In this document: piece by piece, positions 1 through 46,483 of the stretch
Position numbering within the stretch: the first letter of the stretch is position 1
Layout: every line of letters starts with the position of its first letter
DNA from: Deltaproteobacteria bacterium
GTDB taxonomy: Bacteria > Myxococcota > XYA12-FULL-58-9
Assembly: GCA_016218825.1 (NCBI GenBank)
Contig: JACRCV010000109.1
Location: 1-46,483, forward strand
DNA: 46,483 bases
Direction of reading: 5' to 3'
The notes under the pieces: generated by a model
What the model was told of the DNA's origin: nothing
The model's database searches: none
Seen by the model: the letters and a program-made list of their open reading frames with translations, nothing else
Program-made: the position numbers and the translations under genes

Positions 1-134
1 CGACGGGTTCGAACCAAGACCTCCGGCACCGCGCTCCCTGGTGAACCACACCGCGGAGGGCCTTCAGGCTCCAGGCATCAGCCGGTCCCCTTCTGGTGAT
101 CGAACGCGAGTGGGGTTCTTACGGCGGAATCAAC
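1..134. repeat. Left arm of 134-bp terminal inverted repeat
   Basis: Bases 1-134 are an exact reverse complement of 46347-46480. Identity stops at base 135 (T here, while the right arm would require G). Outside the right arm three more bases (GAG) are present, so the left copy was probably cut by the window edge and the repeat may be longer. The outer part holds the short palindrome GGTTCGAACC, which resembles a tRNA T-loop, but no tRNA can be folded around it. The arm carries no transposase and no recognised recombination site. It may be a dispersed genomic repeat at which the assembly stopped. Confidence 0.95.
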
Positions 135-590
135 TTTGAGACCAACTGCCAGCTGCAGAGCACCCTGCCGAGCATCTTCCGTTGGGCGGGGTCCGATCCG
201 GGCTTGAGCCACAGCTGCGGCTCCGCCGATGGCTATGACTGGGTTGTGCCGTACACCCAGGACGAGACCTGCCAGGCCCAGTGGGGGCCGTATCTGGACG
301 GCATTCAGCCCGGGACCTACCAGGTAGGGTTCTTGGTCCACACTCCCGGAGACGTGGACATCGTTCTCGACGTGGCTCAGCAGCAGGGCGCTGTGATCGA
401 AGAGCTGAGGACGTCAATCAGCGATAGCGACGGGTATCCGTGTGTCGCTCTTCATGGCGTGCCGATCACCTCGTGCCAGGGCACCGAGTTTCGGATCCGC
501 TACATCGGCGACTTCACGGATCCGCATAGCTTGCGGATTCTGTCGACGAGCGTGAGCCCCGAGGGCTCCACGCCGAACCCCTGCTTCTGA
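96..590 (+). CDS. Hypothetical cysteine-containing, probably exported protein; start uncertain
   Basis: This is an open frame of 164 codons from a GTG at 96. The first 13 codons lie inside the terminal repeat, and the frame is open upstream only to a TGA at 42-44. No signal peptide is seen at this start. The body looks extracellular: about six cysteines, many aromatic and glycine residues, and a beta-rich stretch around GTYQVGFLVHTPGDVDIVLD, ending NPCF. I do not recognise the family. Because the same N-terminal bases sit at the other contig end, where they run into an unrelated 55-codon frame, the true N-terminus may be missing or the start may lie elsewhere. A cysteine-repeat lipoprotein follows 50 bases downstream. 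Confidence 0.5.
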   Translation: MIEREWGSYGGINFETNCQLQSTLPSIFRWAGSDPGLSHSCGSADGYDWVVPYTQDETCQAQWGPYLDGIQPGTYQVGFLVHTPGDVDIVLDVAQQQGAVIEELRTSISDSDGYPCVALHGVPITSCQGTEFRIRYIGDFTDPHSLRILSTSVSPEGSTPNPCF

Positions 591-640
591 ATGCTCGGCC
601 TGGCGCATCTCCACGGAATGCCACCGGAAAGAGGGTGACC

Positions 641-2002
641 ATGAGTACGAACTTGTGCGCTTGCCTCGCAAACCGGCTCTCGCGTCCAATCGCCGCGGTG
701 CTGTTGCTTCTGCTAGGGTGCTGCAACAGCGGCACCACCAAGCCCTCGCCGGTAGGAGATCAGTCACCGTGCCCGAACGGCGTGCGCGCAGGCGCTGAGC
801 AATGCGACGGCCACGACCTGGGCCAACAGGGATGTGGATCACTCGGCTACCCCGACGGCGGCACGCTGGCATGTAGCAACTCCTGTGGTTTTGATGTGTC
901 GCAGTGCCTAGGCGCCGGACCTGAGTGCGGCAACGGGATCACCGAGGGGTTGGAGGAATGCGACGGTCCAGATCTGCGGCGCCTGACCTGTCGGCTGCTC
1001 GGCTACGCGAGCGCAACGACGGATCCTCTCGCGTGCCGGAGCGACTGCGCGTTCGACACCTCGGCATGTACCGGCGCGGCGCCGTCGTGCGGCAACGACA
1101 ACGCCGAAGGCCTCGAGCAGTGTGACGGGTTCGACCTACGCGGTCGGCGCTGCACCGATTTCGGATTCACCGGCGGGCTGCTCGAGTGCGACGAAGGCTG
1201 TCGGTTCGTTGTGGGAGCGTGCGTCGGCGGCTCCGCCACCTATTGCGGCGACGGCATCAGGAATGGCTCCGAAGAGTGCGACGGGACCGATCTTGGCCAG
1301 AGGACTTGCGCTGCTCTGGGTTACACCGGCACCGGCCTCAAGTGCGCAAGCACCTGCCGGTTCGACGCATCGGCTTGCACCGGTGCTGGCCCGGTTTGTG
1401 GCGACAACATCCGCCAAGGCGTCGAAGAGTGCGATGGCGTGAGCAACAACGTCAGGTGCTCCGCGTTTGGTCTGACCGGCGGTGCCGTGCCCTGTGATGC
1501 ATCGTGCACCGCGGATCCGAGCGTGTGTGACCCACCCCACTGCGGCGACGGCGCCATCGACCAGGCCGGCGAGCTTTGCGACGGCGCCGACGTGGGTGGC
1601 GACACCTGCGAGAAACACGGCTATGCGGGCGGGGAGTTGCAGTGCAACGCGTCTTGCGGTCGGGTCGTGTTCTCTGGGTGCACCGGGGGCACGCCGGCCT
1701 GCGGCAACGGCCTCGTCGAGCCGGAAGAGATGTGCGATCAGCGAGACCTCGGGATCTATGACGACTGCAGGAGCGTCGACAGCGACCTCGGCGGCGGCGC
1801 GTTGAGCTGCCTGTCGAACTGTCTCGTCGACTTCAGCGCGTGCATCGCATCGGTCGCCGGAACGTGCGGGAACGGCATCTTCGAGGAAGGCGAGCAGTGT
1901 GATGGGCCGACGGCAACAGCGTGCGCGCAGCACGACCTCGGCACCGGCACTATCACCTGCAATCCAAACTGCACGCTCAATCTCGCAGGCTGCGTTCGGT
2001 AG
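641..2002 (+). CDS. Lipoprotein with eight myxobacterial cysteine-rich repeats
   Basis: The product is about 453 residues. I chose ATG 641 over GTG 635 because GAGGG at 631-635 gives normal ribosome spacing only for 641. A hydrophobic stretch ending LLLLLGC gives a lipobox, so the mature protein should be lipidated. The rest is eight tandem repeats of about 50 residues, each starting CGNG or CGDG, then E.CDG.DL, then a central C, LGY..G.L.C, and C.FD...C. This pattern matches the cysteine-rich repeats (DUF4215/myxo disulfide type) common on myxobacterial surface proteins. A structural, disulfide-stabilised surface stalk is likely; no enzyme domain is present. The giant repeat protein at the other end of the window uses the same repeat. 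Confidence 0.88.
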   Translation: MSTNLCACLANRLSRPIAAVLLLLLGCCNSGTTKPSPVGDQSPCPNGVRAGAEQCDGHDLGQQGCGSLGYPDGGTLACSNSCGFDVSQCLGAGPECGNGITEGLEECDGPDLRRLTCRLLGYASATTDPLACRSDCAFDTSACTGAAPSCGNDNAEGLEQCDGFDLRGRRCTDFGFTGGLLECDEGCRFVVGACVGGSATYCGDGIRNGSEECDGTDLGQRTCAALGYTGTGLKCASTCRFDASACTGAGPVCGDNIRQGVEECDGVSNNVRCSAFGLTGGAVPCDASCTADPSVCDPPHCGDGAIDQAGELCDGADVGGDTCEKHGYAGGELQCNASCGRVVFSGCTGGTPACGNGLVEPEEMCDQRDLGIYDDCRSVDSDLGGGALSCLSNCLVDFSACIASVAGTCGNGIFEEGEQCDGPTATACAQHDLGTGTITCNPNCTLNLAGCVR

Positions 2003-2044
2003 GTTCCGTTCTACGGCCAAGACGTTCCGATCTTGACGACGAGA

Positions 2045-2770
2045 TCAAGGCACGAAGACGGTTGCCGCGATGTCCGATAGCACGCTCGCCCGGAGAGTGC
2101 ACCCCGCGGTGTTCGTGCACGACGCGGCGGCATGTATCACAGACCACGATGCGAGCAGTTGGTACGGTCCGGGCGGGAGTGCTGCCGGCACAGCGAACAC
2201 CCATTGGTCGTACTGGAGTGTGGCGGGGACATAGTGCGCGTACCGTGGATCTCCGGCGGTCAGGGCCACACCCAGGTCAACGACCATCGTCGCCGGCATG
2301 TCCAAGGACAACGCGCCCATGCCACCGGCGGCCAGTGGTTGCTCCGCGGGCTGCAGGGTCACACCGACGGCGAACAGACCCGGGACCGACATTCCGATGC
2401 TCGACTCGCCCTCGACGACCGCGAATACGGCGTCCAGCGAGCTCGGGAGGGGGGCGTCCGTCAGCTGGAAGCCTGGCCCGGCCGGGCAGCCACACCAACC
2501 CCCACTGGAGCGGCGGTCGCCCAAGCGTTCCAGCGGCTGTCCATTCATGTCTGCAGCAGCCGAGCTTGCCAGGAAGGCGCAATCGGCCCAAGCAAGGTGC
2601 ACCATCGCATAGAAGATCTTTGATTCGCGTATATCTGCAGTGACCTCCAAACCTGGTGCGGGAAAATCACCAAGGTGCTTCGTCGCAGGCGGCTCGCCGC
2701 ACGGCTCGATCGAGCTACAACCGGACGCAGCAACGAGGCCGAATGCGCAAATGGTCACCGTGCTCTTCAT
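2045..2770 (-). CDS. Putative lipoprotein of unknown function
   Basis: The product is about 241 residues. An upstream TTG-type start at 2824 would add 18 residues, but the ATG at 2770 places a clear lipoprotein signal at the start (MKSTVTICAFGL, then AASGC). The mature protein has a cysteine cluster (WCGCPAGPG near the middle), a beta-rich body and a pair of cysteines near the C-terminus (SCTNTAGC). No family was recognised. It is convergent with the cysteine-repeat lipoprotein, leaving 42 bases between the stops. A run of ten C residues lies 14 bases upstream of the start codon and could affect transcription or translation of this gene. Confidence 0.72.
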   Translation of the reverse strand: MKSTVTICAFGLVAASGCSSIEPCGEPPATKHLGDFPAPGLEVTADIRESKIFYAMVHLAWADCAFLASSAAADMNGQPLERLGDRRSSGGWCGCPAGPGFQLTDAPLPSSLDAVFAVVEGESSIGMSVPGLFAVGVTLQPAEQPLAAGGMGALSLDMPATMVVDLGVALTAGDPRYAHYVPATLQYDQWVFAVPAALPPGPYQLLASWSVIHAAASCTNTAGCTLRASVLSDIAATVFVP

Positions 2771-2784
2771 GGAGTCGCTCGCGG

Positions 2785-2794
2785 CCCCCCCCCC
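2785..2794. repeat. Ten-base C homopolymer upstream of lipoprotein gene
   Basis: Ten consecutive C occur on the plus strand (ten G on the coding strand of the minus lipoprotein gene), 14 bases before its ATG. Runs of this length are slippage-prone. The tract is outside the coding region if ATG 2770 is used, but inside the frame if the TTG at 2824 is used. Confidence 0.9.
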
Positions 2795-2898
2795 GGATGC
2801 TGCCAGTGTACACCGCCACCGCAACCGCCTCCACCCGGCTCCGATCCGGGTTTGTCACCCACGTCAGCGACTAATCGGGATCACACTCCCGTTCAGTC

Positions 2899-2926
2899 TT
2901 GACTTTCTGGGATTGCAATCCATAAT
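2899..2926 (+). promoter_or_regulatory. Strong sigma-70-type promoter with internal palindromic operator, leaderless
   Basis: TTGACT at 2899-2904 and CATAAT at 2921-2926 are separated by 16 bases. A perfect 12-base palindrome, GGATTGCAATCC (2910-2921), fills the spacer and touches the -10 box. The predicted transcription start, about 2933, is one or two bases before the ATG at 2935, so the mRNA should be leaderless or nearly so. The palindrome is a good candidate operator for a dimeric repressor. Confidence 0.7.
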
Positions 2927-2934
2927 AGTCTGAC

Positions 2935-4122
2935 ATGGACCGGTCGATTCGCGAGGCGGTGGCTCGAGATCTCGCGACCAAGATCGTCCTGATCTCCGGC
3001 CCCCGGCAGTGCGGCAAGACGACGCTCGCCAAGATGCTGAGTCCGTCGTTCGACTGTCTCAACTACGACTTTCCCGAGCACCGCGTCGCCATCCGCGAGC
3101 GCTCGTGGGACCGGGGCAAGGCGCTCGTCATCTTCGACGAGCTGCACAAGATGAAGGGGTGGAAGGCGTGGCTGAAGGGGATCTACGACGTCGACGGCAT
3201 CCCGCCCGCGCTCGTCGTCACCGGCAGCGCCCGCCTCGACGCCGCGCGCAAGGATGGTGAGTCGATGGCCGGGCGGTACTTCGCGCACCGGCTGCACCCC
3301 CTCGACGTGAAGGAGGTCGCGTCCAGCGTGCCTGCCGACGACGCCTTGTCGCGGCTGATGGAGGTCGGCGGGTTCCCGGAGCCGTTCCTGCAAAACGACC
3401 GCGACTTCTACGCCCGATGGCGACGGACGCACCTCGACATCATCGTTCGCCAAGACCTCGTCGACCTCGGGGCGGTTCGTCAGATCTCAGGCGTCGAGAC
3501 CCTGCTGGTGCTCCTCCGGGACCGCGTCGGCAGCACCGTCTCGCACGCCAACCTCGCCCGCGACCTCGGCGTCGACCCCAAGACCGTGACGCTGTGGCTC
3601 GAGATCCTCGAGAGCCTCTACGTCGTCTTCAGCCTCAGTCCGTACACCCGCCACGTGAGCCGCTCGCTGCTCAAAGCCAAAAAGTACTACTTCTACGACA
3701 CCGGCCAGGTCGGCGGCGATCCCGGCGCTCGCCTCGAGAACGTGATCGCGTGCGCGCTACTCAAAGAGGCGCATCGCGTCGAAGACCAGACCGGCGCCAA
3801 GGTCGGCCTACACTACCTTCGCACCAAGGACGGCCGCGAGGTCGATTTCGTCGTGACCGTCGACGGCGTGGTCACGCACCTCGTCGAAGCCAAGCACAAG
3901 GCGCCCGAGCCCTCGCCGGCGCTTCGAGCTCTCGTAGCGCAGATCGGAGCGCGCGCCTCGACGATCCAGCTGGTCAAGGAGCTCGACCGCGAGCGCACCT
4001 ACCCGGATGGGATCGAGGTCCGCCGTGCGGCGGCGTGGCTCTCCACGCTGGACCTCACCAAGGTCGCGAAAGACAGCGGACCACAGCCCCCCGCAGATCT
4101 GTTCGTCCACCACCCGCACTGA
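2935..4122 (+). CDS. AAA-family ATPase with C-terminal DUF4143
   Basis: The product is 395 residues, the usual length of the AAA_14/DUF4143 family. It carries a Walker A motif GPRQCGKTT at residues 22-30 and a Walker B LVIFDELHK around D68-E69. A winged-helix-like middle (LARDLGVDPKTVTLWLEILE) and a C-terminal region with REVDFVV and VEAKH follow, resembling a PD-(D/E)XK nuclease core. Members are widespread, horizontally mobile and functionally poorly defined. The protein is probably cytosolic and ATP-dependent; a role in DNA or defence is inference only. ATG 2935 is set by the promoter immediately upstream and the absence of a Shine-Dalgarno sequence. The next gene starts 26 bases downstream. 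Confidence 0.92.
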   Translation: MDRSIREAVARDLATKIVLISGPRQCGKTTLAKMLSPSFDCLNYDFPEHRVAIRERSWDRGKALVIFDELHKMKGWKAWLKGIYDVDGIPPALVVTGSARLDAARKDGESMAGRYFAHRLHPLDVKEVASSVPADDALSRLMEVGGFPEPFLQNDRDFYARWRRTHLDIIVRQDLVDLGAVRQISGVETLLVLLRDRVGSTVSHANLARDLGVDPKTVTLWLEILESLYVVFSLSPYTRHVSRSLLKAKKYYFYDTGQVGGDPGARLENVIACALLKEAHRVEDQTGAKVGLHYLRTKDGREVDFVVTVDGVVTHLVEAKHKAPEPSPALRALVAQIGARASTIQLVKELDRERTYPDGIEVRRAAAWLSTLDLTKVAKDSGPQPPADLFVHHPH

Positions 4123-4148
4123 TACAGTCCGCGCCGCGGGAGGTGCTG

Positions 4149-4928
4149 ATGCGCTCACGAGGTTTGCTCGTTCTTCCGATCGCGCTGCTTGCGGCCTGCG
4201 GCGACTCCGACGTCGAGCTCGAAGACTTGCCCGACGCGGTCGCCGAGACGCTGTGCAAGAAGGCCTACGAGTGCTGCACCGCCGACGAGGTGGTGGCCTC
4301 GCAGCAGACCGGCTACACGTCGTCGTCGGCCGAGTGTCCGGCCAAGATGGCGTCCGGTCTCCAAGGGACGAAGACCAACATCGAGCGCGGCGAGAAACGC
4401 GACCGCCTCGTCTACCACGGCGACCGCTTGCGCGAGTGCCTCGACGCCTATGCCACGCTCTCCTGCGACGCGCTGAAGAGCGCCGCCACCTCGCGCCTCC
4501 CGGTCTGCGACGGCTACCTCGAGCCCAAGGTGACGCCCGGCGGCGCCTGCGACTACGACGACGAGTGCATCGGCGGCAGCTGCGAGGGGGAGTCCGGCGA
4601 CGCCGAAGGAGTCTGCGTCGCGTTCGTCGCCGCCGCGGCCGCTTGCGGCACCGCCCCGTGCGGTGACGGGCTCTATTGCAGCGGCACCGATGTCTGCATG
4701 CAGAAGAAGGCCGACGGCGAGGCCTGCGGCGCCAACTACGAGTGCTTGACCGGCGGCTGCAACGGCAACGATCCGAACCAAGGCGTTCTCGGCACCTGCG
4801 GCAGGATGGGCGGCGAGGCCACCGCCTGCTTCCTCACCAAGGGCTGTGCCGCCGGTGGCGCGAGCCTGGCCCCGGCCGCGTGCGCCGTCGCGCTCTTGGG
4901 CCTCCGGCGCCGTCGCTGTCGCCGGTAG
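4149..4928 (+). CDS. Cysteine-rich lipoprotein with MYXO-CTERM-like tail
   Basis: The product is 259 residues. ATG 4149 is preceded by GGGAGGTG. The signal ends IALLAACGD, a lipobox. The body holds many cysteines (KKAYECC, CDYDDECIGGSCEG, CGDGLYC, CGANYECLTGGC), a pattern common in secreted myxobacterial proteins. The C-terminus is GCAAGGASLAPAACA, then a short hydrophobic stretch, then RRRRCRR. This is the layout of the MYXO-CTERM sorting signal, which is thought to anchor proteins at the cell surface. An extended frame upstream, overlapping the ATPase gene, is rejected because it lacks the signal. Function unknown. Confidence 0.85.
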   Translation: MRSRGLLVLPIALLAACGDSDVELEDLPDAVAETLCKKAYECCTADEVVASQQTGYTSSSAECPAKMASGLQGTKTNIERGEKRDRLVYHGDRLRECLDAYATLSCDALKSAATSRLPVCDGYLEPKVTPGGACDYDDECIGGSCEGESGDAEGVCVAFVAAAAACGTAPCGDGLYCSGTDVCMQKKADGEACGANYECLTGGCNGNDPNQGVLGTCGRMGGEATACFLTKGCAAGGASLAPAACAVALLGLRRRRCRR

Positions 4929-5077
4929 CGATTCCAGGCGCCAACCGTTGACAACAGCACGCACTGTCTCGCCAACGAGACAGCACCGCCGGGAAGAAAC
5001 GAAGCAAGATCACGCTACTGAGTTGGCGCGTCGGTTGCACTTTGGGGCTCGAGCGCCATTCACTGGAGAGGACTCAG

Positions 5078-5527
5078 ATGCGAACGAGAATCGGGATCTT
5101 GTGCCTGCTCATCGGCGGTCTCTCGGCATGCGGTGATTCACACGAACAGAACGCGCTGAAGGACGCGAGGGTGCAGTGGCGGGCGGCGGGGCCGGCGGCG
5201 TACGAGTGGGTGGTGCAGCGCACCTGCTTTTGTCCCGACATCGAGCCGGTCCGGGTGCAGGTTCGCGACGCGGCGGTCGTGAGCGCGGCGCGGCAGATGG
5301 ACGCGACGACCGAGGTGGCGCTGACCGTGGACGCCTACCAAGCCTGGTTCACGGTCGACGGGCTCTTCGATGAAGTGCGGCGGGCCATCGACGAGGGGGC
5401 CGACGAGCTCACGGTGACCTACGATCCCGAGTACGGCTACCCGCGGTCGGTGGCGATCGACCGCTACGAGAACGCGATGGACGACGAGACCGGCTTCAAC
5501 GCCCGAGGCCTCGTGTCGCTGCCGTGA
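5078..5527 (+). CDS. DUF6174-family lipoprotein
   Basis: The product is 149 residues. The ATG at 5078 follows GGAGAGGA and begins a short lipoprotein signal (LCLLIGGLSACGD). An in-frame start at 5042 would hide the signal. The mature domain has the marks of DUF6174: W...GPAAYEWVVQRTCFC, a VRVQVRD strand, TVDGLFDEVRRAI, then LTVTYDPEYGYPRSVAID and a DDE near the end. Members are small secreted or lipid-anchored proteins of unknown function. The gene stands alone, 85 bases before the BrnT gene. Confidence 0.85.
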   Translation: MRTRIGILCLLIGGLSACGDSHEQNALKDARVQWRAAGPAAYEWVVQRTCFCPDIEPVRVQVRDAAVVSAARQMDATTEVALTVDAYQAWFTVDGLFDEVRRAIDEGADELTVTYDPEYGYPRSVAIDRYENAMDDETGFNARGLVSLP

Positions 5528-5573
5528 ACGGGCACGGGGTGGAGAGCGCCGGCGCCGCCGCGCCCCGCGCCGA

Positions 5574-5605
5574 TTGACAGTCGAGCCTCTCATACATACG
5601 ATGTA
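5574..5605 (+). promoter_or_regulatory. brnTA promoter with overlapping inverted repeat
   Basis: TTGACA (5574-5579) and TACGAT (5597-5602) are 17 bases apart. The inverted repeat TACAT-ACG-ATGTA (5593-5605) covers the -10 box. The start codon at 5612 lies about 10 bases after the -10 box, so the transcript is predicted to be nearly leaderless. BrnA-type antitoxins repress their own operon, so this repeat is the likely BrnA site (inference). Confidence 0.68.
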
Positions 5606-5611
5606 CATATA

Positions 5612-5902
5612 ATGCTCACCTTCACGTGGGACGATGCCAAGGATCGTCTGAACCGCAAGAAGCACGGTGTCAGCTTCGACGAGGCGGCGACGATCTTTGA
5701 CGGCTTCCCGTTGGCGGTCTTCGCTGATCCCGACCACTCGGAAGACGAGGACCGCTACATTGCCGTGGGTGTGAGCCGGAAGGCGAGGGTGCTTCTGGTC
5801 GTGCACTGCGAAAACGAGCATGGCACCGAGATCCGAATCATCTCGGCACGCAAAGCGACGCGGCAGGAACGTCTGACCGTGTTTGGAGGAGGACCACGAT
5901 GA
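5612..5902 (+). CDS. brnT: BrnT family toxin (DUF497)
   Basis: The product is 96 residues, the usual size for BrnT. It shows the family pattern FTWDDAKDRLNRKKHGVSFD, EAATIFD near residues 25-31, DEDRYIAVGVS and EIRIISARKATRQE at the end. BrnT is a RelE-fold ribonuclease toxin that slows translation, and is neutralised by the BrnA protein encoded directly downstream. The stop overlaps the brnA start by four bases (ATGA), which implies translational coupling. The frame is intact, with no truncation. Confidence 0.95.
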   Translation: MLTFTWDDAKDRLNRKKHGVSFDEAATIFDGFPLAVFADPDHSEDEDRYIAVGVSRKARVLLVVHCENEHGTEIRIISARKATRQERLTVFGGGPR

Positions 5903-6147
5903 GAAGACAATACGACTTTGCGAAGCTGCGGCGCGTCGAGCCGAACTACCTCAGGCGCCTCAAGAAGCCGGTGACCATGCGCCTCGACCCACAGGTGCTG
6001 CTCTATTTTCGGCGGCTCGCCGAGCGCACGGGGATCCCCTACCAATCGCTCATCAACTACGTGCTGACGGACTACGCCACCCACGAGCTCCAGCCGAGCG
6101 CCCAATGGGAGCGGTCGGGGCACGTCAAGGCGCGTCGTGCTGGGTAG
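5899..6147 (+). CDS. brnA: BrnA family antitoxin, ribbon-helix-helix
   Basis: The product is 82 residues. The core KPVTMRLDPQVLLYFRRLAE, followed by TGIPYQSLINYVLTDYA, is a typical BrnA/CopG ribbon-helix-helix domain that binds DNA as a dimer. The N-terminal part (about residues 1-24) would contact the toxin. ATG 5899 overlaps the brnT stop. By family knowledge it binds BrnT and represses the shared promoter; the inverted repeat at 5593-5605 fits that role. Confidence 0.93.
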   Translation: MRRQYDFAKLRRVEPNYLRRLKKPVTMRLDPQVLLYFRRLAERTGIPYQSLINYVLTDYATHELQPSAQWERSGHVKARRAG

Positions 6148-6188
6148 GGGCGGGGAAGGGAAGGGGCGGGCGGGGGTCGGGGACCTGA

Positions 6189-7043
6189 TTACCGGCGGCA
6201 GGCCGGGAGCGTCACGCTGCTGCCGTCGTCACGCGCCACCTGGCCGCACTCGGCGCCGAAGGTGTAGGTGCGCTCGCGCAGGGTCTCGCCGTCCTTGCTC
6301 AACACCTGGTGGATGCTGCCCGCGGTCGGGTGGCAGCAGACCGCCGGCTCGCGGGTGACGCCGACGAGCGACGTGGTCAGGTCGTAGTCGCGCTTGTTGC
6401 CGTGCACCAGGATGTCGCCGTTGAAGACCCGCTTGATGTCGACGTCGGCAGCGATCGTGGTCGCGATCGTGAGGTTCGACGACGAGATGTTGACGTCGAA
6501 CACCAGCGAGCCGTCGGCGTCGTTGCGCACCCGATGCTCTTCGAAGCTGATGGCGCGGTCCACGGCCCCGTCGAGGCGGCTGCCGGTCGCGTGCATGCTG
6601 CCGGAGCTGTCGATGGCGACGCTGTCGCCGTCGGCGCGGACGCGGGAGACGTCGCGCGAGCCGACGATGTCACGGCTGCCGTCGGTGTTGCGGGTGAACG
6701 AGATCGTGCGCGTGCCGCTCTGCACGAAGTTCCTCCAGCTGCAGTCGGTGAAGGTCCAGTTGACGACGAAGGAGTCGGGGCGCGGCATCGGCAGCGGGTC
6801 GGGATCGGTCGCGACCTGCACGCAGCCATCCGCCATCAACGCGCCCGCCGGGCCGCCGTTCATGCCGAACGCCTGGCTCAAGCTGCCGCCCGACTCGACC
6901 GCGGCGTCGTCGGCGGCGTCGTTCGACGACTCCAACGCCGACTCCATCACCTGGTCGTCGATGGTCGACGCGAGGTCCGCGCCACAACCCGCGAGGCTCG
7001 AAACCAACAGCGCGCTCAAGGTCGAGGTCAACAGCTTCTTCAT
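6189..7043 (-). CDS. Hypothetical lipoprotein, beta-rich
   Basis: The product is 284 residues. ATG 7043 is preceded by AAAGGAG with six bases of spacing. The signal ends SSLAGCGAD, so it is a lipoprotein. Residues 25-70 are acidic and low-complexity; the rest is beta-rich with regular Asp/Ser-rich strands and cysteines near DGCVQV, FTDCSW, AVCCHP, GAECGQ and the last residues LPACRR. No family was recognised. The gene stands alone between the BrnTA pair and the DUF3106 gene. A 16-base perfect palindrome lies 22 bases upstream of its start. Confidence 0.78.
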   Translation of the reverse strand: MKKLLTSTLSALLVSSLAGCGADLASTIDDQVMESALESSNDAADDAAVESGGSLSQAFGMNGGPAGALMADGCVQVATDPDPLPMPRPDSFVVNWTFTDCSWRNFVQSGTRTISFTRNTDGSRDIVGSRDVSRVRADGDSVAIDSSGSMHATGSRLDGAVDRAISFEEHRVRNDADGSLVFDVNISSSNLTIATTIAADVDIKRVFNGDILVHGNKRDYDLTTSLVGVTREPAVCCHPTAGSIHQVLSKDGETLRERTYTFGAECGQVARDDGSSVTLPACRR

Positions 7044-7064
7044 GACAGGCTCCTTTGGTTCTGG

Positions 7065-7080
7065 TCCTTCGTACGAAGGA
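7065..7080. promoter_or_regulatory. 16-bp perfect palindrome, candidate operator
   Basis: TCCTTCGTACGAAGGA is fully self-complementary and ends 22 bases before the minus-strand lipoprotein start at 7043. It could be a repressor site or a 5'-leader hairpin placed just ahead of the ribosome-binding site. The regulator is unknown. Confidence 0.55.
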
Positions 7081-7158
7081 TGGTTTCTGGTGACTTCATT
7101 GACTCCAACCGACGACGCGCCCCGAGGTTGCGGTCGGGTTGGATGTAGGCCGAGGTGG

Positions 7159-7689
7159 TCAGTTCCCGCCCATGCGGTTGCGGAGGCGGCGGCGCATCTC
7201 GTCGCGTTGTTCGGGGGAGAGCCTCTTCCACTGCTGGAGCTTCTCCAGGAAGCGGCGTCTTTCCGCGGGGCTGAGCTGCACGAGGCGGTGGTACATGTGG
7301 CGCAGCTCGGCCTTGCGTTCTTTGCTGAAGCCCTGGTAGCGGCGGAAGCTCTCGAGCACGGTCTTGCGCTCGGCCCCCGGCAGGCGTTTGAAGGCGCGGA
7401 AGCGCTCGCGGATCTGGGTCTTCTGGTAGCTCGACAGGCTGTTGAAGGCGCGGAAGCGGTCCCGCACCCGCGCCTGCTCCGCCGCCGAGAGCGCCTTGAA
7501 CGCGCGATAGGCGTTGCGCATCGCCTGCCGCTCCTCTTCGCTGAGCGCCAGCCAGCGGCTGCGGGCGGCGTCGAGGTCCCGCGCCGGCTCGACCGCGGCT
7601 GACGCCGGCGGCGCGCTCGTCTCCTGTGCCAAGGCCGCCGCGCCCGCGAGCAGCAGGCCGAAAGACAGGACCAGCGACGCGAGTTTCAT
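7159..7689 (-). CDS. DUF3106 periplasmic protein
   Basis: The product is 176 residues. A signal peptide (LLLAGAAALAQE) is followed by a short Pro/Ala segment, then five or six helical repeats of the form W/F..LS..ER..MR..YR.FK.LS from about residue 45 to the end, the mark of DUF3106. The helices are strongly basic and amphipathic. In many proteobacteria DUF3106 genes sit behind ECF sigma/anti-sigma pairs, as here. The start overlaps the anti-sigma stop (ATGA). It is probably a periplasmic partner or target of the stress response; this role is inferred from position. Confidence 0.88.
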   Translation of the reverse strand: MKLASLVLSFGLLLAGAAALAQETSAPPASAAVEPARDLDAARSRWLALSEEERQAMRNAYRAFKALSAAEQARVRDRFRAFNSLSSYQKTQIRERFRAFKRLPGAERKTVLESFRRYQGFSKERKAELRHMYHRLVQLSPAERRRFLEKLQQWKRLSPEQRDEMRRRLRNRMGGN

Positions 7690-8165
7690 GGCCGCCTCCC
7701 GGCTTCGTTCAGCACTGCGTCGAGATCGCGGTCGTCGAGCTTGGCGATGATCTCGAACGCCTCGACGTCGTCCAGGTGCTTCACCACGTCCAGATCAGCC
7801 GCGAGCTCGAGGTTCATCGCCAGCTCGATGTCGCCGCCCCAATCGTCGTGGTCGGCGTCGTTGAGCGCGACGAAGGCGACGAGCGCCGCGGCCGCGGCCG
7901 CCGCGAAGCTCAGCGACAATCCGAGCCAACGCCGGCGCTCGCCTTGCTTCTTGACCTCGCCGAGGCGCGCGAAGAACCGAGTGTCGAAGCCTACGCCCGG
8001 CTCTTCGTCGGCGTCGGCCGCGAGCGCTCGCTCCAGGCGGAGGTCGAGGGCGGCGAACGCGCGGCAAGCGTCACAGGACGCGAGGTGGCGCTGTTGCTCT
8101 TCGTCGAGCGGACGCTTGCCGACGCGGGCGGCGGTGAGCGCTTGTTGGAGGTCATGGCACTGCAT
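7686..8165 (-). CDS. Anti-sigma factor with zinc-finger (zf-HC2) domain
   Basis: The product is 159 residues. The N-terminus holds the ZAS pattern C3, H27-x3-C31-x2-C34, which binds zinc and holds the ECF sigma factor. A single membrane span lies at about residues 78-100 (LGLSLSFAAAAAAALVAFVA). The periplasmic tail is acidic and leucine-rich, ending LDDRDLDAVLNEAGRRP. The start overlaps the sigma gene by 14 bases, and the end overlaps the DUF3106 gene by four bases. The expected role is membrane sequestration of the adjacent sigma factor until an envelope signal releases it. Confidence 0.92.
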   Translation of the reverse strand: MQCHDLQQALTAARVGKRPLDEEQQRHLASCDACRAFAALDLRLERALAADADEEPGVGFDTRFFARLGEVKKQGERRRWLGLSLSFAAAAAAALVAFVALNDADHDDWGGDIELAMNLELAADLDVVKHLDDVEAFEIIAKLDDRDLDAVLNEAGRRP

Positions 8166-8742
8166 GGCGTACCTCTTCTTCTTGAAGGTGCTCCCGGAGC
8201 AGCGCGCTGAGGCTCTGGCGGGCGCGGAACACCAGGGACTTCACCGCGGACTCCGAGACCTCGAGCACCGCCGCCGCTTCTTCTTGGCTCATCCCTTCGT
8301 ATTGGCAGAGCACCAGCGCGGTCGCCTGGGCGTCGGGGAGGGCGGCGAGGGCGACGTTGATCGCTTCGCGCAGCGACGATTGTTGCGCCGCGACGTCCGG
8401 GGTCGGCGTGGTCGTGGGTTGGGCCGCGGCTTCTTGCGAGCGGTCGGCGAGGGCGTGCTCGCGGCGGCCGCGCTCGTTCAGGCAGTGGTTCTTCGCGACG
8501 CGGTAGAGGTAGGTGGAGAAGCGGTGGTCGGCGCGGTAGCGGCCCCGGGCTTTGTAGATCTTCAGAAACACTTCCTGCGTCGCCTCCTCCGCCCGCGCCC
8601 GGTCCTGCAACAACCGCCGGCAGAAGTTGAAGAGCCGGTCGCGATATCGCCGATACAGGCTCACGAACGCCTCCTCGTCGCCGTTCCCACACGCCACCAT
8701 GAGTAGGGCGTCAGGGTCAGCTTTGTGATCTGGCTCACTCAT
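8152..8742 (-). CDS. ECF RNA polymerase sigma factor
   Basis: The product is 196 residues from ATG 8742; a TTG two codons earlier is possible. Region 2 is clear (FVSLYRRYRDRLFNFCRRLL, then ATQEVFLKIY and FSTYLYRVAKNHCLN). Region 4 has the helix-turn-helix MSQEEAAAVLEVSESAVKSL followed by VFRARQSL. The linker between them (about 95-120) is Thr/Pro-rich. It directs RNA polymerase to a stress or envelope regulon and is controlled by the overlapping downstream anti-sigma gene. It lies third in a five-gene minus-strand run. I could not find an obvious autoregulated ECF promoter upstream. Confidence 0.95.
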   Translation of the reverse strand: MSEPDHKADPDALLMVACGNGDEEAFVSLYRRYRDRLFNFCRRLLQDRARAEEATQEVFLKIYKARGRYRADHRFSTYLYRVAKNHCLNERGRREHALADRSQEAAAQPTTTPTPDVAAQQSSLREAINVALAALPDAQATALVLCQYEGMSQEEAAAVLEVSESAVKSLVFRARQSLSALLREHLQEEEVRHAVP

Positions 8743-8776
8743 CTTCAAACCACCGACCCCACGTTTGGTCGCGCCC

Positions 8777-9151
8777 TCAGTCCGAATCGTCCGCGAACAA
8801 GTCGAACACCGACAACAGGTCGAAAAGACGGAAGAACTCCAAGTCCTTCAAGATCGCCTCGTCTTCAGCCGAAAGCGGCGCGGACGTGGGCGGAGGTGGT
8901 GCTTCCGGGGCTGTTTTCGGGCCCGGCTCTTCGGTGACCGCGGGCTTCGAAGCCGGGGTCGGTGACGGTGGCTTCGGGGGTGGTGCGGCCGGGGCTGCCG
9001 CGTCCGGCGGAGCGCCGGGCGCCTTCGGGGGTGGCTGGGCCAGGGCGAGGGCGGCGCTGAGCGTGAGGGCGACGAAGGCCGCGAGCGCGGCCGCCGTGGC
9101 CGCGCGGGAATCAAAGGCAGATGAAAGTGGCTTAGTTGCCCAGGTGCACAT
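8777..9151 (-). CDS. Small proline/alanine-rich exported protein with acidic hydrophobic tail
   Basis: The product is about 124 residues from ATG 9151 (a GTG at 9169 is the alternative). A signal-like segment (ATAAALAAFVALTLSAALAL) is followed by about 60 residues of Pro/Ala/Lys repeats, and the C-terminus ends EFFRLFDLLSVFDLFADDSD. The start overlaps the upstream barrel gene by 20 bases, and the stop lies 34 bases before the sigma gene, so it is probably co-transcribed. No family is recognised. The disordered stalk with an amphipathic acidic tip suggests an envelope-spanning tether or sensor for the sigma system; this is inference. The low-complexity composition makes the start uncertain. 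Confidence 0.65.
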   Translation of the reverse strand: MCTWATKPLSSAFDSRAATAAALAAFVALTLSAALALAQPPPKAPGAPPDAAAPAAPPPKPPSPTPASKPAVTEEPGPKTAPEAPPPPTSAPLSAEDEAILKDLEFFRLFDLLSVFDLFADDSD

Positions 9152-10634
9152 GGATTTGTCCGAGGGCACGATATGCCAGGTCGTGTTGCGGGAAGAAGCT
9201 GCCGGGCCAGAAGAGATCTCCTTCGAGCCCGATACCGACGAGCTCGAAGGGCTGCAGCTCGACGACGAGATCGGTCTCGACGCCGTAAAACGAGCTGCCG
9301 CCGCCGATGCCGGCCGGAGGCGGGCCCGCGGCCGAAAACAGCAGCGCCGCGCACGCGGAGGCCCGCAGCAGGTCGCTCGTCCAGTCGCCGCGCGCGATCG
9401 AGGCGAGCACGCCGCGACCGTTCACCCCCGCCGCCGCCGCCCGACCAGGATACATCCCCTGGTTCAGGCCGCCGGAGAAGAACAGCCCGGTCCAGGCCCA
9501 GTACGGCGCCACCGCGGCGAACGTGTGATACGGCACCGTCTGGTCGGGCAAGAGCGCCGGGGGATCGTCGCCGGAGAGCGCCACCAGCGTGACGCCGACC
9601 CCCAAGGCCTCTGTGAGACCGTAGGAGGCGTCGAAGGTCGCGGCGGCGCCGGACAGGCGGAAGGTGTAGTTGCCGTCGGGGCCGGCGACGATGACCCGTC
9701 CGAGGTTGCCGACCAAAGCGCCGCGCAGGCTCAAGCCGTCGGCCGGCAGCAGATTCCCGGAGACCCCAAGGTAGGAGAGGCGGCCGAGGCTGGGGCGGTC
9801 GACGAGGAACAGCCGGGTGAGGCGCGCCTGCTCCATCAGGCCGTCGTTGTTGGCGATGACGCGCTCGGAGACCACGGAGGTGAGGACGTCCCGCAGGATG
9901 CCGCTGCGCTCCAAGAACAGCGCCCCGAACACGTCGATGCTCTCGAACGGCGAGCGCTCGTGGGTGAGCTTGAGCATCACGAACGGGCTCGGGGTCTTCA
10001 GGTCGTCGAAGGTGTGGCCGACGGCAAACGCCTGGGCTTCGAGTCGCGAGACGAGGGCGTCGTGGCCGCCGAAGTCGAGGGCGAGGGCGGCGCCGGTGCC
10101 GAAGTCTTCGTAGACCAGGCCTTCACCGACCTTGGTGAAGCGCCGGCCGACTTCGGCGGACCAGGACGGGCGCGACACGGTGACCGCGAGCTCGCGGACG
10201 AAGGCGCCGGAAGCGAACCAGGTACCGACCTCGCCGCCGTCGATGGTGACGGCGTCGGCGACGGCCGGGTCGAGGGAGGAGCCGGAGCGCAGCTCGCCGC
10301 TGTCGAAAAGGGCGCGCAGCGACAAGCCGCGGATCGGCTCGACCTCGCCGGAGGCGGCCAGGACCGCGGACGGGTAGCTCTTCGCCGCCTGTGGTCGGAG
10401 CAGTCGGTCGACGCGCCAATCCGGGAGCGTCGTGCCACCGGCGCTCGCGGCCTCCACCTGCAACGCGGTTTGCGGCTCGCCGGCGCGCGCGGTGCCGCGC
10501 AGGGTCAGGTCGATGTCGAAGAGGTAAGGCGCGCGCGTGGCGCTGACGGCCACCGACTCGGTCGCGGTGCCGGGGGGCTCGGTCTCAGCCACGCCCGCGG
10601 CGAGCCCAACGACGAGCAACAGGGCGACACTCAT
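9132..10634 (-). CDS. Large outer-membrane beta-barrel protein, family unknown
   Basis: The product is 500 residues with a signal peptide (MSVALLLVVGLAAGVAE). Alternating hydrophobic and polar residues form many predicted beta strands, with aromatic girdles and Gly/Asp turns. The last strand, YRALGQIHVHLGN, ends at the C-terminus as in barrel proteins. No plug or catalytic motif is seen. It heads the run that continues into the proline-rich protein, ECF sigma, anti-sigma and DUF3106 genes, so it may be a porin whose assembly or state is monitored by that sigma system (inference). A long open frame on the opposite strand is a composition shadow. Confidence 0.78.
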   Translation of the reverse strand: MSVALLLVVGLAAGVAETEPPGTATESVAVSATRAPYLFDIDLTLRGTARAGEPQTALQVEAASAGGTTLPDWRVDRLLRPQAAKSYPSAVLAASGEVEPIRGLSLRALFDSGELRSGSSLDPAVADAVTIDGGEVGTWFASGAFVRELAVTVSRPSWSAEVGRRFTKVGEGLVYEDFGTGAALALDFGGHDALVSRLEAQAFAVGHTFDDLKTPSPFVMLKLTHERSPFESIDVFGALFLERSGILRDVLTSVVSERVIANNDGLMEQARLTRLFLVDRPSLGRLSYLGVSGNLLPADGLSLRGALVGNLGRVIVAGPDGNYTFRLSGAAATFDASYGLTEALGVGVTLVALSGDDPPALLPDQTVPYHTFAAVAPYWAWTGLFFSGGLNQGMYPGRAAAAGVNGRGVLASIARGDWTSDLLRASACAALLFSAAGPPPAGIGGGSSFYGVETDLVVELQPFELVGIGLEGDLFWPGSFFPQHDLAYRALGQIHVHLGN

Positions 10635-10821
10635 GCCGAGCCCCAGGGCGAGAGCAGCTCACCGTGACCAGCGGACTTTCGTTCTCTGGTACAACCGGTG
10701 ACCGGCCGAGAGGTTGCGCCCCTGGCGCGACCGTGGCGCCCGCGCGGTACCGCAACGCGGCGGCGAAGCCGCGAGCGCGAGGAACGGAAGCAGGGCGCCC
10801 CTACGATGACCTTGTCCTGCC

Positions 10822-11541
10822 CTAGAACGCGGCCACGAAGTCGAGCGACATCACCGAGAAGCCGCCCATGAAATACTTGTTGAAGCGCAGCTGGCCACCG
10901 AGGCCGACGCCGCCGATGTTGTAGAGCGCGCCGGCGTGGGTCGCGAGCCCGAGCGCCAAGACCGGTGCGCCGTCGAGCGAGTCGCCGGAGACGGGGTCAG
11001 ACGCGCCCCACAGCACGCCCATCGCCAGGCCGGCGCCACCGGTCAAGGTGACGTCGTCGGAGTCGACGTTGACGTCGAGGGTGTAGCCGGTGTGGAACAT
11101 CGAGAACTCGGCGTCGTGTTGGATCTTGCCGAAGGCCGTCGGGCTCGGGTCGTCGACCGAGAGCGACGCCTGGATGCCGCGCATGTAGTCGAGCCACATG
11201 CCGAAGCCGGGGTCGCCCGAGCCGCCGCGGATACCCATCCCGAAGCCGATGTCGAGGCCGCCGAAGCCGCCGACCAGGCGCAAGAAGCTGAAGATGAGCT
11301 TCAGGGTCGGCGCTTTGCCGTCGCCGTCCTTCCGGGCCTGCGGCACCGCGGTGAAGTCCATCGCGGCGGGCGGCGCCGCCATCTCTTCGGTGGGCGGGCC
11401 GCCGGCCGGTTGCGGCACCACGTGGGCGCCGCTGCCGCGCGGATCGTTGCCGATGACGGCCGGCCAACCTTCAGGGATGCTCCCGGACGCCAGCGCCAGC
11501 TGCGGCACCGCGAGGGCGCAGGCGATGATCAGGGTCTTCAT
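10822..11541 (-). CDS. Outer-membrane protein, small barrel-like
   Basis: The product is 239 residues. The signal peptide (IIACALAVPQLALASG) precedes a Pro/Gly-rich segment to about residue 75, then a glycine-rich beta region (GGFGGLDIGFGMGIRGG) and a final strand ending SLDFVAAF. A terminal aromatic residue is typical of barrels recognised by BamA. It is the last gene of a five-gene minus-strand operon of periplasmic and lipoproteins, nine bases after the previous stop. The specific family was not recognised. Confidence 0.77.
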   Translation of the reverse strand: MKTLIIACALAVPQLALASGSIPEGWPAVIGNDPRGSGAHVVPQPAGGPPTEEMAAPPAAMDFTAVPQARKDGDGKAPTLKLIFSFLRLVGGFGGLDIGFGMGIRGGSGDPGFGMWLDYMRGIQASLSVDDPSPTAFGKIQHDAEFSMFHTGYTLDVNVDSDDVTLTGGAGLAMGVLWGASDPVSGDSLDGAPVLALGLATHAGALYNIGGVGLGGQLRFNKYFMGGFSVMSLDFVAAF

Positions 11542-11550
11542 CGGTCACCT

Positions 11551-12501
11551 CTACTTGAAGACGACGTAGTCGCCGACGTGGACTTTGGAGTGGTCGTGGT
11601 AGCTGTCGGCGGGCTCGGTGACGATCCAGGCGCGCGCCAGCTTCGGATACACCGCGAACACGTACAGGTCGCCGGTGAACACCTCGTCGCCGAGCGTGAT
11701 GCCGGACTTGATGTCGACGGTGCGGTCGCCGTAGCTGACCGCGAACGCCTTCATGCCCTTCATCACCTTGTGCTCTTTGCCCATGTTCAGGGTCACGTAG
11801 CGGCCTTCGCGCGCGATGATCTGCGCCTTGCCCATGTCGGACGGCTCCGGCAAGGTCGCGATCAGCTTCTTCAAGAGCCTCTTGACGTCGTCGCGGTCGA
11901 GCTGCAGGTCCTCGCCCTTCTGGGCATACTTGATGCCGCCGTCGACGGCGCTCACCGCCGAGCCGAAGTCGCAGGACTCGAGGACCTGGTCGACCTTGAG
12001 CTCGCCGGCGGCGACCCCGGTCACCCAGGTCTTCAGCACCAGGTCACAGTTGCCCTTGCCGGCGCCGCTCACCACCTCGAAGCGCTCCGAGACCGCGGCG
12101 ATGCTCTGCATGATGGCGCCGATGGTCTGCGCCAACGCCCCGCCGCCTACCTGAACGCTCGACAGTGACCCGGAGCCGGCGGCGCTGCTCTGGACCGTGG
12201 CGTTGGCTTGCACGCCCACCTGGACCCCGGAGGCGGGTGGGGCGATGAGCAAGCCGCCGGTGCGCCGCAGCTCGCCGCCGGTGGTGCCGGTGTCGACGAC
12301 GCCGCCGGCGAGGCCCGTACGATCCAAGGCTTCGCCGACGATGATGCGCAGCCGGGTGTATTGCGCGTCGAGGCTGCGGCGCGGCACGACCGGGGCGACG
12401 AGCGGCGGTAGGCGCGTGCCCTTCTTGCAGCCCGCGAGCGGGGCGATGGCGGTCACGGCGAGAATCAGGACACTGAGGAGCTTCAGGCTTTGGGTTCTCA
12501 T
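11551..12501 (-). CDS. Lipoprotein with FlgT-C-like C-terminal domain
   Basis: The product is 316 residues from ATG 12501. The signal ends AIAPLAGCKK (lipobox). The middle (about 90-190) contains an Ala/Gly/Val-rich stretch and cysteines in GNCDLVLK and LESCDFG. The C-terminal 80 residues (AQIIAREGRYVTLNMGKEHK, then VMKGM, TLGDEVFTGDLYVFAVYP and VGDYVVFK) resemble the SH3-like FlgT C-terminal domain. Such proteins support outer-membrane or flagellar-type complexes. The longer frame reaching 13278 overlaps the TPR gene in another frame and is rejected. Assignment to FlgT is by pattern only. Confidence 0.75.
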   Translation of the reverse strand: MRTQSLKLLSVLILAVTAIAPLAGCKKGTRLPPLVAPVVPRRSLDAQYTRLRIIVGEALDRTGLAGGVVDTGTTGGELRRTGGLLIAPPASGVQVGVQANATVQSSAAGSGSLSSVQVGGGALAQTIGAIMQSIAAVSERFEVVSGAGKGNCDLVLKTWVTGVAAGELKVDQVLESCDFGSAVSAVDGGIKYAQKGEDLQLDRDDVKRLLKKLIATLPEPSDMGKAQIIAREGRYVTLNMGKEHKVMKGMKAFAVSYGDRTVDIKSGITLGDEVFTGDLYVFAVYPKLARAWIVTEPADSYHDHSKVHVGDYVVFK

Positions 12502-12512
12502 GGTGGTGTTCC

Positions 12513-13289
12513 TCACGGCGCCGGGGCGACGATGGCTTCGATGGGGGGCAGGTCTTTGTACTGCTCGGGGTTCTGCAGCCGGTCGACGTATTCGGCGAAC
12601 TCGGCCGGGTCGTGGTACTCGGTGGCGGCCTCGAGGTCGTCGTTCCAGCCCTGGCCGAGCAGGCTCTTGACGTAGGAGCGCCAGGCGTAGAAGCCCGACT
12701 CGCGGCCTTCGGGGATCATCTTCATCGCCTCGATGTTGTTCAGGGTCTCGAGGGCTTTGTCGGGGCGGTTGGTCATCGCGTAGATCTCGGCGATGATCAG
12801 GTGCGCGGTGCCGTAAGTCTCGTTGACCTTCAACGCCGCCCGCGCCGAGCCGAGCGCCCGATTGAACCACCGCTCGGCGCGCTTCAGCACCTTGGCGTCG
12901 GTCGACGCGGTGCCGTCCTTGCCGGAGAACTTCTCCTCCATGCCCTGGCGGGCGTAGCAGGTCGCCTGCGCCGCGAGCACGTAGGCGTTCTTCGGCTCGA
13001 GCTTCAGCGCCTCGCGATACGCGGTCTGGGCGCCGGGGAAGTTGGCGGCATAGATCGTAAAGCACATCGCGTTGCCCTGCTGGGTCAAGACCACGGCGCT
13101 CTGCGTCGACTGGCTCACGGCCTTGGCGGCCTCGACGCCGGCGGCGCCCTTCTCGCGCTCCTCTTTCTTCTCTTCGGCGGTGGGCTCCTGCTGCGGGCCG
13201 GCGAACGCGCTTGCGCCCAACCCGGGACGTTTGACGCACCCTGTGGTCAGGATGGCGATGAGGACTCCCTGGATGCACTTTCTCAACAT
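12513..13289 (-). CDS. TPR-type lipoprotein
   Basis: The product is 258 residues. ATG 13289 follows GGAGAGG. The signal ends IAILTTGCVK (lipobox). A charged linker (EEKKEEREKG) leads to helical repeats: NFPGAQTAYREALKLEPKN (a clear TPR), a second near AERWFNRALGSARAALKVN, and a third at RPDKALETLNNIEAMK. It is probably a periplasmic scaffold for the neighbouring proteins. The next gene starts 11 bases downstream; the preceding gene ends 33 bases upstream. Confidence 0.82.
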   Translation of the reverse strand: MLRKCIQGVLIAILTTGCVKRPGLGASAFAGPQQEPTAEEKKEEREKGAAGVEAAKAVSQSTQSAVVLTQQGNAMCFTIYAANFPGAQTAYREALKLEPKNAYVLAAQATCYARQGMEEKFSGKDGTASTDAKVLKRAERWFNRALGSARAALKVNETYGTAHLIIAEIYAMTNRPDKALETLNNIEAMKMIPEGRESGFYAWRSYVKSLLGQGWNDDLEAATEYHDPAEFAEYVDRLQNPEQYKDLPPIEAIVAPAP

Positions 13290-13322
13290 GACCTCTCCTT
13301 TTGGACTCCTGGTATTGGAAAC

Positions 13323-14390
13323 CTAGTCGATGCCGGGGATGGCGGTGAGCGTCAGCGCGTCCCCTGAGCCGGTGGTGCGATGCAACGGCAGCAGGCTGTC
13401 GTCGCGCTTGTTCTTGATCGCCGCCGCCGTGATCTTGATGAGCGCGGTCGGCGCGATGTCGGTGGGTCGAAACGCCTGGGTCGTCTTGTCGTCGCAGTTC
13501 TCCCAGTCGTAAGGGGTCGCGGGGTTGAGCTTGCCGCCGACGATCTCGAAGCGCAGCGTCAGCTCGAGCTGTCCCTCGCGCCAGGCCTCGCGGAGGTCGG
13601 CCGCGGCGGCGGTGCTCGCCTTGATGACCAGGCCGGCCTTCTTGTCGCTCAAGCTGAAGGCGTCGAGGTCGTCTCTTTGGCGCGCGAAGCAGGAGTGGAA
13701 CGCGCCGAGGAAGTAGAAGCTCGGGTCGAGGTAGAGGGCCTCGTCGAGGGGCACGTGCTTGCCGACCTTGAAGTGGGTGGTGGGGAAGGTCGCCTGGTAG
13801 ATCTGGCGGTTCAGCGTCGACAGCGAGCCGTCCTCCTTCACGTCGCGCACCGCCGCCCAGTGACAGTCGTCGTGGGTCTTCAACACCGCGGCGTAGGGCG
13901 AGTCCTTCGATCCGGTCTTGACCAGAGGTGGCGGCAGCGCCTTGTCGGAGAGCAGCTCGACGGCCAGGCGCGGCATCTCGCGGCCGAGCAGGTCGGCGCT
14001 CTTGGCGCGGGCGGTGGCCTTCATCGCCGTCGTGCCGTCGACCTTGATGCGGCTCGCGGTGACGACCAGCTCGGCGCCGAGCTTGCCGACCTTGCCGACG
14101 ACGATGGCCTCGGCGCCCACGAACTTCGACAGGTCGACGAAGCAGGCCGGGTCGTTGCAGCCGACGAGCTGTTGCTCGCGGTCGTGGACCAGCATCGCCT
14201 TCAGGTCGTGGCTGTCGCGCACCGCGTAGCGTGGGTCGCGGCTCAGGGCCTCGGCGAGCAGCGAGGTGAGCGTGGAGGCGATGGCGGCGTCGACGCCTTC
14301 GGCTTGCAGATCGGAGACCGCGAGCCGTTGGAGCTCGAAGGGGATCGGCTCCGCGAGTGCCAGCGAGACCAACAGCGCCGTCAGGCTCAT
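13323..14390 (-). CDS. Periplasmic protein with FlgO/CsgG-like N-terminal domain
   Basis: The product is 355 residues. The signal peptide (MSLTALLVSLALAE) is followed by a domain at about 20-150 of the CsgG/FlgO/TolB-N type: LQRLAVSDLQAEGVDAAIAS, LLAEALSRDPRYAVRDS, then GCNDPACFVDLSKFVGAEAI, then VGKVGKLGAELVVTASRI. This form with a CNDPAC cysteine pair is common in myxobacterial genomes. The C-terminal half (160-355) was not recognised. It lies in the operon with the TPR lipoprotein and the FlgT-C-like protein, suggesting one envelope complex. Confidence 0.78.
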   Translation of the reverse strand: MSLTALLVSLALAEPIPFELQRLAVSDLQAEGVDAAIASTLTSLLAEALSRDPRYAVRDSHDLKAMLVHDREQQLVGCNDPACFVDLSKFVGAEAIVVGKVGKLGAELVVTASRIKVDGTTAMKATARAKSADLLGREMPRLAVELLSDKALPPPLVKTGSKDSPYAAVLKTHDDCHWAAVRDVKEDGSLSTLNRQIYQATFPTTHFKVGKHVPLDEALYLDPSFYFLGAFHSCFARQRDDLDAFSLSDKKAGLVIKASTAAAADLREAWREGQLELTLRFEIVGGKLNPATPYDWENCDDKTTQAFRPTDIAPTALIKITAAAIKNKRDDSLLPLHRTTGSGDALTLTAIPGID

Positions 14391-14427
14391 GTCGCAGCTC
14401 CCACCATCATGTGTGTCGGGCCTTTCG

Positions 14428-15432
14428 TCATGGTGACGCGCTCGCGCCGCAGCTCTGGGAGCGCAGGCGGCCGAAGGCGTCGGGGCGGTCGAAGTCGACG
14501 CTGGTGATCTCCACCTTGATCTGACCGCTGAACCCGGCGCGCTCGCCCGGCGGCATCGCTTCGGTCTCCATGCTGCCGGTGGTCTTCGGGCACAGAAGCT
14601 CGCCGGCGAACACGAACGAGCGTCCCGAGTCGGTGACTGCGCCGGCGCTCGTCGTGTAGATCACATTGGCGCGCACCCGCGCCACCGGCAGCGAGCCGTC
14701 GTTATTCACAGCCGCCACCACCTTGCCCTTGAACGCCGACTCCAACGCCACGCCCTCGACGCGCAGCACCAACAGCGCCGCAGGATAGGCCGCCAAGGCC
14801 TTCTTCGACGGCGGGTGATAGCCCGCGGCGGTCGTGGGCGCGATCTCCTCGACCTCTTCCTCCGCCGGCGCCGCTGGGGTCGCGGTCGCGGCGGCCGTCG
14901 GCGCTGGCTTGGCCGGGGCGGCGTCGAGGCCGGTCGAGGCGACGCGCCAACCTGCCGGGGTCTTCACCAGGCGCACTTCGAAGGTGGTGTCGCGGTAGGT
15001 CCAGTTGATTTGCGCGAGCTCTTCGAGCGCCAGCTCTTTGCGCTTCTTCGCGGCGCGGGGCGGCGGCAGGTCTTTGACCGCGGCGTCGACGCGGGAGACG
15101 ACGTCGAGGAGGGGGGCGACGTCGAGCAGCGAGGCCTCGACCGCGAACACCATCGCGCCCTCGACGGGAGTGGGTTTGCCGTGCTTGAGCTTCTGGGCGC
15201 CCCACGCTTTCTTGACCGGCGGCAGCGCGAGCCAGGCGGGGTCGACGCTGAGCGGCGACGAGACGCCCTCGGCCAACAGCGGCTTCATCGCCATCGGCTT
15301 GTAGGTGCGATAGGCCTGCACGAAGGCGCGGACGACTTTGACCGGCGGCATCGCGGCGTCAGGGGCTGGGTCTCCGGCCTGGCCGAGAGACCACGCCACG
15401 CACAGCGCCCACAACCCGCCTCCCAACGCCAT
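14428..15432 (-). CDS. Conserved hypothetical periplasmic protein, first gene of envelope operon
   Basis: The product is 334 residues from ATG 15432 (signal ALCVAWSLGQAGD). Residues 25-150 contain an NTF2-like-looking helix and strand pattern (VVRAFVQAYRTYKPMAMKPL ... FEVRLVKTPAGWRVASTG). A Pro/Ala/Glu linker (about 175-200) follows, then a second beta domain ending near SQSCGASASP. The frame continues further upstream but lacks a signal there. It starts the minus-strand operon that continues through the FlgO-like, TPR, FlgT-C-like and barrel genes. Function unknown. Confidence 0.72.
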   Translation of the reverse strand: MALGGGLWALCVAWSLGQAGDPAPDAAMPPVKVVRAFVQAYRTYKPMAMKPLLAEGVSSPLSVDPAWLALPPVKKAWGAQKLKHGKPTPVEGAMVFAVEASLLDVAPLLDVVSRVDAAVKDLPPPRAAKKRKELALEELAQINWTYRDTTFEVRLVKTPAGWRVASTGLDAAPAKPAPTAAATATPAAPAEEEVEEIAPTTAAGYHPPSKKALAAYPAALLVLRVEGVALESAFKGKVVAAVNNDGSLPVARVRANVIYTTSAGAVTDSGRSFVFAGELLCPKTTGSMETEAMPPGERAGFSGQIKVEITSVDFDRPDAFGRLRSQSCGASASP

Positions 15433-15534
15433 GGCGGGCCTTCTAGCGAGGGGCGGAGGGAGGGTCAACAACGTTGTGCGTGGAACGATGGGCTCGCGCG
15501 AGGCCGGCCGTCGCAACCACCCGGCGCGCGCCGG

Positions 15535-15732
15535 TTGAGCGAGCGCGAGGAAGACGTCGTGCGTTTGGCGCGCGAGCGGCTGACCATCGCCGAGGTCGCG
15601 GCGCGGATGGGGTGTGCGCCCGGGACGGTGTCGGCGTACTGGCAGCGCATCTTCGGGAAGACCGGTGCGCGCGGGTGGCGCGAGGTGCTGGCGCTCATCG
15701 GCGGCAACAACGACGCTGCGACCTGCCCGTAG
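15535..15732 (+). pseudogene. LuxR-type HTH domain, probably a fragment
   Basis: From TTG 15535 the 65 codons give LSEREEDVVRLARERLTIAE, then VAARMGCAPGTVSAYWQRIF, a complete LuxR/GerE helix-turn-helix. No sensor or receiver domain is present and the upstream frame has no ATG or GTG near. LuxR domains normally sit at the C-terminus of larger proteins, so this is probably the remaining end of a broken regulator, though a small stand-alone HTH protein is possible. It overlaps the 3' part of the truncated toxin on the other strand, marking a recombination scar. Confidence 0.5.
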
Positions 15733-15895
15733 CCGACCACGAACGACGTCCCGGAACACGGTTGGCTCTGTGTTCCTGTCGGCTTCGTGACGAGCGGGCA
15801 GCTACGGCAGCCTGGTCACTAACGACATCGTGTCCAGCGTCACGAAGAGCACGCACGACCGCGAAGTCGCAGTTCTCGTCAGCTAGGAAACGCAC
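15695..15895 (-). pseudogene. Truncated DUF5615 PIN-like toxin
   Basis: The GTG at 15895 begins MRFLADENCDFAVVRALRDA, then GHDVVS, which matches the N-terminus of DUF5615 proteins (PIN-like ribonuclease toxins of about 110-120 residues). After about 28 codons similarity stops; the frame runs on in unrelated sequence to 66 codons. I checked the other two frames and did not find the missing acidic C-terminal motif, so this is a truncation rather than a simple frameshift. It starts three bases after the DUF433 antitoxin gene, the normal order for such a pair. Confidence 0.7.
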
Positions 15896-15898
15896 ACG

Positions 15899-16147
15899 TC
15901 AACCGCCGGAAGCCGCTGCCTTGGGGGGGTGGTCGAAGATCTCTTCGTGGCCAAGCACATCGGCGGCGTAGCGGATCGCGGCCTTGATGTCCTCCGGCTC
16001 GAGCCGTGGGTACGCATCAAGAAGCTCCGCCTCGCTCGCGCCCTCGCTGAGCTTTCGCAGCACGGCTTCGACAGGAATGCGCGTGCCTCGGATCACGGGT
16101 TTGCCCATCATCACGGCCGGGTTGATCTCTATTCGCTCGAGCACCAT
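15899..16147 (-). CDS. DUF433 antitoxin
   Basis: The product is 82 residues. ATG 16147 follows GAGAGGA with five-base spacing; earlier starts (16165, 16210) lack a site. The sequence IEINPAVMMGKPVIRGTRIP, VEAVLRKLSEG and AYPRLEPEDIKAAIRYA is diagnostic of DUF433, the antitoxin partner of DUF5615 PIN-like toxins. It probably still folds and binds DNA, but its toxin partner downstream is truncated, so it may be an orphan. Confidence 0.92.
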   Translation of the reverse strand: MVLERIEINPAVMMGKPVIRGTRIPVEAVLRKLSEGASEAELLDAYPRLEPEDIKAAIRYAADVLGHEEIFDHPPKAAASGG

Positions 16148-16163
16148 GACCGTCCTCTCGCCC

Positions 16164-16192
16164 ATTGTCAGCCGGCCATCGCACCAAAGCAA
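16164..16192 (-). promoter_or_regulatory. Candidate promoter for DUF433 gene
   Basis: On the minus strand, TTGCTT (16192-16187) and GACAAT (16169-16164) are separated by 17 bases. A start near 16157 would leave a ten-base leader that contains the ribosome-binding site. Both boxes are imperfect. Confidence 0.4.
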
Positions 16193-16214
16193 GGGCGAGC
16201 ACGCCGCCAACCCC

Positions 16215-17588
16215 TCAGCCTACCTTGCGCAACGCCTCCTGGATGACGCGGTCGCACTGCGCCGCCGTGGCCCGAAACTCGCGCGACACGCGCCGGTCAT
16301 TGGCGACGAGCGCCCAGAACGACCGCGCGGCGCTCCCCGCGCGCCGCCACCCTTCCACCTGACCAGGGATCGGCAGCGGCGGAACGTACGGACGCGCGAC
16401 GATCTCGCCGCCCTGCGGCGCGAACAACATCGGCAACATGTCGTAGGCCGGCGCGAGCTTCATGCGGCCCTGGTCGAAGAACAGGGTGGCGTTGCCGAAG
16501 TGCCGGTCGGTGTTGCCGATGAACCCCGAGAAGTCCCACCAGAACCCGAGCGCCGCTACGTCGTCCGCTTCAAGCCAGCCGCGTCGGAGCAGCCGGGCAC
16601 CGGCGTCGGGCCAGGAGTCGAGCGCGCCGAAGTACTCGACGTCGATGGCGAACAGCGAGCAGGTGGCCCGCCGTCCGTGGAGGCCTACCCGATCGAAGCG
16701 CTCAACCTCGAGGAATCGTCGCGTCGGGCCGTCCAAGACCCGACTCTTGGCTGCAGGCAGCCCGGCCGCCTGCAGCACGCCGTGGGCGAGGTGCTCAGCG
16801 ACGAGCAGGTCGGCCCAGCGGTCGCCGACCGCCGTGCCGCGCGCCGGCGAGGACTTGACGAGGACGTGCCTCGACGAGGCCGCTCTCACGAGCGTCGCGA
16901 ACTTGGGCTGCTCGCCACCCGCCGACGAGCCCGGCGGCTGGTCCGCGAGCGATTCGCCGGCCAGCCGTTCGTACACCAAGCCGCCGTCGTCGATGCGGGG
17001 CGGCTCCGGGGCTGCCATGCGCTCGCGCATCAGGAGGTCGTGGGCGCTCTTGCCGACCAGCCAGTTCCCGGGATTGTCCGCGCCGGTCTTGGTGAGGGCG
17101 GTGAGCACGTGGTGCTCTTGCCAGTCGGCCAGGCGAGCCGGCACCCCGAGCGCGGCCTGCAGCCGGCGAGCGAGGGCACGGCCGAGGAAGCCTTGCGGCG
17201 TCGAGTCATGGAGGAAGAAGGGGAGGCCGGTGAAGGCGCCGTTGCCGCCGCTTCCTGCCATCCACGCGGCTTGCTTCTGCGCGGCCACGAAGACGAAGCC
17301 CTTGGGCTCGACGGCGAATATTGCTCCCACCTCTTCGGGCGTGCCCGACTCCGAGACCGCGTACAACGGCCAGCGGCTGCCGAGGTCGACGACATCTCTG
17401 GGGGCCGCATAGTAGACGCCGGTCCTCTTCTTGCCGAAGCACACGACCTCGCCGGGGGCCGAACGGATCCATCGCGAGAAGGTAGACCGGTTCGGACCTC
17501 CGAGAGCGTGCCCGAGGTCGACGAAGCGACTCGGGCCGCGGGACCGAAGCAACGCGACAACCCCCCGAGCCCGCAGTGACGTGGACAT
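16215..17588 (-). CDS. HipA-family serine kinase toxin, YjjJ/HipH type
   Basis: The product is 457 residues, close to E. coli YjjJ. The N-terminus (about 1-60) is a winged-helix-like DNA-binding domain (VVALLRSRGPSRFVDLGHAL), absent from classic HipA. The kinase part has the glycine loop GSSAGGEQPKFA, a VLVKSSP lysine strand, the catalytic loop NTDRHFGN and the metal-binding LAPAYDMLP. The HipA family phosphorylates tRNA-loading enzymes and slows growth. YjjJ types carry their own HTH and have no separate hipB gene, and none is present here. ATG 17588 is preceded by an unusually AT-rich stretch. Confidence 0.9.
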   Translation of the reverse strand: MSTSLRARGVVALLRSRGPSRFVDLGHALGGPNRSTFSRWIRSAPGEVVCFGKKRTGVYYAAPRDVVDLGSRWPLYAVSESGTPEEVGAIFAVEPKGFVFVAAQKQAAWMAGSGGNGAFTGLPFFLHDSTPQGFLGRALARRLQAALGVPARLADWQEHHVLTALTKTGADNPGNWLVGKSAHDLLMRERMAAPEPPRIDDGGLVYERLAGESLADQPPGSSAGGEQPKFATLVRAASSRHVLVKSSPARGTAVGDRWADLLVAEHLAHGVLQAAGLPAAKSRVLDGPTRRFLEVERFDRVGLHGRRATCSLFAIDVEYFGALDSWPDAGARLLRRGWLEADDVAALGFWWDFSGFIGNTDRHFGNATLFFDQGRMKLAPAYDMLPMLFAPQGGEIVARPYVPPLPIPGQVEGWRRAGSAARSFWALVANDRRVSREFRATAAQCDRVIQEALRKVG

Positions 17589-17667
17589 GCATCAAATAAT
17601 GCAACAAAAACTGAACATATGCAATAATATAACTATTTGTATTATATCTATAAATGTGGCTTGTCGA
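17588..17667 (-). promoter_or_regulatory. AT-rich control region of the HipA-type gene
   Basis: This region is about 75% A+T in an otherwise GC-rich window. On the minus strand TATAAT lies at 17646-17641, with TCGACA at 17667-17662 (15-base spacer). An inverted repeat TGCAT-N6-ATGCA (17588-17603) overlaps the start codon and could be an operator for the HTH domain of the encoded protein. The remaining bases up to 17798 contain no gene I can support. Confidence 0.5.
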
Positions 17668-17798
17668 TCCTATTCGTGCATCATAACCGCCGAGGCTCCT
17701 GGGGTGACGGACAACGTTGATGTGGTTTAGCCGCCCGGACAAGGAGGCCGAACCCGACGCGCCTTGACGCCGAACGAATAGGGCGTCATGACACCTCT

Positions 17799-17891
17799 AT
17801 GCGAACCACGGTGACGCTCGACCCAGACGTCGCGGACCAGGTGTGGGCGCTAGCGCATCGCGAACGGCAGAGCTTCAGGGCCAGTGCATGA
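17799..17891 (+). pseudogene. Remnant of a VapB-type antitoxin, 30 codons
   Basis: The frame reads MRTTVTLDPDVADQVWALAH and then RERQSFRASA before a TGA. The start is typical of the ribbon-helix-helix VapB family (MRTT.TLD.DVA..L..L..ERG.SF), which should continue with KEA.N.ALR. Here it ends just after the SF position, so the C-terminus is lost. No VapC toxin follows. The TGA overlaps the ATG of the next gene (17888), so this remnant may now act as a leader peptide for it; that role is inference. Confidence 0.55.
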
Positions 17892-18949
17892 CCATCCCAA
17901 ACCTCGTGCAACCGGTTCTTGCCTCACGTGGTATCGGCCCCGCCCTATTGTACGTCGCAATCGCGCTACTGGTAACGCCCGCCTGCGAGCCCACCGCCGG
18001 CCCGGTGCCGCGGCTGTCGCCGAAGGCGCACGTGTTCCAGCTCGAGCCGCACGCGCGCTACCGCCTCGAGTACGCCACGGCGCCGGAGCCATCGCCCCCC
18101 GGCACCGAGTGGACCGGTGACGCGCTCGACGGCTCGCCGCTCGCGTACATGATGCGCCGGCCGTTGATTCTGAAGGCCGACGACTTCGGCTCGCCGTTCG
18201 GGGACATCGACGTGGCCTTCATCGACGCGGTCGACGCCGCAGACGGCGTGGTGGCGCTCGGGATCGTGACCGCCCTGATCGCCGAAGACGACGCCACCCG
18301 TACCGCTTACCGCGCGCTCAACGCCGGAGGCTTCGAGCTCTGGTTTCACGGCCACACCCACACGCTCGGCGACGTCGCGGAGTTCTCCGGGTCCGGGCTG
18401 GCGTCACAGATGGACTCCTTCGCCCGCGGTATCACGGCCGGGCGCGAGCGCTTGGGGGTGGAGTTCCACAGCTTCGGCGCGCCGGGGAACGGCTTCGACG
18501 CCGACACCATGACGGCGCTCACGACCTTTCCGCAGCTGGTGGTCTGGTTCTTCGGGGCCGCGGAGGCGCCGGTGTTCGTGTTGCCGCGCCTCATCGACCT
18601 CGAGTCGAAGGTCGGCGTGGTCCGCGACGTCGAGGAGTTCTCGGGGCTCGTGGAGCAGACCCTCGCCGCCAATCCGACCGCGCCGATCACGCTGCAGCTG
18701 CACCCGCGGATGTGGACCCACGCCGACCTGGATCGCGCCCGCACCGCGATCGCCTCGCTGTACGACCGTGGCCTGCGGCCGGCGGCGCCCTTCGAGCTCT
18801 GGGCGTGGCGACAGGAGGCAGCCCGGGTCCGGCTCTTCAAGGAGACCGCGAGGAGCTACATCCTCGATCTGAGCCAAGTAGAGCTGCGGCTGCGGGTGAC
18901 GGTCGACCCAGCGGGACCGACGCCGGTGCGGGTGACCGAGGTCGACTGA
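17888..18949 (+). CDS. Lipoprotein with NodB-like polysaccharide deacetylase fold
   Basis: The product is 353 residues from ATG 17888 (overlapping the TGA of the antitoxin remnant). An upstream start at 17843 would spoil the signal, which ends ALLVTPACEP (lipobox). CE4-like motifs are LILKADDFGSP (the metal Asp pair), LWFHGHTHTLGD (HxxxH-like metal site), FGAPGNGFD (motif 3) and LQLHP. These fit a metal-dependent deacetylase or related hydrolase acting on cell-surface glycans. The substrate is unknown. The next gene on the other strand ends 42 bases away. Confidence 0.82.
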   Translation: MTIPNLVQPVLASRGIGPALLYVAIALLVTPACEPTAGPVPRLSPKAHVFQLEPHARYRLEYATAPEPSPPGTEWTGDALDGSPLAYMMRRPLILKADDFGSPFGDIDVAFIDAVDAADGVVALGIVTALIAEDDATRTAYRALNAGGFELWFHGHTHTLGDVAEFSGSGLASQMDSFARGITAGRERLGVEFHSFGAPGNGFDADTMTALTTFPQLVVWFFGAAEAPVFVLPRLIDLESKVGVVRDVEEFSGLVEQTLAANPTAPITLQLHPRMWTHADLDRARTAIASLYDRGLRPAAPFELWAWRQEAARVRLFKETARSYILDLSQVELRLRVTVDPAGPTPVRVTEVD

Positions 18950-18991
18950 CGGCCGCCACGAGCACCGCCCGGCGTGCGAAGGTCGGCGTGC

Positions 18992-19759
18992 TCAGATGAA
19001 GAACGCGACGCCGACGGCCAGGAACACCAGGTGCATGGTCTGGGTGGTGTCCCCAAACTCCGCCGGCAGGCTCGGATCGACGTAGTGGTCGGAGTAGACC
19101 ACGTCGCGTACCTCGGCGCGCAAGCCGACGAGCTCGGAAAAATCGACCCGCAGACCGACGCCGATGTTGGCCGCCGGGCGCCACGTGTCGTTGACCGTCG
19201 GCGGGGTGCGCAGCCCCATGCCGGTGGCGGTGCTCGCCTCGGTGCTGCAGCCTTCTTCGCGTCCGATCCGGCACGGCTCTTTGGTGCCGACGATGCCGCC
19301 GCCGGCGATCACGAACAGCCGGTAGGCCAGGCTGGCGCCATACGCCCGCAGGGTGCCGTACACCGGTACCACCTTCGCCGCGACCGAGGCGGTGAGGCTC
19401 GCCTGTTTGAGATCGATGCCCTCGGGTGTCAGCGCCTCTTGTTCGTAGACCTCCGTGACGAGGTCGGTGTAGCCGGCGCTCAGGGTGCCGGGGATCGTGG
19501 CCAGGGCCTCGATGGCGAGGAAGTCGACGATGCCGGCGCTCGCCGCCAGCGCCAGGCCGTTGTGGCGCACGTAGTTGCCGTTCAGCTGCAAGAGGCCGAT
19601 CGCCGAGCCTTCGACCACGCTCGGGTCGTTCTGGCGGACCACGAGGCCGGCGCCGGCGAGCACCGGACCGAGCGGCAGGCCGGCGTGGGCGGGAGCAGGC
19701 GCCAACGAAACGGCGGCGGCGACCGACAGGAGCACGAGGGCTCGATGGAGATGGTTCAT
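18992..19759 (-). CDS. Outer-membrane beta-barrel protein, myxobacterial type
   Basis: The product is 255 residues from ATG 19759, with a signal peptide ending PAPAHAG. The barrel-like pattern (NGNYVRHNGLALAASAGIVD, FSELVGLRAEVRDVVYSDHY) and the C-terminal AVGVAFFI fit the myxobacterial 'OMP_myx_plus' barrel family. It lies two bases after the related upstream gene. Tandem small barrels of this kind occur in gliding-motility gene sets of Myxococcus (GltA/GltB); similarity here is by layout only. A longer frame (to 20548) overlaps the neighbour and is a shadow. Confidence 0.8.
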   Translation of the reverse strand: MNHLHRALVLLSVAAAVSLAPAPAHAGLPLGPVLAGAGLVVRQNDPSVVEGSAIGLLQLNGNYVRHNGLALAASAGIVDFLAIEALATIPGTLSAGYTDLVTEVYEQEALTPEGIDLKQASLTASVAAKVVPVYGTLRAYGASLAYRLFVIAGGGIVGTKEPCRIGREEGCSTEASTATGMGLRTPPTVNDTWRPAANIGVGLRVDFSELVGLRAEVRDVVYSDHYVDPSLPAEFGDTTQTMHLVFLAVGVAFFI

Positions 19760-19761
19760 GG

Positions 19762-20523
19762 CTACCACACCGCGCCCGCGCCGAGGTGGGCGAAGAAGGG
19801 GATGTACCAGTAGGACGTCGCGCCGCCGCCCGTCACGAGCTCGAACTCGCGGCGAACGAGCAGCGGCCGGACCTCGGCGCGCACGTTCACGTGCTCGAAC
19901 AAGATGGCGCGGACGCCGCCGCCGACGACGAGGTGGAGCTCGCGGTCGGCGAGGAAGCCGCCGTCGCCGAGGTCCTGACCGGAGACGGTGAACTGGATCG
20001 GGTCGTTGTAGCCGGGGTCCGCGGTGGCCGTGACCTTGCGGGTGCCGTTCATGCCCACGCCGGCGAGCGCGAAGATCTCCAGCGAGCCGCCGATGGGATC
20101 CAGGGCGTCGAGCACCACCGGCGTCCAGACCGCCGCGACATCGAGCGAGCTCGTCAGCTGCGTCGTGTCCGGCATGTTCGGGTTGATGTTGGAGCAGCGA
20201 CTCGGGTCCATCATGCAGGCCCGCATCCGGTTGTAGACGATGCCGCCGGCCCCGGTGACGATGTTGGAGTACGTGCCGTGCAGAAAGGTCGCCGAGCCCT
20301 CCACCGCCAACGTGTCGATCAGGTCGTAAGAGACCGAAAGCGTCGCGCCTTTGTAGCTGCTCAGCTTGTCGCGCAGGCTCGCCACGTAGCGGACGCTCGC
20401 GTCGCCACGGCCGGCCGGCGCCGCGGTCTGGGCGGCGGCGGGGATCGCATGAAATACCGAAATAATTGAAACAGTTACCGTGGCCACCGCGCGCGCGCGG
20501 CGGTGTTGGCGTCCTCGATCCAT
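19762..20523 (-). CDS. Outer-membrane beta-barrel protein, first of tandem pair
   Basis: The product is 253 residues. ATG 20523 follows GGGAGGT. The signal peptide has an Arg-rich n-region and ends HAIPAAAQ. The mature part shows beta strands typical of the same barrel family as its neighbour (ATLSVSYDLIDTLAVEGSAT, VNVRAEVRPLLVRREFE), a cysteine-containing loop (RMRACMMDPSRC) and the ending FFAHLGAGAVW. The pair probably forms one envelope complex. It is divergent from the chemosensory operon, sharing a 188-base control region. Confidence 0.8.
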   Translation of the reverse strand: MDRGRQHRRARAVATVTVSIISVFHAIPAAAQTAAPAGRGDASVRYVASLRDKLSSYKGATLSVSYDLIDTLAVEGSATFLHGTYSNIVTGAGGIVYNRMRACMMDPSRCSNINPNMPDTTQLTSSLDVAAVWTPVVLDALDPIGGSLEIFALAGVGMNGTRKVTATADPGYNDPIQFTVSGQDLGDGGFLADRELHLVVGGGVRAILFEHVNVRAEVRPLLVRREFELVTGGGATSYWYIPFFAHLGAGAVW

Positions 20524-20658
20524 GGGACCTCCCTCGCGGCGCAGTCAACCATCAGTCGGAAGCTGACGCAACATCCTTCAGTTATTCGCAAGCGGATGAC
20601 GTGCCCCGTGCCCGCGGCAAGAGCGCCGGCCGAAATCATAGTGCTCTGATATGGATAT

Positions 20659-20687
20659 TAGACATTCATTGTCATCGCGGGTATGAT
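20659..20687 (+). promoter_or_regulatory. Promoter of the chemosensory operon
   Basis: TAGACA (20659-20664) and TATGAT (20682-20687) are 17 bases apart, five of six and five of six matches to sigma-70 boxes. The predicted start near 20694 leaves a leader of about 18 bases before ATG 20712, with only a weak AGG ribosome site. Confidence 0.6.
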
Positions 20688-20711
20688 CGCGGCCTGAACC
20701 CATAGGCGCCC

Positions 20712-21359
20712 ATGGCTGAAGCGCTCAACGATCGGATCCAGGCACTGGAGCGGGAGCTCTCGTCTCTGCGGCGGCATCTCGCGGCGTCGGGTCAGCTCGC
20801 GGCGGCGGTGGTTGGCGAGGCGGGGGCGTCGGCGGCGCCGCGGGCGGTGGTGGGCGAGTCGATCTTGGCGTTTTCGGCTGGTGACGTTCGTCTGGGGTTG
20901 CGGCTCGGCGAGGTGTTGGAGGTGGTGCGGATGGTGGAGCCGACGCCGCTCGCGGACGCGTCGCCCGGGATTCTGGGGGCGATCGACTACCGCGGCACGA
21001 TCATGCCGCTCTTGGATCTCGCGGTTCGTCTGGGGCGGCCGGCGCGGGCGTTCGGGGTGGATTCGAAGATCATCGTCGCGAAGACCGCCGGGCGGCAGTT
21101 CGGCGCCGTGGTCGACGAGGTCCAGGGGCTGGTGCCCGTGACTGCCGACGCCTTTTGTTCCGACGCCAAGCTGTCGATGGGCGAGGTCCCGGTCGAGCGG
21201 CGCTGTTTGTTGGGGGCGCTGCGGGCGGAGGGCGGGCTGCTCCTGGTGTTGGATCTGGCCGGGGTGTTGTCCTGGATCCCGGCCGAGCCTACGGCAGCGA
21301 AGGACGGCCCGGCCGAGAAGGCGCCGCCGGCTCGCCGCAAACGGAAGGACAAGGCGTGA
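20712..21359 (+). CDS. cheW: CheW-like coupling protein
   Basis: The product is 215 residues. A short coiled-coil-like start (RIQALERELSSLRRHLA) leads to a CheW domain at about 48-185: ILAFSAGDVRLGLRLGEVLE, then VV, GAIDYRGTIMPLLDL and QFGAVVDEVQGLV. The C-terminus is a lysine/arginine-rich tail (ARRKRKDKA). It couples receptors to CheA in a chemosensory array. It is the first gene of the operon and overlaps cheR (GTGA). The N-terminal helix and basic tail are additions to the standard CheW. Confidence 0.9.
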   Translation: MAEALNDRIQALERELSSLRRHLAASGQLAAAVVGEAGASAAPRAVVGESILAFSAGDVRLGLRLGEVLEVVRMVEPTPLADASPGILGAIDYRGTIMPLLDLAVRLGRPARAFGVDSKIIVAKTAGRQFGAVVDEVQGLVPVTADAFCSDAKLSMGEVPVERRCLLGALRAEGGLLLVLDLAGVLSWIPAEPTAAKDGPAEKAPPARRKRKDKA

Positions 21360-22792
21360 TCTCGCGGCCCCACGAATCGGAGGCCAAGGTGACGGCGGTG
21401 GCGGACACGGCGGTGTTCGAGCCGGTGACCTTCATCGGCGACCATCTCAAGCGGCACTGTGGGATGTCGTTTCGCGAGCACAACCTCGACGATTTGGCGC
21501 GCGCCGTGCGTCGCGCGGCGGCGCAGTTCACCGCGGGCGACCCGTTGCGGCTGGCGGCGTTGTTGCCCGGGACCGAAGGGGAGCAGGCGCTCGGTTGGCT
21601 GGTGCGGGAGCTGACGATCGGCGAGAGCTACTTCTTCCGGATCTTCGAGCAGTTCACGACCCTGCGGCGGGTCATTCCGACGCTCCACGACGAGAAGGTC
21701 AAGGCCGGCGATCCCGAGTTTCGGGTCTGGAGCGCCGGCTGCGCCGCCGGCGAAGAGGCGTACTCGCTCGCGATCTTGTTGCGGCAGAGCCTGCCGCGGG
21801 GCACCCCGGGTCGAGTGATCGGGACCGACATCAACCCCGAGTTTCTGTCGCGGGCGGCGGCGGGGGAGTACTCGAGCTGGTCGTTGCGCGGTCTCGAGGA
21901 GCACGAGCGCGCCGCGTACTTCGAGCAGACCGGCGACAACCGCTTCTTGCTGCGCGCCGACTTCAAGACCGGGGTGAGCTTCCGCTACCACAACCTGCGC
22001 CACGATCCGGCGGTGGTGCTCGTCGGCGGCGCGTTGTTCGACGTCATCTTGTGTCGCAACGTCCTGATCTACTTCGAGCCCGACATGGCCGCAGCGGTCG
22101 CCCTGCAGCTCGCCGGGGTGCTGGGGCGGGGCGGCTATCTCCTCTTTGGCCCCTCCGACCCGGTGCCGGCCGAGCTCGAGGGGCTCGAGCGCTGCGAGGA
22201 CAACGCCGGGATCATGTTCCACCGGCCGTTCGTAGCGCCGCCGGTCACCGCGGCGACACGGCAGCGGCGCCGCCCGAAAGGCGCCGGGCGCGCGTCAGCG
22301 AAGGCCCCGCCCCCCGGACGCCGTACGGTCGTGACGCGGCCGGCGGCGGTCGCGCCCGAGCCCGCGACACCGGTGGACGCGGCCGCGCTCCGCCGGGCCG
22401 AGGCGCATCTGCTCGCGAATCGTGGTCAGTTGGACGCTGCGGTGGCGAGCGTCGAGAGGTGGTTGTCGACCGCGCCGACGTCCTTGGACGCGAGCTATCT
22501 GCTCGCGTCTCTAGAGCGCCGCCGCGGCAACGACGGCCGGGCGTTGGAGCTGTTGCGGCAGTGCCTCTACCTCGATCCATGCTACGTGCTGGCGCACTTC
22601 GCCACTGCCGAGATCCACGCCGCCGCCGGCAACCGCGACGCGGCCCGCGGTGGTTTCAGCAACACCTTGGATCTGCTAGCGAATCTCGACGATGAGGCGC
22701 TGCTCCCCGGCTCGGACGAGATCACCGCGGGGTGGCTGAAGCTCGTCGTCAACGGCCGTCTGCGGCGCGCGGAGACGGAGGCGAAGCGGTGA
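21356..22792 (+). CDS. cheR: CheR methyltransferase with C-terminal TPR region
   Basis: The product is 478 residues from GTG 21356, which overlaps the cheW stop. The CheR domain (about 20-290) has YFFRIFEQF, the SAM-binding VWSAGCAAGEEAYSLAI and the late motif ILCRNVLIYF. A Pro/Arg-rich linker (about 300-340) leads to TPR-like helices (LDASYLLASLERRRGNDGRA, LELLRQCLYLDP, FATAEIHAAAGNRDAA). It methylates glutamates of the receptor with S-adenosylmethionine. CheR-TPR fusion is also the design of FrzF in Myxococcus. The next cheW starts inside its stop (GTGA). Confidence 0.93.
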   Translation: MISRPHESEAKVTAVADTAVFEPVTFIGDHLKRHCGMSFREHNLDDLARAVRRAAAQFTAGDPLRLAALLPGTEGEQALGWLVRELTIGESYFFRIFEQFTTLRRVIPTLHDEKVKAGDPEFRVWSAGCAAGEEAYSLAILLRQSLPRGTPGRVIGTDINPEFLSRAAAGEYSSWSLRGLEEHERAAYFEQTGDNRFLLRADFKTGVSFRYHNLRHDPAVVLVGGALFDVILCRNVLIYFEPDMAAAVALQLAGVLGRGGYLLFGPSDPVPAELEGLERCEDNAGIMFHRPFVAPPVTAATRQRRRPKGAGRASAKAPPPGRRTVVTRPAAVAPEPATPVDAAALRRAEAHLLANRGQLDAAVASVERWLSTAPTSLDASYLLASLERRRGNDGRALELLRQCLYLDPCYVLAHFATAEIHAAAGNRDAARGGFSNTLDLLANLDDEALLPGSDEITAGWLKLVVNGRLRRAETEAKR

Positions 22793-23406
22793 GGCCGGTG
22801 CCAAGACGGGCGAGTGGTGCCGCGATCGACTGGACGTCGATCTACACCCGCCTCGACGAGGTCGAGCGCAAGGTCAAGAGCGTTCGGGCGGTGGCGCCGG
22901 AGCGCGTGCACGAGATCTTGCGGCGCCGAGCGCTGGAGCTGTCGCGCACCGACGTCCAGGGCGATTCGCGACGCTCGACGGCGCGGCACAGCATGCTGGT
23001 GTTCAGCGTCGTCAACGGCCAATACGCGGTCGCCGCCGAGCTCGCGAGCGAGATCTTGCCGCTCGGCCGGCTGACGCCGATTCCGCTGGCGCCGAGCTAC
23101 GTCGCCGGGGTCACCAGTCGCCGCGGCCAGATCCTGATGTTGCTCGACCTGCGGCGGTTGTTGGGCTTGGCGGCGCTGCACGCCGCCGACCTGGTCAAGG
23201 TCATCGTCATCGGCCAGGCGCCGACCGAGGTCGGGCTGTTGGCGGAGAACGTCGAGGGCGTCGTCGAGGCCGCGGACAGCGACGTCGCGGCGCCGCTCTT
23301 GGCCGGGGACTACGTTCGGGGCATTGTCGGCGGCAAGATCACGCTGCTCGACGCCAAGAAGCTACTGCAATTAGGTGCGGCAACCGCCTACCCGCAGACG
23401 AGGTAG
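22789..23406 (+). CDS. cheW: Second CheW-like coupling protein
   Basis: The product is 205 residues from GTG 22789 (GTGA overlap with cheR). The N-terminus (about 1-65) has a basic coiled region (RLDEVERKVKSVRAVAPERV) and the CheW domain follows: MLVFSVVNGQYAVAAELASE, YVAGVTSRRGQILMLLDLRR and VGLLAENVEGVVEA. Having two CheW proteins in one operon mirrors FrzA and FrzB. The stop lies 55 bases before the two-CW gene. Confidence 0.9.
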   Translation: MRPVPRRASGAAIDWTSIYTRLDEVERKVKSVRAVAPERVHEILRRRALELSRTDVQGDSRRSTARHSMLVFSVVNGQYAVAAELASEILPLGRLTPIPLAPSYVAGVTSRRGQILMLLDLRRLLGLAALHAADLVKVIVIGQAPTEVGLLAENVEGVVEAADSDVAAPLLAGDYVRGIVGGKITLLDAKKLLQLGAATAYPQTR

Positions 23407-23461
23407 GCCTTTGTCGCTCTCGCCCCTCGCCGCCCGGCGCGGGAGTGGGCAGGAGACAGTG

Positions 23462-23851
23462 ATGGCAACCAAGAAGACAGCGAAGAAGGCAACGAAGAAG
23501 GCAACGAAGAAGGCAGGCAACAAGAAGGTCAGCCGGCGAGCGGCGGTCGCAAAGGCCAAGCCGAAGAAGGCCGCGCGCCGGTCGGCGGCACCGTCGCCGG
23601 CCGCGGCGTTTCAGGTCGCGGCGCCGGTGGTCGCGATCCCGTGTTGGCAGTACAAGAAGTGCGGCCGCGAGCCGGGCGGCGTCAAGATCGCGGAGCTCGG
23701 CATCTGCCCGGCGTATCCGAACCACGGCCGCGACTGCTGGATGGCCGCGGGGACCTTCTGCGGCGGCCAGGTGCAGGGCACCTACGCCGAGAAGCTCGGT
23801 AATTGCCAGAAGTGTGAGTTCTACCAACAGGTGATGAGCGGCATCGTTTGA
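23462..23851 (+). CDS. Two-CW domain protein with histone H1-like lysine-rich tail
   Basis: The product is 129 residues from ATG 23462 (GGAG at -11). Residues 1-40 hold 14 Lys and 4 Arg in TKKA-type repeats, like a histone H1 tail and encoded by a near-perfect 12-base tandem repeat. Residues 60-120 form a two-CW domain: C61-W62, C67, C82, C92-W93, C100, C115 and C118 with [17 protein letters not shown] and NCQKCEFY. Two-CW domains are small cysteine modules often linked to signalling proteins; the cysteines suggest metal or redox binding. The tail could bind DNA. It sits between cheW and the receptor gene, so a role in the array is likely (inference). Confidence 0.85.
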
Positions 23852-23877
23852 CCGCCGAAGAGCGAGGAACGTCGACC

Positions 23878-25245
23878 ATGTCAGAGACCGGTGAGAAAGT
23901 CGCGACGGGTGCCAGAGCTCGGGGCAGGAAGAACGCCGGCGTGCCGGCGGCAGGGCGCGGGCCCGACCTCGAGCTCGAGGTGAAGCGCCTGCGGGTCTAC
24001 GCCGAGAACGTCGACAAGCAGGTGATGTTGTTGGGGAACGAGTTGGCGTTCGCCAACTGCGTCAAGTACGGGCTGGTGGAGCCGTTCTTCACCACCGACG
24101 CGGCTTTCAACGTCACCTACATCAACGGCAACATGCTGGCGCTCTGCGGTCGCAAGCGCGACGCCTCCAAGCTGACGCTCGACGACGTGTTGCGCGTCGA
24201 TGAAGAGGACGTCGTCGCCGTGGTGCAGGGCTGCGCCAAGACCGGCAAGCCGGCGATGGGCATCAAGGCGACGTTGCACGACGCCGAGGCGGTGCGCCGG
24301 CGTTTCTTGATCAACGCCGGGCCGCTGAAGAAGTCCACCGGCGAGATTGTCGGCATCTACTGCATCCTCCAGGACATCACCGATCTCGAGGGCCTGGAGG
24401 AGCGCAATCGGCTCTTCGACTTAGTGCGCGAAGCGACGGTGACGCTGCGCACCGCGGTCTCTCAGATCTTGAGCACGATCGCGGAGCAGAACGCGAGCTT
24501 GAGCGAGCAGTCGGCGGCGGTGGCCCAGACCACGGCGACGATCAAGGAGACCAGTCAGGCGGCGCAGCAGACCGCCGAGCACGCCCAGAGCGTCATCGAG
24601 TTCGCGGATCGGGCGGAGGAAGTGTCGGGAGAAGGGCAGCACTCGGTCGAGCGCGCGGTCGCCGCGACCAAGGAGGCGCACGACCGGGTGGTCGGCATCG
24701 CCGACAGCGTCGTCGAGCTCTCGGAGCAGGCGTCGCAGATCGGCGAGATCGTCACCACGGTGAGCGAGCTCGCCGACCAGACCAACATGTTGGCGCTGAA
24801 CGCCTCGATCGAGGCCGCCAAGGCGGGAGAGTACGGCAAGGGCTTCGCGGTGGTCGCGGTCGAGATGCGCAAGCTCGCGGAGCAGTCGCAGCGCTCGACG
24901 CACGAGATCCGCGGCATCCTCGGCGAGGTGCAGAAGGTCGTGCGCCAGGTGGTGAAGGCCACCGAGGACGGCAGCGCCAAGGTGGACGAGGGCGTCAAGC
25001 TCTCCGGGGTCGCGGGCGAGAACATCGACAAGCTGGCGCACACGATGGTCGAGTCGTCGCAGGCGGCCAAGCAGATCGCGATGTCGGCGCGGCAACAGTC
25101 GGTGGGCTTCGACCAGGTCTCGAAGGCCATGGGCAACATCGCCCAGGCCACCACCGAGTCGGTCGCCGCGGTGCGGCAGCTGGAGTCGGCGGCCCGCGAC
25201 CTCCGCGGCCTCGCCGAACGGCTCACGGAGCTGGTCCAGGGCTAG
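23878..25245 (+). CDS. Soluble methyl-accepting chemotaxis protein with PAS domain
   Basis: The product is 455 residues. ATG 23878 is chosen for its AGGA site; a TTG at 23848 is possible. A basic N-terminus ([18 protein letters not shown]) leads to a PAS domain at about 60-170 ([20 protein letters not shown] ... [11 protein letters not shown]). The signalling domain has the hairpin tip [20 protein letters not shown], then [16 protein letters not shown]. No membrane span is present, so the receptor is cytoplasmic. Soluble receptors with basic N-termini include FrzCD, which binds the nucleoid. The ligand is unknown; PAS could sense redox state or a cofactor. Confidence 0.93.
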
Positions 25246-25249
25246 AGCC

Positions 25250-27544
25250 ATGCCGCTCGACGTCAACAAGCGCCGGCAGCTGCTCGAGATCTTCCGCGAA
25301 GAAGCGGTGGAGGGTCTGCGCGTCATCAGCCGGAGCCTGATCGCCTGCGAGCAGGCCGATTCGCCCGAGGCCCGTAAGCAAGCGCACGACGAGGTGCGGC
25401 GTCACCTGCACAGCCTCAAAGGGTCGGCGGCCGCGGTCGGGTTGATGGAGCTGCAAGCGCTGATGCACGAGCTCGAGACCTTCCTCGGACCGACCTCGCC
25501 CGAGGACGGTCGGCAAGTCGACATCGCGCTCGCCGCGGTGGAGACCGCGGAGGCCTGGCTGCAGCGCGGCGTCGCCGGCGAAGCCATCAGCGCCGAGGAG
25601 GTCAGCGCCGCGCGCCAAGCGCTCACCGCGCCAGCCACGGCACCCGCCAAGGCTGCGGCGTCACCACCGCCGGCGGTTGCGGCCCCGGCGCCGGTGGCGT
25701 CACCGGTCGTGGCCCCGGCCGCGACGTCTGCAGCAGCGCCGGCGGCTCTCGAGCCAGGTCGGGAGGGGGGCGCGTCGCCGGCGCCGACGGTCCAGGAAGT
25801 CGCGGTGGCGGCGGCGGCCCCGGCGTTGATGCGGGTGGCGACCGAGCGGCTCGATGATCTCCTCGGCAAGGGTGAGGAGCTGGTGGTCGCGGGGGCCAGG
25901 CTCCGGCCCCAGGTGCAGCGCCTCGCCGACCTGGCGGCGGAGATCGAAGCGGTGTTGTTCGAGGTGCGCCGCGCCGAGCGGGCGCGGCGTCGCGGCGGCG
26001 AGCGCGGCGGCAACGACGGCACGCCGCTGACGGCGTGGCGGGAGCGCCTCACCGAGATCAAGAAGCGCCTGACCGGCAGTCGCTTCGAGGTCGCCGCCGA
26101 CCACGAGCGGCTCTCGACCTTGACCACGACGCTGCTCGACGCAGTGCGGGTGATGCGGATGTTGCCGGTCGGCGAGGTCCTGGAGAGCTACGAGCGCGCG
26201 GTCCGCGAGCTGGCGCGCGACCAGGGCAAGAACGTTCGCATGGTGGTGCAGTGCGGCGACGTGCGCCTCGACAAGCGGGTGCTCGACGCGGTGCGGGCGC
26301 CGCTGTTGCACCTGGTGCGCAACGCGGTCGCCCACGGCATGGAGACCCCGAGTGAGCGCCTCACGGCCGGCAAACCGCCGGTCGGCACCTTGCTGCTGTC
26401 GTCGGAGACCCGCGGCAACCGCGTGGCGATCGAGGTCTGCGACGATGGCCGTGGCGTCGACGTCGACGCGGTGCGCCGGGCGGCGACCGAGCGCGGCCTG
26501 GTGCCGGCCGCCGCGGTCGCCTCGTTGTCGGCGGCGGATTCCCTGAACCTGATCTTTCATCCGGGCCTCTCGACCCGGCGCGAGGCCGACACCGCGGCCG
26601 GGCGTGGCGTCGGGCTGTCGGTGGTGTACGAGACCATGGTGCAGCTGCGCGGCGACGTGCGGGTCACGACCACCGCCGGCGGCGGCACGATCTTCAGCCT
26701 GCTCTTGCCCCTGACCTTGGCCGCGACCCGCGGGCTCTTGGTGGCGGTTGGCGGCGAGGTGTTCGCGTTGCCGGTGCCGTCGGTCGAGCGGGTGTTGCGG
26801 GTAGCGGCGACCGACGTCCACCGGCTCCAAGGACGGGAGACGATCGACGACGGCCTCGGGCCGATGCCGCTCGTCGAGCTCGCGTCGCTGTTGCAGCGGG
26901 TCAGCACCGCCGACAAACGCGGCCGCCGCGCCGCGGTCGTCGTGATCACCGCCGATGGGCGGCTGGCGCTCTTGGTCGACAAGATCTTGGACGAGCACGA
27001 GATCATCATGCGCGACCTACCCGGCGGTCTGTCGCACATCGACGTGCTGGCGGGCGGCACCCTCCTCGAGGACGGGCGGGTGGTGCCGGCGCTGAACGTC
27101 GACGGCTTGCTGCGCGCCGCCGCCGCGCGTCCGGTGGCGGCGACGGTCGCGAAAGCCGACAGCCGCCGGATCGTGGTCGCCGACGACTCGCCCACCACCC
27201 GCAGCTTGATCGCCGGCGAGGTCGAGGCCGCCGGGTTCGTGCCTCTCGCCGCCGCCGACGGCCAGCAGGCGCTGCAGCTCTTGGATGACAATGACGCGGT
27301 CGCCTTGATCTCCGACGTCCAGATGCCCAACCTCGACGGCCTGGGGTTGGTGCGCGCGGTGCGCGCCAACCCGCGGATCAAGGACCTGCCGGTGGTGCTC
27401 GTGACCTCGAGAGACTCGGAGGTCGACCGCCAGCTCGGCGCCCAGGCCGGGGCCGACGCCTACCTCATCAAGAAAGAGATCACCGGCGAGCGACTCCTCG
27501 GGGTCCTGGGCCAGCTGTTGCGCCGCAGCGGGAGGGCCACGTGA
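25250..27544 (+). CDS. cheA: Hybrid CheA histidine kinase with C-terminal receiver
   Basis: The product is 764 residues. An Hpt domain with phospho-His H54 (HLHSLKGSAAAVGL) is followed by a Pro/Ala linker (about 125-185) and no recognisable P2. The dimerisation region precedes the ATPase, with N-box HLVRNAVAHG, G1 DDGRGVD and G2 GRGVGLSVV. A CheW-like P5 is followed by a receiver from about 639 (VVADDSPTT, phospho-Asp D689 in ISDVQMPNLDG). The architecture matches FrzE (CheA-CheY). It starts four bases after the receptor stop and overlaps cheB (GTGA). Confidence 0.95.
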   Translation: MPLDVNKRRQLLEIFREEAVEGLRVISRSLIACEQADSPEARKQAHDEVRRHLHSLKGSAAAVGLMELQALMHELETFLGPTSPEDGRQVDIALAAVETAEAWLQRGVAGEAISAEEVSAARQALTAPATAPAKAAASPPPAVAAPAPVASPVVAPAATSAAAPAALEPGREGGASPAPTVQEVAVAAAAPALMRVATERLDDLLGKGEELVVAGARLRPQVQRLADLAAEIEAVLFEVRRAERARRRGGERGGNDGTPLTAWRERLTEIKKRLTGSRFEVAADHERLSTLTTTLLDAVRVMRMLPVGEVLESYERAVRELARDQGKNVRMVVQCGDVRLDKRVLDAVRAPLLHLVRNAVAHGMETPSERLTAGKPPVGTLLLSSETRGNRVAIEVCDDGRGVDVDAVRRAATERGLVPAAAVASLSAADSLNLIFHPGLSTRREADTAAGRGVGLSVVYETMVQLRGDVRVTTTAGGGTIFSLLLPLTLAATRGLLVAVGGEVFALPVPSVERVLRVAATDVHRLQGRETIDDGLGPMPLVELASLLQRVSTADKRGRRAAVVVITADGRLALLVDKILDEHEIIMRDLPGGLSHIDVLAGGTLLEDGRVVPALNVDGLLRAAAARPVAATVAKADSRRIVVADDSPTTRSLIAGEVEAAGFVPLAAADGQQALQLLDDNDAVALISDVQMPNLDGLGLVRAVRANPRIKDLPVVLVTSRDSEVDRQLGAQAGADAYLIKKEITGERLLGVLGQLLRRSGRAT

Positions 27545-28626
27545 TCGTCGTTCTCTTGGTGGCCGCGCGTGCCGACGCCCGCGCCGCGGCGCGCGCCGCC
27601 CTCGAGAGCGCCAGCGACATCGCGGTGTGCGGCGAGAGCGGCAGCGCGCGCGACATCGAGCGCCTGCTGCAGAAGTTCCGCCCCGAGGTCATCATCCTCG
27701 GCAGCAGCCTCGGCAAGGCCGTGCTCCTCGAGGTCACCGAGAGGATCATGCAGGAGACCCCGACCGCGGTGGTGGTGCTCGAGGACGCCGGGCCGGAGGT
27801 CAGCGACCAGGCGGGGTTCGAGGCGCTGCAGCGCGGCGCGGTGGAGATCGCCCGCAGCCCGGCCGGGGTCGACAGGGCGCGCGCCAAGAGGCTCTCGGCC
27901 GAGCTCGTCGACACCGTGCGGATGGCGAGCCGGGTGCGTTTGATCCGCCGCCGGCCGGTGGTGACGCCGGCCGCGAAGGGCGCGGGTCGTGCGTCGGCGG
28001 TGCGGGCGCTGGTGGCGATCGGCGCGTCCACCGGCGGGCCGCCGGCGTTGGTCCAGATCTTGAGCGCGCTGCCGGCCGCCTTCAGCGCGCCGATCCTCGT
28101 GGTGCAGCACATGACCGACGGTTTCAGCGAGCAGTTCGTCAGCTGGCTGTCGAGCATGGTGCCGCAGCGGGTCATGATCCCCAAGTCGGGAGAGGTCCCC
28201 GAGCCCGGCGTGGTCTACGTCGGCCAGGAGGGCCAGCACCTCGGCGTCAACGCCAACGGCACGCTGCGGGTCTCCGACGATCCACCGTTGAACGGCCACC
28301 GGCCGGCGGCGACCGTGCTGTTCGAATCCCTGGCCGGCTCGAGCATCTCCAACCGCGTCGGGGTGATTCTGACCGGCATGGGTGACGACGGCGCGCGCGG
28401 CCTGGTGGCGCTGCGCCGCTCCGGCGGTTACGTGCTGGCGCAGGACGCGGCCTCGTGTGTCGTCTTCGGCATGCCACAGGCGGCGATCGCGCTCGGCGCC
28501 GCGAACGAGGTCGCGGCCCTCGACGACATCGGACCGCGCCTGTTGGTGCTGATGCTCGACGACACCGCGCGCCAGGACGATCAGAGCCCGGGCCCGGCAC
28601 GGCGCCGGAAGCGGGTGGAGTCGTGA
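27541..28626 (+). CDS. cheB: CheB methylesterase with degenerate receiver domain
   Basis: The product is 361 residues from GTG 27541 (overlapping the cheA stop). The C-terminal esterase (about 155-340) has the catalytic triad S163 (GASTGGP), H190 (VVQHM) and D283 (LTGMGDDGARG). The N-terminal domain folds like a receiver but lacks the acidic pair, and the phospho-acceptor Asp is replaced (VIILGSSLGK, G54). It therefore cannot be switched on by phosphorylation in the standard way. It removes methyl groups from the receptor; its control may be constitutive or by a different partner. Confidence 0.92.
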   Translation: MIVVLLVAARADARAAARAALESASDIAVCGESGSARDIERLLQKFRPEVIILGSSLGKAVLLEVTERIMQETPTAVVVLEDAGPEVSDQAGFEALQRGAVEIARSPAGVDRARAKRLSAELVDTVRMASRVRLIRRRPVVTPAAKGAGRASAVRALVAIGASTGGPPALVQILSALPAAFSAPILVVQHMTDGFSEQFVSWLSSMVPQRVMIPKSGEVPEPGVVYVGQEGQHLGVNANGTLRVSDDPPLNGHRPAATVLFESLAGSSISNRVGVILTGMGDDGARGLVALRRSGGYVLAQDAASCVVFGMPQAAIALGAANEVAALDDIGPRLLVLMLDDTARQDDQSPGPARRRKRVES

Positions 28627-29987
28627 CCGGTCTGCCGGCTTTCAAGCCGTTTCGCCTGGTGCAGAAGGTGCGCGAGGACGGCAAGATCGTGTTCTACGAC
28701 GCGGCGTTCATGCGCGGTACCACGACGCGCCCGGTGGTGTTGAAGGTGTGGCCGACGGCGATCGGCGGCCTCGACAAGCTCGAGGCGCAGCAGTTCGAAG
28801 ACGCGCGCGCCGCCACCGCGCATCCGCACGCCAACGTCGTCGCGGTGTGTGACTTCGGCTGGAACGAGGGCATGAGCTACCTGGCGATCGACTGCGAGCG
28901 CGACCAACGCGACCTCAACAAGCTGCAAAAGCGCGCCCGGGTGCGCAAGCACGGCGTCGACGTCACCGGCGCCGTCAGCATCGCGGTCGAGACCTGCCAG
29001 GCGATGCAGCACCTCGCGAGCAGCTTGCCGGAGGTCAAAGGCGTCAAGCCGATGGTCACGCCCCTCGACATCTGGGTGAGCACCCAGGGCGGCGTCAAGG
29101 TGGTGCCGGTGCGCAGCTTCTTCGCCAGCGCGTTGTCGGCGCGTCAGGTGTTGTACTACCTCGCGCCCGAGCAGGCGGTCGGCGGCGCGGCCACCGAGAA
29201 GAGCGCGGTGTTCGTAATCGCGTCGCTGCTCTTCGAGCTGTTGTGCGGCGAGAAGTTGCTCGGCGAGGGCACCGAGACCGAGATCGTGCAGCGGATGCTG
29301 GAGATCGACACCGACAAGGCGGTCGCCGCGCACCCCGAGATCCCGGCGGCGCTGCAGCCGGTCTTGAGAACCGCCCTCAGCCGCGAGCCCCAACGCCGCC
29401 AACGCGACCCGGCGGCGCTCTCTGCCGAGCTCGCCCAGAGCGTCGGCGCGGCGGTCGTCGAGCACCGCGCCGCGGCGATCCGCGACCTGATCGCCGGCCT
29501 GTTTCCGGAGGAGGCGGCGAGCGCCGGCGCGCTCGGAGAGCTGACGCCGTCGTTCGGGGTGCGGTTGCCGATTGCCGGCTCCGGGCCGGCGCCGGCCGGG
29601 CAGTGCCGCCACAAGGTCCTGGTCGCCGATGACTCGTCCACGATCCGCGCGGTCATCAAGGTCTACCTGGTCGGCAACCAGCTCGACTATCTCGAGGCCG
29701 CCGATGGCCGCGCCGCCTTCGAGCTCGCGCGCCGCGAGCTGCCCCGCCTCATCATCTCCGACATCAACATGCCGGAGCTCAACGGCCTGGACCTGTGCCG
29801 CAAGGTGAAGGCCGACGCGACGCTCGCCAAGACCCCGTTCGTGCTCTTGACCTCGAAGAAGGACGACGAAGACCGACGCCTCGGCGCCGACGCCGGGGCC
29901 GATGCCTACCTCACCAAGCCGGTCGGCTCGGACGAGCTCGAAGAGGTCATCCAGCGCTTGCTGGGGATTACCTTCAAGAAGGCCTAG
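28623..29987 (+). CDS. Pseudokinase-receiver fusion, probable output of the chemosensory system
   Basis: The product is 454 residues from GTG 28623 (overlaps the cheB stop). Residues 1-270 align with Ser/Thr kinases: VVLKVW has the beta-3 lysine K41, YLAPEQ near 179-184 matches the APE motif, and EKSAVFVIASLLFELLCGE matches helix F. The catalytic HRD is absent (MVTPLDIWV near 144-152) and DFG is replaced by PVR near 162, so it is a likely pseudokinase. An intact receiver follows from about 328 (VLVADDSS, D380 in ISDINMP, LLTS, YLTKPV). CheA could phosphorylate it, turning the pseudokinase into a signal-dependent binding module. The stop overlaps the opposing GGDEF gene. Confidence 0.85.
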   Translation: MTGLPAFKPFRLVQKVREDGKIVFYDAAFMRGTTTRPVVLKVWPTAIGGLDKLEAQQFEDARAATAHPHANVVAVCDFGWNEGMSYLAIDCERDQRDLNKLQKRARVRKHGVDVTGAVSIAVETCQAMQHLASSLPEVKGVKPMVTPLDIWVSTQGGVKVVPVRSFFASALSARQVLYYLAPEQAVGGAATEKSAVFVIASLLFELLCGEKLLGEGTETEIVQRMLEIDTDKAVAAHPEIPAALQPVLRTALSREPQRRQRDPAALSAELAQSVGAAVVEHRAAAIRDLIAGLFPEEAASAGALGELTPSFGVRLPIAGSGPAPAGQCRHKVLVADDSSTIRAVIKVYLVGNQLDYLEAADGRAAFELARRELPRLIISDINMPELNGLDLCRKVKADATLAKTPFVLLTSKKDDEDRRLGADAGADAYLTKPVGSDELEEVIQRLLGITFKKA

Positions 29988-30991
29988 GGCGCGGGCTGCT
30001 CTTCGTCGACCACGACGCAGTTGCGGCCGGCGCGCTTGGCGCTGTAGAGCGCGGCGTCGGCAGAGGCGAACAGGCGCCGAATCAGGCCGCTCGGGTCGAA
30101 GCGCTGCAGCTCGCCGTTGGCGCTGGCGATCGTCACGCAGGAGACCCCGACGCTGATGGTGACCGGCGTCAGTCCCATGGTGTCGGCTTGGACCGCGGCG
30201 CGGATCTTCTCGGCCACGACGCGGGCGCCGTCCAAACCGGTGTGGGGAAGGATCACCGAAAACTCTTCGCCGCCGAAACGGGCCAGCACGTCGCTGGTGC
30301 GGATGTTGGCGCGGATGGTCTCGGCGACCGCGCGCAGCACCCGGTCACCCTGCAGGTGGCCGAGCTCATCGTTCACCGCCTTGAAGTGATCGATGTCGAG
30401 CATCAGGCAGGAGACGGTCGGCGGGCCGCCGCGGCTCATCTGCTTGACGTGCTTGCCGACGATCTCGAACAGGAAGCGGCGCGAGTAGGCCCCGGTCAGC
30501 TCGTCGGTCATCGCCAGCTGCTGCAGCCGAAGCTGGGCGCGGCAGATCGTGACCTGGCACCAGACCCGGGCGAACAGGATCCCGGGCGAGTACGGCTTGG
30601 TGACGAAGTCGTTGCCGCCGGCGTTCAGCGCCGCGACCACCATCGACTCGTCGTCTCGGTGCCCGGTGAGGAAGAGCACCGGGATGTGGGCGAGCCCCGG
30701 ATCGGCCTTGAGTCGACGGCAGGTCGAGATCCCATCCATCCCCGGCATCTCGATGTCGAGGATGATGCACTCCGGCAAGTGCGTCTGGCTCTGCGCCTGC
30801 GCCAGACAGGCTTCGCCGCTCGCGGCCATCTCCACCAAGAAGCCTTTTTCCTCGAGGTCGAGGCGCAACGATTCGCGGATCGTGGGGCTGTCATCGACGA
30901 CCAGGACCCGGCCGGGCTCACCGCCTTTTGCCGTCAAAGACTGCGTAATCGCCCTCTCTTTGCTCCCTGTCCAGCCACCCCGACCGGGCAA
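29984..30991 (-). CDS. Response regulator diguanylate cyclase (REC-GGDEF)
   Basis: The product is up to 335 residues. The TTG at 30991 opens the frame; a TTG at 30937 behind GAGAGGG is also possible. The receiver (about 28-145) is intact: VLVVDDSPT, ILDIEMPGMDG, LFLTGH, FVTKPY. The GGDEF domain (about 165-325) has the active RFGGEEFSVI and, five residues earlier, an RTSD inhibitory c-di-GMP site. It makes cyclic di-GMP when phosphorylated. It is convergent with the chemosensory operon, sharing the CTAG that carries both stops, so it may be a second output (inference). Confidence 0.92.
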   Translation of the reverse strand: MPGRGGWTGSKERAITQSLTAKGGEPGRVLVVDDSPTIRESLRLDLEEKGFLVEMAASGEACLAQAQSQTHLPECIILDIEMPGMDGISTCRRLKADPGLAHIPVLFLTGHRDDESMVVAALNAGGNDFVTKPYSPGILFARVWCQVTICRAQLRLQQLAMTDELTGAYSRRFLFEIVGKHVKQMSRGGPPTVSCLMLDIDHFKAVNDELGHLQGDRVLRAVAETIRANIRTSDVLARFGGEEFSVILPHTGLDGARVVAEKIRAAVQADTMGLTPVTISVGVSCVTIASANGELQRFDPSGLIRRLFASADAALYSAKRAGRNCVVVDEEQPAP

Positions 30992-31080
30992 GGGCTGGGT
31001 CGTGACCCCAACAAGCTAACGCGATTGGAGAAGAGCGGCAAGAAGGCGGCCGGGGGGTGAAGGCTCGGGAGCGCGCGCGG

Positions 31081-32235
31081 TCAATCCCCGGCGCGTCTCG
31101 ACGGCGGGCTCGCCGCAGCCTCGGCGCTGGTCTCGGTGGCGACCGGTGCCGTCATCGGGCTGGTCGGCGCCGGCGCCGCCGCGGCGGCCGCGGTCGCCAG
31201 GAGGTCGTAGACCTTCTTGCCCACCTTTGCCATCACGCGCTCGGCGTCACCGAGCTCGACGAAGCTCTTGGTGCACACGACGACGACGACCGGTCGGTCG
31301 GGCTGGACGTAGAGGATGCCGGCGTCGCAGGCGCGCCGGTGTTGGGTGCCGGTCTTGTGTGCCAGCGGCACCGCGGCCTGGAGACCCGACGTCAGGCGGC
31401 GGCGGCCGGTCTCGCACTGCTTCATGATCTCCAGCATCACCGCCGTCGACGCCGGTGACGCCAGGCGGCCCGACACCAGCGCCTCGAGCAGCGCCCCGAC
31501 CGCCTCGACCGGCGCCGAGTTCGCTTCGGTCGCGTAGTAGGCGTCGAACGCCGCCTCGATCTCGCGGCTCCGAAACGCGCGCCCGGCCGCGACGTACTCG
31601 CCCAGGAGCCGGCCCCGGCGCGTCATCGAGCGCGCCGCCCAGAGCTCGTAGTACTGTGCCGGCGACAGCGTCGCGCCGCGCGAGTCGACGCCGCCGAACA
31701 CCCGGCGCCGCACCTCGAGCATGGTCGTGAGCTCCCGAAAGCCGTCGATGCCGGCGCGCCCCAGCATCGCGTTGACGCTCTCGATGCCGATCCTCTTGAG
31801 CACCAGGTCGGTCGCGCCGTTGTCGCTGTGGGTCATCATCAGCCGGATGAGCTCGCGCATCGCGAAGCGCCCCGCCTGTCGGACCTCGTGCGAGCCGTCG
31901 CGCAGGTCGTCCTTGGTCACCTCGAGCTCTTCGTCGAGGCTCAAGCTGCCGGCGTCCACGAGCTGGAACGCGGTGATCATGACCGGGACCTTGACGACCG
32001 ACGCGAGGTAGAACGGGGTGGCGCCGTTGTGGGTGCAGCGCACGCCGGTCGCCAAGTCCTTTACGTAGACCGCCGCCTCACCGTCGAACTCTCGAGAGAT
32101 CTTCGTGATCTCCGACGTCAGGGTCACGGGCCACCGGGTCGGTGCCGCGCTCCCACTCGCGAGCCAACTCACGCAGCTGAGCGTCACGAGCCTTGCCCTC
32201 GCGCTCCTCCTGCTCTCGCGCCGCCCGTTGTGCAT
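31081..32235 (-). CDS. Serine hydrolase of class A beta-lactamase fold
   Basis: The product is 384 residues from ATG 32235; a GTG at 32127 is an alternative. Motifs of the penicillin-interacting family are present: S79-V-V-K82 (LASVVKVP), S137-D-N139 (THSDNGATD) and HKTGT near 290. A clear Glu166 loop was not identified. The N-terminus (RLVTLSCVSWLASGSA) could be a signal peptide. The C-terminus is an Ala/Pro-rich tail. It overlaps the acyltransferase gene by 158 bases with the longer start, which is unusually large. It may act on beta-lactams or cell-wall peptides. Confidence 0.82.
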   Translation of the reverse strand: MHNGRRESRRSARARLVTLSCVSWLASGSAAPTRWPVTLTSEITKISREFDGEAAVYVKDLATGVRCTHNGATPFYLASVVKVPVMITAFQLVDAGSLSLDEELEVTKDDLRDGSHEVRQAGRFAMRELIRLMMTHSDNGATDLVLKRIGIESVNAMLGRAGIDGFRELTTMLEVRRRVFGGVDSRGATLSPAQYYELWAARSMTRRGRLLGEYVAAGRAFRSREIEAAFDAYYATEANSAPVEAVGALLEALVSGRLASPASTAVMLEIMKQCETGRRRLTSGLQAAVPLAHKTGTQHRRACDAGILYVQPDRPVVVVVCTKSFVELGDAERVMAKVGKKVYDLLATAAAAAAPAPTSPMTAPVATETSAEAAASPPSRRAGD

Positions 32236-33334
32236 GCCGCATGCTCCTCTTCAGCTGAGTCTTGAAGGCCGCGACCGCGGCCGCCGACCCGAAGACCAGG
32301 AGTGTCAACCCCAGCGCCTGCGGGTAGGTCACGTCGTGCCTGAGCCCCAAGAGATAGCGGTATCCGACGAAGATCACCACGATGTGAAACACGAAGCAAA
32401 ACAGCGACTCCTGCCCGACGATGGTGAACGGCCGGCCGAGCTTGAGCAACGCCGGTGGCGCCGCCAGACAAGCCCCGAGGACCGCGAGCGCGCCGCCGAA
32501 GGTGAAGGTCACGAACGGGAAGTTGGGCGGGTGCTTGCCGTGGTTGAGCGCCAGGTCGTAGAGCGTCGCGGGGAGCGCGTCACGGTACACCCAGAAGAAG
32601 GTGATGACGAACAGGCAGCCGAGGATGATGCAGATCGCGGCGGTGAGGTGCCGGAACACCCGATGGTCGCGGTTGGCGAGCAGCAGGTCCCCCGCGAGCA
32701 AGCCGGCGAGCGCCATCGAGCCACGGGTCAGGATGCCGAAGCAGAAGGTCTTGGGGTGCTCGACGATCACCGCCTTGAGCTGCCAGATGCCCCAGAAGTC
32801 GAACGACACGTGGAGCCACCAGCCCGCCACTCCGAAGACGACGGGAAAGAGCACCCGCACGACGAGCGGCGACGCCCGCCAGATCGGGAGGAGGACGACG
32901 AGCAACAGCACGAACCAGCCGTAGAAATGAAGGATCTCGACGAAGTCCGGGAAGCGCTGCCAGGTCAGGGTCTCGATGATGCGCTCCGGCTTGGCGCGCT
33001 CGAACATCTGCACGACGATGAGCACCTTGTACCAGAACATCACCACGAGGGCGCGCTTGAACAGGCCCCAACGCGCCGCCGGCCACCGTTTGGTCCCCGC
33101 CTTGGGGAGAAACACCACCGCGACCGCGAACCCGAAGACCAGGATGAAGAGCGAGGACGACAGCTTGGTGAGGAGGTGGATGGGGACGACGCCGTAGTCG
33201 GGGATCATCTTGTGGCTGAGCAGCCCCTTCACCGTGTGGCTCAGGAACATCAGCGCGATCGCGATCCCGCGGGCGGTGTCCAAGCCCTCGAGTCGCTCGA
33301 CCGCGCGCGCTGGGGCTCGCGACATTGATGCCAT
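32078..33334 (-). CDS. Membrane acyltransferase, HGSNAT/DUF1624-like
   Basis: The product is 418 residues. The N-terminal RLEGLDTARGIAIALMFLSH motif, followed by about ten hydrophobic segments (for example LFILVFGFAVAVVFLP, FVLLLVVLLPIW and CIILGCLFVITFFW), fits acyltransferase families that transfer acyl groups across the membrane. A charged, Arg/Glu-rich tail (about 350-418) is cytosolic. The target could be a glycan or an envelope lipid. The start may be ATG 33334 or 33325; neither has a strong ribosome site. Its end overlaps the serine hydrolase gene. Confidence 0.8.
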   Translation of the reverse strand: MASMSRAPARAVERLEGLDTARGIAIALMFLSHTVKGLLSHKMIPDYGVVPIHLLTKLSSSLFILVFGFAVAVVFLPKAGTKRWPAARWGLFKRALVVMFWYKVLIVVQMFERAKPERIIETLTWQRFPDFVEILHFYGWFVLLLVVLLPIWRASPLVVRVLFPVVFGVAGWWLHVSFDFWGIWQLKAVIVEHPKTFCFGILTRGSMALAGLLAGDLLLANRDHRVFRHLTAAICIILGCLFVITFFWVYRDALPATLYDLALNHGKHPPNFPFVTFTFGGALAVLGACLAAPPALLKLGRPFTIVGQESLFCFVFHIVVIFVGYRYLLGLRHDVTYPQALGLTLLVFGSAAAVAAFKTQLKRSMRHAQRAAREQEEREGKARDAQLRELAREWERGTDPVARDPDVGDHEDLSRVRR

Positions 33335-33429
33335 GGTGCCGCGTCACGCCGGACGCCGCAACCCACCACCACAGCGGTCCACATTCGCTGCCCAGCGCCG
33401 GCGCGCGCTGGAGACGCAGTTCGCGAGCT

Positions 33430-35226
33430 TCACCGGCCGAGCCCCGCCGGCACCGACGCCAACACGCTCTCCGGAATCGGCGCGTGGCGGGCGCGCAAGA
33501 ACTCGCCGAGGCTCTTCGCCATCGGGTCGACGCGGGTCGAGGCCGCGACGCCGTCGCCCAGCAAGCCGTGGATCACAAACAGATGACTCGCGAGGTTCGC
33601 GAGCGTGTGCCGCTCGACCACCAGGTCCTTCGCCTCCGGCAACAGCTCCCGCAAGCGCGTGACCGACAGATACGCGTCGAGCCACAGAAAGGCCGCCGGA
33701 CTCCGCGCCCACACCCCCAAGGTCGCGTTGCCGCCTTTGTCGCCGGAGCGCGCTCCGCACACCCGTCCGAGAGGTGTCGGTGTCGCCGGGCCCGGCGGGG
33801 TCGCAAGGATCACCGGCGTCGCGATCTCAGGAGGCGTGCCGCTCCCGGCCGGCGGCGGCGGGACAAGGATCTCGCGGCCGTCGATCACGACCCGCTCCCG
33901 CAAGACCGCGGCCGGCACCAGCGCCGGCCAGAGGACGCCGTACGGCGAGGCGTCGCCGGGCGGCGCGGTGAGGAAGAAGCCCGGGTAGCTCGCGAGCGCC
34001 ATCTCCACGGCCTTGCCGCTCCAGGCGCGCCCGACCTTGCGCGCGTCCGGGTCCTTCACCACCACGCGCAAATAGGCGAGCGCCGCCTCGTTGCTCTTCG
34101 GGTCGTCGTGGTCGGCGCGCATCAAGTCGACCCTGGTCTCGGCGAACTGCCGCCGCCCGCCACACAGCTGCCACAGGGTCGCTTCGGCGACCTGCGCCTT
34201 GGCGTCGACGTCGAGGCCCGCCAGGACCAAGGTCATCTCGTTGCGAAAGCCGCCGAGGTAGTTGATACAGACCTTGGTGGTCTGGGGCGGCGGCTCGCCC
34301 TTGACGCCGGAGACCCGCACCCGATCGACGCCGGCCGCCGCCAACGCGATCGAGTCGAAGCGCGCGGTGGCGTCGGGGTTCAGGTAACGCGGCCCTTGGA
34401 TCTCGTAGAGCAGCTGCGCGGTCACGGTCTCCACCGTGACCATGCCGCCGGTGTTCGGGTGCTTGGTCACCACGAACGAGCCGTCGGCGTGCATCTCCAC
34501 CAGCGGAAAGCCGACGTGGCCGAGGTCCGGCACCTCGGTGAAGAACGAGTAGTTGCCGCCGGTGCACTGCGCGCCGCACTCGATCACGTGGCCGGCGACC
34601 ACGGCGCCCGCGAGTCGGTCCCAGTCGTCGCGCGCCCAACCGAACTTCCACGCCGCCGGTCCGACCGCGAGCGCCGCGTCGGTGACCCGGGGACAGATGA
34701 CGACGTCGGCGCCGGCGTGCAGCGCTTCGACGATACCCCAGGCGCCGAGGTAGGCGTTGGCGGTCAGCACCGGGCGCCCGAGCGTGCTCAAGGGACGGCC
34801 GTGGTCGAGGTGGGCGAGCGGGTGGCCGCTCGCTTGCAGCTCGGCAAGGCGCGGCAGCAGGTCGTCGCCCTCGATATGGGCGACGGTGGCACGGACGCCG
34901 AGGCGGGTCGCCAGCTCGTTGACGGCGCGGGCGAGGCCGCCGGGGTTGAGGCCGCCGGCGTTCACCACGATCTTGATGCCGCGGGCGACAGCGGTGGCGA
35001 GGACCTCTTCGAGCTGCCGCAGGAAGGTCTTCGCGAAGCCGCCGCCGCCTTTCTCGCGGTCGCGGTGCAAGATCATCAGGGTGAGCTCGGCGAGATAGTC
35101 GCCGGTGAGCACGTCGATCGGCCCGCCCTCGACCATCTCGCGCGCCGCGCTCGCCCGGTCGCCGTAGAAGCCGCTGCAGTTGGCGATCCGCAACACCTCG
35201 CCCTTCGTGGCGTGGCTCGAGGTCAC
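33430..35226 (-). CDS. AtuA-like protein (DUF1446 with ferredoxin-fold C-terminus)
   Basis: The product is 598 residues from GTG 35226, three bases after the biotin carboxylase stop. Residues 1-450 form the DUF1446 domain (ANCSGFYGDRASAAREMVEG, VNAGGLNPGGLARAVNELA, VICPRVTDAAL). The C-terminal 110 residues (GRVCGARSGDKGGNATLGVW) match the AtuA-like ferredoxin-fold domain. In Pseudomonas, AtuA is needed for acyclic terpene use, but its reaction is not established. Its place in this operon links it to branched acyl-CoA breakdown. Confidence 0.9.
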   Translation of the reverse strand: MTSSHATKGEVLRIANCSGFYGDRASAAREMVEGGPIDVLTGDYLAELTLMILHRDREKGGGGFAKTFLRQLEEVLATAVARGIKIVVNAGGLNPGGLARAVNELATRLGVRATVAHIEGDDLLPRLAELQASGHPLAHLDHGRPLSTLGRPVLTANAYLGAWGIVEALHAGADVVICPRVTDAALAVGPAAWKFGWARDDWDRLAGAVVAGHVIECGAQCTGGNYSFFTEVPDLGHVGFPLVEMHADGSFVVTKHPNTGGMVTVETVTAQLLYEIQGPRYLNPDATARFDSIALAAAGVDRVRVSGVKGEPPPQTTKVCINYLGGFRNEMTLVLAGLDVDAKAQVAEATLWQLCGGRRQFAETRVDLMRADHDDPKSNEAALAYLRVVVKDPDARKVGRAWSGKAVEMALASYPGFFLTAPPGDASPYGVLWPALVPAAVLRERVVIDGREILVPPPPAGSGTPPEIATPVILATPPGPATPTPLGRVCGARSGDKGGNATLGVWARSPAAFLWLDAYLSVTRLRELLPEAKDLVVERHTLANLASHLFVIHGLLGDGVAASTRVDPMAKSLGEFLRARHAPIPESVLASVPAGLGR

Positions 35227-35229
35227 GAG

Positions 35230-37203
35230 TTACTCCCCCGCCTCGAGATCGACGAGCAGCGCGCCCGCCTCCACCTGCTCGCCGACCTGCACCGGGACGC
35301 CGCGGACCACGCCGGCCCTGGGCGCGCTCAGGCGGTGCTCCATCTTCATCGCCTCGATGCTCAACAGCGGCTGCGCCTTGGTCACGACGTCGCCGGGGGT
35401 CACGAAGATCGCCAACACCTTGCCCGGCACCGGCGCGAGGCAGCTGCCCTCGGCCTCCAGCTGCCCGGGCTCGGGGAAACGCGACAGCTCCCGGAGCTCC
35501 GAGTGACCCTCGCCGTGCACGAAGCAGCGATCGGCGCGCGCCGCGACCCGATAGGTGCGACAGACATCGTCGATGACCAGGGTGATGTGGCGCGCGTCGC
35601 AGGCCGCGATCTGCACCGCCCAAAGCTCGTCGCCCACTCTCACCTCGGCCCGCGCCCGCGGCTGCAGCCGATAGTCGACCGCGAGGACCTCGTCGCCGAT
35701 CGCGAACCGGGTCCGCTGCATCTGACTGGGGTTGTTGCGCCAACCGGACGGCACCGACGGCAACAACGCGGCCGCGTGCCGTCGTCGCTCGCCCCACAAC
35801 GTCGCGGCCACCGCGCGGCGAAGCACCGCTTTCCTGTGGGCGGGCGTCAGCGCGGGCGCCGCCAAACGATGCGCGTCGATGAATTCGGTGCTCAGGTTCC
35901 CGGCGCCGAACTCCGGATGCTCGAGCGCCGCCACGAGGAGCTCGAGGTTGGTGCGCACGCCCATGACGCACAGGCGCCCGAGGGCCTGCAGCAGCCGCCG
36001 TCTTGCCTCGTCGCGGGTGGCGCCGTGGGCGATGATCTTGGCGAGCAACGGGTCGTAGAACGACGACACCTCGTAGCTGGTCGCGACCCCCGCGTCGTAG
36101 CGCACGCCCGGCAAGGACACGGGCTCGAAGGCGACCAGCGTGCCGGTGGACGGCAGGTAGTCGGCGCGCGGGTCTTCGGCGTACAGCCGCGCCTCGATGG
36201 CGTGGCCGCGGCTCGTCACCTGGTCTTGAGTCAGGGCGAGGCGGGCGCCCTCGGCCACCTCGATCTGCAGCCGCACCAGGTCGAGCCCCGTGATCTCTTC
36301 GGTGACCGGGTGCTCCACCTGCAGCCGAGTGTTCATCTCCAGGAAGTAGAAGCCGCCGGCGTGCACCAAGAGCTCGACGGTCCCGGCGCTCTGATAGCCG
36401 ACGGCGCGGGCGGCGCTGACGGCTGCAGCGCGGAGGGCCGCGGCGAGCTTCGGGTCGAGGTTGGTGGCCGGCGCCTCTTCGATCACCTTCTGATGCCGTC
36501 GTTGGATGGAGCACTCGCGCTCGAAGCAGTGCAGCACCTGGCCGTGCCGGTCGGCGAGGATCTGCACTTCGATGTGACGCGCACTCGGGAGGTAGCGCTC
36601 GACGAGCAGGGTGTCGTCGCCGAACGCGCTCTTGGCCTCGGCCCGTGCTTGACCGAGGGCCGCGCCGAGGTCCTGGTCGGCGTTGACGACGCGCATCCCT
36701 TTGCCGCCCCCGCCTCGCGCCGCCTTGATGAGAAGGGGATAGCCGAGGGATTGGCAGCGGCTGATGATTTCTTCGTCCGGCAGCTGCGACGCGGCGAAGC
36801 CGGGGATCACGGGGACCCCGGCTTGTTGCATCAGGCGCTTGGCTTCGATCTTGTCGCCCATGCTGCGGATGGCGGCGGCAGGGGGGCCGATGAACGCCAG
36901 GCCGGCGTCGGTGACGGCTCGAGCAAAGTCAGCGTTCTCGGCGAGGAAGCCATAACCCGGATGGACGGCGTCGGCACCGACCCGTTTGGCGATGGTGACG
37001 ATCTTGTCGATGGCGAGGAACGACGCCGCGGCGAGCGGCGGGCCGATGGCGATGGCTTCGTCGGCGTCGCGCACGAAGGGGGCGTGCAGGTCGGGGTCGG
37101 CGTAGATCGCGACCGCGCCCTTGCCCATGGCGTGGATGGTGCGAATGATCCGCGACGCGATCTCGCCGCGGTTCGCCACCAAGATCTTGGAGAAGGTCGC
37201 CAT
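35230..37203 (-). CDS. Biotin carboxylase with C-terminal biotin carrier domain, acyl-CoA carboxylase alpha subunit
   Basis: The product is 657 residues. ATG 37203 (MATFSKILVANRGEIASR) is the standard start; the earlier one at 37227 only adds eight residues. The biotin carboxylase has ATP-grasp motifs (ARGGGGKGMRVV, FLEMNTRLQVEHPVTE). The C-terminus carries the biotin site EAMKMEH. It carboxylates biotin with ATP and bicarbonate; the partner beta subunit is encoded four bases upstream. The likely substrate is 3-methylcrotonyl-CoA, with geranyl-CoA possible given the AtuA-like gene next to it. Confidence 0.93.
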   Translation of the reverse strand: MATFSKILVANRGEIASRIIRTIHAMGKGAVAIYADPDLHAPFVRDADEAIAIGPPLAAASFLAIDKIVTIAKRVGADAVHPGYGFLAENADFARAVTDAGLAFIGPPAAAIRSMGDKIEAKRLMQQAGVPVIPGFAASQLPDEEIISRCQSLGYPLLIKAARGGGGKGMRVVNADQDLGAALGQARAEAKSAFGDDTLLVERYLPSARHIEVQILADRHGQVLHCFERECSIQRRHQKVIEEAPATNLDPKLAAALRAAAVSAARAVGYQSAGTVELLVHAGGFYFLEMNTRLQVEHPVTEEITGLDLVRLQIEVAEGARLALTQDQVTSRGHAIEARLYAEDPRADYLPSTGTLVAFEPVSLPGVRYDAGVATSYEVSSFYDPLLAKIIAHGATRDEARRRLLQALGRLCVMGVRTNLELLVAALEHPEFGAGNLSTEFIDAHRLAAPALTPAHRKAVLRRAVAATLWGERRRHAAALLPSVPSGWRNNPSQMQRTRFAIGDEVLAVDYRLQPRARAEVRVGDELWAVQIAACDARHITLVIDDVCRTYRVAARADRCFVHGEGHSELRELSRFPEPGQLEAEGSCLAPVPGKVLAIFVTPGDVVTKAQPLLSIEAMKMEHRLSAPRAGVVRGVPVQVGEQVEAGALLVDLEAGE

Positions 37204-37207
37204 CGCC

Positions 37208-38803
37208 TCACATGCGGAAGACGCCAAAGGCGTCGCTGCCGCGCACGGTGTTGGAGTACGCCGCCGACAGGCCGAGCGACAGCGCGGTGCGGCTGTCGCG
37301 GGGGTCGATGATGCCGTCGTCCCAGAGGCGCGCGGTCGCGTAGTAGGCCGAGGACTCGCGCTCGACCTGCTCGGTCACCGCCTGCCGGACCTTGAGGTCC
37401 TCGCCCTCGTCGTAAGGCTTGCCGGCGCGGGTGGCGACCGAGCGCCGCACGATCGACATGACCCCGGCGAGCTGCAGGGCGCCCATCACCGCGATGCGGT
37501 GGTTGGGCCAGGAGAACAGGAAGCGCGGGTTGTAGGCCCGGCCGCACATCCCGTAGTTGCCGGCGCCGAACGAGCTGCCGAACATCAGCGTCAACATCGG
37601 CACGCCCGAGTTTGCGACCGCGTTGATCATCTTGGCGCCGTCTTTGATGATGCCGTGCTGCTCGTATTCGGTGCCGACCATGTAGCCGGTGATGTTCTGC
37701 AAGAAGATGAGCGGCACGTCGATCTTGTTGGCGAGCTGGATGAACTGCGCCGCCTTCTCCGACGACTCCGAGAACAGCACTCCGTTGTTGGCGAGCACCC
37801 CGACCGGATAGCCCGCGAGGTGCGCGAAGCCGGTCACCAGGGTCGGGCCGTAGAGCGGCTTGAACTCGTCGAAGCGGGAGCCGTCGACGATCCGCGCGAT
37901 GACCTCGCGGGCCTCGACCGGCTGCTTCGGGTCCACCGGCGCGATGCCCAAGAGCTCGTCGGGGTCGTACCTGGGCTCTTCGGCGGCGACGCGCTTCGCG
38001 GTGCCGAGCTTGCGCCAGTTCAGGTGGGCGACGATGTCGCGGCCGATGCGCACCGCGTCGGCTTCGTCTTCGGCGAGGTAGTCCGAGACCCCGGAGACTC
38101 GGCTGTGCATCTCGGCGCCGCCCAGGGTCTCTTCGTCGGCCTCTTCGTTGGTGGCCATCTTCACGAGCGGCGGCCCGGCGAGGAAGACCTTGGCGCCGCC
38201 CTTCACCATCACCACGTAGTCGGACATCCCCGGGATGTAGGCGCCGCCGGCGGTGGAGCTGCCGAACACCAGGCAGAGGGTCGGGATGCGCTCGGCGGAG
38301 CGCCGGGTGAGCTCGCGGAAGGTCTGGCCGCCTTTGACGAAGATCTGCGCCTGGTGCGGCAGGTCCGCGCCCCCGGACTCGGTGAGGTTCACGAGCGGCA
38401 GGCGGTTCTCGGCCGAGATCGCGATCGCGCGCAGGGTCTTGTCGAGCGTCACCGGGTTGATGGCGCCGCCCTTGACCGTGGGATCGTTGGCGATGAGCAC
38501 GCACTCGACGCCCGCGACCACGCCGACGCCGGTGACCACCCCCGCCCCGAGGGCGTGCTCGGTGCCGAAGCCGGCGAGCGCTGACAGCTCGAGGAAGGGC
38601 GCGTCCTGATCCAGGAGCAGCTCGATGCGCTCGCGGGGCAGGAGCTTGTGGCGCTCGTGGTGGCGCTTGCGCATCGCCTCGCCGCCGGCGTTCTGCGCCG
38701 CCTGGAGCTGCTCGCCGAGGTAGCGCACCTGCGTCAGCATCGCGTCGTAGTTGGCGCGGAAACCTGCCGCGCGCACGTCGACGTTGGTCTTCAAGACCGG
38801 CAT
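37208..38803 (-). CDS. Acyl-CoA carboxyltransferase beta subunit, methylcrotonyl-CoA type
   Basis: The product is 531 residues from ATG 38803 (ATGA overlap with the acyl-CoA dehydrogenase stop). It contains TESGGADLPHQAQIF, FGSSTAGGAYIPGMSDYVVM, GGAEMHSRVSGVSDYLA, FLQNITGYMVGTEYEQHGI and FGSSFGAGNYGMCGRAYNPR, characteristic of methylcrotonyl-CoA and geranyl-CoA carboxylases (LiuB/AtuC). Together with the biotin carboxylase it forms a dodecamer in known systems. A frame extended to 39448 is a shadow. Confidence 0.94.
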   Translation of the reverse strand: MPVLKTNVDVRAAGFRANYDAMLTQVRYLGEQLQAAQNAGGEAMRKRHHERHKLLPRERIELLLDQDAPFLELSALAGFGTEHALGAGVVTGVGVVAGVECVLIANDPTVKGGAINPVTLDKTLRAIAISAENRLPLVNLTESGGADLPHQAQIFVKGGQTFRELTRRSAERIPTLCLVFGSSTAGGAYIPGMSDYVVMVKGGAKVFLAGPPLVKMATNEEADEETLGGAEMHSRVSGVSDYLAEDEADAVRIGRDIVAHLNWRKLGTAKRVAAEEPRYDPDELLGIAPVDPKQPVEAREVIARIVDGSRFDEFKPLYGPTLVTGFAHLAGYPVGVLANNGVLFSESSEKAAQFIQLANKIDVPLIFLQNITGYMVGTEYEQHGIIKDGAKMINAVANSGVPMLTLMFGSSFGAGNYGMCGRAYNPRFLFSWPNHRIAVMGALQLAGVMSIVRRSVATRAGKPYDEGEDLKVRQAVTEQVERESSAYYATARLWDDGIIDPRDSRTALSLGLSAAYSNTVRGSDAFGVFRM

Positions 38804-39957
38804 CAGATCCCCAGGAGCTTCGCGGCCGCCTGCTTCATGACCTCGTCGGTGCCGCCGCCGATCGACAGCAGCCGGGCGTCGACGAAGGCCCGCGCCGCCG
38901 GGTTGTCGTAGCAGTAGCCGGCGCCGCCGAAGAGCTGCACGCAGGTGGTGGCGACAAATTGCTCCATGTTGGCCGCGAAGATCTTGGCCATCGAGATGTC
39001 GAGGCTCGCGTCCTCGCCGGCCTGCAAGCGCCGCAGGCAGCGGTAGCTGAGCTCCTGCGCCGCGTTGATTTGGATCATCATGTCGACGAGCTTGTGCTGG
39101 CTGACCTGCATCTTGGCGATCGGCTTGCCGAACGCGGTGCGCGCTTGGCAGTGCTCGAGGGTCGCCTGCCAGAGGAGCCGGGCGCGGACCGGCGGCATGA
39201 TCACCGCGACCAGGCGCTCTTCCTGGAACTGCAGCATCTGTTGCTGGAAGCCGCGGCGCGGGTCGCCGATGGTATTCGCGAGCGGCACGCGGACGTCGTC
39301 GAAGAACAGGATGCCGGTGTCGGAGCCGTGGTTGCCGATCTTCTCGAGCAGCTGGTAGCTGAAGCCTTTGGTGGCGGTCGGTACGATGATCTGCGAGTAG
39401 CCGTTGTAGCCGGCGGCGGGGTCGGTCACCGCCAACACGCACATCCAATCGGCGGTCGCGGCGTTGGTGATGTACATCTTCGAGCCGTTGATGACCCAGT
39501 CGTCGCCGTCTTTGACCGCGCGGGTCTTGATGCCGGCGACGTCGGAGCCGGCGCCGGGCTCGGTGACCGCGATCGCCGCCACCTGCTCGCCGCGGATCGC
39601 GGGGACCAGGAAGCGCTGCTTCAGCTCCTCGCTGCCGAAGCGGTGCAGCGAGGGAGTCGCCATGTCGGTGTGCACCGCGATGCCCATCGTGACCCCGGCG
39701 TTGTCGCAGCGCGCCAGCTCTTCGATGAAGACCGCGGAGTACGAGTAGTCGAGGCCCTGGCCGCCGTACTTCGGGTCGTAGCGGATCCCGAGGAGGCCGA
39801 GCGCCCCCAGGTCGCGATACAGGCTCTTGTCGAAGCGGCCCTGCTTGTCGAACTCCCGCGCCCGCGGCGCGAGCCGATCGAGCACGAACTTGCGCACCAT
39901 GTCGCGGAACTGCGCGTGCTCCGGGCTGCCGTAGATGTCGTCGCCGGGCTTGGGCAT
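38803..39957 (-). CDS. Acyl-CoA dehydrogenase, isovaleryl/citronellyl-CoA-like
   Basis: The product is 384 residues from ATG 39957; a GTG at 39975 is possible. Family motifs include AVTEPGAGSDVAGIKT and LFGGAGYCYDNPAAR. The last region reads SIGGGTDEVMKQ, lacking the usual late catalytic Glu, while FQEERLVAV in the middle aligns with the helix that carries the catalytic Glu in isovaleryl-CoA dehydrogenase. It uses FAD to form the enoyl-CoA that the adjacent carboxylase would accept. It is the first gene of the four-gene operon. Confidence 0.93.
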   Translation of the reverse strand: MPKPGDDIYGSPEHAQFRDMVRKFVLDRLAPRAREFDKQGRFDKSLYRDLGALGLLGIRYDPKYGGQGLDYSYSAVFIEELARCDNAGVTMGIAVHTDMATPSLHRFGSEELKQRFLVPAIRGEQVAAIAVTEPGAGSDVAGIKTRAVKDGDDWVINGSKMYITNAATADWMCVLAVTDPAAGYNGYSQIIVPTATKGFSYQLLEKIGNHGSDTGILFFDDVRVPLANTIGDPRRGFQQQMLQFQEERLVAVIMPPVRARLLWQATLEHCQARTAFGKPIAKMQVSQHKLVDMMIQINAAQELSYRCLRRLQAGEDASLDISMAKIFAANMEQFVATTCVQLFGGAGYCYDNPAARAFVDARLLSIGGGTDEVMKQAAAKLLGI

Positions 39958-40122
39958 GAGCACCCCGTCCGGCACCTTAGCCGACGAGTTCCACGAGCGC
40001 CAGTGCCGTGTGGCGGGTCAGCGCCTCGCGAGGTCACCGGCGGCGGCGATCGGGTGCGGGCTCGTGCACCGGGACGGCGGCGGGGGCCGGAGGTCAGGAT
40101 CTCTTGACGGCTGGAGGAGGAC

Positions 40123-40212
40123 TGGCGGAGTGGGGGGGATTCGAACCCCCGATAGAGTTTCCCCTATGCAGGTTTAGCAAACCTGTGCCTTCAGCCACTC
40201 GGCCACCACTCC
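40123..40212 (-). tRNA. tRNA-Ser (anticodon GCU)
   Basis: The minus strand folds into a full cloverleaf with a long variable arm. The acceptor stem GGAGTGG pairs with CCACTCC, and the anticodon arm is CAGGT-TTGCTAA-ACCTG (anticodon GCT). The variable arm is about ATAGGGGAAACTCTAT, and the T arm is GGGGG-TTCGAAT-CCCCC. The discriminator is G and CCA is encoded (40125-40123). Confidence 0.97.
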
Positions 40213-40249
40213 GCACAGGGCGGGCTGACAGTAACCCGTACCGCCGGCA

Positions 40250-40278
40250 TGCTTACCTGAGGCTTCGGGATTAGACAA
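40250..40278 (-). promoter_or_regulatory. Candidate promoter of tRNA-Ser
   Basis: TTGTCT (40278-40273) and TAAGCA (40255-40250) are 17 bases apart on the minus strand, placing the start about 30 bases before the tRNA 5' end. The -10 box is weak. Confidence 0.4.
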
Positions 40279-40333
40279 GCGTTTGGCGCGACAGGCGGCG
40301 TGCTGTTTGGTGGCGGGCGGCCGTCGGGTCCGT

Positions 40334-41899
40334 TCAGTTGAGGGTGGGGTGACGGTTGCGGTACTCGGCGGAGTCGAGGATCGCGTCGACGACCACTTGA
40401 TGCCGGTCGGCGGCGACGTAGCCGATGAAGGTTGCCTGGCCCGAGGGGTCGACGGCCCGGCCGAGCAGGCCGACGTAGATCTGATTGAGCTCCTGCGCAT
40501 CGCTCTTCGCCGCGTCCACGCTGTCGAACTCCGCGGAGGCGAGCAGCGAGGCCGCGATGGTCTTCATGCCGGCGCGGCCGTCGGCGACGACGATCGGGGC
40601 ATAGGTGGCGAGGCCGCTCGGGTCGGCGGCGCGCCAGAGGATCGCGGTGTAGAGCTCGTTGACGAGCGTCTGCGAATCGCCGCCCCCCCCAGAGCCACCA
40701 CCAGTACCGCCGCCGCCACCGGTTCCGCCTCCGGTGTTGCCGCCGCTCGTCACGCAGCAGGTCTGGCAGTCATACGACGGGCCGTTCGCCACCGGCGCAT
40801 AGCCGGACGGGCAGGTGGCGCTGCCGCTGCAGAGATTGCCGCCGAGCCCGCCGCAGGATTGACGGCAGACGCCATCCTTTGCCCCCCAGTGCGGAGAAGG
40901 CTGATTGGCGCTGCACGCGGAGGTGGGGGGAAGCGGGGCCCCGGTGCCCGGAGTGCCGCCGCGCGCCGGGGCGGCGAACAGCCAGTCGACGAAGGTCTGC
41001 GGCATGCTGCCGGTGAGCGCCGGCACGTGGCCGCCGCCGGTGACGATCCAGAGCTCGGTCTTCACCGTGCACGTGCCGCCCATCGCCTTCGCGACGCGGG
41101 CGGTCTCGTTGCCGGCGATCGCCCCGTCGAGGTTGAGGTTGGCGCCGTTGACGTTGGCCCCGGAGCAGCGATTGCGGCCCGCCCAGTCTTCGTAGGTAGA
41201 CGGCGCCGACGGCACCGGCCCGGGCGCGAACGCGGCTTTGCCGTCGTATGGGACGACGTCGTCGAGGACGCCGTGGACCTGCAGCACCGACACCGGCTTC
41301 GTCGGTGCGCAGCGTCCCGGGTTCTTCCAGCCCGCGCCGGCGACGCTGATCACCGCGGTGATCAAATCGGCGGCATCGCACGCCATCCGATGTGCCATGA
41401 AACCACCGTTGGAGTGGCCGATGACGTAGATGCGGTTTGGATCGATCGAGTAGTTGGCGCCGGTGTGACAGATGAGCGACCGCAGATAGGCGACGTCGTC
41501 CACCCTCGAGCCGTAGAGGTTGCAGCAGCCGTCGGTGGCGTTCCAGAAGCTGGCCGGCACGCGGTCTTTGGTGCCGTCCGGTGCGATGACGAACATGTCG
41601 TTGGCGTCGGCGAGCGCCTTCATGCGGAAATAGCCCTCGGCGTCGACGCCGCTGCCGCCGCGTCCGTGGAGCTCGAGGACGAGCGGATAGCGTTCATTCG
41701 GGTCGTAGCCTGACGGGATCTCGAGCGTCGCCGGGCGCGCGCCGCCGAGCGCGCCGCTGCCGCTCCCGGCCGGACAGCCGCTCAGCCCGTTCGGGAGCTC
41801 GAACGCCAGGGCCTCCGCCGACGCCAGGTCGGCGTCATCGGCGCCACAACCGGCGAGCACCGCCAAACCCAAGGTCGTCACCACACCTGAACGCCACAT
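40334..41899 (-). CDS. Secreted esterase/PHB depolymerase-type lipoprotein with DUF4214 tail
   Basis: The product is 521 residues from ATG 41899; the signal ends [10 protein letters not shown] (lipobox). The alpha/beta hydrolase domain (about 40-320) has [14 protein letters not shown], the nucleophile elbow GHSNGG, an acid near [10 protein letters not shown] and GGGHVPA for the His. It belongs with LpqC/feruloyl-esterase-like enzymes. A cysteine-rich segment ([20 protein letters not shown]) and a Gly-rich linker follow, then a DUF4214 domain ([18 protein letters not shown] ... [13 protein letters not shown]). It probably acts on polyester or plant or microbial esters at the surface. Confidence 0.87.
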
Positions 41900-42209
41900 G
41901 GCTCCTCCTGTCGAAGGCGCACTCACCACGGCCCCCGGTCCCACGAGCGAGGCGTGGCCGACGTACCTTAGAAGCAGGATCTGTGCCGGTAGAGGTGACG
42001 GCGCATGTGCTTGTAAATTATGTGGATTCCATGGCGCGGTGTTGCGGGACGCGGTCTCTGCGGACGCGCGGCGGTTCCGGGGGAGCTTTTTGGTCTGCTG
42101 GTGGGAGGCACGCACAAGATGTACTTCCCGCCGCCGACGGGCGCCTCCGTCCTATGATACGATCCCGCAGCGGTCGGCGGGCGTTGGTGGCCGGCGGGTT
42201 GGGGGGCGC
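41900..42209. other. Divergent control region between esterase and repeat-protein genes
   Basis: These 310 bases hold no supported gene. An AT-rich patch (TGTAAATTATGTGG, about 42011-42024) contains CATAAT on the minus strand. For the plus gene, TATGAT at 42153-42158 could be a -10 box with a leader of about 45 bases, but no good -35 box is seen. Promoter calls here are weak. Confidence 0.45.
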
Positions 42210-45200
42210 ATGTCGGGGATCAGGTGGTGGATGGGTATCGGACGGTTGAGGAACGGGTGCGTGGCCGTCGGCACGCTCCTCGTGATGGACGCGTGCGCTG
42301 TCGCCCTCGATGTGCCCCCGCAGTCGCAGCTCACCTGCGCGAGCGATCGCGAGTGCCCGGACGGTTGGGGCTGCGTCACCGTCGGCGACGTCGGCAAGTG
42401 CTACCTCGGGGGCCAGTACGAGGCCGCATGCGGCAACGAGATCGTCGACGGGGAAGTGGGCGAGGTCTGTGACGACGGCAACACGGAGGGGGGCGATGGG
42501 TGCTCGGCCGACTGCCGGTCGCGCGAGACCTGCGGCAATGCCATCGTCGACGTGGGGGCGCACGAGGATTGCGACTGCGGGGCCGGCGACGCGCACAACC
42601 CCGACTGCGCGCGACCGAACGGCGACGCACCGGACGACGAGTGTCGCAGCGATTGCACGCGGCCGGGGTGCGGCGACGGCGTCGCCGTCCTGCCGGAGCA
42701 GTGCGACGGCGCGGACCTGACCGGCAACACGTGCATCGATCTCGGCTACGGCGGGGGCACCCTCGCCTGCGGGCTCGGCTGCCGCTTCGACGCGGCTCTC
42801 TGCCGCGGTCTGTGCGGCGACGGCATCACCGACGCGGATCTCGAGGCGTGCGACGACGGCAACCTCCTGCCCGGCGACGGTTGCGACGAGCAGTGTCGCA
42901 TCGAGCGCTGCGGCGACGGCAAGGTCGATATCCTGGAGGTCTGCGACGACAGCAACGAGGAGGGCGGCGACGGCTGCAGTGCCACCTGCCTGTCGAACGA
43001 GCGCTGCGGCAACGGCCAGGTCGATCTCGTCACGGGGGAGCAGTGCGACGACGGCGATCTCGACAACTCCGACCTGCCCGACGCTCGCTGTCGCACCGAC
43101 TGCCTGCCGCGCCGCTGCGGCGACGGCGTGCCGGACGCGGGCGAGGTGTGCGACGACGGCAACGACGTCCCCGGCGACGGGTGCTCGCCCGATTGCCTCT
43201 CGCTCGAGGAGTGTGGCAACGGCATCATCGACGCCGCGAAGGAGGAGGTCTGCGACCTCGGGCTTGCCAACTCGCAGGCCCCCGACGCGCGCTGCCGTCC
43301 CGACTGCAAGCCGCGGCGCTGCGGCGACGAGGTAATCGACGTCCAATCCGGCGAGGACTGCGAGCCGACCGAGCCCCTCGGGAAGCCGTGCTCGGACTTC
43401 TCTTTCTACGGCGGCACGCTCGCCTGCACCGGCTGCCGGTTCGACACGAACGGCTGCGTGGGGCGCTGCGGCGACGGGACACTCGACCCCATCGAGCAGT
43501 GCGAGCCGGGCGTGGCCTTCACCGAGACTTGCTTGGACTTCGGATACTACGCGGCTGCCGGCCTCGTATGCTCGAGCCAGTGCTCGTTCGTGAAGACGGG
43601 TTGCGGCGGCGGCCGATGTGGTGACCAGAACGTCGACCCGGCGGAGGACTGCGAGCCGGGCGTGGCCATGACCGAGACCTGCTCGACCCTCGGCTACCAT
43701 GCGCCCGAGGGCCTCGCGTGCGGCAGCCGCTGCCGCTTCGACACGACCGCCTGCCTGCCGCACGGCTGGTGCGGGGACGGCCAGGTCAACGGCCCGGAGA
43801 TCTGCGAGGTTACGCCGCCCGAGGGCGAGACCTGCCTCACGTACGGCTTCGATGTCGGGCTCCTCGGTTGCTCGCGCGTCTGCATGCCCGACTTCGCAGC
43901 CTGCCGCCGCATCGGCTGGGCGCCGGTGGCGTCCGGCACGCCGGCCCATCTCCACGCGGTCGCCGGCACGGGTGGCCTGGCGTTTGCGGTCGGCGAGCGC
44001 GGGACCGTGCTGCGCTGGTCGGGGACCTCCTGGGAGGACATGGGCCCGGGCACGACCGAGGACCTCCTCGCCGTCTGGGTGGCCTCGGACGGTGACGCGC
44101 TCGTCGCCGGTGCCGGGGGGCACGTCTTGCGCTGGGACGGCGCGGTCTGGGCGGACACCGGCTCACCGGCGGCCGTGCCGATCCGCGCTCTGTGGGGTGC
44201 GGACGCGGCGACCATCTTCGCCGGCGGCGACGACGCCACCATTCTGCGCTTCGACGGCAACGCTGCCTGGACGGCCATGACCGTCCCTGCGGGAACACCC
44301 GCGAACGCGTCGGTGCGCGGCCTCTGGGGTGCGGACGCCACGCACGTCTTCGCGGTCTGCGGCAGCCGCGTCTGGACCTACGACGGCGCCGGCCTCGACT
44401 GGGTCGAAGCCAGGTGGACCGGCGCCCTGATGTACGGCCTGTGGGGCGCCGACGCGACGCACGCGTTCGCCGTCGGTGCCGGCGGAACCGTGACGCGCCT
44501 CGCCGGCACGACGTGGACGCAGACCTCCGGCGGGTCGGTCGTGTTGAACGCCGTGTTCGGCAGCTCCGCCTCCGATGTGCTCGCCGTCGACGCCGCGGGC
44601 GGCGCCAGGCACTGGGATGGGGTGCGCTGGTCGGAGGTGGCGACCGGCGTCGCGGTCTCGCTCAACGGCGGCTTCATGGGTGCGCGCGACGATGGCTGGC
44701 TGGTGGGCGACTTGGGCACCATCCTCCGCTACCAGGGCGCCTACTGGCAAACCGCCGAATCGGGCACGACGGCTGACCTATGGGCCCTGTGGGGCGACGG
44801 CCCCGCGGACGTGCTGGCCGCCGGCGACGACAAGACCATCCTGCGCTGGGACGGCGCCGTCTGGTCCTCTCTGTCCTCAGGAGATCCCACGAGCGCTCTC
44901 TTCGGCCTCTCCGGTGCGGGCATGACGAGCGCCGTTGCGGTCGGGGCGGCCCGTCGCCTCGTGCGCTACGACGGCGCGTCGTGGAGCGACATGCCCACCG
45001 GTCTGAGCGCGCCGTTGCGTGGGGTGTGGGCCCCGGATCCGTACTTCGTCTTCGCTGTCGGCGACAGTGGCGAAGCGCTGCGCTGGGATGGGCACACCCT
45101 GCTCTCGTCCACACCCACGACGGCATCGCTGCGCGCCGTCTGGGGCGCGTCGCCGACCGACGTCTTCGCGGTGGGCACGCAGGGCACGGCCCTCCACTTC

Positions 45201-46145
45201 GACGGCACGGCGTGGACGCAATTGTCGACCGTGACCGGCGACCATCTCAACGCGGTGTGGGGCAGCGGTCCGAACGACGTGTACGCGGCCGGCGACTGGG
45301 GCACGCTGTTGCACTACGCCGGCGGCGAGTGGGTGGAGCTGCCGAGGCAAACGACGCAGCACCTCTACGCGATCCACGGCACCGGGCCCGACGACATCTT
45401 CGTCGCCGGCTTCGCCGGCACCGTCCTGCGCTTCGACGGCCAGGGCTGGCACCCTTACGATCCCGGGGTGACCACGACCCTGCGCGCCGTCTGGGCTCAC
45501 CCGCTCATGGTCTTCTTCGCCGGGGAGGGCGGGGTCTTGCGGCAGCTCGTACGCACCGGCGTGAGCGGACCGAGCCGCGAGGCGCTCTGCGCCAACGGCC
45601 GCGATGACGACGGCGACGGCGCCATCGACTGCGACGACGCCGACTGCCTCGGCGCGGTGCACGAGAGCTCCTTCGGCGCCTGCCGCGACGGCGAGGACAA
45701 CGACTGCGACGGCGGCGTCGACTGCGGCGATTCCGATTGCCTGAACGTGGTGCACGAAAACGAGCAAGCGCTCTGCACGGACGGCGTCGACAACGACTGC
45801 GACGGGCCGGCGGACCTCGCGGATCCGCAGTGCGCTGCGGTCGTGCACGAGGATGACGTCACCCTGTGCAACGACGCCGCGGACAACGACGGTGACGGCC
45901 TCGTCGACTGCGTGGATCCGGACTGCGCGGGGCTCGTGCTCGCCGAGACCGGAGACCCGACCCGGTGCGCCGACGGCCGCGACAACGACTGCAACGACAA
46001 GATCGACTGTGAGGAGCCGAGCTGCGGCTTCCCCATCGACGGCAGCTGTGTGTGCGTGGACCCGGCCATGCTCGAGGACTGTACGTGCGACTCGACGTGC
46101 GGGGGGACCATCCTCACGTACTGCCCCGGCATGTGCGGTCCCTGA
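42210..46145 (+). CDS. Giant surface protein: cysteine repeats, double beta-propeller, acidic Cys repeats
   Basis: The product is 1311 residues from ATG 42210 (ATG 42231 is possible). The N-terminal hydrophobic stretch ([12 protein letters not shown]) fits export; the lipobox is imperfect. Residues about 75-570 hold 12 cysteine-rich repeats (CGDG.VD..E.CDDGN...GDGCS..C). Then about 14 repeats of 35-45 residues with LRAVWGA..DVFAVG..GT.L..DG..W follow, the number expected for two seven-bladed propellers. The last 180 residues carry five repeats C.DG.DNDCDG..DC.D.DC, similar to MopE-type motifs, and end CPGMCGP. It is probably a large secreted binding protein. The high internal repetition could hide assembly collapse. 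Confidence 0.85.
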
Positions 46146-46346
46146 CTGGCAAGTCCCGTCGGTGGAATCGACTGCCAACCCTCTGCAGCCCCGGTCACGA
46201 AAACAAGGTCCACGACATCAATGTCGCGATTGGGCGCCCCGTTGTCGCAGAACTATGTGCGCTGACAACCGGATACCGCAGGCATGGGGCATGCACCGCA
46301 TTGGCTCTGGAGGGGGCCACATGCCAATTCGCCTCGTGCGATCAAC
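46146..46346. other. Non-coding stretch before right repeat arm
   Basis: No gene is supported here. Short frames cross it on both strands, but none has a start site or family match. It ends in the palindrome ATCAACGTTGAT (46341-46352), centred exactly on the boundary of the terminal repeat. Confidence 0.6.
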
Positions 46347-46480
46347 GTTGATTCCGCCGTAAGAACCCCACTCGCGTTCGATCACCAGAAGGGGACCGGC
46401 TGATGCCTGGAGCCTGAAGGCCCTCCGCGGTGTGGTTCACCAGGGAGCGCGGTGCCGGAGGTCTTGGTTCGAACCCGTCG
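46347..46480. repeat. Right arm of 134-bp terminal inverted repeat
   Basis: This is the exact reverse complement of 1-134. Three further bases (GAG) lie outside it. Reading inward from this arm on the minus strand, the same 13 codons as at the left end (from GTG 46385) run into an unrelated 55-codon frame, so the shared codons are probably not a conserved gene start. The inner boundary is marked by a 12-base palindrome. Confidence 0.95.
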
Positions 46481-46483
46481 GAG

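Follow-up and report, generated by a model that had tools for sequence, protein, structure and literature searches.

The locus described here raises the question of what a cytoplasmic chemosensory array could control when its operon ends in a gene for a receiver joined to a kinase-like domain that has lost most catalytic motifs. In the window—that is, the whole stretch of DNA analyzed, of 46,483 nucleotides, which constitutes an entire contig of a genome of 6.5 Mb—eight genes (20712-29987) lie in an operon extending over 20659-29987; and we propose, on the grounds set out below, that this chemotaxis-like machine probably steers a kinase-shaped protein instead of a motor.

An earlier note on this DNA had described eight genes on one strand, in the order cheW, cheR-TPR, cheW, two-CW, soluble PAS receptor, cheA-REC, cheB, and kinase-like-REC. 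All eight were found on the + strand with the domains there named when the products were compared with Pfam and NCBIfam (Table 1), the Pfam matches comprising CheW twice, CheR with a weak TPR, PAS with MCPsignal, Hpt-HATPase-CheW-REC, CheB, and Pkinase-REC. After the starts had been re-set, the four junctions with four-base overlaps likewise recorded in the note corresponded to GTGA overlaps at 21356-21359 (cheW1/cheR), 22789-22792 (cheR/cheW2), 27541-27544 (cheA/cheB), and 28623-28626 (cheB/last gene); and a fifth, between the two-CW and the receptor genes, is possible if the receptor starts at the TTG at 23848 and not at the alternative ATG at 23878. The one clear promoter of the note, for its part, is the sole promoter-like match in the 10.6 kb between 20450 and 31100, where 0.2 matches were expected in shuffled sequences; a search of Rfam gave no match. 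In view of the domains, the overlaps, and a lone promoter-like site against that expectation, we consider the operon to be real and more than the product of chance.

Table 1. Coordinates of the operon features and of the convergent neighboring gene, with the matches on which each assignment is based.
Feature	Coordinates	Strand	Evidence
Promoter-like site, TAGACA-17-TATGAT	20659..20687	+	10/12 consensus positions
cheW1, 215 aa	20712..21359	+	PF01584 4e-21; 43% identity to G063 counterpart
cheR-TPR, 478 aa, GTG start	21356..22792	+	PF01739 1.5e-41, weak TPR; 41% to G063, 41% to G164
cheW2, 205 aa, GTG start	22789..23406	+	PF01584 1.2e-20; 48% to G063
Two-CW protein, 129 aa	23462..23851	+	NF045718 6e-24; 67-68% to G063 and G164
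Soluble PAS receptor	23848..25245	+	PAS_4, MCPsignal 1e-36; 52-56% to G063 and G164
CheA with C-terminal receiver, 764 aa	25250..27544	+	Pfam domains; sister of G063 CheA 100/99
CheB, 361 aa, GTG start	27541..28626	+	PF01339 1e-57
Putative pseudokinase-receiver, 454 aa, GTG start	28623..29987	+	Pkinase 5e-5 and intact receiver
REC-GGDEF, convergent	29984..30991	-	GGDEF 2e-36, REC 1e-27

Elsewhere in the window, and all on the - strand, a gene for an OpgC-like membrane acyltransferase is overlapped at its end by a class A beta-lactamase-like gene (PF13354; 31084-33334); the genes for AtuA, a biotin carboxylase, a carboxyltransferase, and an acyl-CoA dehydrogenase (33433-39975) make up an operon for degradation of the acyclic terpene or leucine type; and a protein with a HipA C-terminal domain, which is a HipA-type kinase, is encoded at 16218-17588.

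A search for the two-CW family, which gave matches in 11 of 195 genomes, led to two sister operons: a complete one in another family of the phylum (G063:C113; L145), with eight genes in the identical order, and a partial one in a third family (G164:C1108; L151), which, unlike that of the window, starts with a CheY-like gene but otherwise keeps the order, two-CW and PAS receptor genes included, up to cheA, in which its contig ends; a single complete sister operon was thus found. The identities to the window were 37-56% for the che genes, 67-68% for the two-CW protein, and 32% for the last gene, in the G063 operon. The window and G063 were joined in the CheA tree at 100/99, all three loci in the receptor tree at 100/100, and the sister loci in the CheR tree at 99/97. 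Moreover, a profile of the receptor N-terminus, when run against the 195 genomes, recovered these three loci at E<1e-78 and the next match at 4e-9, which gap defines a sharply bounded and rare sub-branch; in a genome of the same genus (G006, 86% complete) we found neither the receptor (best match 1.6e-7) nor a two-CW match. The two-CW protein, which the earlier note had taken for an addition, is thus no one-off, since it is common to all three loci; and the pairing of a two-CW gene and a kinase-receiver gene beside cheA, which the note had proposed to seek in other genomes, is present in G063. There the last gene, which overlaps cheB by ATGA, encodes a Ser/Thr kinase with all the catalytic motifs fused to a receiver.

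Two-CW genes were observed in other settings as well. In L146 (G173:C192, 744-2746, - strand), on a short contig without a che gene, a two-CW gene immediately precedes a gene for a REC-Ser/Thr kinase whose motifs are intact, so that the pairing with a kinase-receiver recurs; and in L142 (G007:C289, 9036-13122, - strand) a small two-CW gene lies near receiver and histidine-kinase-like genes.

Among the signaling parts, CheA has an intact Hpt motif (HSLKG), intact ATPase boxes, and all its receiver residues, and is without a P2 domain. CheB keeps the methylesterase Ser/His/Asp motifs, while its receiver lacks the phosphoacceptor Asp and gives no Pfam Response_reg match, which degeneracy is of the same kind in the CheB of G063. 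The receptor contains a PAS domain and two methylation-like sites and is without a transmembrane segment (the top 19-residue mean hydropathy being 1.16); its arm measures about 20.4 heptads from the tip to the C-terminus, from which length we would place it in roughly the 40-heptad class. The class of "alternative cellular function" (ACF) systems is recognized by a CheR-TPR, a CheA with REC and without P2, and a multidomain response regulator encoded in the same cluster (PMC3447774, PMC10782961), all of which are found in the window operon, as judged by gene content and domains.

The two-CW protein scores 84 bits against the curated cut-off of 35 for NF045718 and carries the two CW motifs and the further cysteines that define this domain; with seven Cys in all, it is probably a metal-binding accessory. 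Its N-terminal 60 residues contain 18 Lys/Arg and no acidic residue. FrzCD binds the nucleoid through a histone-like basic tail (PMC5716589), and since the window receptor lacks a basic start (7 K/R versus 7 D/E in 45 residues) while the two-CW protein possesses one, the latter may tether the array to DNA or the nucleoid through a comparable tail; which idea we treat as a lead only, because the tails of the G063 and G164 two-CW proteins are short.

We then come to the product of the last gene, which the earlier note had called a pseudokinase with a receiver. Alignment to StkP and to nine kinase-receiver proteins agreed with that description: the kinase-like domain has lost the Gly loop, the HRD motif and the following Asn, the DFG motif, and the F-helix Asp, its alpha-C Glu is replaced by Asp, and Lys41 and APE are kept. 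Thus, of the features that mark an active Hanks-type Ser/Thr kinase (Gly loop, VAIK Lys, HRD..N, DFG), the Lys alone is retained, whereas HRD..N and DFG are kept in 98 of 100 kinase domains sampled from the phylum, the window domain being one of the two exceptions (a scripted DFG match in this protein was an unrelated early string and was discounted). Homology to kinases, for its part, is indicated by the StkP match at 4e-12, and PknB was the best match in a fold search with a low-confidence model; AlphaFold gave a pLDDT of 40 from the single sequence, and upon the addition of two distant kinases modeled only the C-lobe. By its kinase homology and its lost catalytic residues, therefore, the domain looks like a pseudokinase. 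In codon-position G+C, the pseudokinase part (0.69/0.45/0.94) and the receiver part agree, which implies that the reading frame has been maintained.

The receiver of that protein retains all its residues (DD, D, T/S, K). When compared with the last gene of G063 by the same aligner, the kinase domain was 27% and the receiver 43% identical; in another comparison the receiver was 45% identical both to that of the G063 kinase and to a stand-alone CheY (L113) adjoining another ACF-type cheA. That CheY groups with the window and G063 receivers (SH-aLRT 90), which grouping suggests that the receiver descended from the CheY of an ACF-type array. The kinase domain, in contrast, had a branch of 9.6 against a median of 0.24, too long to be placed; in view of that extreme divergence, the argument for descent from a G063-type kinase is drawn from position, domain order, and receiver kinship, and not from the kinase tree. 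With the kinase domain as query, the phylum and the genome contigs yielded nothing beyond generic Ser/Thr kinases (20-32% identity), and the plasmids only PknB types. The kinase searches had at first suggested that the kinase-receiver output was a one-off, which notion the two-CW family search overturned through G063. The kinase of that sister operon, with its intact motifs, is apparently competent, and the pseudokinase accordingly looks like the derived state.

A full-length search with the G063 kinase-receiver revealed at least eight more kinase-receiver genes among the matches listed: two in ACF che operons of another CheA branch (G077, L218; G074, L220) and one separated by about 2 kb from a che cluster, on its cheA side (G155); three others had no che gene in the vicinity, and the contigs of the remaining two were too short to judge. 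With che loci taking up little of these genomes, such genes look enriched at che loci among the matches listed. The G077 and G074 operons resemble that of the window in comprising cheR-TPR, cheW, mcp, cheA-REC, and a cheB with a degenerate receiver, followed by an intact kinase-receiver gene; but their CheA forms a distinct branch (whose joining with the window CheA was not rejected, p 0.25), they are without a two-CW gene, and their kinase-receivers belong to another receiver group. Since the ACF operons of G063, G077, and G074 all end in kinase-receiver genes, the control of Hanks-type kinases by chemosensory systems is probably a recurrent feature of the phylum, the window being a catalysis-free derivative. 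For the L061 and L062 kinases, no che genes were found within the stretches examined. In L222 (G154) and L223 (G113), kinase-receiver genes lie beside Hpt-REC-REC genes and without che genes, which arrangement could reflect a phosphorelay to a Ser/Thr kinase that is independent of any chemosensory system.

As to the known systems with which the operon could be equated, the likeness to Frz put forward in the earlier note holds for the broad ACF kind and the cytoplasmic location: the Frz system of Myxococcus xanthus, a complete locus of which type is present in the genome of a relative (L115) and makes Myxococcota very probable as the phylum, shares the soluble receptor, the two CheW proteins, the CheA-REC, the CheR-TPR, and the degenerate CheB receiver. 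The specific kinship, however, was not borne out by the trees of CheA and receptor that the note had recommended. The FrzCD-type receptors (100/99) and those of the window group (82/98) are separate, and the window CheA does not fall with FrzE, although that joining was not formally rejected (AU p 0.054). In addition, FrzZ, the output of Frz, is a REC-REC protein, a type absent from our operon, where a kinase-like-REC stands last; and cheR-TPR closes the Frz cluster, while the gene order of the window is closer to that of the Wsp and Rhodospirillum centenum Che3-like operons. That this operon is orthologous to Frz proper, with gliding or pilus polarity as its target, is, on this evidence, very improbable. 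A more serious contender is a Wsp-type c-di-GMP system, in which the true output would be the REC-GGDEF protein encoded convergently beyond the operon, with the pseudokinase-receiver as a modulator or phosphate sink. Wsp (in Pseudomonas, and on the Azoarcus plasmid pAZKH, L090) has cheW, cheR-TPR, cheW, cheA-REC, cheB, and a multidomain response regulator in the same order; the REC-GGDEF gene shares 4 bases, at its stop, with the end of the pseudokinase-receiver gene, and so ends inside the operon; the translation contains GGEEF, with RTSD upstream as a possible I-site; and the nearest relatives of its receiver among those compared are, with weak support, the output receivers of other ACF loci. 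This protein could consequently be a candidate second output, and the other possible taker of the CheA phosphate. Nevertheless, its gene is on the opposite strand and does not belong to the operon, in which it is the pseudokinase-receiver that follows cheB, and conservation of the REC-GGDEF cannot be shown because the G063 contig stops 187 bases past the kinase gene. Furthermore, Wsp carries its REC-GGDEF within the operon, begins with the receptor gene, lacks a two-CW gene, and has a detectable CheB receiver and a membrane-bound receptor, whereas the window receptor has no hydrophobic segment; and the window CheA stands apart from that of Wsp, even if their joining was not rejected (p 0.19). 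We therefore regard the Wsp alternative as unlikely, though less so than the Frz one.

A different doubt concerns the pseudokinase-receiver itself, which could be a kinase in decay, or else a phosphate sink, with no effector role: all the catalytic motifs are gone, and the kinase domain diverges from that of G063 far faster than does the receiver. Yet the 454-codon open frame, the normal codon-position bias of the kinase part, the overlap with cheB, and the conserved receiver speak against decay; and a pure sink would have no need of a kinase domain. We judge this explanation to be improbable, standing between the other two alternatives. That the pseudokinase-receiver is the output, as the earlier note had maintained, gains from its occupying the place of the output regulator in the sister operons. 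After cheB there stands a REC-GGDEF in the Azoarcus Wsp and a REC-HK-REC in contig C66 of the same genome; and in G074 and G077 the kinase-receiver lies one or two genes beyond cheB. The C66 locus (L075, G000:C66:9001-29000, 7761-17415), with cheR-TPR, cheW, mcp, cheA-REC, cheB, and REC-HK-REC, is a second ACF operon of this genome; its sister is an operon on a Niveispirillum plasmid, and it resembles R. centenum Che3.

Among the systems that have been studied, the closest precedent for a CheA-gated output of the kinase type is that same Che3 system, which governs cyst formation in R. centenum and also has two CheW proteins, CheR, CheB, and CheA-REC; its output, CheS3, is of the kinase type and gated by a receiver, which CheA3 phosphorylates (PMC3868531). 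CheS3, however, is an active histidine kinase that passes phosphate to CheY3 (PMC3868531), whereas the window has a Ser/Thr-kinase-like pseudokinase, together with a two-CW gene and a soluble receptor. Our preferred reading—that of a membrane-free ACF array with a receiver-gated kinase output, ancestrally a Ser/Thr kinase, whose catalysis was lost in the lineage of the window—we hold to be reasonably probable. In the corresponding scheme, of which we infer from sequence every phosphotransfer and binding step as well as the direction from kinase to pseudokinase, the PAS receptor and the two CheW proteins would control the autophosphorylation of CheA at His54, and CheR-TPR and CheB would reset the methylation of the receptor; with its usual Asp missing, CheB would not be switched by its own receiver. 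CheA would pass phosphate to the receiver of the last protein and also to its own, which is probably a sink or brake, as has been demonstrated for the CheA3 of R. centenum (PMC3868531). The ancestral output would have been a Ser/Thr kinase under the control of its receiver, a state that G063 still seems to preserve; in the window, where catalysis is lost while reading frame and receiver are kept, phosphorylation of the receiver would instead switch a binding surface, either scaffolding or allosteric, and not an enzyme. The fuller version, in which the cytoplasmic Che array of a hitherto undescribed ACF sub-branch directly gates a Hanks-type Ser/Thr kinase by way of a fused receiver, and the window holds a non-catalytic phospho-switch along with a two-CW nucleoid tether, we put forward tentatively, at somewhat below even chances.

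A survey of CheR-TPR clusters from 2012 lists as outputs HK, GGDEF, EAL, HPT, AAA, HTH, cyclase, and Ser/Thr phosphatase, with a Ser/Thr protein kinase absent from among them (PMC3447774). The kinase-receiver output is to that limited extent new, in comparison with the 2012 survey, and an earlier mention, for example in a 2018 survey of myxobacterial chemosensory systems, may exist. The rare ACF sub-branch with a kinase-receiver output we consider to be genuine, with the window as its pseudokinase version. A kinase-receiver at or near the place of the output in several lineages would wire a chemosensory array directly to Ser/Thr phosphorylation and, if this is true, bacterial His-Asp and Ser/Thr signaling would be joined; and with the sister pair, in which one operon has a motif-complete kinase and the other a pseudokinase, the function of a bacterial pseudokinase output can be tested directly.

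Follow-up and report, generated by a model that had tools for sequence, protein, structure and literature searches.

Why a small protein that joins a histone H1-like tail to a cysteine-rich two-CW domain should be encoded inside a chemosensory operon is the question raised by the gene at 23462..23851 of the window, the whole stretch of 46,483 nucleotides analysed here. The original prediction held that such a protein could tether the chemosensory array to the nucleoid while its cysteines sense metal or redox state. The gene neighbourhood, the homologues of the domain, the composition of the tail and the receptor with which it is encoded all bear on this proposal.

The two-CW gene and its operon

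The operon and the parts of the two-CW gene are arranged as follows.

20712..21359, + strand, CheW 1 (domain match)
21356..22792, + strand, CheR with C-terminal TPR-type repeats (GTG start chosen by eye; domain searches used 21350)
22789..23406, + strand, CheW 2 (GTG start chosen by eye; domain searches used 22807)
23462..23851, + strand, two-CW protein gene (129 aa, H1-like tail plus seven-cysteine domain, from the translation)
23462..23641, + strand, N-terminal tail of the two-CW protein (residues 1-60, net charge +18, zero acidic residues)
23464..23515, + strand, 12-bp tandem repeat (4.3 copies, encoding TKKA repeats)
23639..23836, + strand, two-CW domain NF045718 (residues 60-125; profile score 84.2-84.8 bits, cut-off 35)
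23878..25245, + strand, PAS-MCP receptor with a basic N-terminus (ATG at 23878; searches used 23887)
25250..27544, + strand, CheA fused to a receiver domain (Pfam domains)
27541..28626, + strand, CheB with a degenerate N-terminal receiver (Pfam domains and inspection)
28623..29987, + strand, pseudokinase-like protein fused to a receiver (domain search and motif inspection)

The order is thus CheW, CheR with TPR, CheW, two-CW, PAS-MCP, CheA-receiver, CheB and kinase-receiver, and the placement of the ORF between cheW and the receptor gene is borne out, with CheW upstream and the PAS-MCP downstream. The sequence AGGAGA precedes the ATG at 23462. The receptor has no hydrophobic membrane stretch, its highest 19-residue hydropathy mean being 1.16. 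Outside the operon, on the minus strand of the window, a DUF433 protein lies beside a HipA_C-domain protein (15899-17588), possibly a toxin-antitoxin-like pair, and a beta-lactamase family protein is encoded at 31081-32235 (Beta-lactamase2, E 4.8e-47).

A complete two-CW domain with eight cysteines had been predicted; the domain is complete (84.2 bits), but its cysteines number seven. This is the full seven-cysteine set of the NCBIfam family NF045718, and seven is also the family norm, all being present in 64 of the 68 distinct cores to which 102 domain matches collapse. The window protein therefore shares with its family a full match above the cut-off and the seven cysteines, and differs from it in the 60-residue H1-like tail and in an operon containing a cytoplasmic receptor. 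Searched against Pfam at E 0.01, it gave zero matches, including none to an H1-like or linker histone family, and its matches to PDB sequences remained at chance level. The AlphaFold2 models have a mean pLDDT of 51.2 both for the full length and for the domain only, too low for structural use. The literature searched contained no paper under the family name or accession. The same genome contains four two-CW matches in total, and the three regions outside the window show no CheW, CheR, CheA, CheB or MCP match in BLAST comparisons with the window proteins.

Conservation of the receptor block

The block of CheR, CheW, two-CW and PAS receptor genes is common to four genomes, namely those of the window, G091, G182 and G875. 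In G091, the gene order is identical through the kinase-receiver gene; in G182, the match extends from CheW 1 to the start of CheA, where the contig ends; and in G875, whose contig is 3.3 kb long, it runs from the CheR end through the receptor. Counting the window's own, three of the phylum's 195 genomes contain a match to the N-terminal half of the receptor at E<=1e-8, and in all three the two-CW gene lies directly upstream. A genome of the same genus, G001 (86% complete), contains neither the two-CW gene nor this receptor half. The domain itself matches in 11 of the 195 genomes (10 above the cut-off), and che genes are found at G091:C113 and G182:C1108 only among the 12 phylum regions inspected, a set that leaves out the matches in G094, G135 and G007.

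Some genes of the block vary between genomes. In the window CheB, no receiver is matched by Pfam, and the usual phospho-acceptor Asp position appears, by eye, to be replaced there and also in G091. The HRD and DFG motifs of the kinase-receiver protein are not recognisable in the window, and both are kept in its G091 counterpart (Pkinase match, 1.4e-32).

Related arrangements are found in other genomes. Two MAGs, L014 (a Caldisericota bacterium) and L015, both encode a receiver, CheR, two-CW and a coil-PAS protein, followed in L015 by a histidine kinase. Alignment of the coil-PAS protein to the window receptor gives 32-35%, and an MCP domain is absent from the L015 protein, the copy that was scanned. 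L016 (a Myxococcales MAG) encodes a receiver-GGDEF protein, CheW, an ORF without a Pfam match and two-CW. Two-CW homologues thus adjoin che genes in several lineages, a complete lack of such adjacency having been set beforehand as refuting the original prediction. Because the pairing persists in L014 and L015, where the MCP domain is missing, the PAS part of the receptor would be the likely partner of the two-CW protein.

The lysine-rich tail and the basic receptor N-terminus

Both of the features first ascribed to the tail are present in the translation: 18 of the first 40 residues are lysine or arginine, and the TKKA-type repeats are there, encoded by the 12-bp tandem repeat. Residues 1-60 contain 14 K, 4 R and no D or E, so that every charged residue is basic. 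Such a composition is unique in the part of its own genome that was sampled. The scan took in every six-frame ORF of 60 aa or longer, 5,365 in number, over 1,087,862 bases made up of the window and 60 contig starts from its genome; all six frames were used since a longer antisense ORF overlaps the two-CW gene, and only the two-CW gene has a 40-residue stretch with at least 10 lysines and a net charge above +13; the runner-up reaches +13. A lysine-rich stretch in L125 (15 K in 40 residues) is of mixed charge and falls outside the >+13 list. Queried against the whole genome, the tail retrieves itself and then chance-level matches (E 0.57 and 3.4).

Compared with bacterial H1-like proteins such as AlgP and Hc2, the tail is likewise a repeat-encoded, acid-poor, lysine-rich segment, but it is located N-terminal to a cysteine domain and carries no H1-like Pfam match. 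Hc2 varies in length by lysine-rich pentamers (PMC2848022). The literature searched yielded no paper joining chemosensory and histone-like themes.

The tail is far less pronounced in the homologues. Ahead of the first cysteine, the window protein carries a net charge of +18 over 60 residues, compared with +4 over 21 in G091, +5 over 12 in G182 and, counted by eye, +2 over 22 in G875. The window tail has the highest N-terminal charge among 65 two-CW proteins compared, a set that keeps L013, L021, L031, L072 and L075 despite their unreliable starts (HTH-like or partial frames); six proteins with long N-terminal parts are listed separately. Many two-CW proteins begin with a few lysines, and the copies of L014-L016 and G229 are without such a tail. 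An N-terminal extension accompanies the cytoplasmic PAS-MCP operons in four of four cases, and its H1-like form occurs in the window genome alone. These four operons may descend from one ancestor, and their extensions would then not be four independent events. Provided that the array is located on the nucleoid, the H1-like tail is best read as a lineage-specific addition.

It is fairly unlikely that the two-CW domain is a functional chemosensory subunit whose tail grew, almost neutrally, as a low-complexity extension of a short basic N-terminus and has no specific role in placing the array. The tandem repeat, the confinement of such a length to one genome and the frequency of a few starting lysines in the family all fit neutral growth, but the 60 residues without a single acid, the exclusively K/R charge, the sole occurrence in the 1.09 Mb sampled and the basic extensions of G091 and G182 argue against it. 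An improbable alternative is that the tail has a different polyanion or surface as its target, such as polyphosphate, RNA, an anionic membrane or an acidic partner protein. In its favour, AlgP, an H1-like protein of Pseudomonas, has an effect on polyphosphate granules (PMC9239181), and TubY is reported to bind membranes and DNA through a C-terminal region (PMC7762940); however, no gene of the operon suggests polyphosphate or RNA, and the receptor is without a membrane stretch. DNA binding by the tail in the cell is about an even prospect.

The receptor has a basic N-terminus of its own. In composition only, its first 30 residues contain 6 K/R and 3 D/E in the window, 6 and 2 in G091, 10 and 4 in G182, and 8 and 3 in G875. 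L180 and L182, which we take to be FrzCD from the N-terminus, the length of 417 (L180, by eye) and the adjacent CheW and CheA, contain 6 K/R and 2 D/E over the same span. In L014 and L015, little sequence precedes the coil of the coil-PAS partners, and the counts are 6 K/R with 7 and 6 D/E, respectively; in the other che proteins of the window, the first 30 residues are close to neutral, with a net charge of -2 to +2. Since the basic N-terminus is present on four of four receptors and the other che proteins are near neutral, the receptor N-terminus is, from its composition, a conserved candidate tether, more conserved than the two-CW tail.

The comparison with FrzCD drawn in the original prediction is apt and can be extended, the window receptor and its three orthologues all having FrzCD-like basic N-termini. 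The N-terminal segment of FrzCD binds DNA without sequence preference, and deletion of residues 7-27 abolishes the gel shift (PMC5716589). The window operon and the Myxococcus Frz system share two CheW, CheR, a CheA-receiver fusion and CheB, as well as a receptor with a basic N-terminus and without a membrane stretch. However, the window receptor has a PAS domain and no HAMP match at E 0.01, whereas a di-HAMP is reported for FrzCD (PMC12077210), and the window operon contains the two-CW and kinase-receiver genes in addition. Orthology with Frz was rejected because the likeness of the window receptor to the FrzCD candidates is confined to the signalling domain, and because its best-scoring match in G049, a genome holding a FrzCD candidate, is L167, a HAMP-type receptor with a hydrophobic stretch and not FrzCD. 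The proposal of the H1-like tail as the tether is thus partly supported: the che linkage and the likeness to FrzCD support it, but the H1-like form is found in this genome alone and the receptor offers the better-conserved candidate.

Proposed role and two-CW genes outside chemosensory operons

The two-CW protein is probably an accessory chemosensory subunit, and it would be dedicated to a Frz-like pathway with a cytoplasmic receptor. Together with the receptor's sensory coil-PAS part, it could relay metal or redox information to CheA. The 12-bp repeat would, in this lineage, have expanded a short N-terminal extension into the H1-like tail, which probably keeps the two-CW subunit on the nucleoid, while the receptor is probably also held there through its own FrzCD-like N-terminus. 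As the receptor has this basic N-terminus, the two-CW tail would strengthen the attachment of the array rather than create it. The explanation as a whole, an accessory subunit of a Frz-like cytoplasmic array with tail-reinforced nucleoid attachment, is put forward tentatively, with slightly less than even confidence. Several points count against it: the strong tail is not conserved, most two-CW genes examined lie outside che operons, tail-less two-CW genes occur beside 4HB-type receptors, the four operons may have a common origin, and the receptor carries a PAS domain in place of the di-HAMP and has a best match in G049 other than FrzCD.

Metal or redox sensing by the two-CW protein is plausible, if somewhat doubtful. 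It fits the seven conserved cysteines, which may bind a metal as zinc or as an iron-sulphur cluster. In chemosensory proteins, redox or oxidant sensing through a zinc site is described for CZB domains (PMC6715182, PMC8262984 and PMC13370339). The likeness to CZB is one of functional analogy only, the two-CW protein being a separate small cysteine-rich protein; a CZB identity was rejected, with no CZB among the Pfam matches of the two-CW protein or the receptor.

A further and unlikely extension is that two separate basic tails, one of the receptor and one of a detachable two-CW subunit, keep the cytoplasmic array on the chromosome and that metal or redox state tunes its seat on DNA, acting by a change in the two-CW fold or in its hold on the receptor. 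If true, the attachment of the array would itself be a regulated variable. Nucleoid-held arrays are already known from FrzCD, and should this operon represent a second, independently built case, it would test basic receptor tails as a general rule for cytoplasmic arrays. For the two-CW family, the che linkage provides a first testable biological setting.

It is very unlikely that the two-CW protein is instead the output of the pathway, a DNA-binding effector that is modified by signalling, influences transcription or the nucleoid in turn and is neither sensor nor tether; the H1-like tail and the standalone small protein within a che operon would suit such a role, but neither a receiver domain nor an HTH was found by the Pfam search, and the orthologues are without the strong tail.

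Beyond the chemosensory operons, two-CW genes are abundant. In the phylum of G199 (which holds L018, Nitrospiraceae), matches occur in 129 of 295 genomes, with up to 14 places in each (G404, G480 and others). Twenty-eight of 30 loci of this phylum (L062, L063 and L079-L106) have no CheW, CheR, CheA, CheB or MCP match within ~1.5 kb; in L082, the two-CW gene lies beside an MCP match, and in L087, beside a weak CheA match that is read as an ordinary histidine kinase. Among seven further regions of the same phylum, che genes are found near two-CW in two, both from G229. One contains MCP, two-CW, MCP and CheW, and the other two two-CW genes, a PAS histidine kinase and a CheW-receiver (CheV-type) protein; the tail-less two-CW proteins of G229 adjoin 4HB-type receptors with a hydrophobic stretch at their start. 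The phylum of G197 gives matches at 1e-10 in nine of 377 genomes and adds a single new block, that of G875; around L204, the other two-CW copy of G197, none of CheW, CheR, CheA, CheB and MCP is matched. L214 has a CheR match in its vicinity, on the opposite strand.

This distribution would suit a general small protein that entered the operon by chance and has no chemosensory function, a reading made highly improbable by the position between CheW and the receptor kept in four genomes and by the location next to CheR and coil-PAS genes in two more. Fusions join the domain to histidine kinases as well as to a cNMP-binding Ser/Thr kinase and a PP2C phosphatase. From these fusions and the mostly non-che loci, two-CW is a signalling-associated module whose chemosensory role is one of several.

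At 2475-4999 of L017, a two-CW/cNMP-binding/Ser/Thr kinase gene and a two-CW/PP2C phosphatase gene adjoin, forming a kinase-phosphatase pair that shares the domain. A histidine kinase carrying two-CW at its C-terminus recurs, L018 and L019 being examples, and in L013, L072 and L075, short-loop two-CW-like domains follow, by eye, an apparent HTH-type N-terminal part.
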